From the NCBI GenBank assembly GCA_014804795.1, contig JAAUZC010000039.1, positions 1 through 50,620 of the forward strand: a DNA stretch of 50,620 bases. Reading direction: 5' to 3'. This stretch comes from Lachnospiraceae bacterium (lineage in GTDB: Bacteria > Bacillota > Clostridia > Lachnospirales > Lachnospiraceae). Below, one piece after another: positions 1-50,620 of this stretch; positions within the stretch are counted from its first letter, which is position 1, and each line of letters starts with the position of its first letter. The notes under the pieces are model-generated. The model made no database searches. It had not been told where the DNA came from and worked only from the letters and a program-made list of their open reading frames with translations. The position numbers were made by a program, and so were the translations under genes.

Positions 1-69
1 GCATACAAAGATCAGGAAATAGAATTTCTAAAAAAAATTGTATCTTTAGATCCGGGGGCTGCGGAATGA
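1..69 (+). CDS. IS3-family OrfA, C-terminal 22 residues (partial)
   Basis: The frame starting at base 1 is open and ends at TGA 67-69. The visible residues include a short helical stretch with the sequence DQEIEFLKK, fitting the C-terminal leucine-zipper end of an IS3 OrfA (HTH_21/IS3 transposase A). The stop overlaps the orfB ATG (66-68) in the -1 frame. An A8 run at 30-37 sits in the overlap and the -1 frame is open from base 3 through orfB, so a programmed -1 frameshift giving an OrfAB fusion is possible, as is known for IS3 elements. The N-terminal helix-turn-helix lies upstream of the window. Confidence 0.7.
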   Translation, partial: AYKDQEIEFLKKIVSLDPGAAE

Positions 70-1043
70 AGAAAATACCAGCCAATGCAAAGTACCAGAT
101 TATTTATGATACCATGCAGGAAAACGAAAATCTGCTGAATGTAAGAGCAATGTGTGAAATTGCAGGGGTATCCCGTTCGGGATATTACCATTATCTCTCA
201 ACGGAAAGCCTGCGCAGGGAAAGGGAGGAACAGGACAGACAGGATTTCCTTTTAATCCTGGAAGCATACCAGCACCGGGGATACCATAAAGGTGCCCGCA
301 GCATATATATGCGGCTGTTGCACATGGATCCGCCAGTTGTAATGAACATAAAAAAGATCCGGCATCTGATGAAAAAGTATAACCTGCGGTGTCCGATCCG
401 CAGGGCGAATCCTTACCGGCGGATGGCAAAAGCAATGGCAACGGCATATACCGCCCCCAATATAGTGAACCGGGAATTCGGGGAACATGGACCGCGAAAA
501 ATTCTGCTGACAGATATCACATACATTATAAACGGGAAGGCACCCCGGTGCTATATGTCAACAATTATAGATGCCTGTACCAGGGAGCTGCTGTCATGGG
601 TTCTCAGTGAGTCACTGGAAATTGATTTCGTACTGGAAACAGTAAGCCAGTTGATAGAAAAGCACGGAACGGATTTAAGCACGGAAACGTTAATCCACAG
701 CGACCAGGGTTCCCACTATACCAGCATTAAATTTATCCAGCTGCTGAAGAATAATGAACTGAGGCAGTCCATGTCCCGCAGGGCAAACTGCTGGGATAAT
801 GCTCCCCAGGAATCATTCTTTGGTCATATGAAGGATGAGCTGGATTTGTCGGAATGCTACACCTATGAGGAGATATTAAAGGCAGTTTCTGACTGGACGC
901 AATACTATAATACAGAACGTTACCAGTGGGAGTTGGCAAAGCTGTCACCGACTGAATACTATCAATATCTGACAACGGGAGTTTATCCATTGATAACCCC
1001 AAAATCAAAAGGGGCAAATATACAATCTGGGGCATCAAAATGA
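66..1043 (+). CDS. IS3-family transposase OrfB (DDE, rve integrase core)
   Basis: This 325-residue protein is the catalytic transposase of an IS3-family element. Residues about 1-110 form the HTH_21-like region. The retroviral-integrase fold follows, with the acidic triad at D150 (LLTDITYI), D213 (IHSDQGSHYTS) and E249 (NAPQESFFGHMKDE). The motif spacing and the length are normal for an intact IS3/IS150-group OrfB, so the enzyme is probably active if OrfA is intact. It is translated either from ATG 66, coupled to the orfA stop, or as a frameshifted OrfAB fusion. Confidence 0.95.
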   Translation: MKKIPANAKYQIIYDTMQENENLLNVRAMCEIAGVSRSGYYHYLSTESLRREREEQDRQDFLLILEAYQHRGYHKGARSIYMRLLHMDPPVVMNIKKIRHLMKKYNLRCPIRRANPYRRMAKAMATAYTAPNIVNREFGEHGPRKILLTDITYIINGKAPRCYMSTIIDACTRELLSWVLSESLEIDFVLETVSQLIEKHGTDLSTETLIHSDQGSHYTSIKFIQLLKNNELRQSMSRRANCWDNAPQESFFGHMKDELDLSECYTYEEILKAVSDWTQYYNTERYQWELAKLSPTEYYQYLTTGVYPLITPKSKGANIQSGASK

Positions 1044-1103
1044 TGCCTCCACATACCAAATAAATATTGAATATAAATCTGAAAAGGAAAAACTCAAAAT
1101 GTC

Positions 1104-1131
1104 CTTGACAAAGGGTACACTTTATTAAATA
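1104..1131 (+). promoter_or_regulatory. Candidate hybrid outward promoter at the IS right end
   Basis: A perfect -35 hexamer TTGACA (1104-1109) lies inside the presumed right terminal repeat of the IS. A TAAATA -10-like hexamer follows after 16 bp (1126-1131), just outside the element. This could drive the GNAT gene and, by read-through, argBD. Hybrid promoters of this kind are known for IS3-family ends; use here is inference. Confidence 0.45.
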
Positions 1132-1181
1132 TCCTCAAATGGAAGGATTAACAATTTTAAGTTGTGGAGGATACAATTATC

Positions 1182-1640
1182 ATGAAGTTAGTACAATTTC
1201 AAGAAAAGTACAGGCAGGCATTTATTGATTTTAATACAGACTGGATAGTTTCTAATTTTGGTTCCCTTGAGGAACATGATAAGGAAACATTTGAAAAGAT
1301 TGATGAAGAACTAAATAACGGAGCAATGATTTTCTTTGCGGTTGAAGATGAAATTCCATTAGCTTGTTGTATGTCTGTGCCAATGAAAGATAATACATGG
1401 GAAATCTGCAAATTAGGTTCAAATAAGAGTATACCCCATAAAGGGGCCGGAAATTTAGTTTTTAAAGCATCAATGGAATGGGCATTGGGGCATGGAGCAA
1501 AGCGTTTATTTATAATTTCAAACAGTAAACTAAAACCGGCACTGCATATTTATGAGAAAAATGGATTTAAAGAAATAAAGCTTGATGATTATGAATATGT
1601 GCGTGGCGATATAGCTTTTGAGTATATTTCAGAGGAATGA
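1182..1640 (+). CDS. GNAT-family N-acetyltransferase
   Basis: This 152-residue protein has the GNAT acyl-CoA fold: beta strands around residues 45-75 (MIFFAVEDEIPLACC), a central stretch with the acetyl-CoA loop region (KGAGNLVFKA), and a C-terminal motif LHIYEKNGFKEI typical of GNAT motif B. The substrate cannot be told from sequence. I chose ATG 1182 over the in-frame TTG 1164 because GTGGAGG at 1164-1170 is the ribosome binding site. The gene is markedly AT-rich and sits directly behind the IS end, which suggests joint acquisition. Its closeness to argB recalls ArgA/ArgJ acetylation steps, but it lacks the look of a dedicated glutamate acetyltransferase. Confidence 0.8.
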   Translation: MKLVQFQEKYRQAFIDFNTDWIVSNFGSLEEHDKETFEKIDEELNNGAMIFFAVEDEIPLACCMSVPMKDNTWEICKLGSNKSIPHKGAGNLVFKASMEWALGHGAKRLFIISNSKLKPALHIYEKNGFKEIKLDDYEYVRGDIAFEYISEE

Positions 1641-1696
1641 CGGATTCCTGTTTGTGAAGCATTTAAGAGAAACAATATTTATTACGGAGGCGTACT

Positions 1697-2599
1697 ATGT
1701 TACAGAATAACAGACCTGAAAATATGGAAGAGGTTTTAAAAAAGGCGGAGGTGCTGATCGAAGCACTGCCCTATATTCAGAAATTCAACAGAAAGATCAT
1801 CGTGGTAAAATACGGCGGTTCCGCAATGAGCGATGAGGAACTGCAAAAGAATGTGATCAAAGATGTGACGCTGTTGAAACTGGTAGGCTTTAAGCCGATC
1901 ATTGTCCACGGCGGCGGCAAGGAGATCAGCCGTTGGGTAGGCAAGGTGGGCAAGGAGTCTCAGTTTATTAACGGGCTTCGTGTCACTGATGCGGAGACTA
2001 TGGAAATCGCGGAAATGGTATTAAATAAGGTAAACAAGAGCCTTGTGACAATGGTGCAGGAGCTTGGCGTTCGGGCAGTGGGCGTCAGCGGTAAAGACGG
2101 CGGTCTTTTGACTGTGGATAAAAAATATGCGGACGGACAGGATATCGGCTATGTGGGCAATATTAAGGAAGTGAATCCGAAAGTGCTCTATGACCTTCTG
2201 GAGAAAGATTTTTTGCCGATCGTGGCGCCGGTGGGGTTGGATGATGCCTTCCATACCTATAATATCAACGCAGATGATGCGGCCTGTGCAGTTGCGAAAG
2301 CGGTGGGAGCAGACAAGCTTGTATTTCTGACGGACATTGAAGGGCTGTATAAGGATGTGAATGACAAATCCAGTTTTATCAGCAGACTGACGGCCGAGCA
2401 GGCGGAAGAGTTGATAGGGGGAGGTTTTATCGGCGGAGGAATGCTGCCGAAGCTGAGCAACTGTACGTCAGCGATCCGCAACGGCGTAAACCGGGTGCAT
2501 ATCCTGGATGGGCGGATCCCTCACTGTCTGCTGTTGGAGATCTTTACCAATCAGGGTATCGGAACGGCGATTGTCAGGGAAGATGAGGAGCTTGCGTAA
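1697..2599 (+). CDS. argB: Acetylglutamate kinase
   Basis: ArgB phosphorylates N-acetyl-L-glutamate with ATP in the second step of arginine biosynthesis, in the cytosol. The 300-residue length is normal. The amino-acid-kinase motifs are present: KYGGSAM (38-44) for nucleotide binding, VHGGGKEI (70-77) for the substrate loop, GKDGG near 131, NINADDAA near 190, and LTDIEGLY near 212. A GGAGG site precedes ATG 1697. argD follows after a 151 bp gap filled by a hairpin repeat. argC and argJ, which normally stand upstream in Clostridia, are not visible; the IS element and GNAT gene occupy that place. Confidence 0.97.
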
Positions 2600-2640
2600 C
2601 TGCATATTTTGTGAGTTATGCGGAGCAGGAAAAAATAACA

Positions 2641-2738
2641 GCAGGGACCCGTACAGTGCCCGGAGAATTTACGGACGGAAAGCGGCCGAAAATTTCTCCG
2701 CCGGTTATGGCACTGGCAGGGCGAATGCGGAACTAAAA
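2641..2738 (+). repeat. Intergenic hairpin repeat, copy A (before argD)
   Basis: The left arm (2641-2670) pairs with the right arm (2689-2728): CAGTGCC with GGCACTG, and GGAGAATTT with AAATTTCTCC. The unpaired right-side segment GCCGGTTAT lies between these two helices. The tail GCGGAACTAAAATAGAGG leads directly into the argD ribosome binding site. A degenerate tail copy (ATGCGGAGCAG, about 2618-2628) flanks the left side. Confidence 0.8.
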
Positions 2739-2750
2739 TAGAGGTTTATC

Positions 2751-3947
2751 ATGGAGAAATACATCACACAGGCAGAGAAAGATCTGCTGCACACTTATAA
2801 TCGTTATCCCATCGTATTTGAAAAAGGGGAAGGTGTTTATTTATACGATAAGGAAGGAAAGAAGTATCTGGATTTTTTTGCGGGAATCGCCGTGAGCGCT
2901 CTGGGGTATCACTATCAGGATTTTGATGAGGCGCTAAAGGAACAGATTGACAAACTGCTTCATATTTCCAATTACTTTTATAATGAACCGGCGATAAAAG
3001 CGGCAGAGAAATTAAAAAAAGCATCCGGCATGGACAGGGTATTTTTTACGAACAGCGGCGCAGAGGCGATAGAGGGTGCCTTGAAGGCGGCGAGAAAGTA
3101 TGCCTATACAAGAGACGGATATGCAAACGGCTCTATGGCCGGAGAGATAATAGCCATGAATCATTCTTTCCACGGGCGCACCATGGGAGCACTTTCTGTG
3201 ACAGGGAATCCGCATTACAGAGAGGCTTTTGAACCTTTGATCGGCAATGTCAGATTTGCTGAGCTGAATGATTTTGATTCGGTAAAGAGACAGGTGTCGG
3301 ATAAGACCTGTGGGATATTACTGGAGACGGTACAGGGAGAGGGAGGCGTCTATCCCGCCGAAAAAGAATTTTTGGAACAGGTAAGGCGGCTTTGTGACGA
3401 AAAAGATATTCTTCTTATTTTAGATGAAATTCAGTGTGGCATGGGGCGTACCGGGCGGATGTTTGCGTGGCAGCACTATGGTGTGAAGCCGGATATCATG
3501 GCCTGTGCCAAGGGAATCGGCGGCGGTGTGCCCGTGGGAGCTTTCCTTATGACAGAGAAAGCGGCCGAAAAATCTCTTGCGGCAGGAGATCACGGGACTA
3601 CTTATGGCGGAAATCCGTTTGCATGCCAGGCAATTTCAAAAATGTTGGACTTATTTGAGGAAAATGATATAATAAGGCATGTGCAGAAAATAGCGCCTTA
3701 TCTGGAAAAGCGGTTGGATGAGCTTGTCGCGGAATTTGACATTATTCTGGAAAGGCGCGGACTGGGATTGATGCAGGGGCTTGTGTGCAGTGTGCCTGTG
3801 GGAGATATTATCGGTAAATGTCTGGAAAAGGGGCTTGTGCTCATTAATGCGGGCAGTAATATTCTCCGGTTTGTGCCACCCCTTGTGATCACCAAAGAGC
3901 ATGTGGATGAGATGATGGAAATACTCCGGGAAGCGCTGCGGAACTGA
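2751..3947 (+). CDS. argD: Acetylornithine aminotransferase (PLP, class III)
   Basis: ArgD transaminates N-acetylglutamate semialdehyde to N-acetylornithine. The 398-residue protein has class-III aminotransferase hallmarks: FFTNSGAEAIEGA (98-110) for cofactor phosphate binding, HSFHGRTMG (138-146), the LILDEIQCGMGRTG block with D225 against the PLP pyridine nitrogen, and the Schiff-base lysine K254 in CAKGIGGG. It is co-oriented with argB. Its last codons and stop (GCGGAACTGAAAATCAGCAG, 3938-3957) match the tail sequence of the intergenic hairpin family, so the end of the reading frame is set by repeat sequence. Confidence 0.96.
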   Translation: MEKYITQAEKDLLHTYNRYPIVFEKGEGVYLYDKEGKKYLDFFAGIAVSALGYHYQDFDEALKEQIDKLLHISNYFYNEPAIKAAEKLKKASGMDRVFFTNSGAEAIEGALKAARKYAYTRDGYANGSMAGEIIAMNHSFHGRTMGALSVTGNPHYREAFEPLIGNVRFAELNDFDSVKRQVSDKTCGILLETVQGEGGVYPAEKEFLEQVRRLCDEKDILLILDEIQCGMGRTGRMFAWQHYGVKPDIMACAKGIGGGVPVGAFLMTEKAAEKSLAAGDHGTTYGGNPFACQAISKMLDLFEENDIIRHVQKIAPYLEKRLDELVAEFDIILERRGLGLMQGLVCSVPVGDIIGKCLEKGLVLINAGSNILRFVPPLVITKEHVDEMMEILREALRN

Positions 3948-3987
3948 AAATCAGCAGTGGTCGGAGACGAATGTGGAACTGAAATCA

Positions 3988-4082
3988 GTAGCAGTCTGGA
4001 CAGTGCACGGAGTGATTTACGGGCGAATGCATTAATCGACCGGAAATTACTCCCGGATAATGTGTGCTGGAAAGACTGTTAC
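3988..4082 (+). repeat. Intergenic hairpin repeat, copy B1
   Basis: Left arm GTAGCAGTCT (3988-3997) pairs with AGACTGTTAC (4073-4082) with one G-T wobble. Inner arms GGAGTGATTT and AAATTACTCC pair, and the right side carries the bulge CGGATAAT before GTGTGC. The tail ACGGAACTGGAAATCAGCAG follows and joins copy B2, so two units stand in tandem. Confidence 0.8.
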
Positions 4083-4097
4083 GGAACTGGAAATCAG

Positions 4098-4195
4098 CAG
4101 TAGTCGGAGAGATGCACGGGAGAAATTTGAAGCTGGGTATTATCAGATTCAAATTTACTCCCCCGCTGAAGTGCATCTCGGAGACGAATGCAGAA
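4098..4195 (+). repeat. Intergenic hairpin repeat, copy B2
   Basis: GAGATGCAC (4109-4117) pairs perfectly with GTGCATCTC (4171-4179). GGGAGAAATTTGAA (4118-4131) pairs with TTCAAATTTACTCCC (4148-4162) apart from one extra A. The right-side bulge is CCGCTGAA. The arm sequences differ from copy B1 but pairing is kept. The tail GCAGAACTTATAATCAG leads to the ribosome binding site of the next gene. Confidence 0.8.
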
Positions 4196-4218
4196 CTTAT
4201 AATCAGAAAGGACATTTC

Positions 4219-5721
4219 ATGAGTTATAAAAAGAGAATCTATGCGGCTGTTCTGATAATCTGTTTAGCGGCCGGTGTATTTGCGGTCGGAAAAAGCGGCA
4301 TGCAGATGAAGAGCGAACAGGAGAGGGAACAGCAGGAAAGCTTTTTAAATAGAAGAAAAGATACGCTCAGACTGTGGTATATGGACGAGAGCCTGACGGA
4401 TTATCTGAATGCGGCTGCAGTGGCTTACAGCGAGCAGAGCGATGTCCGGGTGGAGACAGTGCTGATCGAGGACAGTGAGTATATCGAGGCAATCAATGAT
4501 GCGTCGCTGGGGCGCAGTGACAGGCCGGGGCCTGATCTGTACCTGATCACGAATGACTGTCTGGAAAAGGCCTATCTGGCAGGACTTGCCGCAGAAATTA
4601 CCGAGCAGAATATGTTCCGGAATATTGACTATGAAAGTCAAGGTGCAGAGGCGGCGGTGACTTATGACGGAAAAGTAGTCGCCTATCCGTTTTATTATGA
4701 GGCCTGTGCGCTGCTCTATAATAAAACATATCTGGAAGATCATGCAAAACTGATATTGGAAGCGGAGGCAGATCAGGCTGAAGGAGAAGCAGCTCAGGCG
4801 GAAGCAGATGCCGGAAATGTGGAGGAGGAAGCGACACAGACGGAAGAGACACGTGAGTTTACTGAAGAGGAGATTGCGCACAGGGCATGGGAATGTCTGC
4901 CCGATACCATAGCGGAACTGGAAGAATTTGCGGATAGCTATAATGCGCCGGAACAGGTGGAGGCTGTCTTCAAATGGGATGTGTCGGATATTCTGTATAA
5001 TTACAGTTTTGCCGGTGATCATCTGATCGTGGGTGGTGAAAATGGAGACGACCCGAATCAGATCAATATATACAATCTGGAAACACTGCAGTGTCTGACA
5101 ACGTTTCAGGAGTTAAATCAGTTTTTTTCTATTGAGACGCGGGATGTCACTTATGATAGTGTGATGCAGGATTTTCTGGACGGCAAGATTGTATTTACCG
5201 TGGCCGGTACGGAAGCGGTCAATCGCATGGCGAAAGCGCAGGCGAATGGAAGTTTTGCTTATGAGTATGGTTTCTACAGCATGCCGGATCTGACAGAGGA
5301 ACTGAATAGCCGCTCTCTGTCGATCACTACCTGTATTGTGATAAATGGTTATACAGAGTTTGAGGCGCAGGCCAATGAGTTTGCGCAGTTTATGATGAAC
5401 GACTGGACAAGCGGCCTGAATCTGCAGGAAAGTACCGGAAAAATGCCGGTTTACGGTTTCCCGCAGTATGATGAAAATCATACTTTTGCAGCTGCCTATG
5501 ATGAGTCCATGCCTATTCCCAAAATGATGACTACCGGAAATTTCTGGGTGCAGATGGAAATTGCATTTACGAATATCTGGGAGGGCGGAGATGCCAACGC
5601 ACTTTTGAAAGAACTTTCCGAGCAGATCATGAGACAGGTGACAGGCAATGACGATTACACGGAAGAGTATATTGAACTGCCTGTGGAGGAAGAGCCGGAA
5701 GAGGAGTATACGGAAGAGTAA
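4219..5721 (+). CDS. Extracellular solute-binding protein (family 1-like), orphan
   Basis: This 500-residue protein has an N-terminal signal/anchor helix (about 7-24, IYAAVLIICLAAGVFAVG) without a lipobox cysteine. An extracellular domain resembles ABC sugar-binding proteins: TLRLWYMDES, then a PDLYLITND segment and a VAYPFYYEACALLYNK segment. An Ala/Glu-rich insertion near residues 180-225 and an acidic Glu-rich C-terminus (VEEEPEEEYTEE) are unusual. No permease or ATPase is next to it, so the ligand and partners are unknown. I start at ATG 4219 (AGAAAGG at 4205-4211). The frame stays open upstream to about 4060, but that part is hairpin repeat. Confidence 0.75.
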   Translation: MSYKKRIYAAVLIICLAAGVFAVGKSGMQMKSEQEREQQESFLNRRKDTLRLWYMDESLTDYLNAAAVAYSEQSDVRVETVLIEDSEYIEAINDASLGRSDRPGPDLYLITNDCLEKAYLAGLAAEITEQNMFRNIDYESQGAEAAVTYDGKVVAYPFYYEACALLYNKTYLEDHAKLILEAEADQAEGEAAQAEADAGNVEEEATQTEETREFTEEEIAHRAWECLPDTIAELEEFADSYNAPEQVEAVFKWDVSDILYNYSFAGDHLIVGGENGDDPNQINIYNLETLQCLTTFQELNQFFSIETRDVTYDSVMQDFLDGKIVFTVAGTEAVNRMAKAQANGSFAYEYGFYSMPDLTEELNSRSLSITTCIVINGYTEFEAQANEFAQFMMNDWTSGLNLQESTGKMPVYGFPQYDENHTFAAAYDESMPIPKMMTTGNFWVQMEIAFTNIWEGGDANALLKELSEQIMRQVTGNDDYTEEYIELPVEEEPEEEYTEE

Positions 5722-5782
5722 CATCAAAAAAGTATAGAATTTAAAAAAATGTCCATACTGAAAAATGCGGGACTTAAAAACA

Positions 5783-5888
5783 GCATAAGTCCGGACAGCG
5801 CACAGGACAATTTACTGATGCGAAGCAGTAGGAAATTTGTCCTCCGATATTGTGTGCCGGAAGGACTTATGCGGAACTAGAATAGGAG
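5783..5888 (+). repeat. Intergenic hairpin repeat, copy C
   Basis: GCATAAGTCC (5783-5792) pairs perfectly with GGACTTATGC (5863-5872). The inner arms are GCACAGGACAATTT on the left and AAATTTGTCC...GTGTGC on the right, with the right-side bulge TCCGATATT. The tip is ACTGATGCGAAGCAGT. The tail GCGGAACTAGAATAGGAGG ends in the Shine-Dalgarno of the next gene. A degenerate tail (ATGCGGGACTTAAAAACAGC, 5765-5784) stands on the left. Confidence 0.85.
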
Positions 5889-5898
5889 GATTTTCAGT

Positions 5899-6324
5899 AT
5901 GGGCATGATCATTGCAGTTATTTCGGGCGCCCTGATGAGTATTCAGGGTGTTTTTAATACAAAAGTGACAGATACGACCGGAGTCTGGACGGCAAATACT
6001 TTTGTGCAGTTTACGGCGCTTCTTGTTTGTCTGGGGGCGTGGGCGGCAGTGGAGCGCAATTCATTTATGGAGCTTACGAAGGTAGAACCGAAATATATGC
6101 TGCTTGGCGGTGTCATGGGAGCGGCGATCACCTGGACCGTCATTCAGAGTATGAAGAGTTTAGGGCCGGCAAAAGCAGTACTGTTTATTGTGGTTGCACA
6201 GATTCTGGTAGCCTATTTAATCGAGCTGTTTGGAATATTCGGAGCAGAAAAACAGAGCTTTGAGCTAAAAAAAATGTTTGGAATGGCTCTTGCGATCATT
6301 GGAATTATTATTTTCAAAATTTGA
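5899..6324 (+). CDS. YdcZ/DUF606-type DMT-superfamily membrane protein
   Basis: This 141-residue protein has about five hydrophobic helices and a GALMSIQGVFNTKV start typical of the YdcZ (DUF606) family of small drug/metabolite-transporter-like proteins. Family members usually function as small inner-membrane units, some in pairs; here only one copy is present. The transported substrate is unknown. The ATG at 5899 is preceded by AGGAGG at 5884-5889, which is the tail of hairpin copy C. The region just after the stop contains a short tandem repeat and the comEA promoter. Confidence 0.85.
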   Translation: MGMIIAVISGALMSIQGVFNTKVTDTTGVWTANTFVQFTALLVCLGAWAAVERNSFMELTKVEPKYMLLGGVMGAAITWTVIQSMKSLGPAKAVLFIVVAQILVAYLIELFGIFGAEKQSFELKKMFGMALAIIGIIIFKI

Positions 6325-6364
6325 AAACATTGCTTTCAAAATTCGAAAACATTTATTTTCGAAT
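6312..6364 (+). repeat. 22-bp-period direct repeat plus small hairpin
   Basis: TTTCAAAATTYGAAAACATT occurs twice (6312-6331 and 6334-6353) with one mismatch. ATTCGAAAA (6341-6349) also pairs with TTTTCGAAT (6356-6364) over a 6-nt loop. The first copy overlaps the stop of the preceding gene. No terminator-like T tract follows. Confidence 0.6.
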
Positions 6365-6377
6365 GAAATAAAAGCAC

Positions 6378-6406
6378 TTGTAAAAAAGCAGGCTTTGGAA
6401 TACAAT
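6378..6406 (+). promoter_or_regulatory. Sigma-A-type promoter for the comEA-like gene
   Basis: TTGTAA (6378-6383), a 17 bp spacer and TACAAT (6401-6406) form a good promoter. Transcription would start near 6413, exactly at a small hairpin CGCCGTTT (6414-6421) / AAACGGCG (6430-6437) at the 5' end of the leader. Confidence 0.6.
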
Positions 6407-6484
6407 AAATTTACGCCGTTTATTATGGAAAACGGCGGAGGGGCTTCTTTTCCGCACAGTATGCAAAATGCGGAAAGGAAAAAA

Positions 6485-7297
6485 ATGAAATCATATCAAA
6501 AAAAAGAATTATTTACACACAACCTGCGGACAGGCTTATTTATTGTGTGCCTTTTATTTGTGACAGGTATGCTGACAAGCTGCGGCACAGAGGATAAACT
6601 GCTGTCGGAACTGCGGAAGGAGAATTCCCGCGAATCCTATGATCCGGGAGCTGCAGAAGATAGTGAAGAAACTATAGAGCAGGGCAACAGCATAAAAGAG
6701 ATTCTGGGCAGCATGCCAAGTGTTGAAGAAATCTGGATGAATGAACAGGATGACAGTGTTGGAAATTTTCAAGGGGCGGAGCAAAATGTCGGTACTCTGA
6801 AGAGGGAAGTCCTGACAGAGGCAGAAAAAATTTGTGTCCATGTCTGCGGCGCAGTAAAAAGTCCGGGCGTTTACAAGCTGCCTGCGGGAAGCCGATTCTA
6901 TGAAGCTGTGGAGGCGGCAGGCGGTTTTACGGAGGAAGCCTGCCAGGATTATCTGAATATGGCGGAGCCTCTTGCAGATGGAAGCAGGCTGGAAATTCCC
7001 ACTGTGGATGTGACCCAAAGCAGGGAAGAACACAGTTATTATACATTGCCTGAAAAGAATGTCTCCACGGCGGAACGTGAAAATGCTGAAAGTACATCAG
7101 ACGGACTTGTGAATATCAATACGGCGGATATCGCAGAACTTTGTAATCTGCCGGGAATCGGCGAGGGGCGCGCAAAGGCGATTATCGAATACAGGCAGAA
7201 GCAGGGTTCTTTTCAAAAAAAGGAAGATATTATGCAGGTTTCTGGCATCGGTGAAAAAATGTATGCAAGGATGGAAGAGTATCTGAGGGTGGAATAA
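6485..7297 (+). CDS. comEA: ComEA-like DNA-binding lipoprotein (SLBB + helix-hairpin-helix)
   Basis: The 270-residue protein starts with a lipoprotein signal peptide ending in the lipobox LTSC (C33). A low-complexity linker leads to an SLBB domain (about 119-165, VHVCGAVKSPGVYKLPAGS) and a C-terminal double helix-hairpin-helix domain (about 205-268: VNINTADIAELCNLPGIG and QVSGIGEKMYARM). This is the layout of the competence DNA receptor ComEA, which binds incoming double-stranded DNA outside the membrane and passes it to ComEC, encoded downstream at 10727. A lipid anchor in place of the usual transmembrane helix is noteworthy. ATG 6485 was chosen because GGAAAGGA (6472-6479) stands before it; an in-frame ATG at 6461 has no such site. 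Confidence 0.9.
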   Translation: MKSYQKKELFTHNLRTGLFIVCLLFVTGMLTSCGTEDKLLSELRKENSRESYDPGAAEDSEETIEQGNSIKEILGSMPSVEEIWMNEQDDSVGNFQGAEQNVGTLKREVLTEAEKICVHVCGAVKSPGVYKLPAGSRFYEAVEAAGGFTEEACQDYLNMAEPLADGSRLEIPTVDVTQSREEHSYYTLPEKNVSTAERENAESTSDGLVNINTADIAELCNLPGIGEGRAKAIIEYRQKQGSFQKKEDIMQVSGIGEKMYARMEEYLRVE

Positions 7298-7314
7298 ATA
7301 GCGAGAGGTAAGAG

Positions 7315-8004
7315 ATGGCAAAGAAGGTTTTAGTGGTAGATGACGAAAAGCTGATCGTAAAAGGAATCAGATTCAGCCTGGAGCAGGACGGTATGGAAGT
7401 GGACTGCGCTTATGACGGCGAAGAGGCGCTCGAAAAAGCAAAAAACGGTACATATGATATTATACTTTTGGATGTGATGCTGCCGAAACTGACAGGGTTT
7501 GAAGTTTGCCAGCAGATCAGGGAGTTTTCAAATGTGCCTGTGGTAATGCTGACAGCAAAGGGCGATGATATGGACAAAATTCTGGGTCTGGAATACGGCG
7601 CTGATGACTATATCACAAAGCCGTTCAATATTCTGGAAGTAAAGGCAAGGCTGAAAGCCATTATGCGCCGGACTGTCCCGAAAGATAAGAAAGAGGATCG
7701 GGAGACCTTGTTGGAGAGCGGTGATATGCGTGTAAACCGGGAGGACAGACGGGTATACATATCAGGAAAAGAAATCAACCTGACATCAAAAGAGTTTGAA
7801 GTACTGGAGCTTTTAATGTCAAATCCGGGCAAAGTATACAGCAGGGAAAACCTGTTAAAAAGTGTCTGGGGTGCAGATTATCCGGGGGACGTGCGGACGG
7901 TGGATGTCCATGTAAGACGTCTGAGGGAAAAGATAGAGATGAATCCCAGCGAGCCCAGATATGTCCAGACCAAGTGGGGCGTAGGTTATTTCTTCAAGGG
8001 ATAA
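7315..8004 (+). CDS. OmpR/PhoB-family response regulator
   Basis: The 229-residue protein has a receiver domain with the phospho-acceptor D53 (LLDVMLP), the acidic pair D9-D10, T81 (MLTAKG) and K103 (YITKPF). A C-terminal winged-helix DNA-binding domain follows (about 130-229, LTSKEFEVLELLMSNPGKVYS and VDVHVRRLREKIE). It lies between the ComEA-like gene and its partner kinase, 18 bp apart on each side, so they are probably co-transcribed. The target genes are unknown; the setting next to comEA, a GerMN lipoprotein and comEC suggests envelope or competence control. Confidence 0.95.
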   Translation: MAKKVLVVDDEKLIVKGIRFSLEQDGMEVDCAYDGEEALEKAKNGTYDIILLDVMLPKLTGFEVCQQIREFSNVPVVMLTAKGDDMDKILGLEYGADDYITKPFNILEVKARLKAIMRRTVPKDKKEDRETLLESGDMRVNREDRRVYISGKEINLTSKEFEVLELLMSNPGKVYSRENLLKSVWGADYPGDVRTVDVHVRRLREKIEMNPSEPRYVQTKWGVGYFFKG

Positions 8005-8022
8005 GAACAGGAAAAAGAGTGG

Positions 8023-9513
8023 ATGCTTTATCGTTGGGAAGATATCAAATCAAAAATCAAATCAAAGACCAAATCTTTGCGAAGTCTGAAAGTGAGGATA
8101 TTTATACTTTTGTTGTTAGTGGGGCTGATCCCCAGTTACTTTATGAAGTATGGTATTCTGCAAAATTATGAGACCCGCGCTATTTCAGTGCGGGTTTCGG
8201 AAGTGCAGGCACAGCTTAAGATCATAGCAAATCATCTGATCACCTATAGTTATCTGCAGGATACTTCTTCTCCGGTTATCAATGCGGAGTTAGAGCAGCT
8301 TTCAAATTTATACGGGGGACGTGTTCTGATCATTTCTGGGAATCTGAAAGTCGTAAAAGACACCTACGGTATCAGTGAAGGAAAAACGATCATTTCCGAG
8401 GAAGTTGTAAAGTGCTTTCGTGGGGAAAGCATGTCCAATTATGATGCGGCTCTGGGCTATATTGAAATGACGATTCCCATTTCGGAGACAGTGAATGTAG
8501 AATTGCCGGAAACAGGGGAAGTGACAGAGAAAGAAATTGTAAGAGGCGTCATGCTGATCGGCATTTCGTGCGATACGATTCATAAGACCATGGATATTTT
8601 GAGCAATAAGGCAAGTATTTTGCAGCTGATCATGCTTGTTATTATTTTTGGCGGGGCGCTTCTATTATCTCATTTTCTTGTAAATCCGTTGAATAAAGTG
8701 ACGACGGCGATCAATGAAGTGGCGGAAGGATATTCGGATAAAGCGATAAACGTGCCGGATTACGTGGAGACAGTACATATTATTGATGCATTTAATCAGC
8801 TTCTTGGCAGAATGAAGGTGTTGGACGACTCGAGACAGGAGTTTGTATCAAATGTCTCCCACGAGTTGAAAACGCCTATTACATCTATGAAAGTTTTGGC
8901 GGATTCTCTGCTTGCACAGGAAGATGTTCCGGTGGAATTATACCGGGAATTTATGGAGGACATCGCCAAAGAGATTGACCGTGAAAGCAAGATCATTACA
9001 GACCTGTTATCCCTTGTAAAGATGGATAAAAAAGTGACGGATATGAATATCACGGAAGTAAATATGAATGAGCTGACCGAGGTGATCTTAAAGCGTCTGC
9101 GGCCGATTGCAAGAAAGCGGGACATCGAAGTGACTTTTGAGAGCATCCGTCCTGTAAAAGCGACTGTGGACGAGGTGAAGATCAGTCTTGTGCTTTCAAA
9201 TCTTGTGGAAAATGCGATAAAATATAATAAAGAAAACGGTTGGGTGAAAGTGGTACTCGATGCGGATCATCAGTTTTTCACGGTGACTGTCAGCGATTCC
9301 GGCGTTGGAATTCCGGAGGAGTCCATTGCCCATATTTATGAGAGATTTTACAGGGTGGATAAGTCTCATTCCAGAGAGATCGGCGGAACAGGTTTAGGAC
9401 TTGCCATTACGAGAAGTGCGGTTTTGATGCACAGAGGTTCCATCCGGGTGGAGAGTACGCCGGGGGAGGGAACAAGTTTTATTGTAAAGATACCGCTGAC
9501 GTATAAAGCGTAG
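8023..9513 (+). CDS. Sensor histidine kinase (HAMP, HisKA, HATPase_c)
   Basis: This 496-residue kinase has a transmembrane helix at about 27-42, an extracytoplasmic sensor region (about 45-193), a second helix (about 196-218) and a HAMP linker. The dimerisation domain follows with the phosphorylated histidine in FVSNVSHELKTPITS, then a HATPase domain with N (NLVENAIKYN), G1 (DSGVGIP) and G2 (GGTGLGLAI) boxes. It is the partner of the response regulator that ends 18 bp upstream. The layout resembles WalK/PhoR-like kinases. The signal is unknown. Confidence 0.95.
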   Translation: MLYRWEDIKSKIKSKTKSLRSLKVRIFILLLLVGLIPSYFMKYGILQNYETRAISVRVSEVQAQLKIIANHLITYSYLQDTSSPVINAELEQLSNLYGGRVLIISGNLKVVKDTYGISEGKTIISEEVVKCFRGESMSNYDAALGYIEMTIPISETVNVELPETGEVTEKEIVRGVMLIGISCDTIHKTMDILSNKASILQLIMLVIIFGGALLLSHFLVNPLNKVTTAINEVAEGYSDKAINVPDYVETVHIIDAFNQLLGRMKVLDDSRQEFVSNVSHELKTPITSMKVLADSLLAQEDVPVELYREFMEDIAKEIDRESKIITDLLSLVKMDKKVTDMNITEVNMNELTEVILKRLRPIARKRDIEVTFESIRPVKATVDEVKISLVLSNLVENAIKYNKENGWVKVVLDADHQFFTVTVSDSGVGIPEESIAHIYERFYRVDKSHSREIGGTGLGLAITRSAVLMHRGSIRVESTPGEGTSFIVKIPLTYKA

Positions 9514-9566
9514 GAAAGAGAAAATCCTGAAGAGTATGCCTGCGGGACAGGCGGACGGGAGTTGGT

Positions 9567-10481
9567 ATGAGAAAAAAAATGATGGCCTGTGTTTTGATGC
9601 TTCTGTTTCTGACAGGAGTGTCATCTTGTGGCAGGAACAGGCAGGAGGGCGCTCACAGCTATACTGTCTATTATGTAAATAAAGAAGGTACCTGCGTGGT
9701 TTCCGAGGAGTATGTGACAGATACGCCGATGGAGAATAAAGAAGTGCTGCTGCAGGAGTTTACAGGACTGTTGAAAGACACGGCTGAAAGACCGGAATAT
9801 CTTTCTCCGCTGTCGGAGGCATTTCAGAATTATACCTTGCATGAGGGGCAGATGAATCTGGATTTCAGCGAAGCTTATTTGGATCAGGAGCCGATCGTGG
9901 AAGTGCTCTGCAGAGCTGCCGTAGTGCGGACACTGACGCAGATAGAGGGGATTGACACGATTACTTTTTCTGTGCAGAATGAAGCGTTGACAGATGCTGT
10001 CGGTGTGCCGGTGGGCGCAATGACAGAGGATTCTTTTATCGACAATGCCGGTACGGAGATCAATGCTTATGCGGAGGCAACGTTTATGCTCTATTTTGCC
10101 GACGAAGCGGGAGATGCACTTGTCAAGGTAAGCAGGGATGTGGTTTATAACAGTAACATTTCTATGGAACGGCAGGTCGTGGAAGAGCTGATCAAGGGTC
10201 CGGAAGATGCGGAAGGGTATCCGACGGTCAACCCGGCAGTGACGATACTCAGCGTCACAGTAAAAGACAGAGTGTGCTATGTCAATTTAAGTGAAGAGTT
10301 TCTGACATCGGCCTATAATGTGACGTCCCAGGTGACATTGTATTCTATTGTAAATTCACTTGTGGAGCTTCCGGGCGTCAATAAGGTGATGATTTCGGTA
10401 GAGGGTGACACAGATGTCACTTACAGAGACAGTGTCAGCCTGACAACAGTATTTGAGAGAAATTTGGACATCGTAGAATAA
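9567..10481 (+). CDS. GerMN-domain lipoprotein
   Basis: The 304-residue protein begins with a lipoprotein signal sequence with lipobox VSSC (C21). Two GerMN repeats follow (about 35-150 and 165-295), each with the motif pattern VYYVN...LDFSEAYL and CYVNLSEEFL. GerMN domains are known from spore and envelope proteins such as GerM, LpqB and YlmC relatives, and are thought to bind cell-wall components. It probably shares an operon with the preceding two-component system and acts outside the membrane. Its exact role is not known. Confidence 0.88.
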   Translation: MRKKMMACVLMLLFLTGVSSCGRNRQEGAHSYTVYYVNKEGTCVVSEEYVTDTPMENKEVLLQEFTGLLKDTAERPEYLSPLSEAFQNYTLHEGQMNLDFSEAYLDQEPIVEVLCRAAVVRTLTQIEGIDTITFSVQNEALTDAVGVPVGAMTEDSFIDNAGTEINAYAEATFMLYFADEAGDALVKVSRDVVYNSNISMERQVVEELIKGPEDAEGYPTVNPAVTILSVTVKDRVCYVNLSEEFLTSAYNVTSQVTLYSIVNSLVELPGVNKVMISVEGDTDVTYRDSVSLTTVFERNLDIVE

Positions 10482-10484
10482 CCA

Positions 10485-10700
10485 GTTCAGCCAGCCGAAG
10501 GGCAAACTGACAAATCGTGCTCGCACGAATTTGGAAGTCTGCCTTTCGGCTGAGGGAGCGCCCGTCTATGAGCAAAAAGAGCTGCGAAGCAGCGGAGAGC
10601 ACTGAAAGTGCGATTTTGCGAATGGGCGCGGCTGAACGTCCGGCATATGCGAGCGCCCATCTATGAGCAAAAGAAGTCACAGATGGGCGCGGCTGAACGT
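10485..10700 (+). repeat. Cluster of nested inverted and direct repeats upstream of comEC
   Basis: CAGCCGAAGGGCA (10492-10504) pairs with TGCCTTTCGGCTG (10540-10552), with an inner CGTGC/GCACG hairpin. Two further hairpin units share GAGCGCCCRTCTATGAGC starts (10556 and 10651) and RATGGGCGCGGCTGAACGT ends (10621-10639 and 10682-10700). GTTCAGCC at 10485 is the reverse complement of GGCTGAAC in both ends. This is a different family from the GCGGAACT-tailed hairpins. It fills the gap between the GerMN gene and comEC. Confidence 0.75.
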
Positions 10701-10726
10701 TGCTGTATGAGCAGATAGGGGAAAAT

Positions 10727-13024
10727 ATGCAAATAAGGAGACCGCTGTGTCTGCTTTCTCTTATCTTTGTTTTGCTGGTGATGTGCTGTGTTTACGGCGC
10801 AGCGAGGTTTAAGGAACCTCTCCCGGAAGAGGGAGAGACGATTACATTAACCGGGATAGTCAAAAATAAGGAATACCGTGTCATGTACGGCGAGGAGATT
10901 CCGGTTTTGTATGTCAGCAGTGTCGAAGATAAGAATGACAGACAAGTCATGTGTTATATGAAAGACGCGGGAGACAGTAAAACGATTCCGCGCATGGGGG
11001 AGACCGTCAGGGTTTCCGGAAAGGTATCACTTTTCCGGGAGGCGTCTAACCCCGGGGAGTTCGATTTAAAAGAGTATTATCAGATCTTAAACATATCTTA
11101 CAAATTAAATCAAACAGAAATTCTTGAGCGTTCAGAATCCTGTTATCCATTGAAAGAAAAATTATATCAGATTAAATGCAGATGCTGTAAAGTGTTGGAT
11201 GAAATATATCCTGAAAAAGAAGCGTCTGTTTTGAAGGCGATGCTTTTGGGAGAAAAAAACGGTCTGGATGAGGAGGCGAAGGAATTGTATCAGCTGAATG
11301 GGCTGATCCATATATTGGCAATTTCCGGACTGCATGTCTCGTTGCTTGGAGTGGCAGTTTCAGGCGGTTTAAAAAAATGCGGTATGCCGGTCTGGCTTAG
11401 GGGTCCTGCCGCTGCAGGAGTCATGTGGTGCTACGGCATGATGACAGGAATGGGTGTTTCTACCTGGCGGGCAATATTTATGTTTACGCTGCATCTGGCA
11501 GCAGAGCTTTTCGGAAGGACTTACGATATGCTGACAGCGTTGTCACTTGCGGCGGCCTTCATGTTGGCAGAACAGCCGCTTCTTGTATGGCACAGCGGTT
11601 TTTTGCTGTCCTTCGGGGCAGTATTGGGAATTGGTCTTGTGCTTCCCTGGTGGAAAGAGGTATTGGAGCGGCTTACAGGAATCAGGACAGTGAGCCGGAA
11701 AGAGGAGAAAGAAAAGAGGCCGGCAGGGGGCGCGCAGAGATTACAAAGAAAATTGACTAATACAGTCATAAACGGGATTTGTTTGGGCAGTGCAATAATG
11801 ATCACCACACTGCCGGTTTTGTTTTACTTCTATTACAAATACCCGGTCTATTCCCTTGTTTTGAATTTATATGTGATCCCGTTGATGAGCGTGGTGTTTG
11901 CAGGCGGTGTGTTCTCTCTGGCAGCAGGTTTTCTGCAGCCGGGCGCAGGAGTTTTAGCGGGAATGCCTGACAGACTGATTTTATGGTTATACGAGGTTTC
12001 CTGTAGGGAGACGTTGAAATTGCCGGGGGCGGTCAATATCGGCGGTCGGCCGGAAGTATGGCAGATCGCAGTATATTACGGTATTTTGTGTTTTTTGATT
12101 TTCCGGTATAACCTGACAGAGGAAAAGAGCGAGGGTAAAACCGAAAAAGGATGCGGTGCGTTATCTGCACTTAATCAATGGCTGCTAATATTGGGAATAA
12201 TGTGGCTTCTATTGATTCGCCCGGTCAACGGGTTTTCCGTGTCCTTTTTGGATGTGGGACAGGGGGATTGTATTGTGATGAGGAATGATAACGGAAACTG
12301 TTATATGGTGGACGGCGGCTCTACAAGCAAGTCTAAAGTGGGAAAATATCAGATGCTGCCTTTTTTAGAGAGCGCAGGGATCAGAGAACTGGAGGCCGTC
12401 TTTTTAACGCATCCCGACGAAGACCATATATCGGGTGTTGTGGAGATGATGGAGCAGTCGGTGTATGGCGTCAGGATAAACAGCCTGATTTTGCCGGATG
12501 TTTCGCCCGAAATGAAAGAAAAAGAATTGGTCGAACTCATAAATCAGGCGGCACAGTACGATATTCCGGTTTACTATATCGCAAGAGGAGACTGCATACA
12601 GGATGATAAACTTAAATTTACCTGTCTGGGACCGGAAAAAGGAGTTATGACTGATGAAGTCAATGAGATTTCCACAGTAATCTATACAGAATATGGAGAA
12701 TTTACCATGCTGCTCACCGGTGATGTAACCGGAGAAGCTGAAAAGGAGCTGCTTTCACAACTTGCGGAGAGAGAGAAGCTGACTGTCTTGAAGGTGGCGC
12801 ATCACGGCTCAAAATATTCCACTCCGCAGGAATTTCTGGAAATGACCGATCCGGTCTATGCGATCATTTCCGCCGGAAAAGATAACCGTTATGGGCATCC
12901 CCATGAAGAACTGATAGAGCGGCTTGAAAAACAGGGATGTTATATTTACCGTACAACGGAGAGCGGTGCGGTTACGATGAAAGTGCGCAGAGGGAGAATC
13001 AGGGTGGAAGAGTTTTTGAGATGA
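10727..13024 (+). CDS. comEC: ComEC/Rec2 DNA-uptake channel protein
   Basis: The 765-residue protein is the membrane channel thought to pass single-stranded DNA into the cell during natural transformation. An N-terminal DUF4131-like region with helices (about 7-25) is followed by the multi-helix Competence domain (about 185-510, starting near LNGLIHILAISGLHVSLLG). The C-terminal metallo-beta-lactamase-like domain contains DVGQGDCIVM, VDGGST, LTHPDEDHISG and VAHHGSKYST, which are ComEC nuclease-type motifs. It is full length. I chose ATG 10727 (AGGGGAAA before it), not the in-frame TTG 10700, which lies in repeat sequence. It pairs functionally with the ComEA-like lipoprotein at 6485. Confidence 0.94.
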   Translation: MQIRRPLCLLSLIFVLLVMCCVYGAARFKEPLPEEGETITLTGIVKNKEYRVMYGEEIPVLYVSSVEDKNDRQVMCYMKDAGDSKTIPRMGETVRVSGKVSLFREASNPGEFDLKEYYQILNISYKLNQTEILERSESCYPLKEKLYQIKCRCCKVLDEIYPEKEASVLKAMLLGEKNGLDEEAKELYQLNGLIHILAISGLHVSLLGVAVSGGLKKCGMPVWLRGPAAAGVMWCYGMMTGMGVSTWRAIFMFTLHLAAELFGRTYDMLTALSLAAAFMLAEQPLLVWHSGFLLSFGAVLGIGLVLPWWKEVLERLTGIRTVSRKEEKEKRPAGGAQRLQRKLTNTVINGICLGSAIMITTLPVLFYFYYKYPVYSLVLNLYVIPLMSVVFAGGVFSLAAGFLQPGAGVLAGMPDRLILWLYEVSCRETLKLPGAVNIGGRPEVWQIAVYYGILCFLIFRYNLTEEKSEGKTEKGCGALSALNQWLLILGIMWLLLIRPVNGFSVSFLDVGQGDCIVMRNDNGNCYMVDGGSTSKSKVGKYQMLPFLESAGIRELEAVFLTHPDEDHISGVVEMMEQSVYGVRINSLILPDVSPEMKEKELVELINQAAQYDIPVYYIARGDCIQDDKLKFTCLGPEKGVMTDEVNEISTVIYTEYGEFTMLLTGDVTGEAEKELLSQLAEREKLTVLKVAHHGSKYSTPQEFLEMTDPVYAIISAGKDNRYGHPHEELIERLEKQGCYIYRTTESGAVTMKVRRGRIRVEEFLR

Positions 13025-13085
13025 TGGCGGTTAAATGTATATATGGACATACTTATATGGCTTGCTGCCCGCGGGAATAAAAGAC

Positions 13086-13137
13086 TTGACAAAGAACAGA
13101 AAGGAGATAAAATGTAACTGGAGACTAGTTACATTTT
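13086..13137 (+). promoter_or_regulatory. hicAB promoter with 11-bp palindromic operator
   Basis: TTGACA (13086-13091), a 16 bp spacer and TAAAAT (13108-13113) form a strong promoter. A perfect palindrome, AAAATGTAACT (13109-13119) and AGTTACATTTT (13127-13137) with a 7-nt centre, overlaps the -10 hexamer and start site. This is the expected position for autorepression by the HicB antitoxin, which has a ribbon-helix-helix-type C-terminus. Binding is inferred; the sequence match is exact. Confidence 0.75.
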
Positions 13138-13146
13138 GAGCAATAT

Positions 13147-13404
13147 ATGAGTAAATTTACAAAAGCGAAGAACAGGATATTGAATGTTCCGGCGGATTAT
13201 ACCTATTCGGAAATAAAATATTTGTTAGGGAAATTTGGATTCAGGGAATGGAATAAAGGGAAAACATCTGGTTCAAGAGTAAAGTTTTACATGGAATCCG
13301 ATCAGAGGATCATTATGCTGCACAAACCACATCCGGGAGACATTATGGATAAAGGTGCAGTGGAGGATGTGGTAAAAAAACTTATGAAATGGGGGATGTT
13401 ATGA
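13147..13404 (+). CDS. hicA: HicA-type toxin (mRNA interferase)
   Basis: The 85-residue protein fits the HicA/YcfA toxin fold, a double-stranded-RNA-binding-like mRNA endonuclease. The first strand/helix is IKYLLGKFGFREWNKGKTSGSRVKFY, and the catalytic His is probably in IIMLHKPHPG. HicA toxins are usually 60-85 residues, so it is full length. The stop (13402-13404) overlaps the start of the antitoxin gene, the normal hicA-hicB order with translational coupling. The module lies between comEC and holA, which are direct neighbours in many Firmicutes. Confidence 0.88.
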   Translation: MSKFTKAKNRILNVPADYTYSEIKYLLGKFGFREWNKGKTSGSRVKFYMESDQRIIMLHKPHPGDIMDKGAVEDVVKKLMKWGML

Positions 13405-13808
13405 TGAAAGACAGTGTTTTGGAATATAAAGGATATCATACTGATATAAGGTATGACGCACACGCAGGAAAGCTTAGAGGGATTATTAGTGGTATAGATG
13501 ACTATGTGGACTTTTCCAGTGACAAAGTAGAAGAGATTGAGAGGGAATTTCATATAGCAGTGGATGATTATCTGGAGTTTTGCAGGGAAGTGGGAAAAGC
13601 ACCCTGTAAAGAGTATAAAGGTGTTTTTAATGTCAGAGTAAAGCCCTCTCTTCACAGAGAGTTAGTCCGAATTTCAGAAAGGGAGGGGGAGTCTTTAAAT
13701 GCAGTTGTGGAACAAGCACTCCAGATGTTTGTTAAGAGTGTAGAGAAAATCAGAAAGGACAGCTTGCCATGCAGCGAATCACAGAAGATATTAAAACAGG
13801 ACAGCTAA
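13401..13808 (+). CDS. hicB: HicB-type antitoxin
   Basis: The 135-residue antitoxin has an N-terminal HicB-like RNase-H-fold domain (about 1-70: LEYKGYHTDIRYDAHAGKLRGIISG), which masks HicA. A C-terminal ribbon-helix-helix domain (about 84-125, FNVRVKPSLHRELVRISERE) should bind the palindrome upstream of hicA. ATG 13401 or 13404 fits the GGGGGA site at 13391-13396; longer starts from 13389 lie inside it. The 3' end overlaps holA by 40 bp, and the holA ribosome binding site lies within hicB. Such an overlap ties toxin-antitoxin translation to an essential gene. Confidence 0.88.
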   Translation: MMKDSVLEYKGYHTDIRYDAHAGKLRGIISGIDDYVDFSSDKVEEIEREFHIAVDDYLEFCREVGKAPCKEYKGVFNVRVKPSLHRELVRISEREGESLNAVVEQALQMFVKSVEKIRKDSLPCSESQKILKQDS

Positions 13809-14764
13809 AGCAGATTTATCTGCTCTATGGTGAAGAAGCCTATCTGGTCAGGCAGTACAGGGACAGGCTGCTTACTGCTATGCTTGGAGCCGGTGACCGG
13901 ATGAACGTAAACCGCTACGAGGGAAAAGGCGTTTCCGTGCCGGAGATCATTGATATGGCGGAAACTCTTCCGTTTTTTTCTGAAAGGCGTGTCATAATAC
14001 TGGAAAATACGGAACTGTGCAGAGCCGGCGGGGAAAAACTTTCGGAGTATTTAAAAAATCCTGCGGAAAGCAGCAGTTTCATTTTAGTGGAAAGAGATGT
14101 GGATAAACGCAGCAGTCTCTATAAAACAATAAAGAAATACGGCTATACGGCAGAATTTGGCAGACAGGATGCAAAGACGCTTCAAAAATGGGTGCTTGGC
14201 ATTCTGAAAAAGGAGAATAAGCAAATCGCATCTTCGACTTTGCAGTTGTTTTTGGAGGGATGCGGCGATGATATGGAAAATATTCGAAAAGAACTGGAAA
14301 AACTGCTCTGCTACACGTTGGACGAAAAAGTGATCACCACAGAGGATGTGGAAGCAATCTGTGTGCCGCAGATACAGAACCATATTTTTGATATGATAAC
14401 TGCCGTTGCAAACGGATACAGTGAGCAGGCGCTGCGTCTGTATTATGATCTGCTTGCGCTGAGGGAGCCGCCTATGCGGATATTGGCGTTGATCAGCCGA
14501 CAGTTTAATCTGCTCTTACAGGTAAAAGAGCTGGCGGAAAAGGGGTATCCGCAGGCTGTCATCGCGGAGAAAGTCGGATTGCACGGCTTTGTCGCCGGAA
14601 AATATATGAAGCAGGCTGTCTCTTTTAAAACGCCTTTTTTGAAACAGGCGCTGGAGGATTGTGCGAAAGCAGACTATGATATTAAATCAGGAAAGATGGG
14701 AGAGCAGCTCAGTGTGGAGCTTTTGATCGTAAAATACAGCAGCAGAAAGAAAGTGTGGGCATAA
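13769..14764 (+). CDS. holA: DNA polymerase III delta subunit
   Basis: HolA opens the sliding clamp within the clamp-loader complex. The 331-residue length is normal. The start IKTGQLKQIYLLYGEEAYL is the usual N-terminal AAA+-like region, the central part has FILVERDVDKRSSLYK, and the C-terminal collar domain includes LLALREPPMRILALISRQFNLLLQVKEL. ATG 13769 is preceded by AGAAAGGA (13751-13758), which lies in hicB. In related genomes comEC and holA are adjacent, so hicAB appears to have been inserted between them. Confidence 0.94.
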   Translation: MQRITEDIKTGQLKQIYLLYGEEAYLVRQYRDRLLTAMLGAGDRMNVNRYEGKGVSVPEIIDMAETLPFFSERRVIILENTELCRAGGEKLSEYLKNPAESSSFILVERDVDKRSSLYKTIKKYGYTAEFGRQDAKTLQKWVLGILKKENKQIASSTLQLFLEGCGDDMENIRKELEKLLCYTLDEKVITTEDVEAICVPQIQNHIFDMITAVANGYSEQALRLYYDLLALREPPMRILALISRQFNLLLQVKELAEKGYPQAVIAEKVGLHGFVAGKYMKQAVSFKTPFLKQALEDCAKADYDIKSGKMGEQLSVELLIVKYSSRKKVWA

Positions 14765-14783
14765 AGTGGTCCGCACTTTTTTT
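14750..14783 (+). terminator. Probable Rho-independent terminator after holA
   Basis: AAAGTGTGGG (14750-14759) pairs imperfectly with CCGCACTTTT (14771-14780), followed by a T run. The left arm overlaps the last codons of holA. Confidence 0.6.
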
Positions 14784-14862
14784 GGACAAAAAAGAAGAAT
14801 ATTCCATCTAATAGGTATAAAAAAGAGAGTTACCGGGACTTGAAGAAAGGGTGAGAGTAAAG

Positions 14863-15402
14863 ATGGAACAGTTAGTGAAAAAAGCGAAGAACCATAATAA
14901 AGAAGCTTTTGAAGATCTGATGCAGTTACAGGCACAGAGTATGTATAAAGTGGCAAAAGCAATATTGAAAAACGATGAGGATGTTTTGGATGCCATGCAG
15001 GAGACGGCGTTGACATGCTGGGAGAAAATCGGGACCTTGAAACAGGAGCGGTATTTTAAGACATGGTTGATCAGGATTTTGATCAATCATTGTAATGAAA
15101 TATGCAGACAGAGGAAGTACACTGTATCGGATGAAATGATTTTAGAGAGAGGGCGACAGGAAGAAAGCTTTTTAAATGTGGAGTGGCAGGATTTTCTGAG
15201 TAATCTGGACGTAAAACACCGCACCGTAGTTATTTTATACTATGTGCAGGAGTTCAAGACAAGAGAGATTGCGGAGATTTTAAAAGTAAATGAAAGCACA
15301 GTGCGAAGCCGCCTTGCCGCCGCGAGGGAGAAGATGGAGAGACTGTATGAAAAAAGCGGCGCGGCAGGCCGCAGAAGAGCTGTCAGCAGAGGAGTGGGAT
15401 GA
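14863..15402 (+). CDS. ECF-family RNA polymerase sigma factor
   Basis: The 179-residue protein has sigma region 2 (about 15-80: EDVLDAMQETALTCWEKI, RYFKTWLIRILINHC) and region 4 (about 118-165: LDVKHRTVVILYYVQEFKTREIAEILKVNESTVRSRL). I chose ATG 14863; the in-frame GTG at 14851 abuts the AGAAAGG site and is too close. The DUF4179 gene at 15552 is its likely anti-sigma or output partner. A possible ECF-type promoter upstream (TGGACA near 14783, then CATCTAA about 16 bp later) is weak evidence for autoregulation. Confidence 0.9.
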   Translation: MEQLVKKAKNHNKEAFEDLMQLQAQSMYKVAKAILKNDEDVLDAMQETALTCWEKIGTLKQERYFKTWLIRILINHCNEICRQRKYTVSDEMILERGRQEESFLNVEWQDFLSNLDVKHRTVVILYYVQEFKTREIAEILKVNESTVRSRLAAAREKMERLYEKSGAAGRRRAVSRGVG

Positions 15403-15423
15403 GAACTGCCGGCATTTGCAATA
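15346..15423 (+). other. Small 25-codon open frame overlapping the ECF sigma gene end
   Basis: ATG 15346 begins a 25-codon frame (MKKAARQAAEELSAEEWDEN...) running past the sigma-factor stop in another frame. It could be a short coupled peptide, the remains of an anti-sigma start, or chance. There is no clear ribosome binding site, so I do not call it a gene. The rest of the gap to 15552 holds only a small AATACC/GGTATT hairpin near 15421-15437. Confidence 0.25.
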
Positions 15424-15551
15424 ATACCGCAGAGGTATTTATTTCCGGGCCGGGAAACGGACTAAGCGGGAATAAACAGCATAGATTACATTACTAACAG
15501 CAGTACAATATAAAGTTTCACGACTAAACAGTGAAGAAATGGAGAATATAA

Positions 15552-16691
15552 ATGAGCAGATTTGATGATATGGTAAATGGTTTAAGAGATGAAGTTGCAA
15601 TTCCGGACAGTGTTTGGAGAGGATATACGCAGACTTTGGCGGATTTGCCGGCGAAAGGCGCTTATAAAAAGAATAACCGCAGGAGCAGAAAAAACGAAAG
15701 AATGACAGGGGTGTCATATTTAAAAGCAGCAGCGCTTGTGCTTGTGTCAGTGACGATTCTGGGGACGGGAGTTTATGCGGCGGAGAGACATTTCGGGATA
15801 TTGGACTTTTTGAGAGGGAACGGAAATGAGAGTGCGATACCTCCTGTGGAAGCGGAGGAACTGATCGTGCCGGTGACAGAGAAAGAACAGGAAAAAACAG
15901 AAATTACGGAAGGAATGCCTGTCGATTATACCGTAAAAGAAGCAATGTGCGACAGTGACAGTATATATGTTGTGCTGGAAGCAAGAGCAAAAGAAGAGGG
16001 GCTGTTTCTTGTACCGGAGGATGCCATGGCGGAGGATTTCGTATCCGACTGGGGAATGGATGACGATATGAGCGCCGGGGAATATGCGGCATCTAAAAAT
16101 CTTAAAATGATGCATGTGAACGCCGGTATCCAAAATACCGATGAGCTTGGTATAGCCGTGTCCACCATATATTTCCAGTCGGTGGACGATGATGTGATGG
16201 ATATTATGATCGAGTGCGGAAAAACAGTGAAGGAACAGACACTGGATGTGGTGTGTACGGGAATACTCTGGGATGAGACGATGGTGAATATGGATGATAT
16301 CATGCGGACAAAGATACGCTTTACACTGACAGATATCAGTGATGCGGCCGCGACCGCCTATGTGCCGGCGGGGACATCAGAGATTCCGGGAACCGGTGCT
16401 GTGATTGAAAAAGCGGAAGTGATTCAGACAAAGCTTGGTACCTATCTGGAAATTCTGTATAGAGATGATAATAAAGATTTTTATGCCGGACCATCTTTCA
16501 GACTGGCAGGTGATACTATGGGGCAGGAACACAGGATCAGAATGCCTTCCGGCACGGAAATTTTGAAAGACGGAGAATATTTCTGGAGACTCAGTCTGGA
16601 AAAAACGGAATTTGGCGAAAGTATTATGCTGGAGGCTTACGACGGCGAAACAAAAGAAGTCTATGGAACGTTTGAACTGATCAGACAGTAG
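15552..16691 (+). CDS. DUF4179-type membrane protein, putative anti-sigma partner
   Basis: The 379-residue protein has a cytoplasmic N-terminus (1-55) with a basic stretch KKNNRRSRKNER. One transmembrane helix follows (about 56-76, LKAAALVLVSVTILGTGVYAA), then a large extracytoplasmic domain with a DUF4179-like beginning (VPVTEKEQEKTE, PVDYTVKEAMCDSDSIYVVLEAR). Proteins of this type follow ECF sigma genes in Clostridia and are thought to be anti-sigma factors or envelope sensors. The 149 bp gap to the sigma gene is longer than usual. Confidence 0.75.
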   Translation: MSRFDDMVNGLRDEVAIPDSVWRGYTQTLADLPAKGAYKKNNRRSRKNERMTGVSYLKAAALVLVSVTILGTGVYAAERHFGILDFLRGNGNESAIPPVEAEELIVPVTEKEQEKTEITEGMPVDYTVKEAMCDSDSIYVVLEARAKEEGLFLVPEDAMAEDFVSDWGMDDDMSAGEYAASKNLKMMHVNAGIQNTDELGIAVSTIYFQSVDDDVMDIMIECGKTVKEQTLDVVCTGILWDETMVNMDDIMRTKIRFTLTDISDAAATAYVPAGTSEIPGTGAVIEKAEVIQTKLGTYLEILYRDDNKDFYAGPSFRLAGDTMGQEHRIRMPSGTEILKDGEYFWRLSLEKTEFGESIMLEAYDGETKEVYGTFELIRQ

Positions 16692-16709
16692 GCAGTGTGC
16701 ACCTTGCTA

Positions 16710-16738
16710 TTGACATTTTCTATCATTCATAGTAAGAT
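16710..16738 (+). promoter_or_regulatory. Sigma-A-type promoter upstream of the MATE gene
   Basis: TTGACA (16710-16715), a 17 bp spacer and TAAGAT (16733-16738) predict a start near 16745. This leaves a leader of about 158 nt before the MATE start codon, with a large palindrome in it. Confidence 0.65.
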
Positions 16739-16775
16739 GGCTAAGTCATCGGAGGATGTTGTAATTCGTAAGTGC

Positions 16776-16882
16776 AACGCCGGATAAGATGTCGCATAAG
16801 GCTTTTTCCGGAGGGCGGTCACAGCGTATGGGGTGATGCCGGATAAGGGAATCGTATTTGTGCGGTTGTCTTATCCGGCGTT
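16776..16882 (+). repeat. REP-like palindromic leader element before the MATE gene
   Basis: AACGCCGGATAAGA (16776-16789) is a perfect 14-bp inverted match to TCTTATCCGGCGTT (16869-16882). A third copy of CCGGATAAG occurs directly at about 16838-16846. The whole pairs into a long stem in the transcript and ends 8 bp before the ribosome binding site. The core resembles the CCTTATCCGGC core of enterobacterial REP palindromes, which may be convergence. Confidence 0.7.
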
Positions 16883-16902
16883 TTATGGTAGAGGAAAGAG
16901 AC

Positions 16903-18258
16903 ATGGACAAGAAACAAAATTTTACGGAAGGAAAAATTTTTTCACCGTTAGTTCAGTTTGCGCTTCCGGTACTTGTGGCGCTGTTTTTGCAGACGATGTA
17001 TGGGGCGGTCGATCTGCTGATCGTGGGGCAGTTCGGAGGAGAATTTTCCGAGGTATATGTATCGGCGGTTTCAACGGGCAGTCAGATCATGCAGTCGGTG
17101 ACGGTTGTCGTTACAGGTCTGGCAATGGGACTGACCGTCTTTGTGGGCTTGAAGATCGGCGCGAAGTTAAAGGAAGAAGCAGGAAAGATCATCGCAAGCG
17201 GTATCTGGCTTTTTAGTGTGATAGGCGTGGCGCTTACCATTATTATGATGATAAGTGCTAAGATGATGGCGCAGGTAATGCAGGCACCGCCGGAAGCCTT
17301 TCGCCAGACAGTGCTGTATATTATGATCTGTTCCGGCGGGGCGGTATTTATTGTGGCCTATAATCTGGTCGGCAGTATTTTCCGGGGAATTGGGGATTCC
17401 AAAATCCCTTTAATTACGGTGGCAATCGCCTGTGTGTTTAATATCGCCGGGGATTTGCTGCTTGTGGCGGTTTTCCACTTGGGAGCGGCAGGGGCGGCGC
17501 TTGCCACAGTTTTTGCCCAGGCGGTGAGTGTGTTTCTCTCCCTGCTTATCATTCGGAAAAGGGAGGTGCCCTTTGCTTTTTCCGTGAGAGATATCCGGCC
17601 GGATAAGAAGTATATTGCGGAGACATTGAGGCTGGGGCTGCCGATCGCCCTGCAGGATTTGCTGGTTAGCATTTCTTTCCTTGTTATCATCGCTATCGTC
17701 AACGGACTTGGGCTGGTGGCCTCCGCGGGAGTGGGAGTGGCAGAAAAAATGTGTGGTTTTCTGATGCTTGTACCCAGTGCATTTATGCAGTCCATGTCGG
17801 CCTTTGTGGCACAGAATATCGGTGCAAAGAAACCGGAGAGGGCGAGAAAAACAATGCTTTACGGTATTGCGTCATCGCTGATTGCGGGAATCATTATGGC
17901 GTATCTCACTTTTTTCCACGGGGAACTGCTGGCTGGGATTTTTGCGAAAGAAACGAGCATTATACTGGCGGCGGCAGATTATCTGAAAGCATATGCCATA
18001 GACTGCCTTTTGACTTCGTTCCTGTTTTGTATGATCGGATATTTTAACGGCTGCGGTTCCACCACCTTTGTGATGATACAGGGCATTGCCGGGGCTTTCG
18101 GGGTCAGGATTCCTGTATCCTGGTATATGAGCAGACAGGCGGGTGTAACGCTGTTTGGGATAGGGCTTGCAACGCCGATTTCAACCTGTGTGCAGATCTT
18201 GCTGTGCGGATTGTATTTTGTTGTACTTCTGCGAAAACAGAGGTGGGAGAACGAATGA
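16903..18258 (+). CDS. MATE-family multidrug/sodium antiporter
   Basis: This 451-residue membrane protein has about 12 transmembrane helices in two similar halves (starting near FSPLVQFALPVLVALFLQTM and LRLGLPIALQDLLVSISFL). This is typical of MATE transporters (MatE Pfam family, NorM/DinF-like), which expel organic cations with Na+ or H+ influx. ATG 16903 with GAGGAAAGAG (16891-16900) is preferred over the in-frame TTG 16858, which lies in the palindromic leader. The gene stands alone with its own promoter and a terminator at 18309. The substrate cannot be told. Confidence 0.92.
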   Translation: MDKKQNFTEGKIFSPLVQFALPVLVALFLQTMYGAVDLLIVGQFGGEFSEVYVSAVSTGSQIMQSVTVVVTGLAMGLTVFVGLKIGAKLKEEAGKIIASGIWLFSVIGVALTIIMMISAKMMAQVMQAPPEAFRQTVLYIMICSGGAVFIVAYNLVGSIFRGIGDSKIPLITVAIACVFNIAGDLLLVAVFHLGAAGAALATVFAQAVSVFLSLLIIRKREVPFAFSVRDIRPDKKYIAETLRLGLPIALQDLLVSISFLVIIAIVNGLGLVASAGVGVAEKMCGFLMLVPSAFMQSMSAFVAQNIGAKKPERARKTMLYGIASSLIAGIIMAYLTFFHGELLAGIFAKETSIILAAADYLKAYAIDCLLTSFLFCMIGYFNGCGSTTFVMIQGIAGAFGVRIPVSWYMSRQAGVTLFGIGLATPISTCVQILLCGLYFVVLLRKQRWENE

Positions 18259-18308
18259 ACGTTTATCGTATTTTCGGTGTTAAATTTTACAGTAATTGCA
18301 AATAAAAC

Positions 18309-18344
18309 AGAAAGAGGTGTACCGGTTATGGGACACCTCTTTTG
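18309..18344 (+). terminator. Rho-independent terminator after the MATE gene
   Basis: AAAGAGGTGT (18311-18320) pairs with ACACCTCTTT (18333-18342) over a 12-nt loop, followed by T-rich sequence. A-rich flanking sequence could also let it work on the minus strand. Confidence 0.85.
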
Positions 18345-18386
18345 CTATATTAGCAACAAACGAACACAGTCTTCAGCACAGACTGC

Positions 18387-18415
18387 GTGACAAAATTGGT
18401 TTTTGGGGGTATACT
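18387..18415 (+). promoter_or_regulatory. Sigma-A-type promoter for the DUF1653 gene cluster
   Basis: GTGACA (18387-18392), a 17 bp spacer and TATACT (18410-18415). Transcription would begin about 45 bp before ATG 18466 and may run through the nucleotidase and SfsA-MutY genes. Confidence 0.65.
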
Positions 18416-18465
18416 AATAATGTCGGCCGCGAAACAGCAAACAGGCGGGCAGAAAGAGGACGTAT

Positions 18466-19059
18466 ATGAGACAGCTTCCAAAACCAGGCGAAATCTATAA
18501 ACATTTTAAAGGGAACTGCTATCGCATTATTGCAATAGCAACACATTCAGAGACAGGCGAAAAACTGGTCATCTATCAGGCGCTTTACGGGGACTTTGCC
18601 ATATATGCGAGGGAGCTTTCCATGTTTATCGGCCCCGTGGATAAGGACAAATATCCTTTTGTGTTGCAGAAAAGGCGCTTTGAACTGGTGGAGAGCGGCG
18701 CTGTGAACCTTGCAGAACAGGCAGAAGCCGGAGCCGGAATGGTAAACAGTGCAGTCTGTGAAACGGCCGCGAACGCCGAAAGCAGTACAGATTCTGAGAG
18801 CGATAAAAAGCAGTCCTCCGAAAAAGAGACGGAGTCTCAAATAGATCCGGGGGTGTTAGCATATCTGGATGCCAACACCTGTAAGGAAAAGCTGCAGATA
18901 CTGACGAATATGAAAGACAGACTGACTGACGCGATGATCAACACAATGGCTGTTGCAATCGATGTGGAAGTAAAACCCGGCGATATCACAGAGCGTTATG
19001 AGGAACTGAAGTACTGTCTTGCTACGAGAGAGAGGTTTGAATGCAGAAGGCTCCGTTAG
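18466..19059 (+). CDS. DUF1653-domain protein
   Basis: The 197-residue protein carries an N-terminal DUF1653 domain (about 1-75: PKPGEIYKHFKGNCYRIIAI, YQALYGDFAIYARELSMF), a family of small proteins of unknown function. A low-complexity Ala/Ser/Glu linker (about 82-127) leads to a C-terminal helical part (about 128-190) with the stretch TNMKDRLTDAMINTMAVAID. It is the first gene after a good promoter and is followed 30 bp later by a nucleotidase gene. The fused C-terminal helical domain is not part of DUF1653 and I do not recognise it. Confidence 0.85.
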   Translation: MRQLPKPGEIYKHFKGNCYRIIAIATHSETGEKLVIYQALYGDFAIYARELSMFIGPVDKDKYPFVLQKRRFELVESGAVNLAEQAEAGAGMVNSAVCETAANAESSTDSESDKKQSSEKETESQIDPGVLAYLDANTCKEKLQILTNMKDRLTDAMINTMAVAIDVEVKPGDITERYEELKYCLATRERFECRRLR

Positions 19060-19089
19060 TGTCAGGATAACTGGCGGAAAGGAGCAGAT

Positions 19090-20043
19090 ATGGCATTTGA
19101 TCTGGGAAACAGACTGGTGATCGGTGTATCTTCGAGAGCGCTTTTTGATCTGGCGAAAGAGAACGAGCTTTTTGAGAGAGAGGGCGTGGAGGCATACTGC
19201 AGTTATCAGGTGGAGCATGAGCATGAACTGTTAAAGCCGGGGCCCGGTTTTGCACTGGTGAAGGCTTTGTTAAACATCAATAAGATACCCGGGCAGGAGG
19301 GACGCGTGGAAGTGATCGTAATGTCCCGAAACAGTCCGGATACATCTCTGCGGGTATTTAATGCAATTCAGGAATATGGCCTGGATATCACAAGAGCAGC
19401 GCTTGTCAGCGGCGTATCCCTTGCTCCCTATCTGACGGCATTTAAGACCGATCTGTTTTTATCGGCTTATGAAGATGATGTGCAGGGCGCCATAGACAGC
19501 GGGATTGCCGCCGGAATCATATGCAGCGACGGGATACATACTTACAACTGTGACGGGGACATCCGGCAGATCCGCATTGCTTTTGACGGCGATGCAGTAT
19601 TGTTTTCAGACGAATCGGAGCAGATCTATCAGGAACATGGTCTGGAAGCGTTTGAAAAAAATGAGCAGGAAAATGCAAAAAATCCATTGGCGGCAGGCCC
19701 TTTCGCGAAATTTTTGAAGACTCTTTCCGATCTGCAAAAAGAATTTCCGCAGGAGGAGGCGCCAATCAGGACAGCGCTTGTGACGGCGAGAAGCGCGCCG
19801 GCTCACGAGAGAGTGATCCGTACGCTGCGGGCCTGGGGTGTCAGGATCGACGAGGCTTTTTTTCTGGGCGGGGTTCAGAAGAAGGATATCCTGAAAGCCT
19901 TCGGAGCGCATATTTTCTTTGATGATCAGGCGGTGCACACCATACCGGCATCCGAGGTGGTTCCGGCGGCGAGAGTACCGGTCCGGAATAAAGGCAGTAC
20001 CGCCAGTTTGATGCCGCAAAAATCATCAGAGACAGAAACATGA
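19090..20043 (+). CDS. 5'-nucleotidase of the cytosolic cN-I family
   Basis: The 317-residue protein matches the 5'-nucleotidase family (Pfam PF06189-type, HAD fold). It has an N-terminal LVIGVSSRALFDL region, then EVIVMSRNSPDTSLRVFNAI, IRIAFDGDAVLFSDESEQ with the nucleophile-like DGDAV pair, and ALVTARSAPAHERVIRTLR near the C-terminus. It would remove phosphate from nucleoside monophosphates. It probably shares an operon with the DUF1653 gene (30 bp upstream) and the SfsA-MutY gene (24 bp downstream), which hints at a link to nucleotide pool and DNA-repair functions. Confidence 0.88.
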   Translation: MAFDLGNRLVIGVSSRALFDLAKENELFEREGVEAYCSYQVEHEHELLKPGPGFALVKALLNINKIPGQEGRVEVIVMSRNSPDTSLRVFNAIQEYGLDITRAALVSGVSLAPYLTAFKTDLFLSAYEDDVQGAIDSGIAAGIICSDGIHTYNCDGDIRQIRIAFDGDAVLFSDESEQIYQEHGLEAFEKNEQENAKNPLAAGPFAKFLKTLSDLQKEFPQEEAPIRTALVTARSAPAHERVIRTLRAWGVRIDEAFFLGGVQKKDILKAFGAHIFFDDQAVHTIPASEVVPAARVPVRNKGSTASLMPQKSSETET

Positions 20044-20067
20044 CAACACAAAAAGGTATCGGTATAG

Positions 20068-21912
20068 ATGAAGTATCGGCATATTGTAAAAGGAACTTTC
20101 CTGTCCAGACCAAACAGGTTTATCGCCTATGTAAAGGTGGATGGACAGGAAGAGAAAGTACATGTGAAAAATACGGGCAGGTGCAGGGAACTTTTAAAAG
20201 AAGGTGCAGTTGTCTATCTGGAGAAAGCGGAAAATGCGGAACGCGCTACCGCTTATGATCTGGTAGCGGTGAAAAAAGAGGGGAGAATCGTCAATATGGA
20301 TTCTCAGGCTCCAAATAAAGCGGTCTATGAGTGGTTACTTTCCGGCGGTCTCTTTCCGGAGGCAACGCTTGTAAGGCCCGAGATGACCTTCGGTGAGTCC
20401 CGGTTTGATTTTTATATAGAAGCAGCGGGGAGTTTGCAGAAAGATACGGCAAAAGGCGCTGCTACGGCAGGTAAAGAGCCAGATATCCGGAAAATTTTTA
20501 TGGAAGTGAAAGGCTGTACGCTGGAGGAAAATGGCGTGGGCAGTTTTCCTGATGCGCCGTCCGAGAGAGCTGTAAAGCATGTGCGGGAGCTGATCAGAGC
20601 AAAAGAAGCAGGTTATGAAGCTTACCTGCTTTTTGTTGTGCAGATGGATAGGGTGGATTACGTGGTGCCCAACCGGAAAACGCAGCCGGAGTTTGCGGAA
20701 GCTTTACTGGAGGCAAGAAAGGCGGGAGTGCAGATTATCGCGAGAGACTGCCGTGTGACAGAGGATTCCATGGAAATCAGAAATTCACTGCCGGTGTATC
20801 TTTCTGAAACGGACCGGATACCGGAGCCGCTTCTTGACTGGTACAGTCAGAGACGCAGGATCCTGCCCTGGAGAGAGGAGCCGACGCCGTATCATGTGTG
20901 GCTGTCCGAAATTATGCTGCAGCAGACCAGGGTGGAGGCGGTAAAGCCTTACTATGACAGATTTTTACGGGAATTGCCGGATATTCTTTCTTTGGCAGAA
21001 GCGGCAGAAGAGCGCCTGTTAAAGCTCTGGGAAGGCCTTGGATATTACAACAGAGTCAAAAATCTGCAGAAGGCGGCGAAGCAGATTGTGGCTGACTATA
21101 GCGGTCAAATGCCGGATGAATGGGAGGAACTTCAGAAGCTGCCGGGCATTGGCAGTTATACGGCGGGGGCGGTCGCTTCTATTGCCTACGGAAAAAAAGC
21201 GCCGGCGGTGGACGGAAATGTGCTGCGGGTTCTCTCCCGGGTGATGATGGATGACAGGAATATTCTGGATGCGAAAGTGAAGAAAGCGGTGGAGCAGGAG
21301 CTGCTTTTTGTGATACCGGAAGATCGTCCCGGAGATTTTAATCAGGCAATGATGGAACTGGGAGCTATGGTCTGTCTGCCTAATGGAGCCCCCAAATGTG
21401 GGGAGTGCCCGCTACAAGAATTTTGCAGGGCGTATGAGCAGGGATGTGTGACGCTGTATCCGAAGAAAGCGCCGAAAAAGGCGAGAAAGACAGAAGAAAA
21501 AACGGTACTGATCTTACAGGATGAGACAAGAGCCGCGTTAACTAAGAGAGAAGATAAGGGTCTTCTTGCCGGTTTTTATGAATTTCCCTGCCTGCCGGGA
21601 AGACAGAGCGCCGATCAGGTGCTTGCCTATTTGAAAAAACTGGGATTTGTTTCTTTGCGTATACAAAAGCTCGGAGAAGCAAAGCATATCTTTACACACA
21701 GAGAGTGGCATATGACAGGTTACTGTATCAGGACAGATGAACTGATCAGTCAGAAAGCGGCGGCAGAACGTGCGGATTTCATCTTTGTGGAAAAAGAGGA
21801 GATAGAGAAAAACTATCCGCTGCCATCCGCTTATGCGGCTTATGCAAAATATCTGGATATCACGCAGGGGGCGGATGTGTTCAGAAAACAGAATGGAATG
21901 CGGCCATGCTGA
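20068..21912 (+). CDS. mutY: SfsA-MutY fusion protein (nuclease-like domain + A/G-specific adenine glycosylase)
   Basis: One 614-residue frame joins two normally separate proteins. Residues about 1-240 are SfsA: an OB-like N-terminal part (RHIVKGTFLSRPNRFIAYV, NTGRCRELL) and the restriction-endonuclease-like SfsA domain with D114 (SRFDFYIE) and E146-x-K148 (FMEVKG). Residues about 250-614 are MutY, which removes adenine mispaired with 8-oxoguanine: catalytic E281 (WLSEIMLQQT), helix-hairpin-helix LPGIGSYTAGAVAS, D382 (VDGNVLRV), the [4Fe-4S] cysteines C436/C444/C447/C453 and a NUDIX-like C-terminal domain. No stop or frameshift separates the halves. All key residues are present. Confidence 0.93.
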   Translation: MKYRHIVKGTFLSRPNRFIAYVKVDGQEEKVHVKNTGRCRELLKEGAVVYLEKAENAERATAYDLVAVKKEGRIVNMDSQAPNKAVYEWLLSGGLFPEATLVRPEMTFGESRFDFYIEAAGSLQKDTAKGAATAGKEPDIRKIFMEVKGCTLEENGVGSFPDAPSERAVKHVRELIRAKEAGYEAYLLFVVQMDRVDYVVPNRKTQPEFAEALLEARKAGVQIIARDCRVTEDSMEIRNSLPVYLSETDRIPEPLLDWYSQRRRILPWREEPTPYHVWLSEIMLQQTRVEAVKPYYDRFLRELPDILSLAEAAEERLLKLWEGLGYYNRVKNLQKAAKQIVADYSGQMPDEWEELQKLPGIGSYTAGAVASIAYGKKAPAVDGNVLRVLSRVMMDDRNILDAKVKKAVEQELLFVIPEDRPGDFNQAMMELGAMVCLPNGAPKCGECPLQEFCRAYEQGCVTLYPKKAPKKARKTEEKTVLILQDETRAALTKREDKGLLAGFYEFPCLPGRQSADQVLAYLKKLGFVSLRIQKLGEAKHIFTHREWHMTGYCIRTDELISQKAAAERADFIFVEKEEIEKNYPLPSAYAAYAKYLDITQGADVFRKQNGMRPC

Positions 21913-21972
21913 AGGTTACGCTGATGAGGAGAATATATTATCTTCTTACAGCATGACCTGCAGCATGGCCGC
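21900..21972. terminator. Long inverted repeat at the convergent end of mutY and the minus-strand gene
   Basis: GCGGCCATGCTG (21900-21911) pairs perfectly with CAGCATGGCCGC (21961-21972), around an inner hairpin with GAGGAGA/TCTTC arms. The left arm covers the mutY stop codon. There is no strong T tract, so it may be a bidirectional terminator or an mRNA 3' stabiliser. Confidence 0.55.
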
Positions 21973-22001
21973 ATCAATATTATCTGACTTGAAACTTCAT
22001 A

Positions 22002-22940
22002 TTACATCGCAAGATTCAGCATAAAAGAAAAACACCACAAAAAATAAATGATATAAAAAACTACATAACCGATCGTAAACAGTAACGGGATGGTTTTCTT
22101 CTGCTTTACCACATGCGCACGCCAGAGAAAATATCCGGGTTTGAAGAAAATAGTAAACAGTATCAGTCCGACGATGGGATATCCTTTTTTATAAACCAGT
22201 ACAATATCAACAATAGATAAGGCAATTATCGCAAATCCAAGCAGGTAATTAAGCAGGGAATATACGGTATAGCCGGAGACATTGGAAGCATAGGTCTCCA
22301 TCAGGGAAGAATATATGGAGGCAAAGTCCTGGCCTGCCATAGTATCATAGTCAACGCCGGAAAACATGGTGGTGATAAGGTCTTTTGCAGTAAGAAGGGT
22401 GAGCAGCAAAGTGAGTGCGGTAAGCCCCATCAAAATATAGTAAAAAACATTTGTCACAGGTTCGCGTACAGGTTCGGCCGGTGCAAAGGCCGCCTGAGCG
22501 TTGGGGAAGGGCTGCTGTCCGTAATATTGCTGTCCGCCGTTTTGGCCATAGTATTGTCCGTTGTAGCCGGCGTTTGGGTTATAGTATTGTCCGTTATTAT
22601 AGCCGCCATTCTGGTTATAGTATTGCCCGCCGTTTTGTCCGTAGTTGTTATATTGTTGATTCTGATAGCCTGGCTGCTGTCCGTTGTTATAGTCGACATT
22701 TTGACTATAGTATTGTCCGTTATTATAGCCGCCGTTCTGGTTATAATATTGCCCATTATTATAGTCGGTGTTTTGATTATAGTATTGCCCGTTATTGTAG
22801 CCGCCGTTCTGGTTATAATATTGCCCGTTATTATAGCCGGTATTTTGCCCGTAATACTGCTGTCCGTTATCGTAAGTCTGCTGCCCGCTATTATATTGGT
22901 CATTATTATGATCGGGATTGTTGTTATTTATATCGCCCAT
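22002..22940 (-). CDS. Q/N/Y/G-rich prion-like membrane protein
   Basis: This 312-residue protein has an N-terminal 150-residue region made almost only of Asn, Gln, Tyr and Gly, with degenerate 12-residue units of the type YNNGQYYNQNGG. Four hydrophobic helices follow (about 164-187, 221-245, 247-263 and 282-310). The composition of the N-terminal part matches prion-like or low-complexity assembly domains. The C-terminal part resembles small DUF4234/DUF4870-like membrane proteins, which often have Q/N/P/Y-rich tails. The function is unknown. It is divergent from the ECF sigma gene at 23209 and convergent with mutY. Confidence 0.85.
   Translation of the reverse strand: MGDINNNNPDHNNDQYNSGQQTYDNGQQYYGQNTGYNNGQYYNQNGGYNNGQYYNQNTDYNNGQYYNQNGGYNNGQYYSQNVDYNNGQQPGYQNQQYNNYGQNGGQYYNQNGGYNNGQYYNPNAGYNGQYYGQNGGQQYYGQQPFPNAQAAFAPAEPVREPVTNVFYYILMGLTALTLLLTLLTAKDLITTMFSGVDYDTMAGQDFASIYSSLMETYASNVSGYTVYSLLNYLLGFAIIALSIVDIVLVYKKGYPIVGLILFTIFFKPGYFLWRAHVVKQKKTIPLLFTIGYVVFYIIYFLWCFSFMLNLAM
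22512..22860 (-). repeat. 36-bp-period coding repeats (YNNGQYYNQNGG units)
   Basis: About eight degenerate units of 36 bp encode residues 29-143 of the Q/N-rich protein. One unit is expanded (GQQPGYQNQQYNN). Such arrays can change length by slippage or recombination. Confidence 0.85.
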
Positions 22941-23151
22941 TGTGGTATAGCCGCCTTTCCATAATTGTTTATGTATGAAGAACCTGTAGTCATATTTATT
23001 TACAGGAAAAATATGTCCCTGATTCCTATATTATCATATCAATAATAGTATAAGGCCGCCGTTTAATTATCGCAAGGCCATACTTGTAAAAGTTTTGTGA
23101 ATTGTTGAAGTCCGGTCGCGGTAATATTTTTTGAAAATAATTTGGATTGTC

Positions 23152-23180
23152 TGTAACAAAATCCTCAAAACTCCGTCTAA
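23152..23180 (+). promoter_or_regulatory. ECF-type (autoregulatory) promoter for the sigma/anti-sigma pair
   Basis: TGTAAC (23152-23157), a 16 bp spacer and CGTCTAA (23174-23180) fit the bipartite pattern of Firmicute ECF promoters (an AAC-type -35 and a CGTC-type -10). The Shine-Dalgarno GGGAGGTGAG starts at 23191, so the leader would be very short. Confidence 0.65.
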
Positions 23181-23208
23181 CTGATGAAAAGGGAGGTGAG
23201 GCTGCAAG

Positions 23209-23682
23209 GTGGATTTCGAAAAACTCTACAATATGTACTATATGGAAGTGTATTCCTACGTCCTGACCAGGATAAAAAACAGCCATATGGCGGAGGAAAT
23301 AACCCAGAAGACCTTTTACAAGGCGATGATTTCCGGGAACAGTTTTCATGGACAGTCGGGGGAATTTACCTGGTTGTGCGCCATAGCGAAAAATCTGGTC
23401 TATGATACTATGCGCCACTACGGGCATTTCGGGGAAACCGATATGGAAGTACCGGACAAGATGAATATAGAACATGTGGTGGAAGAGGAGGATTCCGCAC
23501 TGCGGATTCACCAGATTCTGCATACATTGGAGGAGCCCTACAAAGAAGTGTTCCAGTTAAGGGTTTTTGGTGAGCTGAGTTTCAAAAAAATAGGAACGAT
23601 ATTTGAAAAAACGGAGAACTGGGCCCGCGTAACCTACCACAGAGCGAGACTTAAGATTTTGGAAAGGATGGATGAGGAATGA
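23209..23682 (+). CDS. ECF-family sigma factor (GTG start)
   Basis: The 157-residue protein has sigma region 2 (about 1-70: MYYMEVYSYVLTRIKNSHMAEEITQKTFYKAM, then the WLCAIAKNLVYD segment) and region 4 (about 100-150: LEEPYKEVFQLRVFGELSFKKIG). GTG 23209 fits the GGGAGGTGAG site 8 bp upstream. Its last codons overlap the anti-sigma start by ATGA, so the two are translationally coupled. A matching ECF promoter upstream suggests that it drives its own transcription when released from its anti-sigma factor. Confidence 0.92.
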   Translation: MDFEKLYNMYYMEVYSYVLTRIKNSHMAEEITQKTFYKAMISGNSFHGQSGEFTWLCAIAKNLVYDTMRHYGHFGETDMEVPDKMNIEHVVEEEDSALRIHQILHTLEEPYKEVFQLRVFGELSFKKIGTIFEKTENWARVTYHRARLKILERMDEE

Positions 23683-24695
23683 AGTATGAATGTGAACTGA
23701 TCAGAGATTTACTGCCTTTATATCACGATAACGTATGCAGCAGGGTCAGCAGATCGGTGGTGGAAGAGCACCTCGATGAATGCATACAGTGTAAAAAGAT
23801 CGAGGAAAAATTAAGGAATACAGTTTACGATGAAAAGCTGCTGACAGAGAAGGAAAGTGTGATCGGCGCCCATACAAAAAAAGTACGGCGCAAAACCTTT
23901 ATAGCGGGAGCCTGTATTGCGGGCATTCTGATGATACCTGTGGGGGTATGTCTGATCTGCAATATTGCGATCGGACACTCTCTGGACTGGTTTTTTATCG
24001 TACTTGCCGCATTAATGGTTTTTGCCTCCCTGACGGTAGTCCCTCTTGTGGTGGAGGAAAGAAGGGGGTTATATACGCTGGGAACTTTTACCGTGAGCCT
24101 TTTGCTTCTGCTGCTTGTCTGCAATATTTATAGCGGGGGAAGATGGTTTTTTGTGGCATCGTCGGCTGTATTGTTGGGTTTGTCCGTTGTGTTTCTGCCC
24201 TTTGTGGTGTATCAGATCAGGCTGCCGGAACCGCTGACCCACCAAAAAGGTTTTCTGGTCATGGCCGTGGATACCGCGCTCCTCTATGGGGTGGTTATCA
24301 TAGCACTCTTTCACAGCGGCGCAGGCAGATTATATCTCCTGAAAGGACTTATGATCTGTACGGTCTGCCTGCTGCTGCCCTGGGGGATGTTCTGGGTGAT
24401 TCGCTATGCAAAGGCAAATGAATTTACGAAAGTGGGAACCTGCACGGTCATGACAGGGGTGTTCTGTGCATTTATCAATGATATCATCAGACTGATTCTG
24501 GAGGGCAGATGTCGTATGGGTATTCTGAATGCCAATTTAAGCTGTTGGAATGAGAAATTAACCCGAAAGAACGAGATAGATACCTTCTCTGCCAATATAC
24601 TGCTGCTCACGCTTCTTTTCTCTCTGGCGGTCGGCGGCGGCCTGATCGCGGCGGGGGTGCGGAAAAGCAAAAAAAGAAAAGACCATGAAAGATGA
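23679..24695 (+). CDS. Zinc-finger anti-sigma factor with multi-helix membrane domain
   Basis: The 338-residue protein starts with an anti-sigma zinc motif H31-x3-C35-x2-C38 (HLDECIQC). A linker and about eight to nine transmembrane helices follow (from residue 72 on). Zinc-binding anti-sigma domains of this type sequester an ECF factor at the membrane; the long polytopic part would act as sensor. The gene overlaps the sigma gene by 4 bp. The signal is unknown. Confidence 0.88.
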   Translation: MKYECELIRDLLPLYHDNVCSRVSRSVVEEHLDECIQCKKIEEKLRNTVYDEKLLTEKESVIGAHTKKVRRKTFIAGACIAGILMIPVGVCLICNIAIGHSLDWFFIVLAALMVFASLTVVPLVVEERRGLYTLGTFTVSLLLLLLVCNIYSGGRWFFVASSAVLLGLSVVFLPFVVYQIRLPEPLTHQKGFLVMAVDTALLYGVVIIALFHSGAGRLYLLKGLMICTVCLLLPWGMFWVIRYAKANEFTKVGTCTVMTGVFCAFINDIIRLILEGRCRMGILNANLSCWNEKLTRKNEIDTFSANILLLTLLFSLAVGGGLIAAGVRKSKKRKDHER

Positions 24696-24710
24696 CGCGG
24701 TTTTTCGCGG

Positions 24711-24758
24711 AAAGAAAGAGAGCGGAAGGGATGATGTGCTGCCTTTCCACTCTCTTTA
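24711..24758. terminator. Bidirectional terminator between the anti-sigma gene and metF
   Basis: AAAGAGAGCGGAAGG (24715-24729) pairs with CCTTTCCACTCTCTTT (24742-24757) around a 12-nt loop. It ends the convergent anti-sigma (plus) and metF (minus) genes. Confidence 0.75.
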
Positions 24759-24786
24759 TGGTACAGGAAAATGAGACGTTCTTTAC

Positions 24787-25626
24787 TCAGGAAAGAATAC
24801 TTCTCACAATCTGTTTCGCCACATCGGGCTTATTCATCGTATAGATATGAATACCGTCTACACCGTTGAGCAACAGGTCACTGCACTGGCGGACAGCATA
24901 ATCGATACCGGCCTTATACATATCTTCCGGATTTTCGCCATAGTTTGCAATGATATCGGACAGCGCTTTCGGCACGGAGGAACCCGAGAGAGAGATGGAG
25001 CGTCCAATCTGTCCGGCGCTTGTGATCGGCATAATACCGGCATGGATTGGAGCGGTGATACCCTTGCGGGCCGCTTTTTCCCGAAAATCATAGAAAAAGT
25101 CGTTGTCAAAAAACATCTGGGTGATGAACTGCGTCACGCCTTTGTCCTGCTTTTCCTTCATATGCATTAAATCGGATTCTTTGCTGAAAGATTCAAAATG
25201 CTTTTCGGGATAGCAGGCACCCCATATTTCAAAGTCCGTGTGCGCTTTCAGAAAATCAACAAGGTTTGAAGCGTAGGTAAATTCCCTGCTGTTATATTGT
25301 TCATCGGACATATCTTTCGGCCTGTCGCCGCGAAGCGCAAGAACATGGGGAATACTGTGTTTTTTGAATTCTTCGCACAGTCTGCCGATGTCGTCCTTTG
25401 TGCTGCCCACACAGGTCAGATGAGCCATGGACGGAATGTGAAGTTCATTTTGTATATAGGAAGCGATCTCGACTGTACTTTTCGAACGGCTTCCGCCTGC
25501 ACCATAAGTAACGCTGATAAAATCAGGATTTATTTCTGACAGTTCTTTTGCGACGCGGAAAGCGGACGAAAACTCGCTGTCCTTTTTCGGGGGAAATATT
25601 TCCATGGAGATCTGTACTTTGCTCAT
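24787..25626 (-). CDS. metF: Methylenetetrahydrofolate reductase
   Basis: The 279-residue flavoprotein reduces 5,10-methylene-THF to 5-methyl-THF for methionine synthesis and, in acetogenic anaerobes, the Wood-Ljungdahl methyl branch. The start ISMEIFPPKK is the family signature. It also has ISVTYGAGGSRSKSTVEIA, MAHLTCVGSTKDDI, VLALRGDRP (flavin and folate contacts), FITQMFFDNDFFYDF and PIHAGIMPITS. The length is normal for the catalytic domain. It is a single-gene unit with its own promoter and leader; no other C1 genes are next to it, so methionine supply is the simpler role. Confidence 0.95.
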   Translation of the reverse strand: MSKVQISMEIFPPKKDSEFSSAFRVAKELSEINPDFISVTYGAGGSRSKSTVEIASYIQNELHIPSMAHLTCVGSTKDDIGRLCEEFKKHSIPHVLALRGDRPKDMSDEQYNSREFTYASNLVDFLKAHTDFEIWGACYPEKHFESFSKESDLMHMKEKQDKGVTQFITQMFFDNDFFYDFREKAARKGITAPIHAGIMPITSAGQIGRSISLSGSSVPKALSDIIANYGENPEDMYKAGIDYAVRQCSDLLLNGVDGIHIYTMNKPDVAKQIVRSILS

Positions 25627-25767
25627 ATTTAGAATCCTTTCGTTTCATTAGTGGTATTATTTAGCATAGGAATATCATGCAGAGCATAGCATCTGTTTGT
25701 TTGGCTTAAGGACAGTCCGCGAGGCGTACTGCCCGTTGTTTGCTATCAGAAAATAGCAGATAAAAGT

Positions 25768-25796
25768 ATTATACTCCCGCCCGGCAAAATCAGCAA
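25768..25796 (-). promoter_or_regulatory. Promoter of metF with long 5' leader
   Basis: On the minus strand, TTGCTG (25791-25796), a 17 bp spacer and a perfect TATAAT (25768-25773) stand about 140 bp before the metF start. The leader contains a GGGCAGT...ACTGTCC hairpin with an inner CGC/GCG step, and a second GCTAT/ATAGC hairpin. It does not match the SAM-I or THF riboswitch consensus as far as I can see. Confidence 0.7.
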
Positions 25797-25822
25797 GGAT
25801 GAATGTATAAATTTAAAGCAGA

Positions 25823-26854
25823 TTAAATGCCGATTTTTTTCTTCCGGTATTCTTTCGGCGTAATATGAAAACTCTCCTGAAACTTTTGATAGAAAAAGGA
25901 CTGATTGCTGTAGCCGCATGAGACGGCAATCTCCTGTATGGGTTTGTCCGTATTGATCAGCAGATAACATACAAGTTTCATCCGGGCATCGGTTATAAGT
26001 TCGGAAAAAGATTTTCCTGTTTTTTCTTTGAGCAGGGAACTGATATATTTGGGATGAAAATTAAATTCTTCAGATAACTTTTTCAGGGTACAGTCCCGGC
26101 TGTGTTCTTCAATGTAATATAGCATCTCCGTAATATGGCTGTTTGGGGAACCGGTCATCTGCGCGTCGGATGATCGGATCAGAAAAATAAAAAGGATGCG
26201 GAGATAATTTTGAACCAGTGCCTGGCCACAAAGAGACGGACTTAAGTATTCACAAAACATGTCCTCAAAAATAAAACGAATTCGTTCATCAACACTGAAA
26301 TCAAAAACAGTGTACCGGAAACTGCTCCTTTCTCCCAGAGTAGATTTTAACAGAAAGTCAACCACGGATCCGGTGCCGCTCAGGCCATATAAAAGGTCTT
26401 GGTTCATATATTCGTTTTGAATCTGGCATCCAAGGATGATATCTTCTTCATTTACCATTTTTAAGGAGTGGACGATATTACTGTTCATCAGAATCAGCAT
26501 TCCCCGGGTCAGCACGATTTCCCTGTCAGGAAAACTGACAGTTAATTTCCCGGAATAAACATAATTGATACTGATAAATTCGTTATAGTGAAATGGGACT
26601 TCCGTAAAACGTGTATGTACAATAAGCCGGAATTCATTGCCGGAAGCATTGGATGAAATGGGAAAACGCAGATCATAATGTTCGGGAGATACGGACATTT
26701 TCCTGTTGCTGAAAAAATAATAGCCGTTGCTGTCTTTTTCTGCATTCCATAAGATTTGGCGCATGAATTCGGCATCAGAAAAACTTCCGTCCTTGATCCG
26801 TTTTTCTGTTTCTGTCAGCGCAAGTATTTTTTCCCTGAATTCTTCCCGTTTCAT
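25823..26854 (-). CDS. AraC-family transcriptional regulator with cupin-type sensor domain
   Basis: The 343-residue protein has an N-terminal cupin-like effector domain (about 70-170: FRLIVHTRFTEVPFHYNEFISINYVYSG, LTRGMLILMNSNIVHSLK) and a C-terminal pair of AraC helix-turn-helix motifs (about 240-340: CTLKKLSEEFNFHPKYISSLL and PIQEIAVSCGYSNQSFFYQKFQ). ATG 26854 follows AGGAGG at 9 bp. It is divergent from the GH3/tannase operon, and the two -35 hexamers stand 1 bp apart. This is the typical setting of a pathway-specific regulator; a phenolic or galloyl-sugar effector is inference. Confidence 0.92.
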   Translation of the reverse strand: MKREEFREKILALTETEKRIKDGSFSDAEFMRQILWNAEKDSNGYYFFSNRKMSVSPEHYDLRFPISSNASGNEFRLIVHTRFTEVPFHYNEFISINYVYSGKLTVSFPDREIVLTRGMLILMNSNIVHSLKMVNEEDIILGCQIQNEYMNQDLLYGLSGTGSVVDFLLKSTLGERSSFRYTVFDFSVDERIRFIFEDMFCEYLSPSLCGQALVQNYLRILFIFLIRSSDAQMTGSPNSHITEMLYYIEEHSRDCTLKKLSEEFNFHPKYISSLLKEKTGKSFSELITDARMKLVCYLLINTDKPIQEIAVSCGYSNQSFFYQKFQESFHITPKEYRKKKIGI

Positions 26855-26899
26855 ATCGTGGAAGCCTCCTGAATTTCAATATGGAAATCTGTCAGTAAA

Positions 26900-26928
26900 A
26901 GTATACCATTTTGTTATTTAAAAAACAA
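26900..26928 (-). promoter_or_regulatory. Promoter of the araC-type gene
   Basis: On the minus strand, TTGTTT (26923-26928), a 17 bp spacer and TATACT (26900-26905). TTGTT/AACAA half-sites flank the spacer (26911-26928). Confidence 0.65.
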
Positions 26929-26929
26929 T

Positions 26930-26958
26930 TTGTATTTCTTAAAATATGAAAATATAAT
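26930..26958 (+). promoter_or_regulatory. Promoter of the GH3/tannase operon
   Basis: TTGTAT (26930-26935), a 17 bp spacer and a perfect TATAAT (26953-26958). Its -35 hexamer is separated by 1 bp from that of the divergent araC-type gene, so RNA polymerase could hardly occupy both at once. Confidence 0.7.
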
Positions 26959-27034
26959 GAGGATTGTATATATGTTGGTGAAAAGGCCGGGTTGCTGTAT
27001 TCCCGGGAACAGCAGTGAAAGATGGGGTATTTTC

Positions 27035-29623
27035 ATGTCGAAAATTTTTGCGTCAAAAAGTCCTGAAATTGAGGACAGAGAGATAAAGCACATGGAGATT
27101 TCAAGAGAACTTGCGGGGGAATGCATGGTTCTTTTGAAAAATGATGGGACGCTACCGTTAAAAAAAGCAGGGAGGATTGCCCTGTACGGGGAAGGTGTAA
27201 GGCGGACTGTCAAGGGCGGAACCGGATCCGGTGATGTGAATACCAGAAGTAATATTAATATAGAGCAGGGATTTCGGGGTGCCGGATATGAGATTGCCTC
27301 TCCCGATTGGCTGGACAGGCAGGATATGCATTTTATGGAAGCAAAGACACGGTATGACAGGTGGGTGAGGGAACAGGCGGAAGAAAGAGGCGTGGAGAAG
27401 TTTACGGTATGCTTTGATGATCCGTTTAAAGTGCCGGGACCTGTGTCTGTCACTTTGGACGATGTTAAGACGGCCGATACTGATACAGCGGTATATGTGA
27501 TATCGCGCAATTCCGGGGAAGGTTCTGACCGGTTTGCCGAAGCGGGAGATTATGAATTGTTTCCGGAAGAGAAAGAAAATCTTGAGCTTATCGCGGGAAA
27601 TTTTGAGAATGTGATCGTTGTGCTGAATATAGGCGGCGTGATGAACCTGACAGAGCTTGACCGGATAGACGGAATCGGCGCTATTCTGTTGATGACGCAG
27701 CTCGGAAATACGGGAGGAGATGCACTGCTTGATGTACTGACAGGTAAGGTGACTCCGTCCGGCAAGACAACCGATACATGGGCGAAACAATATACGGACT
27801 ATCCGTCATCGGAAAAGTTCAGTCATAACGAGAGTGTGCATGATGAGTTTTATGAGGACGGCATCTATGTCGGATACCGCTATTTTGATTCCTTTGGCGT
27901 AGAACCGGAGTATCCGTTTGGATACGGTCTTTCGTATACCTGTTTTAGTATCACAGATGTCAGGGCTGAGGTTTGCGGCGATAAGGTGAAGGTATCCGCG
28001 AGGGTAAAAAATACAGGTGATATGTATGCCGGCAAGGAAGTGGTGCAGGTATATTACAGCGCACCGTCAGAGGGCATCCACAAGCCTTATCAGGAACTTG
28101 TGGCATATAAGAAAACTTCGCTGCTTGCTCCGGGGGAGGAGGAACAGGTGGAGCTTGTGTATGAGACAGCGGATATGGCCTCATATGATGAAGAAAAGTC
28201 CGCATGGATACTTGATAAGGGCGAGTATGTGATCAGAGTGGGAAACAGCTCAGGGAATACTGCTGTGGCAGGCGTTCTTGTATTGGAACATTCCATTTGC
28301 ACGCAGAAGGGCAGGAAGCTTTTTGCGTTGGATGCAGAACTGAAGGAGATCAGGCCGGATCAGGAGGCGGTATCGGCGAAAAAGAGGGAAGATATTGCGG
28401 AAACTGTTTGCAGAAGTGTTATGGATGCCGGTAGCATTCCGCAGAATGTCATGTTCTATCAGGATAAACGCGAGGAGTATAAAACGGACAGAGTCGATTT
28501 GCTTACCGTGCAGGATGTTCTGGAGGGTAAGTGCACGGTGGAGGAACTTACGGCGCAGCTCGGTATAGAAGAACTTGCTGATTTGTGTGTGGGAACTCTC
28601 AGAAAAGACGGCGGACAGGTAGTCGGAAATGCCTCTTATACTGTACCGGGGGCAGCAGGAGATACTTCATCCGTCTGCAGGGAATCAAGGGGCATTAAAA
28701 ATATGATCCTGGCGGATGGTCCGGCGGGGCTTAGATTGCAGCCGCATTTTAAGATTTATAAAAAGGACGGTTCTCTTGTTCCCGGAGGAGGCGGTTTTGG
28801 AGACGATGTCGGGCCGTTTCCGGAAGATCTAGATGAAAATGAAGTGGAAAATTATTACCAGTATTGTACAGCGATTCCAATCGGGTGGGCGCTTGCGCAA
28901 TCCTGGAATACGGAACTTATTGAAAGAGCCGGGGATATGGTCGGCAGCGAGATGGAACAGTTCGGAATCGATCTGTGGCTGGCACCCGCTATGAATATTC
29001 ATCGTAATCCTTTATGCGGCCGCAATTTTGAGTATTATTCCGAGGATCCTCTTATTTCGGGGAAGACGGCGGCAGCAATCACAAACGGCGTACAGAAGCA
29101 TAAAGGAAAAGGTACTACAATCAAACATTTTGCAGTAAATAATCAGGAAGACAACAGATATTTTGTAAATGCCCATGTGAGCGAGAGAGCGCTTCGTGAA
29201 ATCTATTTAAAAGGATTTGAGATCGCGGTGAAAGAATCCGAACCGCTATCCATCATGACCTCTTACAATCTGTTAAATGGCGTTCACACGGCAAACAATT
29301 ATGATCTGATACAGGCGACGGCAAGAGATGAATGGGGCTTTAAAGGGGTGGTTATGACAGACTGGTTTACGTCTCAGCATGCTCCGGGAATGACAGGAAA
29401 ATATAAAGCGCAGTATCCGATTTCTGCTTCCACAGGCTGTATCTTTGCGGGAAATGATATACAGATGCCGGGATGTCAGAAGAATTATGATGATATTGTG
29501 GAGGCTGTCACAACAGGAAAAGAGATAGACGGTTATCGGATCACAAAGGCTGATCTGCAGTTTTGTGCGGCGAATATGATAAGAGTTGCAGTGATGACAA
29601 TAGAAAATAAAGGAGTGGAATGA
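27035..29623 (+). CDS. GH3-family beta-glucosidase with permuted domain order
   Basis: The 862-residue cytosolic enzyme carries the GH3 C-terminal-type domain first (about 15-290: SRELAGECMVLLKNDGTLPL, then a YPFGYGLSYTCF segment). A fibronectin-III-like domain follows (about 310-385), and the catalytic TIM barrel comes last (about 550-850: LADGPAGLRLQ, GRNFEYYSEDP, KHFAVNNQEDNR). The nucleophile Asp is in VVMTDWF near residue 770. This inverted order is known for beta-glucosidases of rumen Clostridia. There is no signal peptide. ATG 27035 is the first good start; the frame is open back to the promoter. The stop overlaps the UbiD-type gene. Likely role: hydrolysis of phenolic or galloyl glucosides. 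Confidence 0.92.
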   Translation: MSKIFASKSPEIEDREIKHMEISRELAGECMVLLKNDGTLPLKKAGRIALYGEGVRRTVKGGTGSGDVNTRSNINIEQGFRGAGYEIASPDWLDRQDMHFMEAKTRYDRWVREQAEERGVEKFTVCFDDPFKVPGPVSVTLDDVKTADTDTAVYVISRNSGEGSDRFAEAGDYELFPEEKENLELIAGNFENVIVVLNIGGVMNLTELDRIDGIGAILLMTQLGNTGGDALLDVLTGKVTPSGKTTDTWAKQYTDYPSSEKFSHNESVHDEFYEDGIYVGYRYFDSFGVEPEYPFGYGLSYTCFSITDVRAEVCGDKVKVSARVKNTGDMYAGKEVVQVYYSAPSEGIHKPYQELVAYKKTSLLAPGEEEQVELVYETADMASYDEEKSAWILDKGEYVIRVGNSSGNTAVAGVLVLEHSICTQKGRKLFALDAELKEIRPDQEAVSAKKREDIAETVCRSVMDAGSIPQNVMFYQDKREEYKTDRVDLLTVQDVLEGKCTVEELTAQLGIEELADLCVGTLRKDGGQVVGNASYTVPGAAGDTSSVCRESRGIKNMILADGPAGLRLQPHFKIYKKDGSLVPGGGGFGDDVGPFPEDLDENEVENYYQYCTAIPIGWALAQSWNTELIERAGDMVGSEMEQFGIDLWLAPAMNIHRNPLCGRNFEYYSEDPLISGKTAAAITNGVQKHKGKGTTIKHFAVNNQEDNRYFVNAHVSERALREIYLKGFEIAVKESEPLSIMTSYNLLNGVHTANNYDLIQATARDEWGFKGVVMTDWFTSQHAPGMTGKYKAQYPISASTGCIFAGNDIQMPGCQKNYDDIVEAVTTGKEIDGYRITKADLQFCAANMIRVAVMTIENKGVE

Positions 29624-31107
29624 TGGATAACAGAACCGATATTTTATCCCTTCGGGATGCATTAAAGGTATTGGAGGATATTCTGGGACAGCTGGTGCAG
29701 ACCGATGTGCCTGTCAATCCGGAGGCAGAACTGTCCGGCATCTACCGCTATGTAGGCGCGGGAGGAACAGTGAAACGTCCCACCAGAGTTGACGGACCGG
29801 CGATGATCTTTAGCAGCATTGAAGGATTTGATGATGCCCGTGTATTGATAGGCCTGCTGGCAAGCAGAAAGCGTGTAGCCACGTTGTTTGGATGTTCGCA
29901 GGGGGAACTGCCCAAAGTAATCTATGACTGCGTAAAAGACCCGATTCAGCCGGTGCTGACAAAAGAACCGGCTCCTTGTCAGGAAGTGGTGCATCGGGCG
30001 GAGGATACGGATTTTGATTTGCATAAATTAATTCCGGCTCCTACGAATACACCGGTGGACGCAGGTCCCTATATTACTTTGGGCATGTGTTATGCAACCC
30101 ATCCTGATACGGGTGTCAGTGATGTGACAATTCATCGGATGTGCATTCAGGGAAAGGATGAACTGTCTGTTTTTCTCCAGCCCGGTTCCCGTCACATCGG
30201 GGCCATGGCAGAGCGTGCAACGGAACTGGGACAGCCTCTCCCTATCTCGGTTTCGATAGGGGTTGATCCTGCTATTGAGATTCTTTCCTGTTTCGAACCG
30301 CCTACAACGCCGCTCGGTTATAACGAACTTTCTATTGCCGGCGCGCTTCGTAAAAAAGCAGTAGAGCTTGTACCTTGTGTCTCCATCAAGGAAAACGCGA
30401 TCGCTAATGCGGAATATGTGATTGAGGGAGAGATCATGCCCGGTGTGAAGGTTGTGGAAGACCAGAACAGCCACACCGGTTATGCCATGCCGGAATTCCC
30501 GGGCTATAACGGTCCGGCAAGCCACGAGTGTTGGCTGATCAAGGTAAAAGCGGTTACTCATAGAAAGCATCCTATCATGCAGACCTGTATCGGTCCTTCC
30601 GAGGAACATGTCAACATGGCCGGCCTGCCCACAGAAGCAAGCATTTACGGTATGATCGAGAAGGCGATGCCCGGACGTCTGACAGGCATTTATGCCCATC
30701 GTTCCGGTGGCGGAAAGTATATGGTAATCCTGCAGTTTAAGAAAAAGGATCACACCGACGAAGGCAGACAGCGTCAGGCAGCATTACTGGCATTTTCCGC
30801 GTTCCCCGAACTGAAACATGTGATCCTTGTGGATGATGATGTGGACATTTTTGATACGAACGATGTCTTATGGGCGCTCAATACGCGTTTTCAGGGAGAC
30901 AGAGATATTATTGCAATCCCCGGCGTCCGCTGTCATCCGTTGGATCCGTCCAGCAATCCCCGGTTCAGTGACAGCATCCGAGATGTGGGGATTTCGTGTA
31001 AGACCATTTTTGACTGTACCGTACCGTTTGATATGAAAGACCGGTTTCAACGTGCGCCTTTCCTAGAAGTAGACCCGCGGAAATGGCTGCCCGATTTTAT
31101 GTGGTAA
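29620..31107 (+). CDS. lpdC: UbiD-family prenyl-FMN decarboxylase, probable gallate decarboxylase catalytic subunit
   Basis: The 495-residue protein is a UbiD-type non-oxidative decarboxylase. Family stretches include GPAMIFSSIEGFDDARVLIG, TLGMCYATHPDTG, IHRMCIQGKDELSVF, the acidic active-site area EGEIMPG and HTGYAMPEFPGY, and a C-terminal VDDDVDIFDTNDVLWALNTR. It removes CO2 from aromatic acids with prenylated FMN made by the next gene. Between GH3 and a UbiX/LpdD/tannase set, the best guess is gallate to pyrogallol, as for LpdC of lactobacilli; protocatechuate or 4-hydroxybenzoate remain possible. The start overlaps the GH3 stop (ATGA). Confidence 0.9.
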   Translation: MMDNRTDILSLRDALKVLEDILGQLVQTDVPVNPEAELSGIYRYVGAGGTVKRPTRVDGPAMIFSSIEGFDDARVLIGLLASRKRVATLFGCSQGELPKVIYDCVKDPIQPVLTKEPAPCQEVVHRAEDTDFDLHKLIPAPTNTPVDAGPYITLGMCYATHPDTGVSDVTIHRMCIQGKDELSVFLQPGSRHIGAMAERATELGQPLPISVSIGVDPAIEILSCFEPPTTPLGYNELSIAGALRKKAVELVPCVSIKENAIANAEYVIEGEIMPGVKVVEDQNSHTGYAMPEFPGYNGPASHECWLIKVKAVTHRKHPIMQTCIGPSEEHVNMAGLPTEASIYGMIEKAMPGRLTGIYAHRSGGGKYMVILQFKKKDHTDEGRQRQAALLAFSAFPELKHVILVDDDVDIFDTNDVLWALNTRFQGDRDIIAIPGVRCHPLDPSSNPRFSDSIRDVGISCKTIFDCTVPFDMKDRFQRAPFLEVDPRKWLPDFMW

Positions 31108-31108
31108 G

Positions 31109-31681
31109 ATGATGAAAAAACAACGTTTGATCCTGGGAGTCAGTGGCGCTTCCGGTGTGATTTTAAGTTTCTATCTGGCAAAAGCCATAAAAGAACAGGA
31201 AACAGAGCTGCATCTGGTCATTTCGGATGCGGCCCGCCTGACATGGGAACTGGAAACGGAATATCCGATCAGTCATTTAACAAATCTGGCGGATGTGATT
31301 TATGATTCCCATGATATGGCGGCAAAAATATCCAGCGGCTCCTATCAGACAATGGGTATGGTTATCGCGCCGTGCAGTATGAAGACACTGGCGGGCATTG
31401 TTACCGGCTATACGGATAATCTTCTGCTCAGGGCAGTAGATGTCTGTATGAAAGAGGGGCGTAAAGTCGTACTTTGCCCGCGGGAAATGCCGCTTGGGAA
31501 AGTACATCTGCGCAATATGAATGCGGCCGCTGATCTGGGCTGCGTGATCGTGCCGCCTATGCTGAGTTTTTACAGCGGCCAGATGACTGTGGAAGACCAG
31601 ATACATCATATTGTGGGGAAAATCCTTATGCAGTATGGATTGGATTATGGAGAGTTCCGCCCTTGGAACGGAGCGGGCTGA
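31109..31681 (+). CDS. lpdB: UbiX-family flavin prenyltransferase
   Basis: The 190-residue flavoprotein (ATG 31109 or 31112) prenylates FMN to make the cofactor of the UbiD-type decarboxylase. The N-terminal GVSGASGVILSFYLAKAI binds FMN, LHLVISDAARLTWELE follows, then VIAPCSMKTLAGIVTGYTDN with the conserved SMKT, and VVLCPREMPLGKVHLRNM. The length fits the family. It starts 1 bp after the UbiD-type stop, so the two are coupled. In tannin-degrading lactobacilli the matching protein is LpdB. Confidence 0.94.
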   Translation: MMKKQRLILGVSGASGVILSFYLAKAIKEQETELHLVISDAARLTWELETEYPISHLTNLADVIYDSHDMAAKISSGSYQTMGMVIAPCSMKTLAGIVTGYTDNLLLRAVDVCMKEGRKVVLCPREMPLGKVHLRNMNAAADLGCVIVPPMLSFYSGQMTVEDQIHHIVGKILMQYGLDYGEFRPWNGAG

Positions 31682-31729
31682 AAAGAGAGCGTTTCAGGGC
31701 AGGAATGGAGTTGACAAGGGGGTATTTTC

Positions 31730-32110
31730 ATGGAAAGTATTTCAGCTGCGGCCGGAGAAGGAAAGTATGTCGTGAAAGGGATTGCTGTTTTATGCGGGCA
31801 GGATGTGAACATGGCTTTTACCGGCGGAACGCTTCCCCATACAGGGGCGGTTTCGATGGGAATTTACGAACCTGTACGCCGGTCTGCTACGGTAAGCACG
31901 ATTACGGCATTTACCCACCGGGATGACAGACTATCTGCCACAGGCGCTAAAAAAGCGGCAACTGCACTGGAATGTACCGCGGTGGTGACTGTGGGAATAC
32001 ATATTGATGATGCGGATGTGCGGGAATTGAGCATATTGTGTGATAATTTTGAGCAATGTTGCGACAGATTGATAGAAAATATAAAAGAGAGAAGGAGTGA
32101 CAGGAGATGA
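31730..32110 (+). CDS. lpdD: LpdD-like small subunit/chaperone of the decarboxylase
   Basis: The 126-residue protein has the pattern of LpdD, the small protein always found with gallate-type UbiD/UbiX pairs. It starts [20 protein letters not shown], then [15 protein letters not shown], and ends with [23 protein letters not shown]. In other bacteria it is proposed as a prenyl-FMN chaperone or small subunit. Its presence separates this locus from general UbiD/UbiX pairs and points to phenolic-acid decarboxylation. The last bases overlap the tannase start (ATGA). Confidence 0.82.
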
Positions 32111-33585
32111 GTGATAAGTTACGTTTTGACGCGGAAAAGTATGAGGTGAAAACATGCGAGCTGGATGGCCGCAGCATTACTTACCGTGCTTTTGAGGGGA
32201 TTGATTATTGTGAAAATCCGGCGGATCCGATTCAGAAACTGAATATTTTTGTACCGGAAGTGTATTATCATGGCGGTGAGCTGAACGGTTATACGTTGGA
32301 GACAGCGCCGATCCTTGCGCACAATACGGTGGGCGGTTATATGCCCGGCGCAGCGGATGTTCCGGGGCGGGATTTTAAGGGGGAAGTCAATACTGTATTC
32401 AAGGCTTTGGAGCATGGGTATGTTGCCGCCTGTGCAGGCATCAGGGGACGTACTTCCGGTATGAAGAGCGAGGAATTTTTCGTAGGGGGAAAGGCGGATT
32501 CCGAGGAGGAGGTCACCGGTAAATTTGTGGGTAAGGCGCCGGCTCTGATCGTGGATATGAAAGCGGCGGTGCGCTATCTGCGCTATAATAAGGGCATTGT
32601 TCCCGGCAATGTGGAGAAGATCATTACCAATGGCACCAGCGCGGGCGGTGCTTTGTCGGCTATGACAGGGGCATCCGGAAACAGCCCCGATTATGCACCT
32701 TACCTTGCAGCGATAGGGGCCGCAGATGAGCGGGATGATATTTTTGCGGCAAGCTGCTATTGCCCGATCCATAATCTGGAAAACGCAGACATGGCTTATG
32801 AGTGGTTGTTTTCAGGGCATAATGCGTACCGCAACAGGGCTTTTGTAAAAGAGGACGGAAAAGTACGTGAGACAACGAAGGATGGCATGCTGACGGAAAA
32901 GCAGATAGAGCTGTCAAAGGAGCTGAAAAAGCTGTTTCCTGCCTATGTAAACGGATTAGGCCTGACCGATCGAGAAGGAAATACCCTGACGCTTGATGAA
33001 AACGGAGAAGGCAGCTTTAAAGAGTATATCCGCGGCTGTATTCTGCAATCTGCACAAAAAGAGTTGGACACACATGATTCCTCAGAGCGCCTGCACGGGC
33101 TGGCGATGCCGGGCAGTGAAGTAGAGAAACTGCCCTGCCTGACCATTGAGAATGGCAAGGCGGTGGCGCTGAACTGGGATGACTATGTAAAGGCTATTAC
33201 CAGAATGAAACCTGTGCCGGCGTTTGACGCGCTGGATCTGGAGAGTCCGGAAAATGAAGAATTCGGTACGGAAGAGATCAAGGCAAAACATTTTACGGTT
33301 TTCGCGAAGGAAAACAGTGAAGCGGACGGAGAAATGGCCGATGAGCAGGTTATAAAGATGCTGAATCCGGTAAAATATATCGGAGAGGCTGATACCGCGA
33401 AGCACTGGCGTATCCGCCATGGTTCGTATGACAGGGATACTTCACTGGCAATACCTGTTATTTTGGCAACATTGCTGGAAAACAAAGGATATGATGTGGA
33501 TTTCTTTTTACCCTGGGGACTGCCTCATGCGGGAGATTATGATCTGGAAGAGATGTTTGCATGGATAGATAGTATCTGCAAATAA
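32107..33585 (+). CDS. tanB: Tannase (tannin acylhydrolase), bacterial type
   Basis: The 492-residue alpha/beta hydrolase splits galloyl esters such as those of gallotannins, galloyl-glucose and methyl gallate. The nucleophile is S178 in GTSAGG, with the probable partners D442 (HGSYDRDTS) and H474 ([10 protein letters not shown]). Other stretches resemble Lactobacillus tannase: [47 protein letters not shown] and AKHWRIRHG. The insertion near 117-140 is family-variable. There is no signal peptide, so it acts on imported substrate. It overlaps the LpdD-like gene and is followed 67 bp later by the regulator genes. Confidence 0.93.
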
Positions 33586-33652
33586 AATAGTGTCGTCTGA
33601 CAGCGGTATATCGAGAGAGTGATACACATTCTCAAAAAGAGGTGGATTGTAT

Positions 33653-35299
33653 ATGAAATACAGGCTGATCATCGCGGATGATGAAAGTAAGATCATTCAG
33701 CTGATAAAACAGTTGGGTCACTGGGAAGAACTAAATATTGAGATCGTGGATGAATGTACAAACGGCAGGGCGGCGTATGAAAGCATCCGTGAAAAAAAGC
33801 CGGATCTTGTCCTGTCGGATATTAAAATGCCCGTTTATGATGGAATCGAACTGATCCAGAAGCTGCGGGATGAGGGAATTGATCCGTTTTTTATCCTGCT
33901 CAGCGGCTACCGTCATTTTGAGTACGCAAGAAGCGCGATCCAGCTGAATGTCATTGATTATCTGTTAAAACCAATCGATGAAGAGCAGCTGAACCGGACG
34001 CTGAAAAGAGCCTGTATCAGTATCGAGGAAGCCCGTGTACAGAAGGAAGAGAGCAGCAGGATCTCCGCCTGGAAAAATGACAGGGAGCAGGAAAAGAGAG
34101 AAGAGTTCTGGAGGATCTTTACGGACGGACCAAAGATTGAATTCTATATGGAAGGAAAAGGGAAAAATTCGTGGAAATATCCGGATTTTCCCTATGATCA
34201 AAAAGAGTGTGCCGACCTGTTCTGTATGGAACTTCCCTATGACCGCTTTCAGATACTGTGCATTTTTTCTGACCTGAGTTCTATTTTGGGGCATACCAGT
34301 TCCGCAGGGCATAAGAAGGTGGAAGGATTTATTCAGGAGTGCATGCAGAAAAAGGCAGTCACATATTATCATACGACGTATATGGGTTATATTATTTTGC
34401 TGAATTATGAAAAGGAACGGGCAAAGGAAGTCCATCAGGCAATCTGTGCTCTCTATTATAATATTCTGGACCTCAGTGAACTGTATGGGGAAATACGGCT
34501 GAATATCGGTATCAGCTCCGAGAAGGAATTGCTGTCCCGGCTGCCGGATGCGTTTCAGGAGGCTCATGATTCAGAGTGGGGAAGGCTCGTCTATGCAGGA
34601 AACGGCATATTGGATTATGAGCAGATTGACAGACTGGCCGTATGCAGCATAACGGATATCGTGTCAGAAGAAGAGATGGAACAGATCAGGGATGCCGTGA
34701 AATATTTAAAGTCGGAAGAGTTTGGAGAAGCAGCACAGAACATATGCAGAAGATGCGGAACTTATAACAGTTATAATCCAAGAATTTTTATGATGCTGTT
34801 TTTCTATGTGGAATATATGATGAGAGAATTCATCACGGATAAAAAGAAATGGGAACGATTTAAGGAAAATTATTATTATGCATATTTAAATGGCGGGAAC
34901 TACCAACAGGTTATTAAGGGGGCATTCTTTGTCCTGATGCAGTATATAGAAGAGGAAAAAAAGCAGATACGGCAAAAAATGGACAAGCCTGTTTCCATGG
35001 CGGTGCAGTATATTAAAGAGCATTATCAGGAACAGATTTCTTTAGAGGATGCAGCGTCTGCCGGGAATGTATCACCGAATTATCTCAGCAAACTGTTCCG
35101 GAATGAAATGGGAATTGGTTTTCTGGATTATCTGACGCAGATTAGATTGAAGGAATCGGAAAAACTGTTAGAGGGGACTAACCTGTCCATCAGGGAGATT
35201 GCGGCTAAAGTAGGATATCTGGATGAGAAATATTATTCGAAACTGTTTAAAAAGGCAACGGGCATCAAGCCGTCGGAATACAGAAGGATCTACAGTTAA
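33653..35299 (+). CDS. YesN-type response regulator (receiver + AraC HTH)
   Basis: The 548-residue protein has a receiver domain with phospho-acceptor D56 (LVLSDIKMP), acidic residues near 9-11 and K109 (YLLKPID). A long middle region (about 130-440) is followed by AraC helix-turn-helix motifs (about 445-545: ISLEDAASAGNVSPNYLSKLF and IREIAAKVGYLDEKYYSKLFK). ATG 33653 follows AGAGGTGG. It is encoded right after tannase and before its kinase (3 bp gap), so it probably controls the sugar importer and perhaps the tannase operon. Confidence 0.93.
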   Translation: MKYRLIIADDESKIIQLIKQLGHWEELNIEIVDECTNGRAAYESIREKKPDLVLSDIKMPVYDGIELIQKLRDEGIDPFFILLSGYRHFEYARSAIQLNVIDYLLKPIDEEQLNRTLKRACISIEEARVQKEESSRISAWKNDREQEKREEFWRIFTDGPKIEFYMEGKGKNSWKYPDFPYDQKECADLFCMELPYDRFQILCIFSDLSSILGHTSSAGHKKVEGFIQECMQKKAVTYYHTTYMGYIILLNYEKERAKEVHQAICALYYNILDLSELYGEIRLNIGISSEKELLSRLPDAFQEAHDSEWGRLVYAGNGILDYEQIDRLAVCSITDIVSEEEMEQIRDAVKYLKSEEFGEAAQNICRRCGTYNSYNPRIFMMLFFYVEYMMREFITDKKKWERFKENYYYAYLNGGNYQQVIKGAFFVLMQYIEEEKKQIRQKMDKPVSMAVQYIKEHYQEQISLEDAASAGNVSPNYLSKLFRNEMGIGFLDYLTQIRLKESEKLLEGTNLSIREIAAKVGYLDEKYYSKLFKKATGIKPSEYRRIYS

Positions 35300-35302
35300 A
35301 AG

Positions 35303-36238
35303 ATGAAGAAGGTTATATTATGTTTTTGCGGCAGTATGGCAGCTGCCGTGCTGATGGGAATACTACTGGTGACAGGACATGTGGGCGGAGATCTGTATGT
35401 CCTGCTTCTGTTTCTGTTTTTGTGCGCGGGAACGGGAATTTATTTCAGTATGCAGGAACAGCGGATCATGGATTATCTCACAAAGGAAAAGAAAAAGAGA
35501 AAAGGAAGCGGCACGGTCTTATGGGATGACAGGGAAGATGAGAAGCTGAACCTGATCAAAAAAAGAATGGAGATTTCCTACCTGCAGTATCAGATCAATC
35601 CCCACTTTTTATATAATACGCTGGACAGCATAAGAAGCAGGGCCCTGGCCGACGGTCAGGCGGAGATCGCGAAGATGACGGAGATACTTTCCCGCTTTTT
35701 CAGGTACTGCATCAACAGTTCCGATACGCTGGTGACCGTGCGAGAAGAACTGGAACACATCAGGGATTATTATTATATACAGAAATACCGTTTTGAAGAA
35801 AAACTGAATCTGCGGATAGAGTTGGACGAAGAAGAGATCAATGCGTTATATCTGCCGAAAATGACGCTGCAGCCTGTTGTGGAAAATGCTATAGTACACG
35901 GATTGGAAAAAGTGGAACACAAAGGCGAGATCAGGCTGCGGCTTTACAGAACGCAGAGTAAACTGGTCATTGTAGTATCCGATAACGGAGCCGGCATGAG
36001 CCGGGAAGAACTGATCCGGTTAAATGAAAAAATGGAAAATATGCGGTATAAAGCGGACAGCAAAAAGGGGAACCGTACCGGTATCGCATTAAGCAATACA
36101 AATGTACGTCTGAAAATGATCTTTGGTGAGGAAAGCGGCATCCATTATCGTTCTATGCCGGAAGAGGGAACGGAAGCCATGATCACTCTGCCCGCCGTAG
36201 ATGTATTTGCACGGGTGAAATATGAACAGCGTTTATAA
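35303..36238 (+). CDS. YesM-type histidine kinase without an extracellular sensor domain
   Basis: The 311-residue kinase has only two close transmembrane helices (about 4-24 and 31-49) with a loop of about six residues outside. The His_kinase domain (H101 in QINPHFLYNTLDSIRS) and the HATPase domain (VENAIVHGL, DNGAGMSREE, GTGIALSNTN-like region) follow. Typical YesM proteins have a 200-residue extracellular dCache domain, absent here. The signal therefore probably comes from a partner protein, such as the ABC-like protein encoded next or the binding protein. Confidence 0.9.
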   Translation: MKKVILCFCGSMAAAVLMGILLVTGHVGGDLYVLLLFLFLCAGTGIYFSMQEQRIMDYLTKEKKKRKGSGTVLWDDREDEKLNLIKKRMEISYLQYQINPHFLYNTLDSIRSRALADGQAEIAKMTEILSRFFRYCINSSDTLVTVREELEHIRDYYYIQKYRFEEKLNLRIELDEEEINALYLPKMTLQPVVENAIVHGLEKVEHKGEIRLRLYRTQSKLVIVVSDNGAGMSREELIRLNEKMENMRYKADSKKGNRTGIALSNTNVRLKMIFGEESGIHYRSMPEEGTEAMITLPAVDVFARVKYEQRL

Positions 36239-36255
36239 CAGGAGAAGTGGGATAA

Positions 36256-37617
36256 GTGAAAGAAATTTTGAGAATCCAGCACGGACTTCAGAATGATTTT
36301 CCGGAGGAGGCACTGTTTGATTATAATCTGGAGCTGTACGAAGGGGATATTCTATATATTCAGGGAAACAGAGGAGACGGGCTTCGGACGCTGATCAAGG
36401 TGCTGGCGGGAGATATTCCCTTGAAATCCGGAACGATTTATCTCTGGGATAAAAAAACGGAGGATTACAGCAGGAATACGGCAATGCAATACCGGCTCTG
36501 TATGATCACGGGTGAGACGGATATGGTCATGAATATGAGCGTGACAGATAATCTGGAGGCGGTGCATCCTGTCCGCAGTCCGCTTCAGCTGTATATTTCA
36601 TATCTGAAACAGCGTCAGGTTCAGAGATATCTGGATGCATATGGCGTGCATATTTCGGCGGGAGATGCTGTTTTTCATCTGAACAGATTCGAGCAGATGG
36701 AACTGAGCATCATAAAAGCGCAGATGCATGGCGCCCGGCTGATCGGACTGGATATGACGGACAACAGATATGAAGGAAAGGAAGCGGAAAAAATAGTCAG
36801 CCTGATACGGAAGGCAAATGAGGAAGGGATTTCTTTTCTTATTTTTTCGGAAAGTTACAGCATGTTTTCGGAAATTGCGAACCGCATACAGCTGTTGGCC
36901 GAAGGAAGGGAACAGAAAGAGTGGTACAGACCCGGGGACGACAGGGAAAGAATACGAAAAAGGCTCAGACAGGACATTTATGGAAAGCGTATGACTTCCG
37001 CCGGTTTTCGAGGAGATAAAGAAAACGGATTATTAGGGCTGTATGATGATGAATGGGAAAACAGGGAGGAAATATGGGAATATCTCAGGGCGGTAAAAGA
37101 ATATAACCCAGAGATTTGGAAGCAGTATATTGATGCGGAACTTCCGGGAGAAAAGGAGCAAGGCACAGCTGTTTTTGTACCGATGGAGGCCGCAAAACTG
37201 CTGCTTTCGAATTTGTCCTTGGCGGACAATATTATTTTATCGGTTCCCGAAAGGGTCTGTGGAAGTAAATACGGCATTATCAAAAAAAGCATAAAGGATA
37301 ATATTGTTCGGGGTTTTTACGAGCGGTTTCAGATAGAAAATTCCGTAAACAGGGTAGAAGAGCTGGATCTGGTACACAGAAAGATTCTTGCAATCTATCG
37401 CTGGGAACTGGCAAAGCCCAAAGTCATCTTTCTGGAAAATCCGTATAACGGATTGATGGTGGATGAAAAAAAGATTATGGCGGATTATTTGTGGGAACTG
37501 GAAAACAAGAAGATACGGGTCATCCTGTTGTCCGGTTCCATTGAAAATCTGAAGGAAACCTGTGGGAAGATCCTTGTCACGAAAAACGGAAAAAGTGCTA
37601 AAATCACCACTATTTGA
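36256..37617 (+). CDS. Degenerate RbsA-like ABC protein (pseudo-ATPase)
   Basis: The 453-residue protein has the two-domain layout of RbsA/XylG sugar ABC ATPases but lacks the catalytic motifs. The first P-loop reads GNRGDGLRTL, without the Lys-Ser/Thr of GxGKST. The signature position reads LNRFEQMEL and the Walker B area LIGLDMTDN. In the second half no P-loop is visible and the Walker B position reads VIFLENP, without the Asp-Glu pair. It starts at GTG 36256 after AGGAGAAG. Located between the kinase and the real importer genes, it may be a scaffold or signal-transfer protein rather than a pump. Confidence 0.8.
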   Translation: MKEILRIQHGLQNDFPEEALFDYNLELYEGDILYIQGNRGDGLRTLIKVLAGDIPLKSGTIYLWDKKTEDYSRNTAMQYRLCMITGETDMVMNMSVTDNLEAVHPVRSPLQLYISYLKQRQVQRYLDAYGVHISAGDAVFHLNRFEQMELSIIKAQMHGARLIGLDMTDNRYEGKEAEKIVSLIRKANEEGISFLIFSESYSMFSEIANRIQLLAEGREQKEWYRPGDDRERIRKRLRQDIYGKRMTSAGFRGDKENGLLGLYDDEWENREEIWEYLRAVKEYNPEIWKQYIDAELPGEKEQGTAVFVPMEAAKLLLSNLSLADNIILSVPERVCGSKYGIIKKSIKDNIVRGFYERFQIENSVNRVEELDLVHRKILAIYRWELAKPKVIFLENPYNGLMVDEKKIMADYLWELENKKIRVILLSGSIENLKETCGKILVTKNGKSAKITTI

Positions 37618-37653
37618 TATTTTTTTCCACTTTTTATGGATATTTCTTTTCCT

Positions 37654-37659
37654 TATAAT
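37654..37659 (+). promoter_or_regulatory. -10 element with poor -35 before the sugar-binding protein gene
   Basis: A perfect TATAAT (37654-37659) has no recognisable -35 hexamer 16-18 bp upstream (a T-rich stretch with TTTTTA there). This fits an activator-dependent promoter, perhaps bound by the YesN-type regulator. Confidence 0.45.
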
Positions 37660-37677
37660 GAATTTATCACAAAAACA

Positions 37678-37783
37678 GCATCAGCCCGTACGATGCCCCA
37701 GAGGAAATATTGGATGCAGAGCAGACAAGATTTTCTCTGCCCGAATCGGGTATCGGAAGGGCTGATGCGGAACTATAATAGGA
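37678..37783 (+). repeat. Intergenic hairpin repeat, copy K (before the sugar-binding protein)
   Basis: GCATCAGCCC (37678-37687) pairs perfectly with GGGCTGATGC (37759-37768). GATGCCC pairs with GGGTATC, and CAGAGGAAATATT with AGATTTTCTCTG. The right-side bulge is CCCGAATC. The tail GCGGAACTATAATAGGAGG ends in the ribosome binding site. Confidence 0.8.
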
Positions 37784-37792
37784 GGAAAAAAC

Positions 37793-38875
37793 ATGAAAAA
37801 GAAATTAGCATTATTATTGGCAATGTGTCTGGCAGTCGGAAGCCTTGCAGGCTGCGGCAATGCGGCACAGGAGACTGAGACAACACCGGAGAGCGTCGAG
37901 GTACAGGAAGAGACGGATGCGGCATCGGATGCTGCAGACGCAGTGGAAGAAGCTGTTACAGAAGCGGCAGGCGGCAATATGGCAGGTAAAAAGGTTGGTT
38001 TTTCACCGGTTATGATGTCTTCGGAATTCTTTGCAGGAATGTCTGACCAGATGGAAGAGTATTTTACGGCAAACGGTATGGAATATACATCGGCTGACGC
38101 AGACGCGTCTGTAGAGACACAGGCACAGAACGTTGAAAACTTTGTAACTATGGGTATGGATTACATCATTCTTTTTGCGGTAGACGCATCCGCTATCTGT
38201 GATGCCTGCATCGCGGCAAGAGAGGCCGGCGCGTTTGTGATCAATATCGGAACAGTGTTGGAACAGAGAGATGCTTATGATGTCTGCATTAACGTGGATC
38301 AGTATGAATCCGGCAAAGTGGTTGCCGAGATGGCGGCAGACTGGATTGAAAAAACATTCCCGGATGCAGAGGATGGAAGCATTGATGTACTGGTAATGCA
38401 GACAAAGGATACAGAAGACAATACCCGCAGAAGCGAAGGCCTTCTGGAGATCGAAAACCTTTGTTCCAAAGCACATATCGCTTATATTACAGATCAGACA
38501 CAGACAGACGGCGTGACGAAATCACAGGAACTGGCAGAGGCTGCTTTCCTGGAACAGCCGGATATCAAATGTATCCTTGCTTTTGGTACGGATGTTGCTC
38601 AGGGTTCTAACGAGATCGCTATGAACAAAGTGGAAAATAAAGACGAGTTCGCTATCTTTACAGTAGATACTCCGGAATTTGTACGTAACCTGATCAAAGA
38701 ATCTGCAACAAATGACTCTCTGGTACGCGGAACTGTTATGTTGGGTGAAGGTACACCTTATACCTGCTATCAGCTGATGGAAGGCTCCTGGATGGATCGT
38801 GTGGAAGACGGTGTTTACCATGAGGCATGTATCGCAATCACTCTGGATACCATGGATCAGTATTTTCCGGAATAA
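37793..38875 (+). CDS. Sugar-binding lipoprotein of an Rbs-type ABC importer
   Basis: The 360-residue protein has a lipoprotein signal peptide (lipobox LAGC, C21) and an Ala/Glu/Thr-rich linker (about 24-65). A Peripla_BP_4-type periplasmic-binding domain follows (KKVGFSPVMMSSEFFAGMSDQ, TMGMDYIILFAVDASAI, CINVDQYESGKVVAEMAADW, IKCILAFGTDVAQGS). It belongs to the ribose/galactose/autoinducer-binding group. In this locus the ligand may be a galloylated or plain hexose. It precedes the ATPase and permease genes and is preceded by hairpin copy K. Confidence 0.9.
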   Translation: MKKKLALLLAMCLAVGSLAGCGNAAQETETTPESVEVQEETDAASDAADAVEEAVTEAAGGNMAGKKVGFSPVMMSSEFFAGMSDQMEEYFTANGMEYTSADADASVETQAQNVENFVTMGMDYIILFAVDASAICDACIAAREAGAFVINIGTVLEQRDAYDVCINVDQYESGKVVAEMAADWIEKTFPDAEDGSIDVLVMQTKDTEDNTRRSEGLLEIENLCSKAHIAYITDQTQTDGVTKSQELAEAAFLEQPDIKCILAFGTDVAQGSNEIAMNKVENKDEFAIFTVDTPEFVRNLIKESATNDSLVRGTVMLGEGTPYTCYQLMEGSWMDRVEDGVYHEACIAITLDTMDQYFPE

Positions 38876-38968
38876 CAGAGAATGAAATGTGGAAAGAAAC
38901 GGGGCTTCCTGCGGGGAGCCCTGAATTCTAAGAAACAAAAAGGTATCGGAAATTTGAAAGGATAGTTT

Positions 38969-40459
38969 ATGGGAAAGATACTGGAAGTAAAGAATGTGAC
39001 GAAGCTGTATCCCGGTGTCGTGGCTCTGGATGACGTATCTTTTGATGTGGAAGAAGGAGAAATACTGGCGCTGATCGGAGAAAACGGCGCGGGAAAATCC
39101 ACGGTGATCAAGACAATTGCAGGAGCAATACAGCCGGAAAAGGGAACCATCGTCATAGACGGGAAAGAATATCAAAAGCTGACACCCGCTGTGGCGAAAA
39201 GCGCGGGGATAGGCGTAGTCTATCAGGAGTTCAATCTTGTTCCGTCGCTCAGCATAGCTGAGAATATTTTTTTGGGGGATAAGGTCGGCGGCAGCAAATT
39301 TTTGCCGGATTTTAAGGAGATGAAACGGAAGTCGGAGGAAATACTGAAGGATCTCGGCGTACAGATCAGTGTGGATACGCAGGTGCAGATGCTCTCCACG
39401 GCACAGATGCAGATCGTGGAGATCGCAAAAGCACTTGTAAAGAACTGTAAAGTGCTGATCATGGATGAACCTTCTGCATCTATCCCGATGGCGGAAGTGG
39501 GAAATATGTTCCGGATCGTTCGAAAACTGAAAGAGAGGGGCGTTTCCGTTATTTATATCAGCCACCGTCTGGAAGAACTGTTTGAACTGTGTGACAGGGT
39601 GACGGTATTCCGGGACGGAAAATATGTTATCACAAGGAATGTGGCGGATATTACGAAAAAGGATCTGATCAAATATATGATTGGCAGGGAACTGACGGAG
39701 AAATATCCGGAGCGTTCCGTGAAAATCGGAGAAAAGGTTCTGGAGGTAAAGGATCTTACCGGCAACGGTGATTTCCATGTGAATCTGCAGTTGCATAAAG
39801 GAGAAGTACTGGGACTTGCCGGTCTGGTAGGCGCCGGGCGGACGGAACTGGCGAAGATGATCTGCGGTGATGTAAAGCCGGATAAGGGACAGATTCTTGT
39901 AAAAGGGAAAGAAATGAAAGCTTCCTCTGTGGTGGATGCAGTAGATCTCGGCATCGGTCTGATACCGGAGGATAGGAAACAGGAAGGCGCTTTTCTGGAA
40001 TACAGCATTGAGTGGAATATTCCCGTGATGAGCCTCAGACAGAACAGCAGACACGGCTTTATGGATTTTAAGAAACTGGATGAGCTGGTGGAGCATTTTA
40101 ATAAGACGCTTGATATTAAGACGCCTACCGTAAAGCAGTTGGTGAAAAATCTGTCAGGCGGCAATCAGCAGAAAGTGGTCGTTGCGAAAGTGCTTGCCGC
40201 CGAAACGGATATCCTGATCTTTGATGAACCGACGAGAGGTATTGACGTAGGTGCAAAGCAGGAGATCTATAAACTGATGAATCGTCTGGTGGAAGAGGGA
40301 AAATCCATTCTGATGATCTCATCCGAGATGGAAGAACTCCTTGGCATGAGTGACAGGATTGTTGTCCTGCATGAGGGAAGAGTAAGCGGGGAAGTAACAA
40401 AAGAAGAGTTCAGTCAGGAAAGAGTTCTGGAACTGGCCTCGGGAATAGTGGAGGATTGA
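38969..40459 (+). CDS. Rbs-type sugar ABC transporter ATP-binding protein (two NBDs)
   Basis: The 496-residue protein has two nucleotide-binding domains. The first has Walker A GENGAGKST and Walker B VLIMDEPSAS. The second has the usual partially altered P-loop GLVGAGRTE, the signature LSGGNQQKV and ILIFDEPTRGIDVG. It powers the importer formed with the permease that follows (ATG 40462, 2 bp after this stop) and the binding lipoprotein before it. Its intact motifs contrast with the pseudo-ATPase at 36256. Confidence 0.94.
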   Translation: MGKILEVKNVTKLYPGVVALDDVSFDVEEGEILALIGENGAGKSTVIKTIAGAIQPEKGTIVIDGKEYQKLTPAVAKSAGIGVVYQEFNLVPSLSIAENIFLGDKVGGSKFLPDFKEMKRKSEEILKDLGVQISVDTQVQMLSTAQMQIVEIAKALVKNCKVLIMDEPSASIPMAEVGNMFRIVRKLKERGVSVIYISHRLEELFELCDRVTVFRDGKYVITRNVADITKKDLIKYMIGRELTEKYPERSVKIGEKVLEVKDLTGNGDFHVNLQLHKGEVLGLAGLVGAGRTELAKMICGDVKPDKGQILVKGKEMKASSVVDAVDLGIGLIPEDRKQEGAFLEYSIEWNIPVMSLRQNSRHGFMDFKKLDELVEHFNKTLDIKTPTVKQLVKNLSGGNQQKVVVAKVLAAETDILIFDEPTRGIDVGAKQEIYKLMNRLVEEGKSILMISSEMEELLGMSDRIVVLHEGRVSGEVTKEEFSQERVLELASGIVED

Positions 40460-40461
40460 GC

Positions 40462-41439
40462 ATGGCTAAAATAGTAGATTTTTGCAGAAGAAATCTGGCA
40501 TGGGTATTGTTGTTGCTTATTTGCATTGTCTTTACCTTTACCAGTTCCAATTTTTTAACATTGACTAACTTGTTGAATATTTTGAATCAGAATGCCTATG
40601 TCATCATATCGGCCTACGGTATCGCGCTGATCATGATGTCCGGCGGTCTGGATATGGCAGTGGGTTATCAGATGAGCATATGCGGTGTTGTGTGCGCAAT
40701 CATGATGGTAAGGGGAAATGTCCCTGTTATTGTTGCTGTGATAGTTACGGTACTGCTCAGTATCGCATTCGGTATGGTGGGAACACTGTTAGAGCAACTG
40801 TTACAGCTTCCGAGAATTTTCGTATCCATCGGTCTTTCCACGGTATATCAGGGTATTGCTTACGTTATCACAGAGTCCAAAACAATTTCTTCTCTGCCGA
40901 ATAATTTCAAGGCGATCGGACAGGGTACGATACTGCATCCAAGTCTGACTTACGCGACGATCTTTATGGTGATAGCAGGTATTATCATGAGCTTTATCAT
41001 GGACAGGACTTATTTCGGGCGTTATGTATTCGCACTGGGCGGTAATGAAGCGGCATCCAGACTGGCCGGCATCAATGTGAAGAAAATGAAATACGCGATC
41101 GGCGGTATTGCGGGTCTGTTCTGCGGTATCGGTGCGGTCATCCTGACTTCCCGTGTGGGAGCGGCAGCGGCAAATACAGCATCAGGCACGGAGATTACGG
41201 TGTTGACGGGCGTTCTTGTGGGCGGCGTTTCCGTACGAGGCGGCGAAGGAAAGATTGCAAATTGTGTAGCCGGTGTGCTGATCATGGGGCTTCTGGCAAA
41301 CGGTATGCAGCTGGCAGGCATGAATACATATTATCAGTATGTGGCAAAAGGAGCTATCATGCTGCTCGTAATGTGGTTTGATGCGTTCCAGATCAAGAGA
41401 AGAGCGGTTGCGGCGAATAAGAGGAAAGAGGAAGCGTGA
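40462..41439 (+). CDS. Rbs-type sugar ABC transporter permease
   Basis: The 325-residue permease has about eight to ten transmembrane helices and the BPD_transp_2 signature of RbsC-type proteins, for example GGLDMAVGYQMSICGVVCAI, IFVSIGLSTVYQGIAYV, FALGGNEAASRLAGINV and VLTGVLVGGVSVRGGEGKI. A single permease gene suggests a homodimer. ATG 40462 follows GTGGAGGA; the frame is open to 40456. It ends the sugar-importer operon, followed by a terminator at 41485. Confidence 0.93.
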   Translation: MAKIVDFCRRNLAWVLLLLICIVFTFTSSNFLTLTNLLNILNQNAYVIISAYGIALIMMSGGLDMAVGYQMSICGVVCAIMMVRGNVPVIVAVIVTVLLSIAFGMVGTLLEQLLQLPRIFVSIGLSTVYQGIAYVITESKTISSLPNNFKAIGQGTILHPSLTYATIFMVIAGIIMSFIMDRTYFGRYVFALGGNEAASRLAGINVKKMKYAIGGIAGLFCGIGAVILTSRVGAAAANTASGTEITVLTGVLVGGVSVRGGEGKIANCVAGVLIMGLLANGMQLAGMNTYYQYVAKGAIMLLVMWFDAFQIKRRAVAANKRKEEA

Positions 41440-41484
41440 TAGAGATATAGTAAGGACGCTTTGGAAAGTTTTTAGTGAGGATAG

Positions 41485-41526
41485 AGAGCTGTGGAATGAT
41501 CGGAGGATAGTTCTACGGCTCTTTTT
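41485..41526 (+). terminator. Rho-independent terminator after the sugar importer
   Basis: AGAGCTGTGG (41485-41494) pairs with CTACGGCTCT (41513-41522), with one A/G-type mismatch near the loop, and is followed by TTTTT. Confidence 0.75.
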
Positions 41527-41613
41527 AGAGTAAAATCATGTCAGCTTGTAGAGAAAAACAGTAATGGAAACATAAATAAAATTGGACGGAGCGGGCGTTC
41601 CCTGCAAAATTCA

Positions 41614-41642
41614 TTGACAAAGAAAGAAGAGAGATATATGAT
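41614..41642 (+). promoter_or_regulatory. Strong sigma-A-type promoter before two terminators
   Basis: TTGACA (41614-41619), a 17 bp spacer and TATGAT (41637-41642). The predicted start is near 41649, about 18 bp before the first terminator stem. Confidence 0.7.
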
Positions 41643-41666
41643 AGGAACATCAAATTCTGACGACAT

Positions 41667-41698
41667 AAAAGGGGCGGGAAAAGGTATCCCGCTTTTTT
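41667..41698 (+). terminator. Rho-independent terminator or attenuator
   Basis: GCGGGA (41674-41679) pairs with TCCCGC (41687-41692), followed by six T residues. It would end a transcript of about 50 nt from the promoter at 41614. Confidence 0.75.
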
Positions 41699-41794
41699 AT
41701 CATATAGGAAACTTCGTCTCCTATATGACAAAACCCTCCGGGGGATGCGCAGCTCGCGGAGAGGAAATTACTGCTTTGCAGTCCGCTCGCGCGC

Positions 41795-41823
41795 GAAGAG
41801 TTCGCAGGCGAACTCTTTTTATT
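41795..41823 (+). terminator. Second Rho-independent terminator in the kinase leader
   Basis: AAGAGTTCGC (41796-41805) pairs with GCGAACTCTT (41808-41817), followed by T-rich sequence. It lies about 80 bp before the kinase start codon. Confidence 0.75.
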
Positions 41824-41902
41824 ATAAAAAGAACGGTTGTGAGAGTTGTAAATAAAAAAGCTGCATATACAATAAGAAGAGGAAAAGCAAAGGAGAGATG
41901 CC

Positions 41903-42859
41903 ATGAGAGGTTTGTATCTGGAGCAGGTTACAGATCGCGGGATTCCGTTTGAACAATTAGTAGGGGATATCTTACAGAATAAGGAAGCTTGTGGTGAAGT
42001 GGGTATGGATACCATTTCCGTAGAGCGGTTCTGTGATGACGGTGAGGGTGAAATAAATCGTTATAACGTATACAGGGTACAGACAGATGGAAAGTTTTAT
42101 GTCCTGAAAAGATCAGACGAAGACGAAATCGGGATCTATGAACATTTTCTGAGAGGACAGGGATTTCAGGTGCCTTTCTATCTGGGAAACACGGAATGGC
42201 AGGGAAAGAAGTGGATTCTCATGGAATATGTTGAAGGGCCTGATCTGCGTGATTTTACTTTGGAGATGGCAGATGCCTGTGCCGAAAGCCTGGCGGTCAT
42301 TGCCAATCGCTTCTGGCAGGAGGATGCCGCCGAATTTGAAGCGAAGAAACAGGATGCCCGCTTTGAGCGTTACTGGAAACGTATCAACAAAAGGGCGGAA
42401 TGTCTGCGTGGCGAGCCCTTGCTTCGGGAGGCCTATGAACGCTTCCTTGAGCGGCAGCTGAATTGCCCCAGAACGCTGTCCAATGGAGATTTTCTGCAGT
42501 TTAACGTGATTTACAGAGATGGGAAGGTCACGTTGGTGGATTGGGCCTTTGGAGGCATTATGCCCTATTCGCTGGACATCGCGAGGATGATTGCCCATGG
42601 CACAGAGAACAGAGATACGTTTCCGTTTTATATGACGGGGGAACATAAAGAGAGGTTTGTAGAGCGGGTTTATGAACTGTTGGAACATAAGCCCGCTTAT
42701 GAGAGATATCTGGAGGATATCAGGCTGGCGGTGCTGAATGAGTATATTGAATTTATTGAGTCTGATCTGAATGAGCCTTCCGGAGAGAGGGATAGAATTT
42801 TTGCGTACTATTATCATCATGCGTTGGAGCTGGCGGAGGAGATTCTTCGGGAAGGGTGA
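41903..42859 (+). CDS. Aminoglycoside/choline-phosphotransferase-like kinase
   Basis: The 318-residue protein has the kinase-like APH fold. Its N-lobe contains KFYVLKRSDEDEIGIYEHF (K69 likely binds ATP) and ILMEYVEGPDLRDF is the hinge. The catalytic loop reads SNGDFLQFN, with D196 as base and N201 for Mg, and LVDWAFGG has the metal-binding D213. The usual His of the HGD motif is Asn (N194) here. Such proteins phosphorylate small metabolites or antibiotics; the substrate is unknown. The ribosome binding site is AAAGGAGAG. The leader with several terminators suggests conditional expression. Confidence 0.82.
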   Translation: MRGLYLEQVTDRGIPFEQLVGDILQNKEACGEVGMDTISVERFCDDGEGEINRYNVYRVQTDGKFYVLKRSDEDEIGIYEHFLRGQGFQVPFYLGNTEWQGKKWILMEYVEGPDLRDFTLEMADACAESLAVIANRFWQEDAAEFEAKKQDARFERYWKRINKRAECLRGEPLLREAYERFLERQLNCPRTLSNGDFLQFNVIYRDGKVTLVDWAFGGIMPYSLDIARMIAHGTENRDTFPFYMTGEHKERFVERVYELLEHKPAYERYLEDIRLAVLNEYIEFIESDLNEPSGERDRIFAYYYHHALELAEEILREG

Positions 42860-42885
42860 TGGGGCAGGGTATCTGCCGGAGAATG

Positions 42886-42913
42886 TTGCATCTTTTTCAA
42901 AATGAATTATAAT
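42886..42913 (+). promoter_or_regulatory. Promoter of the amino-acid ABC operon, with hairpin-family tail
   Basis: TTGCAT (42886-42891), a 16 bp spacer and a perfect TATAAT (42908-42913). Downstream, TGCGGAACTTAAAAATGGAG (42937-42956) is a lone tail of the intergenic hairpin family containing the ribosome binding site, without the hairpin. Confidence 0.65.
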
Positions 42914-42962
42914 ATAATACAATGTTTTGTTGTATCTGCGGAACTTAAAAATGGAGGAAAAA

Positions 42963-43775
42963 ATGAAAAATATGGGAAAGAAAACAAAAATTTATGCGGG
43001 CATCGGGCTTGCAGGGATACTGCTTGCCCTGTCAGGCTGCGGTAAAACAGAAGAAAAAGCAGATGATCTTTTGACACAGATTCAGGAGAAAGGTGTGATC
43101 ACTTTCGCAATGGAGGGACAGTGGTCTCCCTGGACTTACCATGATGAAAGCGGTGAGCTGATCGGATATGACACGGAAGTAGGGCAGGCAATCGCCGAGA
43201 AGCTGGGCGTGCAGGCCGAGTTTGTGGAAGGAGAATGGGACGGCCTGTTTGCGGGGCTGGACGGCGGCCGTTATGACGCGGTGATCAATGGCGTGGAGAT
43301 CATACCGGAACGCGCCGAAAAGTATGATTTCACCACACCTTATGCCTATATTCGGACCGGACTGGTGGTAGCACAGGATAATGAGGATATTTCAGACTTT
43401 ACAGATCTGGCAGGGAAAAAGACCAGCAATTCGCTTGGTTCTACTTACGCGGATATGGCGGCGGAATACGGGGCGGATGTTTCCAATGTGGACACCCTGT
43501 CGGAAACCATTGATATGGTGCTCTCAGGAAGAGTGGATGCGACATTGAATGCGGAGGTTTCTTTCTACGACTATCTGGAGGAACATCCCGATGCGCCCAT
43601 AAAAATTGTGGCGCTTACGGAAGAGGCATCAGAGGTGGCCATTCCCGTAAGAAAAGAGGAGGCGACAGAAAGCCTGAGAGAGGCGATCAATCAGGCAATC
43701 CGGGAACTTTCGGAAGACGGCACACTGACAGCACTGTCCGAGAAGTATTTCGGAAGCGACATCTCCCAGAAATAG
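42963..43775 (+). CDS. Polar amino-acid ABC transporter binding lipoprotein
   Basis: The 270-residue lipoprotein has a signal peptide with lipobox LSGC and an SBP_bac_3 domain: GVITFAMEGQWSPWTYHDESG, LIGYDTEVGQAIAEKLG, EGEWDGLFAGLDGGRYD and FTDLAGKKTSNSLGSTYAD. This family binds cystine, glutamine, histidine or similar amino acids; the sequence resembles cystine-type binders, but the ligand is not certain. ATG 42963 follows GGAGG. The permease and ATPase genes follow at once. Confidence 0.92.
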   Translation: MKNMGKKTKIYAGIGLAGILLALSGCGKTEEKADDLLTQIQEKGVITFAMEGQWSPWTYHDESGELIGYDTEVGQAIAEKLGVQAEFVEGEWDGLFAGLDGGRYDAVINGVEIIPERAEKYDFTTPYAYIRTGLVVAQDNEDISDFTDLAGKKTSNSLGSTYADMAAEYGADVSNVDTLSETIDMVLSGRVDATLNAEVSFYDYLEEHPDAPIKIVALTEEASEVAIPVRKEEATESLREAINQAIRELSEDGTLTALSEKYFGSDISQK

Positions 43776-43804
43776 AAATATGAAACCAGAATGAGAAAAA
43801 TGTG

Positions 43805-44500
43805 ATGAGTGAGAGAATAATCCACATATTAGTTTCTTCTTTTACACAAATATTAATACCGGGTATCAAGGTTACGATACCGTTGACGTTGGCTTCTTTT
43901 GCGTTCAGTTTTCTGTTAGGGCTGTTTTTGGCCATTGTGCAGGTGGCCAATATCAGTATATTGAAACAGGCGGCGAGAATTTATATTTGGATCTTCCGGG
44001 GCACACCGCTGATCGTGCAGTTATTTATCATTTTTTTTGGTCTGCCGAGAGTGGGCATTACTCTGGAGGCCTTTCCCGCAGCAGTGATCGCATTCGGGAT
44101 GAATCTGGGCGCCTACAATGCAGAAGTGTTCCGTTCTGCAATTCAGGCAGTTCCTCAGGGGCAGACGGAGGCGGCGCAGATGATCGGTTTGAATTACCCG
44201 CAGACATTGATTCGGATCATTCTGCCGCAGGCATTTCCGATTGCTTTTCCGTCCCTGTTCAACAACTTGATCAGTCTGTTGAAGGATACTTCACTGGCGT
44301 CCAGTATCACGGTGATTGAACTGTTTACGACGGCGCAGCAGATAGCGTCGAGGACATACGAGCCTTTTGCTTTATACTGTGAGGCGGCGGTTATTTATCT
44401 GATCTTCTCTACGGGGCTGACCTGGCTTCAGTCTTTTCTTGAGAAAAAGCTGGAATGGAAAACAAACGAAAAATATCTGAATGCGGCGAAACCGGAATAG
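43805..44500 (+). CDS. Polar amino-acid ABC transporter permease
   Basis: The 231-residue membrane protein has the HisM/GlnP-type layout: an N-terminal helix ([21 protein letters not shown]), the EAA loop region [20 protein letters not shown], and [26 protein letters not shown]. Start is ATG 43805; GTG 43802 is an alternative. It sits between the binding protein and the ATPase and probably dimerises in the membrane. Confidence 0.93.
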
Positions 44501-44517
44501 AAGGGGCGGGGAGAAAA

Positions 44518-45273
44518 ATGATGCTGGAGGTCAGGAATCTTCATAAAAGTTTTGGAACAAATGAGGTCCTCAAAGGAATTGATTTCCGGATTGACAAAGG
44601 GGAAGTGGTTGCTGTGATCGGTCCTTCCGGATCGGGTAAGACTACGCTGTTGCGCTGTATCAGTTTTCTGGAGCGGGCACAGGAGGGAACCATGCAATTC
44701 GGAGATAGGCAGTATGACCTGCCCCATACCTCTAACAGGGAAATACGGGAGATACGTGCCGATATGGGCTTTGTATTTCAAAGCTTTAATCTGTTCCGGA
44801 ATATGACGGTTCTCGCAAATGTGATGGAAGGTTTGGTCACGGCGCGCAGGATGGACAAAAAAGAGGCGGAAAAGATTGCCATGGAGATGCTTGACAAGGT
44901 GGGAATGCAGGAACGCACCAGGTATTATCCGGATCAGCTCTCCGGTGGGCAGCAGCAGCGTGTTGCCATCGCCAGGGCTATCGCACAGAATCCGCAGGTA
45001 CTTTTATTTGATGAACCTACGTCGGCACTTGATCCGGAGCTTACGGGTGAGGTGTTGGATGTCATGAAAAAACTGGCCGCAGAAGGAACGACCATGGTAG
45101 TGGTAACCCACGAGATGGGTTTTGCCATGGATGTGGCTTCAAGGGTTGTATTTATGGAAGGCGGTTATATCGTTGAGGAGGGCAGGGCAAAAGAAGTGTT
45201 CTCGAATCCGAAGGAGGAGCGCACAAGACAGTTTTTGAGCCGTACGATGAGAGACTATGAATACAGTGTCTGA
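44518..45273 (+). CDS. Polar amino-acid ABC transporter ATP-binding protein
   Basis: The 251-residue ATPase has Walker [11 protein letters not shown]-loop FVFQSFNLF, signature [14 protein letters not shown], Walker [15 protein letters not shown] and the switch His in VVTHEMGFA. It is of the GlnQ/HisP type and completes the importer with the two genes before it. I start at ATG 44518 (or 44521) and not at the longer in-frame start at 44455, which lies in the permease gene. A weak terminator follows at 45284-45306. Confidence 0.94.
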
Positions 45274-45283
45274 TCAGATAAGA

Positions 45284-45306
45284 AAAAGACTGTTTTGGCA
45301 GTTTTT
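45284..45306 (+). terminator. Weak terminator after the amino-acid ABC operon
   Basis: AAAAGACTG and CAGTTTTT pair over the loop TTTTGG, with a T-rich end. The stem is short. Confidence 0.5.
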
Positions 45307-45317
45307 AAATTGTCCGC

Positions 45318-45346
45318 TTGAGACCTGATACAAAATATGATAAACT
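45318..45346 (+). promoter_or_regulatory. Promoter of the tandem dehydratase operon
   Basis: TTGAGA (45318-45323), a 17 bp spacer and TAAACT (45341-45346), about 50 bp before ATG 45398. No leucine T-box or attenuator is seen in the short leader. Confidence 0.6.
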
Positions 45347-45397
45347 GAAAAAGAGATACGATAAAAACGAAAATCACGAAACGAACAGGGAGAAGCT

Positions 45398-45868
45398 ATG
45401 AGCAAAATTTTTAAATTTCATAATGATGTGGATACAGACCAGATCATTGCATCACAATATTTGCTTTTGCCGAGTGTTGAAGATATGAAAGGATTCACTT
45501 TTGAATCGTTGGATGAAGAGTTTGCGAAAAACGTGCAGCCGGGCGATATTATTGTGGCGGGCGAAAACTTTGGCTGCGGTTCCTCCAGAGAGCAGGCGCC
45601 CGGCGTGTTAAAAGCTCTTGGGATCAAGGCGGTCGTTGCAAAGTCTTTTGCCCGGATATTTTACAGAAATGCGATCAATATCGGGCTGCCGGTGCTTGTG
45701 AGCAAAGATTTTTACGATGTAGCCGGGGCAGGAAAAGAGGCGGAACTTGATCTGGCGGAGGGGACGATCGTGTTTGACGGCGTCACCTATACCTGCACGA
45801 AGCTTCCTCCTTATATGCAGAATATATTGAATCAGGGCGGCCTGATCGCATCGTTGAATCAGGAATAA
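45398..45868 (+). CDS. leuD: 3-isopropylmalate-dehydratase-like small subunit, pair 1
   Basis: The 156-residue small (swivel) subunit of an aconitase-family dehydratase has the archaeal-type short LeuD layout: DVDTDQIIASQYLLLPS, ENFGCGSSREQAPGVLKALG and SFARIFYRNAINIGLPVLVS. The loop after the DTD motif, which influences substrate choice in this family, reads YLLLPSVEDM here and YLALPSVEDM in pair 2. It is separated from its large subunit by a 196 bp hairpin repeat. A leucine role (isopropylmalate isomerase) is likely for one of the two pairs, but which is not clear. Confidence 0.9.
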   Translation: MSKIFKFHNDVDTDQIIASQYLLLPSVEDMKGFTFESLDEEFAKNVQPGDIIVAGENFGCGSSREQAPGVLKALGIKAVVAKSFARIFYRNAINIGLPVLVSKDFYDVAGAGKEAELDLAEGTIVFDGVTYTCTKLPPYMQNILNQGGLIASLNQE

Positions 45869-45871
45869 AAA

Positions 45872-46057
45872 TCAGCATGAGCCCGGAAGTACACAAGACG
45901 ATTAAGAGAAGCAAAGCTTCTCGCTACATCACAATCTGTGAAACAGATAGTGATGGTTCCCGTTATATAGCAGCTGGAAATCTGTCTTCCGCTATCGTGT
46001 ACGGGAATGGGGCAAATGCATCGCTGAAGGCGATGCATCACGGAACTGGAATAGGAG
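45872..46057 (+). repeat. Intergenic hairpin repeat, copy I (expanded, between small and large subunit genes)
   Basis: GCCCGGAAGTACAC (45881-45894) pairs with GTGTACGGG...GGGGC (45997-46013), and AAGACGATT with AAATCTGTCTT. The right-side bulge is CCGCTATC. The tip is longer than in other copies and has GAGAAGC/GCTTCTC and ATCTGT/ACAGAT hairpins. A GCATCG/CGATGC hairpin precedes the tail CACGGAACTGGAATAGGAG. Confidence 0.75.
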
Positions 46058-46064
46058 TTTAGTA

Positions 46065-47315
46065 ATGGGCATGACATTAGGCGAAAAGATCATAGCAAGG
46101 GCGGCAGGCGTACCCTGTGTAAAGCCCGGTGAGATACATACAGTGGATGTGGATTACCTGATGAGCAATGACGGTACGACACATCTGACGATCGATATGT
46201 TTTATAATCAGTTGAAAAATCCGAGGATTGCAGATAAGGATAAACTGGTGTTTGTTATCGACCACAATATTCCGGCGGAGAATCCGAAGACCGCGGCGGC
46301 CCATAAGAAGATGCGGGAATTTGCAAAAAAATATGATATTGCATTTTATGAGGGCAAAGGTGTCTGCCATCAGGTCATGTTGGAGGATTTTGTGGAGCCG
46401 GGGCAGTTTATCATGGGTGCGGACTCCCACACCTGTTCCTACGGAGCGGTCGGCGCTTTCGGTACGGGGATAGGCTGCACGGATTTTTTGTATGCCATGG
46501 TAACAGGAAAGTCCTGGGTGCTTGTGCCGGAGACGATCCGTTTTAATCTGACCGGAAAACTGCGGGAAGGTGTTTACCCGAGAGATCTTATTTTGACGAT
46601 TATCGGCGATATCGGCGCAAACGGCTGTAATTATAAGATCATGGAGTTTGCGGGCGAGGGAGCGCATGGATTAAGCGTCAATGACAGATTTGTGCTCTGT
46701 AATCTGGCGGTGGAAGCGGGTGCGAAAACAGGCATTGTGGAGCCGGATGAAAAAGTAGTGGAATTTATGAAAGAGCATGGAAGAAGCTATGAGCATCTCT
46801 ATAAGAGTGATGCGGATGCCTCTTTTATGCAGGTATATGATTATGATCTATCGAAGATAGAACCGGTAGTGGCGGAACCTCATTTTGTGGATAATGTGAA
46901 ACCTTTGTCGGAAATCGATGAGGTGAAGATTGATGAAGCGTTCCTTGGTTCCTGCAACAACGGACGTATTGATGAGCTGCGTGTGGCGGCAGAGATTTTG
47001 AAAGGAAGAAAAGTACATCCGGATGTGCGCTTTTTGATCACACCGGCTTCCAACAGTGTTTATTTACAGGCTTTGGAAGAGGGGCTCGTGGATATTTTCT
47101 TAGAGTCGGGCGCGATGATGATGAATCCGAACTGTTCCGTCTGCTGGGGAAGCTGTCAGGGCGTGATCGGAGAGGGAGAAGTGCTGATTTCCACGGGCAC
47201 GAGAAACTTTAAGGGACGTGCGGGCCACAAGGATTCCAAAGTATATCTGGCTTCGGCGGCGACGGTGGCCGCATCTGCCGTGGCGGGAAAGATTGCAGGG
47301 CCGGAAAAATTGTAG
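46065..47315 (+). CDS. leuC: 3-isopropylmalate-dehydratase-like large subunit, pair 1
   Basis: The 416-residue large subunit of an aconitase-family dehydratase carries the [4Fe-4S] ligands C297 (GSCNNGR), C357 and C360 (NCSVCWGSCQG). Other family stretches are FVIDHNIPAENPK, GVCHQVMLEDF, MGADSHTCSYGAVGAFGTGIG and GTRNFKGRAGH. The length fits the archaeal-type LeuC/homoaconitase group. It forms the enzyme with the subunit before it. The residue pattern around the second and third cysteines (CSVCWGSC) differs from pair 2 (CGLCCGRAC). Confidence 0.92.
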   Translation: MGMTLGEKIIARAAGVPCVKPGEIHTVDVDYLMSNDGTTHLTIDMFYNQLKNPRIADKDKLVFVIDHNIPAENPKTAAAHKKMREFAKKYDIAFYEGKGVCHQVMLEDFVEPGQFIMGADSHTCSYGAVGAFGTGIGCTDFLYAMVTGKSWVLVPETIRFNLTGKLREGVYPRDLILTIIGDIGANGCNYKIMEFAGEGAHGLSVNDRFVLCNLAVEAGAKTGIVEPDEKVVEFMKEHGRSYEHLYKSDADASFMQVYDYDLSKIEPVVAEPHFVDNVKPLSEIDEVKIDEAFLGSCNNGRIDELRVAAEILKGRKVHPDVRFLITPASNSVYLQALEEGLVDIFLESGAMMMNPNCSVCWGSCQGVIGEGEVLISTGTRNFKGRAGHKDSKVYLASAATVAASAVAGKIAGPEKL

Positions 47316-47340
47316 AGAACAGGATAGGAGAGTCAGGCGT

Positions 47341-47829
47341 ATGACAGGGTTTACAGGGAAAGTATGGCTTCTCGGTGATGATATTGATACGGACATCATT
47401 ATTCCGACGGAATATCTGGCGTTGCCGAGCGTGGAAGATATGAAAAAGTATGCCTTTTCGCCGCTGCGGGAGGAACTTGCGGGGCAGATTAAAAAGGGTG
47501 ATATCATAGTGGCGGGAAAGAATTTCGGCTGCGGCTCTTCGAGGGAGCAGGCGCCGGAGATCATCAAACAGCTGGGCGTTCGCTGTGTCATTGCAAAATC
47601 TTTTGCCCGGATCTTTTTCCGCAATGCGATCAATAACGGACTGCTGCTGATCGAAAATAATGACCTGCGCGATCATGTGGCGGAGGGAGACGAGATCACT
47701 GTGACGATGGGAGAAAAGATTCATGCAGGCGGTAAAGACTACCCGATCACACCGCTGCCGGAAAATCTGATGGATATTCTGAATGCCGGCGGTCTGGTAA
47801 AAGCAATGCAGGCAAGAAACGGGGTGTGA
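47341..47829 (+). CDS. leuD: 3-isopropylmalate-dehydratase-like small subunit, pair 2
   Basis: The 162-residue small subunit has DIDTDIIIPTEYLALPS, KNFGCGSSREQAPEIIKQLG and SFARIFFRNAINNGLLLIE. It clearly resembles pair 1 over its whole length, so the two pairs are probably related by duplication. ATG 47341 is preceded by AGGAGAG. The stop is 3 bp before the large-subunit ATG (47832), so the two are coupled. Alternatives to isopropylmalate are citramalate/methylmalate-type or 2,3-dimethylmalate substrates. Confidence 0.9.
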   Translation: MTGFTGKVWLLGDDIDTDIIIPTEYLALPSVEDMKKYAFSPLREELAGQIKKGDIIVAGKNFGCGSSREQAPEIIKQLGVRCVIAKSFARIFFRNAINNGLLLIENNDLRDHVAEGDEITVTMGEKIHAGGKDYPITPLPENLMDILNAGGLVKAMQARNGV

Positions 47830-47831
47830 GC

Positions 47832-49076
47832 ATGGGGCATACATTAATTGAAAAGATTGTGATGAAAAACACCGGTGAGAGTTCTGCACGGCCGGGTGAG
47901 ATTAAGACAGTAAAAGTTGACCGGGTTATGATACACGATATTTTTATTCCCTTTGTGGTGGATAAGTTTCGTGAGATGGGATTTACGAAAGTATGGGATC
48001 AGGATAAAGTCGTGCTGATCTATGACCATCTGGTACCCACCAGCGCGGTGGAGGATGTGCGGCATTTCAAGATCGGAGATGCCTTTGTGAAAGAGCAGGG
48101 ACTGACACATTTTCACAGAGCGGACGGCATCTGCCATCAGCTTATGCCGGAAATGGGTTATGCAAAACCCGGCAATATTGTATTCGGAACAGATTCCCAT
48201 ACAACGACTTACGGCTGTGTAGGATGCTTTTCTTCCGGCATCGGTTATACGGAGATGGCGGCGGTGTTGGGAACAGGCGAGATGTGGATCCGAGTGCCGG
48301 AAACGATCAAAGTGGTTATTGACGGAAAACTGCCGCAGGGTGTCTATGCAAAGGATATTATTCTTCGTCTGATCGGAGATCTGCGGGCGGACGGGGCGAC
48401 CTATAAAGTACTGGAGTTTTCCGGCACCGCGGTGGAGGAGATGAGTGTTTCTTCCCGTATGACGATCTCCAATATGGCTATTGAAGCGGGTGCAAAAGCG
48501 GCGTTATTTGCACCGGATGAAAAGACCTGCGCTTATTCCGGCGTGAAGATGGAAGAGGTAGACTGGCTCTATGCCGATGAGGATGCAAATTATTGTCAGG
48601 TGATAGAGTATAAGGCTGAGGAGCTTGTGCCTGTGTTAGCCTGTCCTTCTCAGGTGGATAACATTCATGACGTGTCGGAACTTGCCGGAACAAAGCTTGA
48701 CCAGGTATTTATCGGTTCCTGTACGAATGGACGGTTAGAAGATCTGGCGGTGGCCGCGGAGATTCTGAGGGGTAAGAAAGTGGCGCCTTTTGTGAAGCTG
48801 ATCGTGACGCCCGCCAGCAGGAGTATTTATAAGGAAGCTGTGGAAGCCGGCTACATAAAGATACTGGCACAGGCCGGGGCGATCATCACCCACCCGGGCT
48901 GCGGACTGTGTTGCGGAAGGGCCTGCGGTATACTGACGGACGGGGAGAGGGTGCTTGCCACAAACAACAGGAATTTCCTGGGACGCATGGGGACGAACAA
49001 AGTGGAGATATACTTAGGCTCCCCCGCGACAGCAGCGGCATCCGCAGTGACGGGAGTTATCACGAGTCCTGTATAA
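47832..49076 (+). CDS. leuC: 3-isopropylmalate-dehydratase-like large subunit, pair 2
   Basis: The 414-residue large subunit has [4Fe-4S] ligands C297 (GSCTNGR), C357 and C360 (GCGLCCGRACG), with the same spacing as pair 1. It also has YDHLVPTSAVEDV, GICHQLMPEMGY, FGTDSHTTTYGCVGCFSSGIG and TNNRNFLGRMG. ATG 47832 is preferred over GTG 47826, which overlaps the small-subunit stop. No leuA, leuB or cimA is next to it, so the pathway cannot be settled here. Confidence 0.92.
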   Translation: MGHTLIEKIVMKNTGESSARPGEIKTVKVDRVMIHDIFIPFVVDKFREMGFTKVWDQDKVVLIYDHLVPTSAVEDVRHFKIGDAFVKEQGLTHFHRADGICHQLMPEMGYAKPGNIVFGTDSHTTTYGCVGCFSSGIGYTEMAAVLGTGEMWIRVPETIKVVIDGKLPQGVYAKDIILRLIGDLRADGATYKVLEFSGTAVEEMSVSSRMTISNMAIEAGAKAALFAPDEKTCAYSGVKMEEVDWLYADEDANYCQVIEYKAEELVPVLACPSQVDNIHDVSELAGTKLDQVFIGSCTNGRLEDLAVAAEILRGKKVAPFVKLIVTPASRSIYKEAVEAGYIKILAQAGAIITHPGCGLCCGRACGILTDGERVLATNNRNFLGRMGTNKVEIYLGSPATAAASAVTGVITSPV

Positions 49077-49144
49077 GAACCCGGTGATCCAGTGAGTTAA
49101 TGTGTTAACCAAACGCAAATAAAAATAAAAAAGGAGAAAAAAGA

Positions 49145-49825
49145 ATGGGAGTATTATCAAGATTTAAGGACATTATGGCGGCAAATGTAAATGCACTTCT
49201 GGATAAGGCGGAAGATCCTCAGAAGATGATCGACCAGTATCTGAGAGACCTGGAGAACGATCTTGGGAAGGTGAAAGCAGAGACGGCATCCATGATGGCG
49301 GAAGAAAAAGCGGCCAAACGTGAGTTGGACGAGTGTAATGAAGAAATTGCAAAGATGGCTGATTATGCGAAAAAAGCTGTAACTGCCGGAAATGATAATG
49401 AGGCGAAGCAGTTTTTACAGAAAAAATCAGAGCTGTCTGAAAAGTTGGAGACTCTGCAGAAAAAATATGACATTGCTGTCGCAAATTCTGCACAGATGCG
49501 CCAGATGCACGATAAGTTAGAGAGCGATATCGCTTCCCTGAGAGGAAGAAAAGAGACTTTGAAAGCGAAAGCGCAGATCGCGGAAACACAGGCAAAGATA
49601 AACAAAATGGGTTCCAGCAGCAGCCAGGCCGGCGCTACGATGGCAGCTTTTGACAGAATGGAAAATAAGATCAATAAAATGCTGGATGAGCAGGACGCTA
49701 TGGAACAGTTAAACAAGGGCGCTGTTGATTCTACAGAAGAACTGATGAAAAAATATGACAAAGAAACAAAAGAGTCTGATGTAGATGCGGAACTTGCAGC
49801 ACTGAAAGCGGAGATGGGGCTGTAA
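49145..49825 (+). CDS. pspA: PspA/IM30-family envelope stress protein
   Basis: The 226-residue, nearly all-helical protein is a PspA/Vipp1-type membrane-protecting ESCRT-III-like protein. Its N-terminal amphipathic part is GVLSRFKDIMAANVNALLDK, followed by AEDPQKMIDQYLRDLEND, and long coiled coils rich in Ala, Glu and Lys continue to the end. It assembles on damaged membranes. The SPFH-type gene that follows after 139 bp is the usual partner in the B. subtilis YdjF/YdjI-like arrangement. A hairpin repeat separates them. Confidence 0.94.
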   Translation: MGVLSRFKDIMAANVNALLDKAEDPQKMIDQYLRDLENDLGKVKAETASMMAEEKAAKRELDECNEEIAKMADYAKKAVTAGNDNEAKQFLQKKSELSEKLETLQKKYDIAVANSAQMRQMHDKLESDIASLRGRKETLKAKAQIAETQAKINKMGSSSSQAGATMAAFDRMENKINKMLDEQDAMEQLNKGAVDSTEELMKKYDKETKESDVDAELAALKAEMGL

Positions 49826-49857
49826 AAACAGCAGAAGCGGAACTGAAATCAGCGAAG

Positions 49858-49956
49858 GCCCTCTCAGTGCACAAGACGATTTACAGACGTGAAAACGGCT
49901 GGAAATCTGTCTTCCGCTATAGTGTACTGAGAGGGCAGAAGCGGAACTGAAATAGA
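49858..49956 (+). repeat. Intergenic hairpin repeat, copy J, flanked by 19-bp direct repeats
   Basis: GCCCTCTCAGT (49858-49868) pairs perfectly with ACTGAGAGGGC (49926-49936). Inner arms GACGATTT and GGAAATCTGTC pair, with right-side bulge TTCCGCTATA. GCAGAAGCGGAACTGAAAT occurs exactly on both sides (49831-49849 and 49935-49953), a 104 bp period that looks like unit insertion or tandem duplication. Confidence 0.85.
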
Positions 49957-49964
49957 GGTAAAAT

Positions 49965-50620
49965 ATGGGGATTTTTGGAACACAGCTTGCAAATGTAGTG
50001 GAGTGGAATGAGAGTAATCCGGGTACACTCTTATGGAAATGGCAAAGCAATGAGATTAAAAAAGGCTCTAAGCTGATCGTCAGAATGGGACAGGATGCTA
50101 TTTTCATGTATAACGGAAAAGTGGAAGGTATCTTTGAGAACGAGGGGCAGTTTGACATCGAATCTCAGATCATTCCGTTTTTAACTACGTTAAAAAGTTT
50201 TAAATTTGGATTTAATACACCGCTGCGTGCGGAAGTGCTGTTTATCAATACGAAGGAGCAGCTTGTAAAGTGGGGCACAAAGAGTGCTATTAACCTGCCG
50301 GCACAGGGACTGCCCGGCGGTATGCCGGTCAGGGCATTCGGTACATTCAGCTGCAAAGTGGCGGAAGCGGACGTGCTGATTGATAAGATTGCCGGTGTGA
50401 AAAGTATTTTCACTGTGGAAGATGTAAAGGAACGTATTGTTGCAAATCTGGATCAGCTTTTGATGAGCTGGATCGGCAGAGAGGGCAGAGATATGTTCAA
50501 TCTCCAGATGGATGCCGGGAATATTGCAAAAGGGATCATGGCCGATCTGGATATGGATATGCGTAAGATCGGAATTGCCATTACAGAATTTAAAATCGAG
50601 AGCTTTTCCTATCCGGAGGA
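49965..50620 (+). CDS. SPFH-domain (YdjI/virion-core-like) protein, N-terminal part
   Basis: The frame starts at ATG 49965 after TAGAGG and is open to the window end (218 residues seen). The start GIFGTQLANVVEWNESNPGTLLWKW and the SPFH-like core (LIVRMGQDAIFMYNGKVEGIF, VRAFGTFSCKVAEAD) fit the YdjI-type family, which docks PspA proteins to the membrane. A C-terminal zinc-ribbon, common in the family, would lie outside the window. It is co-oriented with pspA and probably co-transcribed through hairpin copy J. Confidence 0.88.
   Translation, partial: MGIFGTQLANVVEWNESNPGTLLWKWQSNEIKKGSKLIVRMGQDAIFMYNGKVEGIFENEGQFDIESQIIPFLTTLKSFKFGFNTPLRAEVLFINTKEQLVKWGTKSAINLPAQGLPGGMPVRAFGTFSCKVAEADVLIDKIAGVKSIFTVEDVKERIVANLDQLLMSWIGREGRDMFNLQMDAGNIAKGIMADLDMDMRKIGIAITEFKIESFSYPE

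What the first reader, a model, noticed from the sequence alone, without database searches (positions are those of the whole stretch)
25823..41439. Integrated gallotannin/galloyl-glucoside utilisation locus with its own importer and regulators
Seen: tannase with S178/D442/H474, LpdC-, LpdB- and LpdD-like proteins, a GH3 glucosidase, AraC and YesN/YesM regulators and an Rbs-type sugar importer, all co-oriented except the divergent AraC gene. Known: in lactobacilli tannase and LpdBCD convert gallotannin to pyrogallol, usually with separate genes and a gallate permease. Inference: here no gallate permease is present and the enzymes lack signal peptides, so intact galloyl-sugars are probably imported, hydrolysed inside and the gallate decarboxylated. 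This would be a cytosolic, sugar-coupled tannin pathway.
Basis: partly seen in the sequence, partly recalled or inferred. Interest (0 to 1): 0.92.

Follow-up and report, generated by a model that had tools for sequence, protein, structure and literature searches.

The report
Galloyl-sugar operon with dedicated importer
A gut-type bacterium carries one gene block that appears to bring in plant tannin pieces (gallic acid attached to sugar), split them inside the cell and convert the gallic acid, and its control genes include a broken-looking transporter motor that may act as a sensor instead of a pump.

Summary
'Sugar-coupled, cytosolic' is partly supported. Some leaderless relatives lie beside sugar importers (6 of 26 rows: ribose-type ABC, beta-glucoside-type PTS, GPH symporter), and this permease subfamily was found in 3 of 392 genomes of the order, all three holding this tannase. 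The same order holds in 11 of 11 relatives taken by profile score alone. I read it as a possible transport-coupled signalling triad, not met in my paper searches. Enzyme roles rest on homology; import of intact galloyl-sugar and the signalling role are inference. No structure prediction ran.

The parts
25823..26854 (-). AraC-family regulator, divergent (AraC_binding + HTH_18)
   Evidence: Pfam above cut-off
27035..29623 (+). GH3 glycosidase with permuted domain order (GH3_C, Fn3-like, then GH3_N), about 862 aa; ORF opens at TTG 26930 but ATG 27035 fits, by eye, the start of the relative L166:4601-7213
   Evidence: nearest solved relatives are beta-glucosidases such as 2x40
29620..31107 (+). 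LpdC-like UbiD-family decarboxylase, catalytic subunit
   Evidence: UbiD, UbiD_N, UbiD_C; VdcC model 448.5 bits, below its cut-off of 650; nearest solved 5ny5/5o3n/5o3m (3,4-dihydroxybenzoate / protocatechuate decarboxylase), 639 bits
31109..31681 (+). LpdB-like UbiX-family flavin prenyltransferase
   Evidence: two UbiX family models above cut-off; VdcB 252.2 bits, below its cut-off of 290
31730..32110 (+). LpdD-like small subunit (PAC_bac domain)
   Evidence: PF21758 94.3 bits against a cut-off of 27
32107..33585 (+). Subtype B tannase without leader; S178/D442/H474; K368/E382/D444 gallate site; C219
   Evidence: NF041556 634.7 bits against 300; 7q6y 723 bits; residues
33653..35299 (+). YesN-type response regulator (receiver + AraC HTH); ORF opens at TTG 33647
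35303..36238 (+). YesM-type histidine kinase with two predicted TM segments and no extracytoplasmic sensor domain (hydropathy scan)
36256..37617 (+). Degenerate RbsA-type double ABC protein (pseudo-ATPase): Walker A GNRGDGLRT, no LSGG, no Walker B Glu in domain 1
37618..37792 (+). Strongly folding leader of the SBP gene whose outer stem pairs its Shine-Dalgarno
   Evidence: -65 kcal/mol, z -7.5; no Rfam match
37793..38875 (+). Lipoprotein-like solute-binding protein (Peripla_BP_4)
   Evidence: nearest solved relatives LsrB-like, 45.7 bits at best
38969..40459 (+). Intact RbsA-type importer ATPase (GENGAGKST, LSGGNQQ)
40456..41439 (+). RbsC-type permease (BPD_transp_2)
   Evidence: matches at E<=1e-75 in 3 of 392 genomes of the order, own included

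Best explanation
An operon-like locus for galloyl-sugar (gallotannin fragment) use. Proposed steps: the SBP and the RbsA/RbsC importer (37793-41439) bring in small galloyl-glucose or galloyl-glycoside, possibly after the surface tannase A encoded elsewhere in the genome has trimmed larger tannins. The cytosolic tannase B frees gallate and sugar. The LpdC/LpdB/LpdD-type decarboxylase turns gallate into pyrogallol, which leaves the cell. GH3 removes further sugar from glycosides. AraC and YesN/YesM switch the genes on. The pseudo-ATPase 36256-37617 couples the sensorless YesM kinase to the importer instead of driving transport. Shown by sequence: gene identities, active-site residues, missing motifs, gene order and co-occurrence. 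Inferred: ligand of the importer, direction of flux, pyrogallol as end product, signalling role of the pseudo-ATPase, single transcript.
For: Tannase B: model cut-off passed, closest solved relative CbTan2, triad and gallate-site residues kept. Decarboxylase subunits are contiguous with the tannase; LpdC also lies near leaderless TanB in L002, L115, L164 and L171. Sugar importers directly beside leaderless TanB: ribose-type ABC in L010 and L113, beta-glucoside-type PTS IIBC in L001 and L114, GPH symporter in L002 and L164. The permease subfamily (E<=1e-75) occurs in 3 of 392 genomes of the order and all 3 are among the 9 of 392 with this tannase (own genome counted in both; hypergeometric 8.4e-6). 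On the tannase tree the label 'ribose-type importer' changes at least twice over well supported branches: two pairings, or one with a later replacement. No PF00384 oxidoreductase (11 of 14 controls positive) and no CitMHS permease (12 of 14 controls positive) in the genome. [quoted passage not shown]
Against: G056 has the YesM-pseudo-ATPase-importer block but no tannase B hit at E<=1e-3, although it has LpdC at 79% and an LpdB. In G335, a fragmentary bin (76% complete, 730 contigs), importer and tannase lie on different contigs, and the ORFs after the permease in the 8 kb read match none of my seed proteins. In L113 the importer ATPase is split into two ORFs. Of 26 rows scored leaderless, 20 show no sugar importer within four genes; 6 do, against 1 of 37 with a leader, p 0.017, and the seed importers came from these same loci. 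Other transporters also occur beside leaderless tannases: Dpp-type ABC in L122, CitMHS in L051, MatE in L022. LpdB/LpdC/LpdD genes also lie beside a leader-bearing tannase in L005. A tannase A with a lipoprotein-like N-terminus exists. LpdC and LpdB fall below the VdcC and VdcB cut-offs, and LpdC is closest to a protocatechuate decarboxylase. In the leave-one-out test the window pseudo-ATPase scored 214 bits with the profile of its relatives, no better than ordinary RbsA at 206-242.
Confidence: 0.56

Rival explanations
1. The importer carries only free sugar. Tannase A on the surface frees glucose and gallate outside; gallate enters by another route, and tannase B acts on esters that leak in.
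For: Tannase A with lipoprotein-like N-terminus (704 bits against a cut-off of 550) and a second LpdC/LpdB pair in the same genome; SBP belongs to the monosaccharide/AI-2 type family.
Against: Three sugar importer classes occur beside leaderless TanB; permease subfamily only in TanB genomes of the order sample; no CitMHS-type permease found.
Confidence: 0.2
2. Two neighbouring loci: a tannin enzyme block (AraC to tannase) and a separate YesNM-pseudo-ATPase-importer block for an unrelated sugar that happen to be co-oriented.
For: YesM-pseudo-ATPase-importer occurs without tannase B in G056, and triads with other importers occur in many relatives; 61-bp gap tannase-YesN and 175-bp gap before the SBP.
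Against: The same importer subfamily lies beside tannases in L010 and L113, without the triad next to it; co-occurrence 3 of 3; G056 carries a 79% LpdC.
Confidence: 0.18
3. The real substrate is another phenolic ester or glycoside (protocatechuoyl or galloyl-flavonoid glycosides), with GH3 as first enzyme and LpdC acting on protocatechuate.
For: LpdC nearest to protocatechuate decarboxylase; a permuted GH3 also near a TanB in L166.
Against: Conservation of the gallate site in the tannase; LpdC near TanB as in lactic acid bacteria.
Confidence: 0.12

Closest known systems
L. plantarum TanB / LpdBCD / lp_2943 gallate system (PMC4600210, passages seen)
   Same: Subtype B tannase, three-subunit gallate decarboxylase, pyrogallol as product
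   Different: There an IT-superfamily transporter is proposed to carry gallate; here a ribose-type ABC importer, GH3 and two regulatory systems, and no CitMHS permease found in the genome
S. gallolyticus TanB-gallate decarboxylase cluster (PMC4218992, passages seen)
   Same: Decarboxylase genes clustered and close to TanB; a separate TanA elsewhere
   Different: The held text has no word beginning with 'transport' or 'operon'; here importer and regulators are in the block
C. butyricum CbTan2 (PMC8958541; section 8 part 1 and section 12 read, other passages seen)
   Same: Closest solved tannase, leaderless, same triad
   Different: The authors found no other tannin genes near CbTan2
Bce-type intramembrane-sensing kinase with ABC transporter (PMC3023708, search listing only)
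   Same: Kinase of the intramembrane-sensing type paired with an ABC system
   Different: Bce pairs with a translocator with a large extracytoplasmic loop; here a double pseudo-ATPase and a CUT2-type importer
CuaD-CuaS-CuaR three-component cellobiose sensing (PMC10384115, abstract and outline)
   Same: Clostridial sugar two-component system tied to an ABC importer
   Different: CuaS has extracellular domains and binds an SBP; the window YesM has none

Membership tests
Subtype B tannase (NF041556) | Score above curated cut-off | tested here: met
   634.7 bits against 300
Subtype B tannase (NF041556) | Ser-Asp-His triad and gallate-binding residues of CbTan2 | tested here: met
   S178/D442/H474, K368/E382/D444
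Subtype B tannase (NF041556) | Activity on galloyl esters | not testable with these tools
   needs enzyme assay
VdcBCD/LpdBCD non-oxidative hydroxyarylic acid decarboxylase | Three subunits of UbiD, UbiX and small-subunit type in a row | tested here: met
   PF01977, PF02441, PF21758
VdcBCD/LpdBCD non-oxidative hydroxyarylic acid decarboxylase | NCBIfam VdcC and VdcB cut-offs | tested here: not met
   448.5 against 650 and 252.2 against 290; filed only as a UbiD/UbiX-type decarboxylase of this kind
VdcBCD/LpdBCD non-oxidative hydroxyarylic acid decarboxylase | Specificity for gallate | not testable with these tools
   nearest solved relative is a protocatechuate decarboxylase
CUT2 (ribose-type) ABC importer | Peripla_BP_4 SBP, double ABC ATPase, BPD_transp_2 permease | tested here: met
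CUT2 (ribose-type) ABC importer | Equivalog cut-off for a named sugar | tested here: not met
   the sugar-ABC models shown for SBP, ATPase and permease are all below cut-off: sugar unassigned
Lactobacillus-type gallate uptake | CitMHS-type permease in the genome | tested here: not met
   PF03600 0 of 1, controls 12 of 14; PF00939 not searched; lp_2943 itself was not at hand
Bce-like flux-sensing module | Two-TM kinase without extracytoplasmic sensor | tested here: met
   two TM segments within residues 1-51 by hydropathy
Bce-like flux-sensing module | BceB-type permease and an active ATPase as partner (feature partly recalled) | tested here: not met
   CUT2 permease, pseudo-ATPase: not a Bce member, may work like one

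The most novel reading that the evidence does not exclude
YesN, a sensorless YesM and a catalytically dead RbsA form a new kind of transport-coupled signalling triad in this order (Lachnospiraceae and neighbouring families). The dead ATPase takes the place of, or docks beside, the working ATPase on the importer permease and tells the kinase whether substrate is passing. In this genome it senses galloyl-sugar uptake.
Probability: 0.3. Interest if true: 0.82.

Novelty: new variant of a known kind. Interest (0 to 1): 0.62.

Why it matters
How tannin fragments reach intracellular bacterial tannases is stated as unknown in PMC8958541. The pairing of some leaderless tannases with sugar importers gives named candidates that can be tested by simple binding and uptake assays. 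It would tie dietary tannin breakdown and pyrogallol release in the gut to sugar uptake. The pseudo-ATPase triad, found in at least 13 of 392 genomes of the order (four of the 13 were in the search model), would be a general and testable way for bacteria to sense transport.

Tried and rejected
Structure prediction of the pseudo-ATPase (alignment A2): the machine was busy at all 15 tries. The SBP alignment (A3) was therefore never submitted, and no fold search was made. No fold or pocket evidence exists.

A pyrogallol-to-phloroglucinol route: set aside for lack of any PF00384 protein in the genome; the genome is 95% complete, so absence is not proof.

Catabolite (cre) sites: two in the window against 1.07 expected, none in the locus (the cre consensus is recalled). 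Promoter-like sites: 26 found against 28.5 expected, so no signal. Terminator-like sites: 28 against 13.8 expected, not followed up. Rfam: no match in the window.

Leaderless-against-leader test for importers: 6 of 26 rows against 1 of 37. Kept only as description: the importer seeds came from these loci; the one leader-bearing row is the second tannase of L010, in the same locus as a leaderless one; some rows are cut by contig ends or start inside the protein (L034, L038, L047); two rows called leaderless look leader-bearing by eye (L049 first copy, L052); and the window's own importer was not scored because the simple ORF caller kept antisense ORFs over SBP and ATPase (checked).

Common origin of the window pseudo-ATPase with the others is not proved. 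The tree separates 20 pseudo from 16 ordinary proteins (100/100) but joins the window and L112 on long branches, flagged as unsafe. With a profile of its relatives the window protein scores 214 bits, ordinary RbsA 206-242; with a profile of ordinary RbsA it scores 107 against 659 for the window's own importer ATPase. In the phylum sample only the own genome passed at E<=1e-80 (1 of 129). Left out of the 20: L123 (G077), fetched as a candidate but an ordinary RbsA, 45% identical to the importer ATPase; and L059, L063 and L067, which show YesM followed by a divergent ABC gene but were not fetched in full.

Paper searches (open-access library only): for the pseudo-ATPase triad (3 papers; 15 listed of 1,449; 0; 10 listed of 17); for an importer-linked tannase operon (30 listed of 51; 9; 12 listed of 23; 12 listed of 29). 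I saw no description of either in the listings or in the passages read, but most of those papers were not opened.

Full report
What is there. The window is the whole contig C39 of a 3.45 Mb genome, 95% complete. Its family appears to be Lachnospiraceae: G450, marked 'same family', has a contig of the same length and match position as L007, a record titled Lachnospiraceae bacterium. Between MTHFR (24787-25626, -) and an APH-family gene (41903-42859, +) lie a divergent AraC gene and eleven co-oriented genes. The tannase passes the subtype B model (634.7 against 300 bits), is closest to CbTan2 7q6y (723 bits) and keeps S178/D442/H474 and the gallate-site residues K368/E382/D444. The decarboxylase subunits are UbiD, UbiX and PAC_bac proteins. 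The UbiD protein is nearest to protocatechuate decarboxylase (639 bits) and, like the UbiX protein, stays under the cut-offs of the VdcC and VdcB models, so gallate as substrate is inferred from the neighbouring tannase. GH3 has its domains in permuted order.

The same genome holds more. Contig C1 (L111) carries a tannase A (704 bits against 550) whose N-terminus looks, by eye, like a lipoprotein signal, a second LpdC at 79% identity, a second LpdB, two esterase-like proteins (one with Sel1 repeats) and a GH3_N protein. [quoted passage not shown] butyricum (PMC8958541 section 12). No PF00384 oxidoreductase was found (0 of 1, controls 11 of 14), so pyrogallol is probably not taken further by the known transhydroxylase (its family is recalled). 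No CitMHS permease was found (0 of 1, controls 12 of 14). A search with a Blautia tannase-linked permease also found none, but without a positive control.

Is the importer part of it? Four lines of evidence. First, the tannase is uncommon: 9 of 392 genomes of the order at E<=1e-60, 4 of 391 of the class (own genome counted in both), and none of 8 other genomes of the genus at E<=1e-3. Second, the permease subfamily at E<=1e-75 occurs in 3 of 392 genomes, all three within those nine (8.4e-6), in three families; one of them, G335, is a fragmentary bin (76% complete). I take the two samples of 392 to be the same set; the handles shown agree. Third, in L113 (G106) and L010 the order SBP-ATPase-permease-tannase is contiguous, though the ATPase of L113 is split into two ORFs. 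These two importers are 72-81% identical to each other and 39-63% to the window, so they count as one further lineage. Their tannases lie in another well supported clade than the window's, so the importer label changes at least twice: two pairings, or one with later replacement. Fourth, other leaderless relatives lie directly beside a beta-glucoside-type PTS IIBC (L001, L114) or a GPH symporter (L002, L164), as scored by Pfam (L001 and L002) and NCBIfam (all four) (the PTS proteins stay under the cut-offs of the full models, the GPH ones pass the gph model). Against it: G056 has the importer without a tannase B hit though with LpdC/LpdB; G335 has the two on different contigs; 20 of 26 leaderless rows show no such importer within four genes, the window among them for a technical reason; and other transporters occur beside leaderless tannases: Dpp-type ABC in L122, CitMHS in L051, MatE in L022.

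The hidden part. The 453-aa protein 36256-37617 looks like RbsA but has Walker A GNRGDGLRT, no LSGG in domain 2 and no Walker B glutamate in domain 1. In ordinary RbsA the one competent site is made by Walker A of domain 1 and LSGG of domain 2 (recalled). I collected 20 such proteins, window included: LSGG is present in 0 of 20 and in 16 of 16 ordinary ATPases, 15 from the same loci as the relatives and one from the window. At the aligned Walker A only L118 keeps the full consensus; some others keep the lysine, and four of 20 (L116, L117, L124, L174) keep Asp-Glu at Walker B of domain 1, so nucleotide binding is not excluded for all. In 19 of 19 related loci the gene directly follows a YesM gene on the same strand; in 18 of 19 YesN precedes that, and in the remaining one (L112) the kinase ORF runs into the contig end. 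Eight of these loci entered through the search with the window protein, and I picked them largely because YesM stood upstream; the other 11 are all hits of 363 bits or more that were not in the search model, and all 11 show the triad. An importer ATPase and permease lie on the same strand within six or seven genes in 14 of 19; in each of the other five the contig ends within three genes on at least one side. By hydropathy the partner kinases have at most two TM segments with short loops (none detected in L112 and L118), while two other YesM kinases in these loci have about 250 residues between their TM segments. Profile A1 gives 363 bits or more in 13 of 392 genomes of the order (four of them in the model) and 254 or less for the next hit; only four candidates per genome were scored, so 13 is a lower bound. 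Common ancestry of the window and L112 copies with the rest is unsure.

Mechanism. A kinase without a sensor needs its signal from a partner. A dead double ABC protein encoded next to it, beside a live importer of the same type, is a natural candidate: it could bind the permease in place of the live ATPase, or bind the kinase and release it during transport. This resembles Bce modules in logic (PMC3023708, listing only) and sugar three-component systems such as CuaDSR (PMC10384115, abstract and outline), but what I saw of either has no dead ATPase. It is inference; no interaction data exist.

Novelty. TanB beside LpdC is known (PMC4218992; PMC4600210). What appears new, within the searches named in Tried and rejected, is the importer link and the pseudo-ATPase triad. 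The metabolic part is a new variant of a known kind; the signalling part could be more than that.

Noticed in passing
window 37618-37792: SBP leader folds far better than shuffles (-65 kcal/mol, z -7.5, 0 of 200) and its outer stem pairs the Shine-Dalgarno; no Rfam match. Leaders of three related SBPs give only z -2.2 to -3.0. Possible new regulatory RNA.
   Followed up: partly
L010:8074-8781, L034:1217-1924, L113:1479-2240, L164:7631-8365, L167:5474-6175: DUF554-type membrane protein (Pfam on L010 only, the others by BLAST) beside a leaderless tannase B or between LpdC and LpdB in five loci; in L010 it lies between the leaderless and a leader-bearing tannase, and no other leader-bearing locus searched has it. 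Candidate gallate or pyrogallol transporter. The window genome has none (controls 6 of 14).
   Followed up: partly
L111 (G000:C1:1-19900): Second tannin locus of the same genome: tannase A with lipoprotein-like N-terminus, LpdC/LpdB, two esterase-like proteins, GH3_N and an AraC-type regulator.
   Followed up: partly
window 20068-21912: One 614-aa ORF joins SfsA to a HhH-GPD/NUDIX_4 part that looks like a MutY adenine glycosylase.
   Followed up: no
L051:9911-12812: Blautia sp. MSJ-9 has a distant leaderless tannase followed by a CitMHS/DASS-like permease, perhaps the lactobacillus-like alternative to the sugar importer.
   Followed up: partly
L166:4601-7213: A permuted GH3 48% identical to the window's lies about 2.6 kb from another leaderless tannase B, so the GH3 link may be real.
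   Followed up: no
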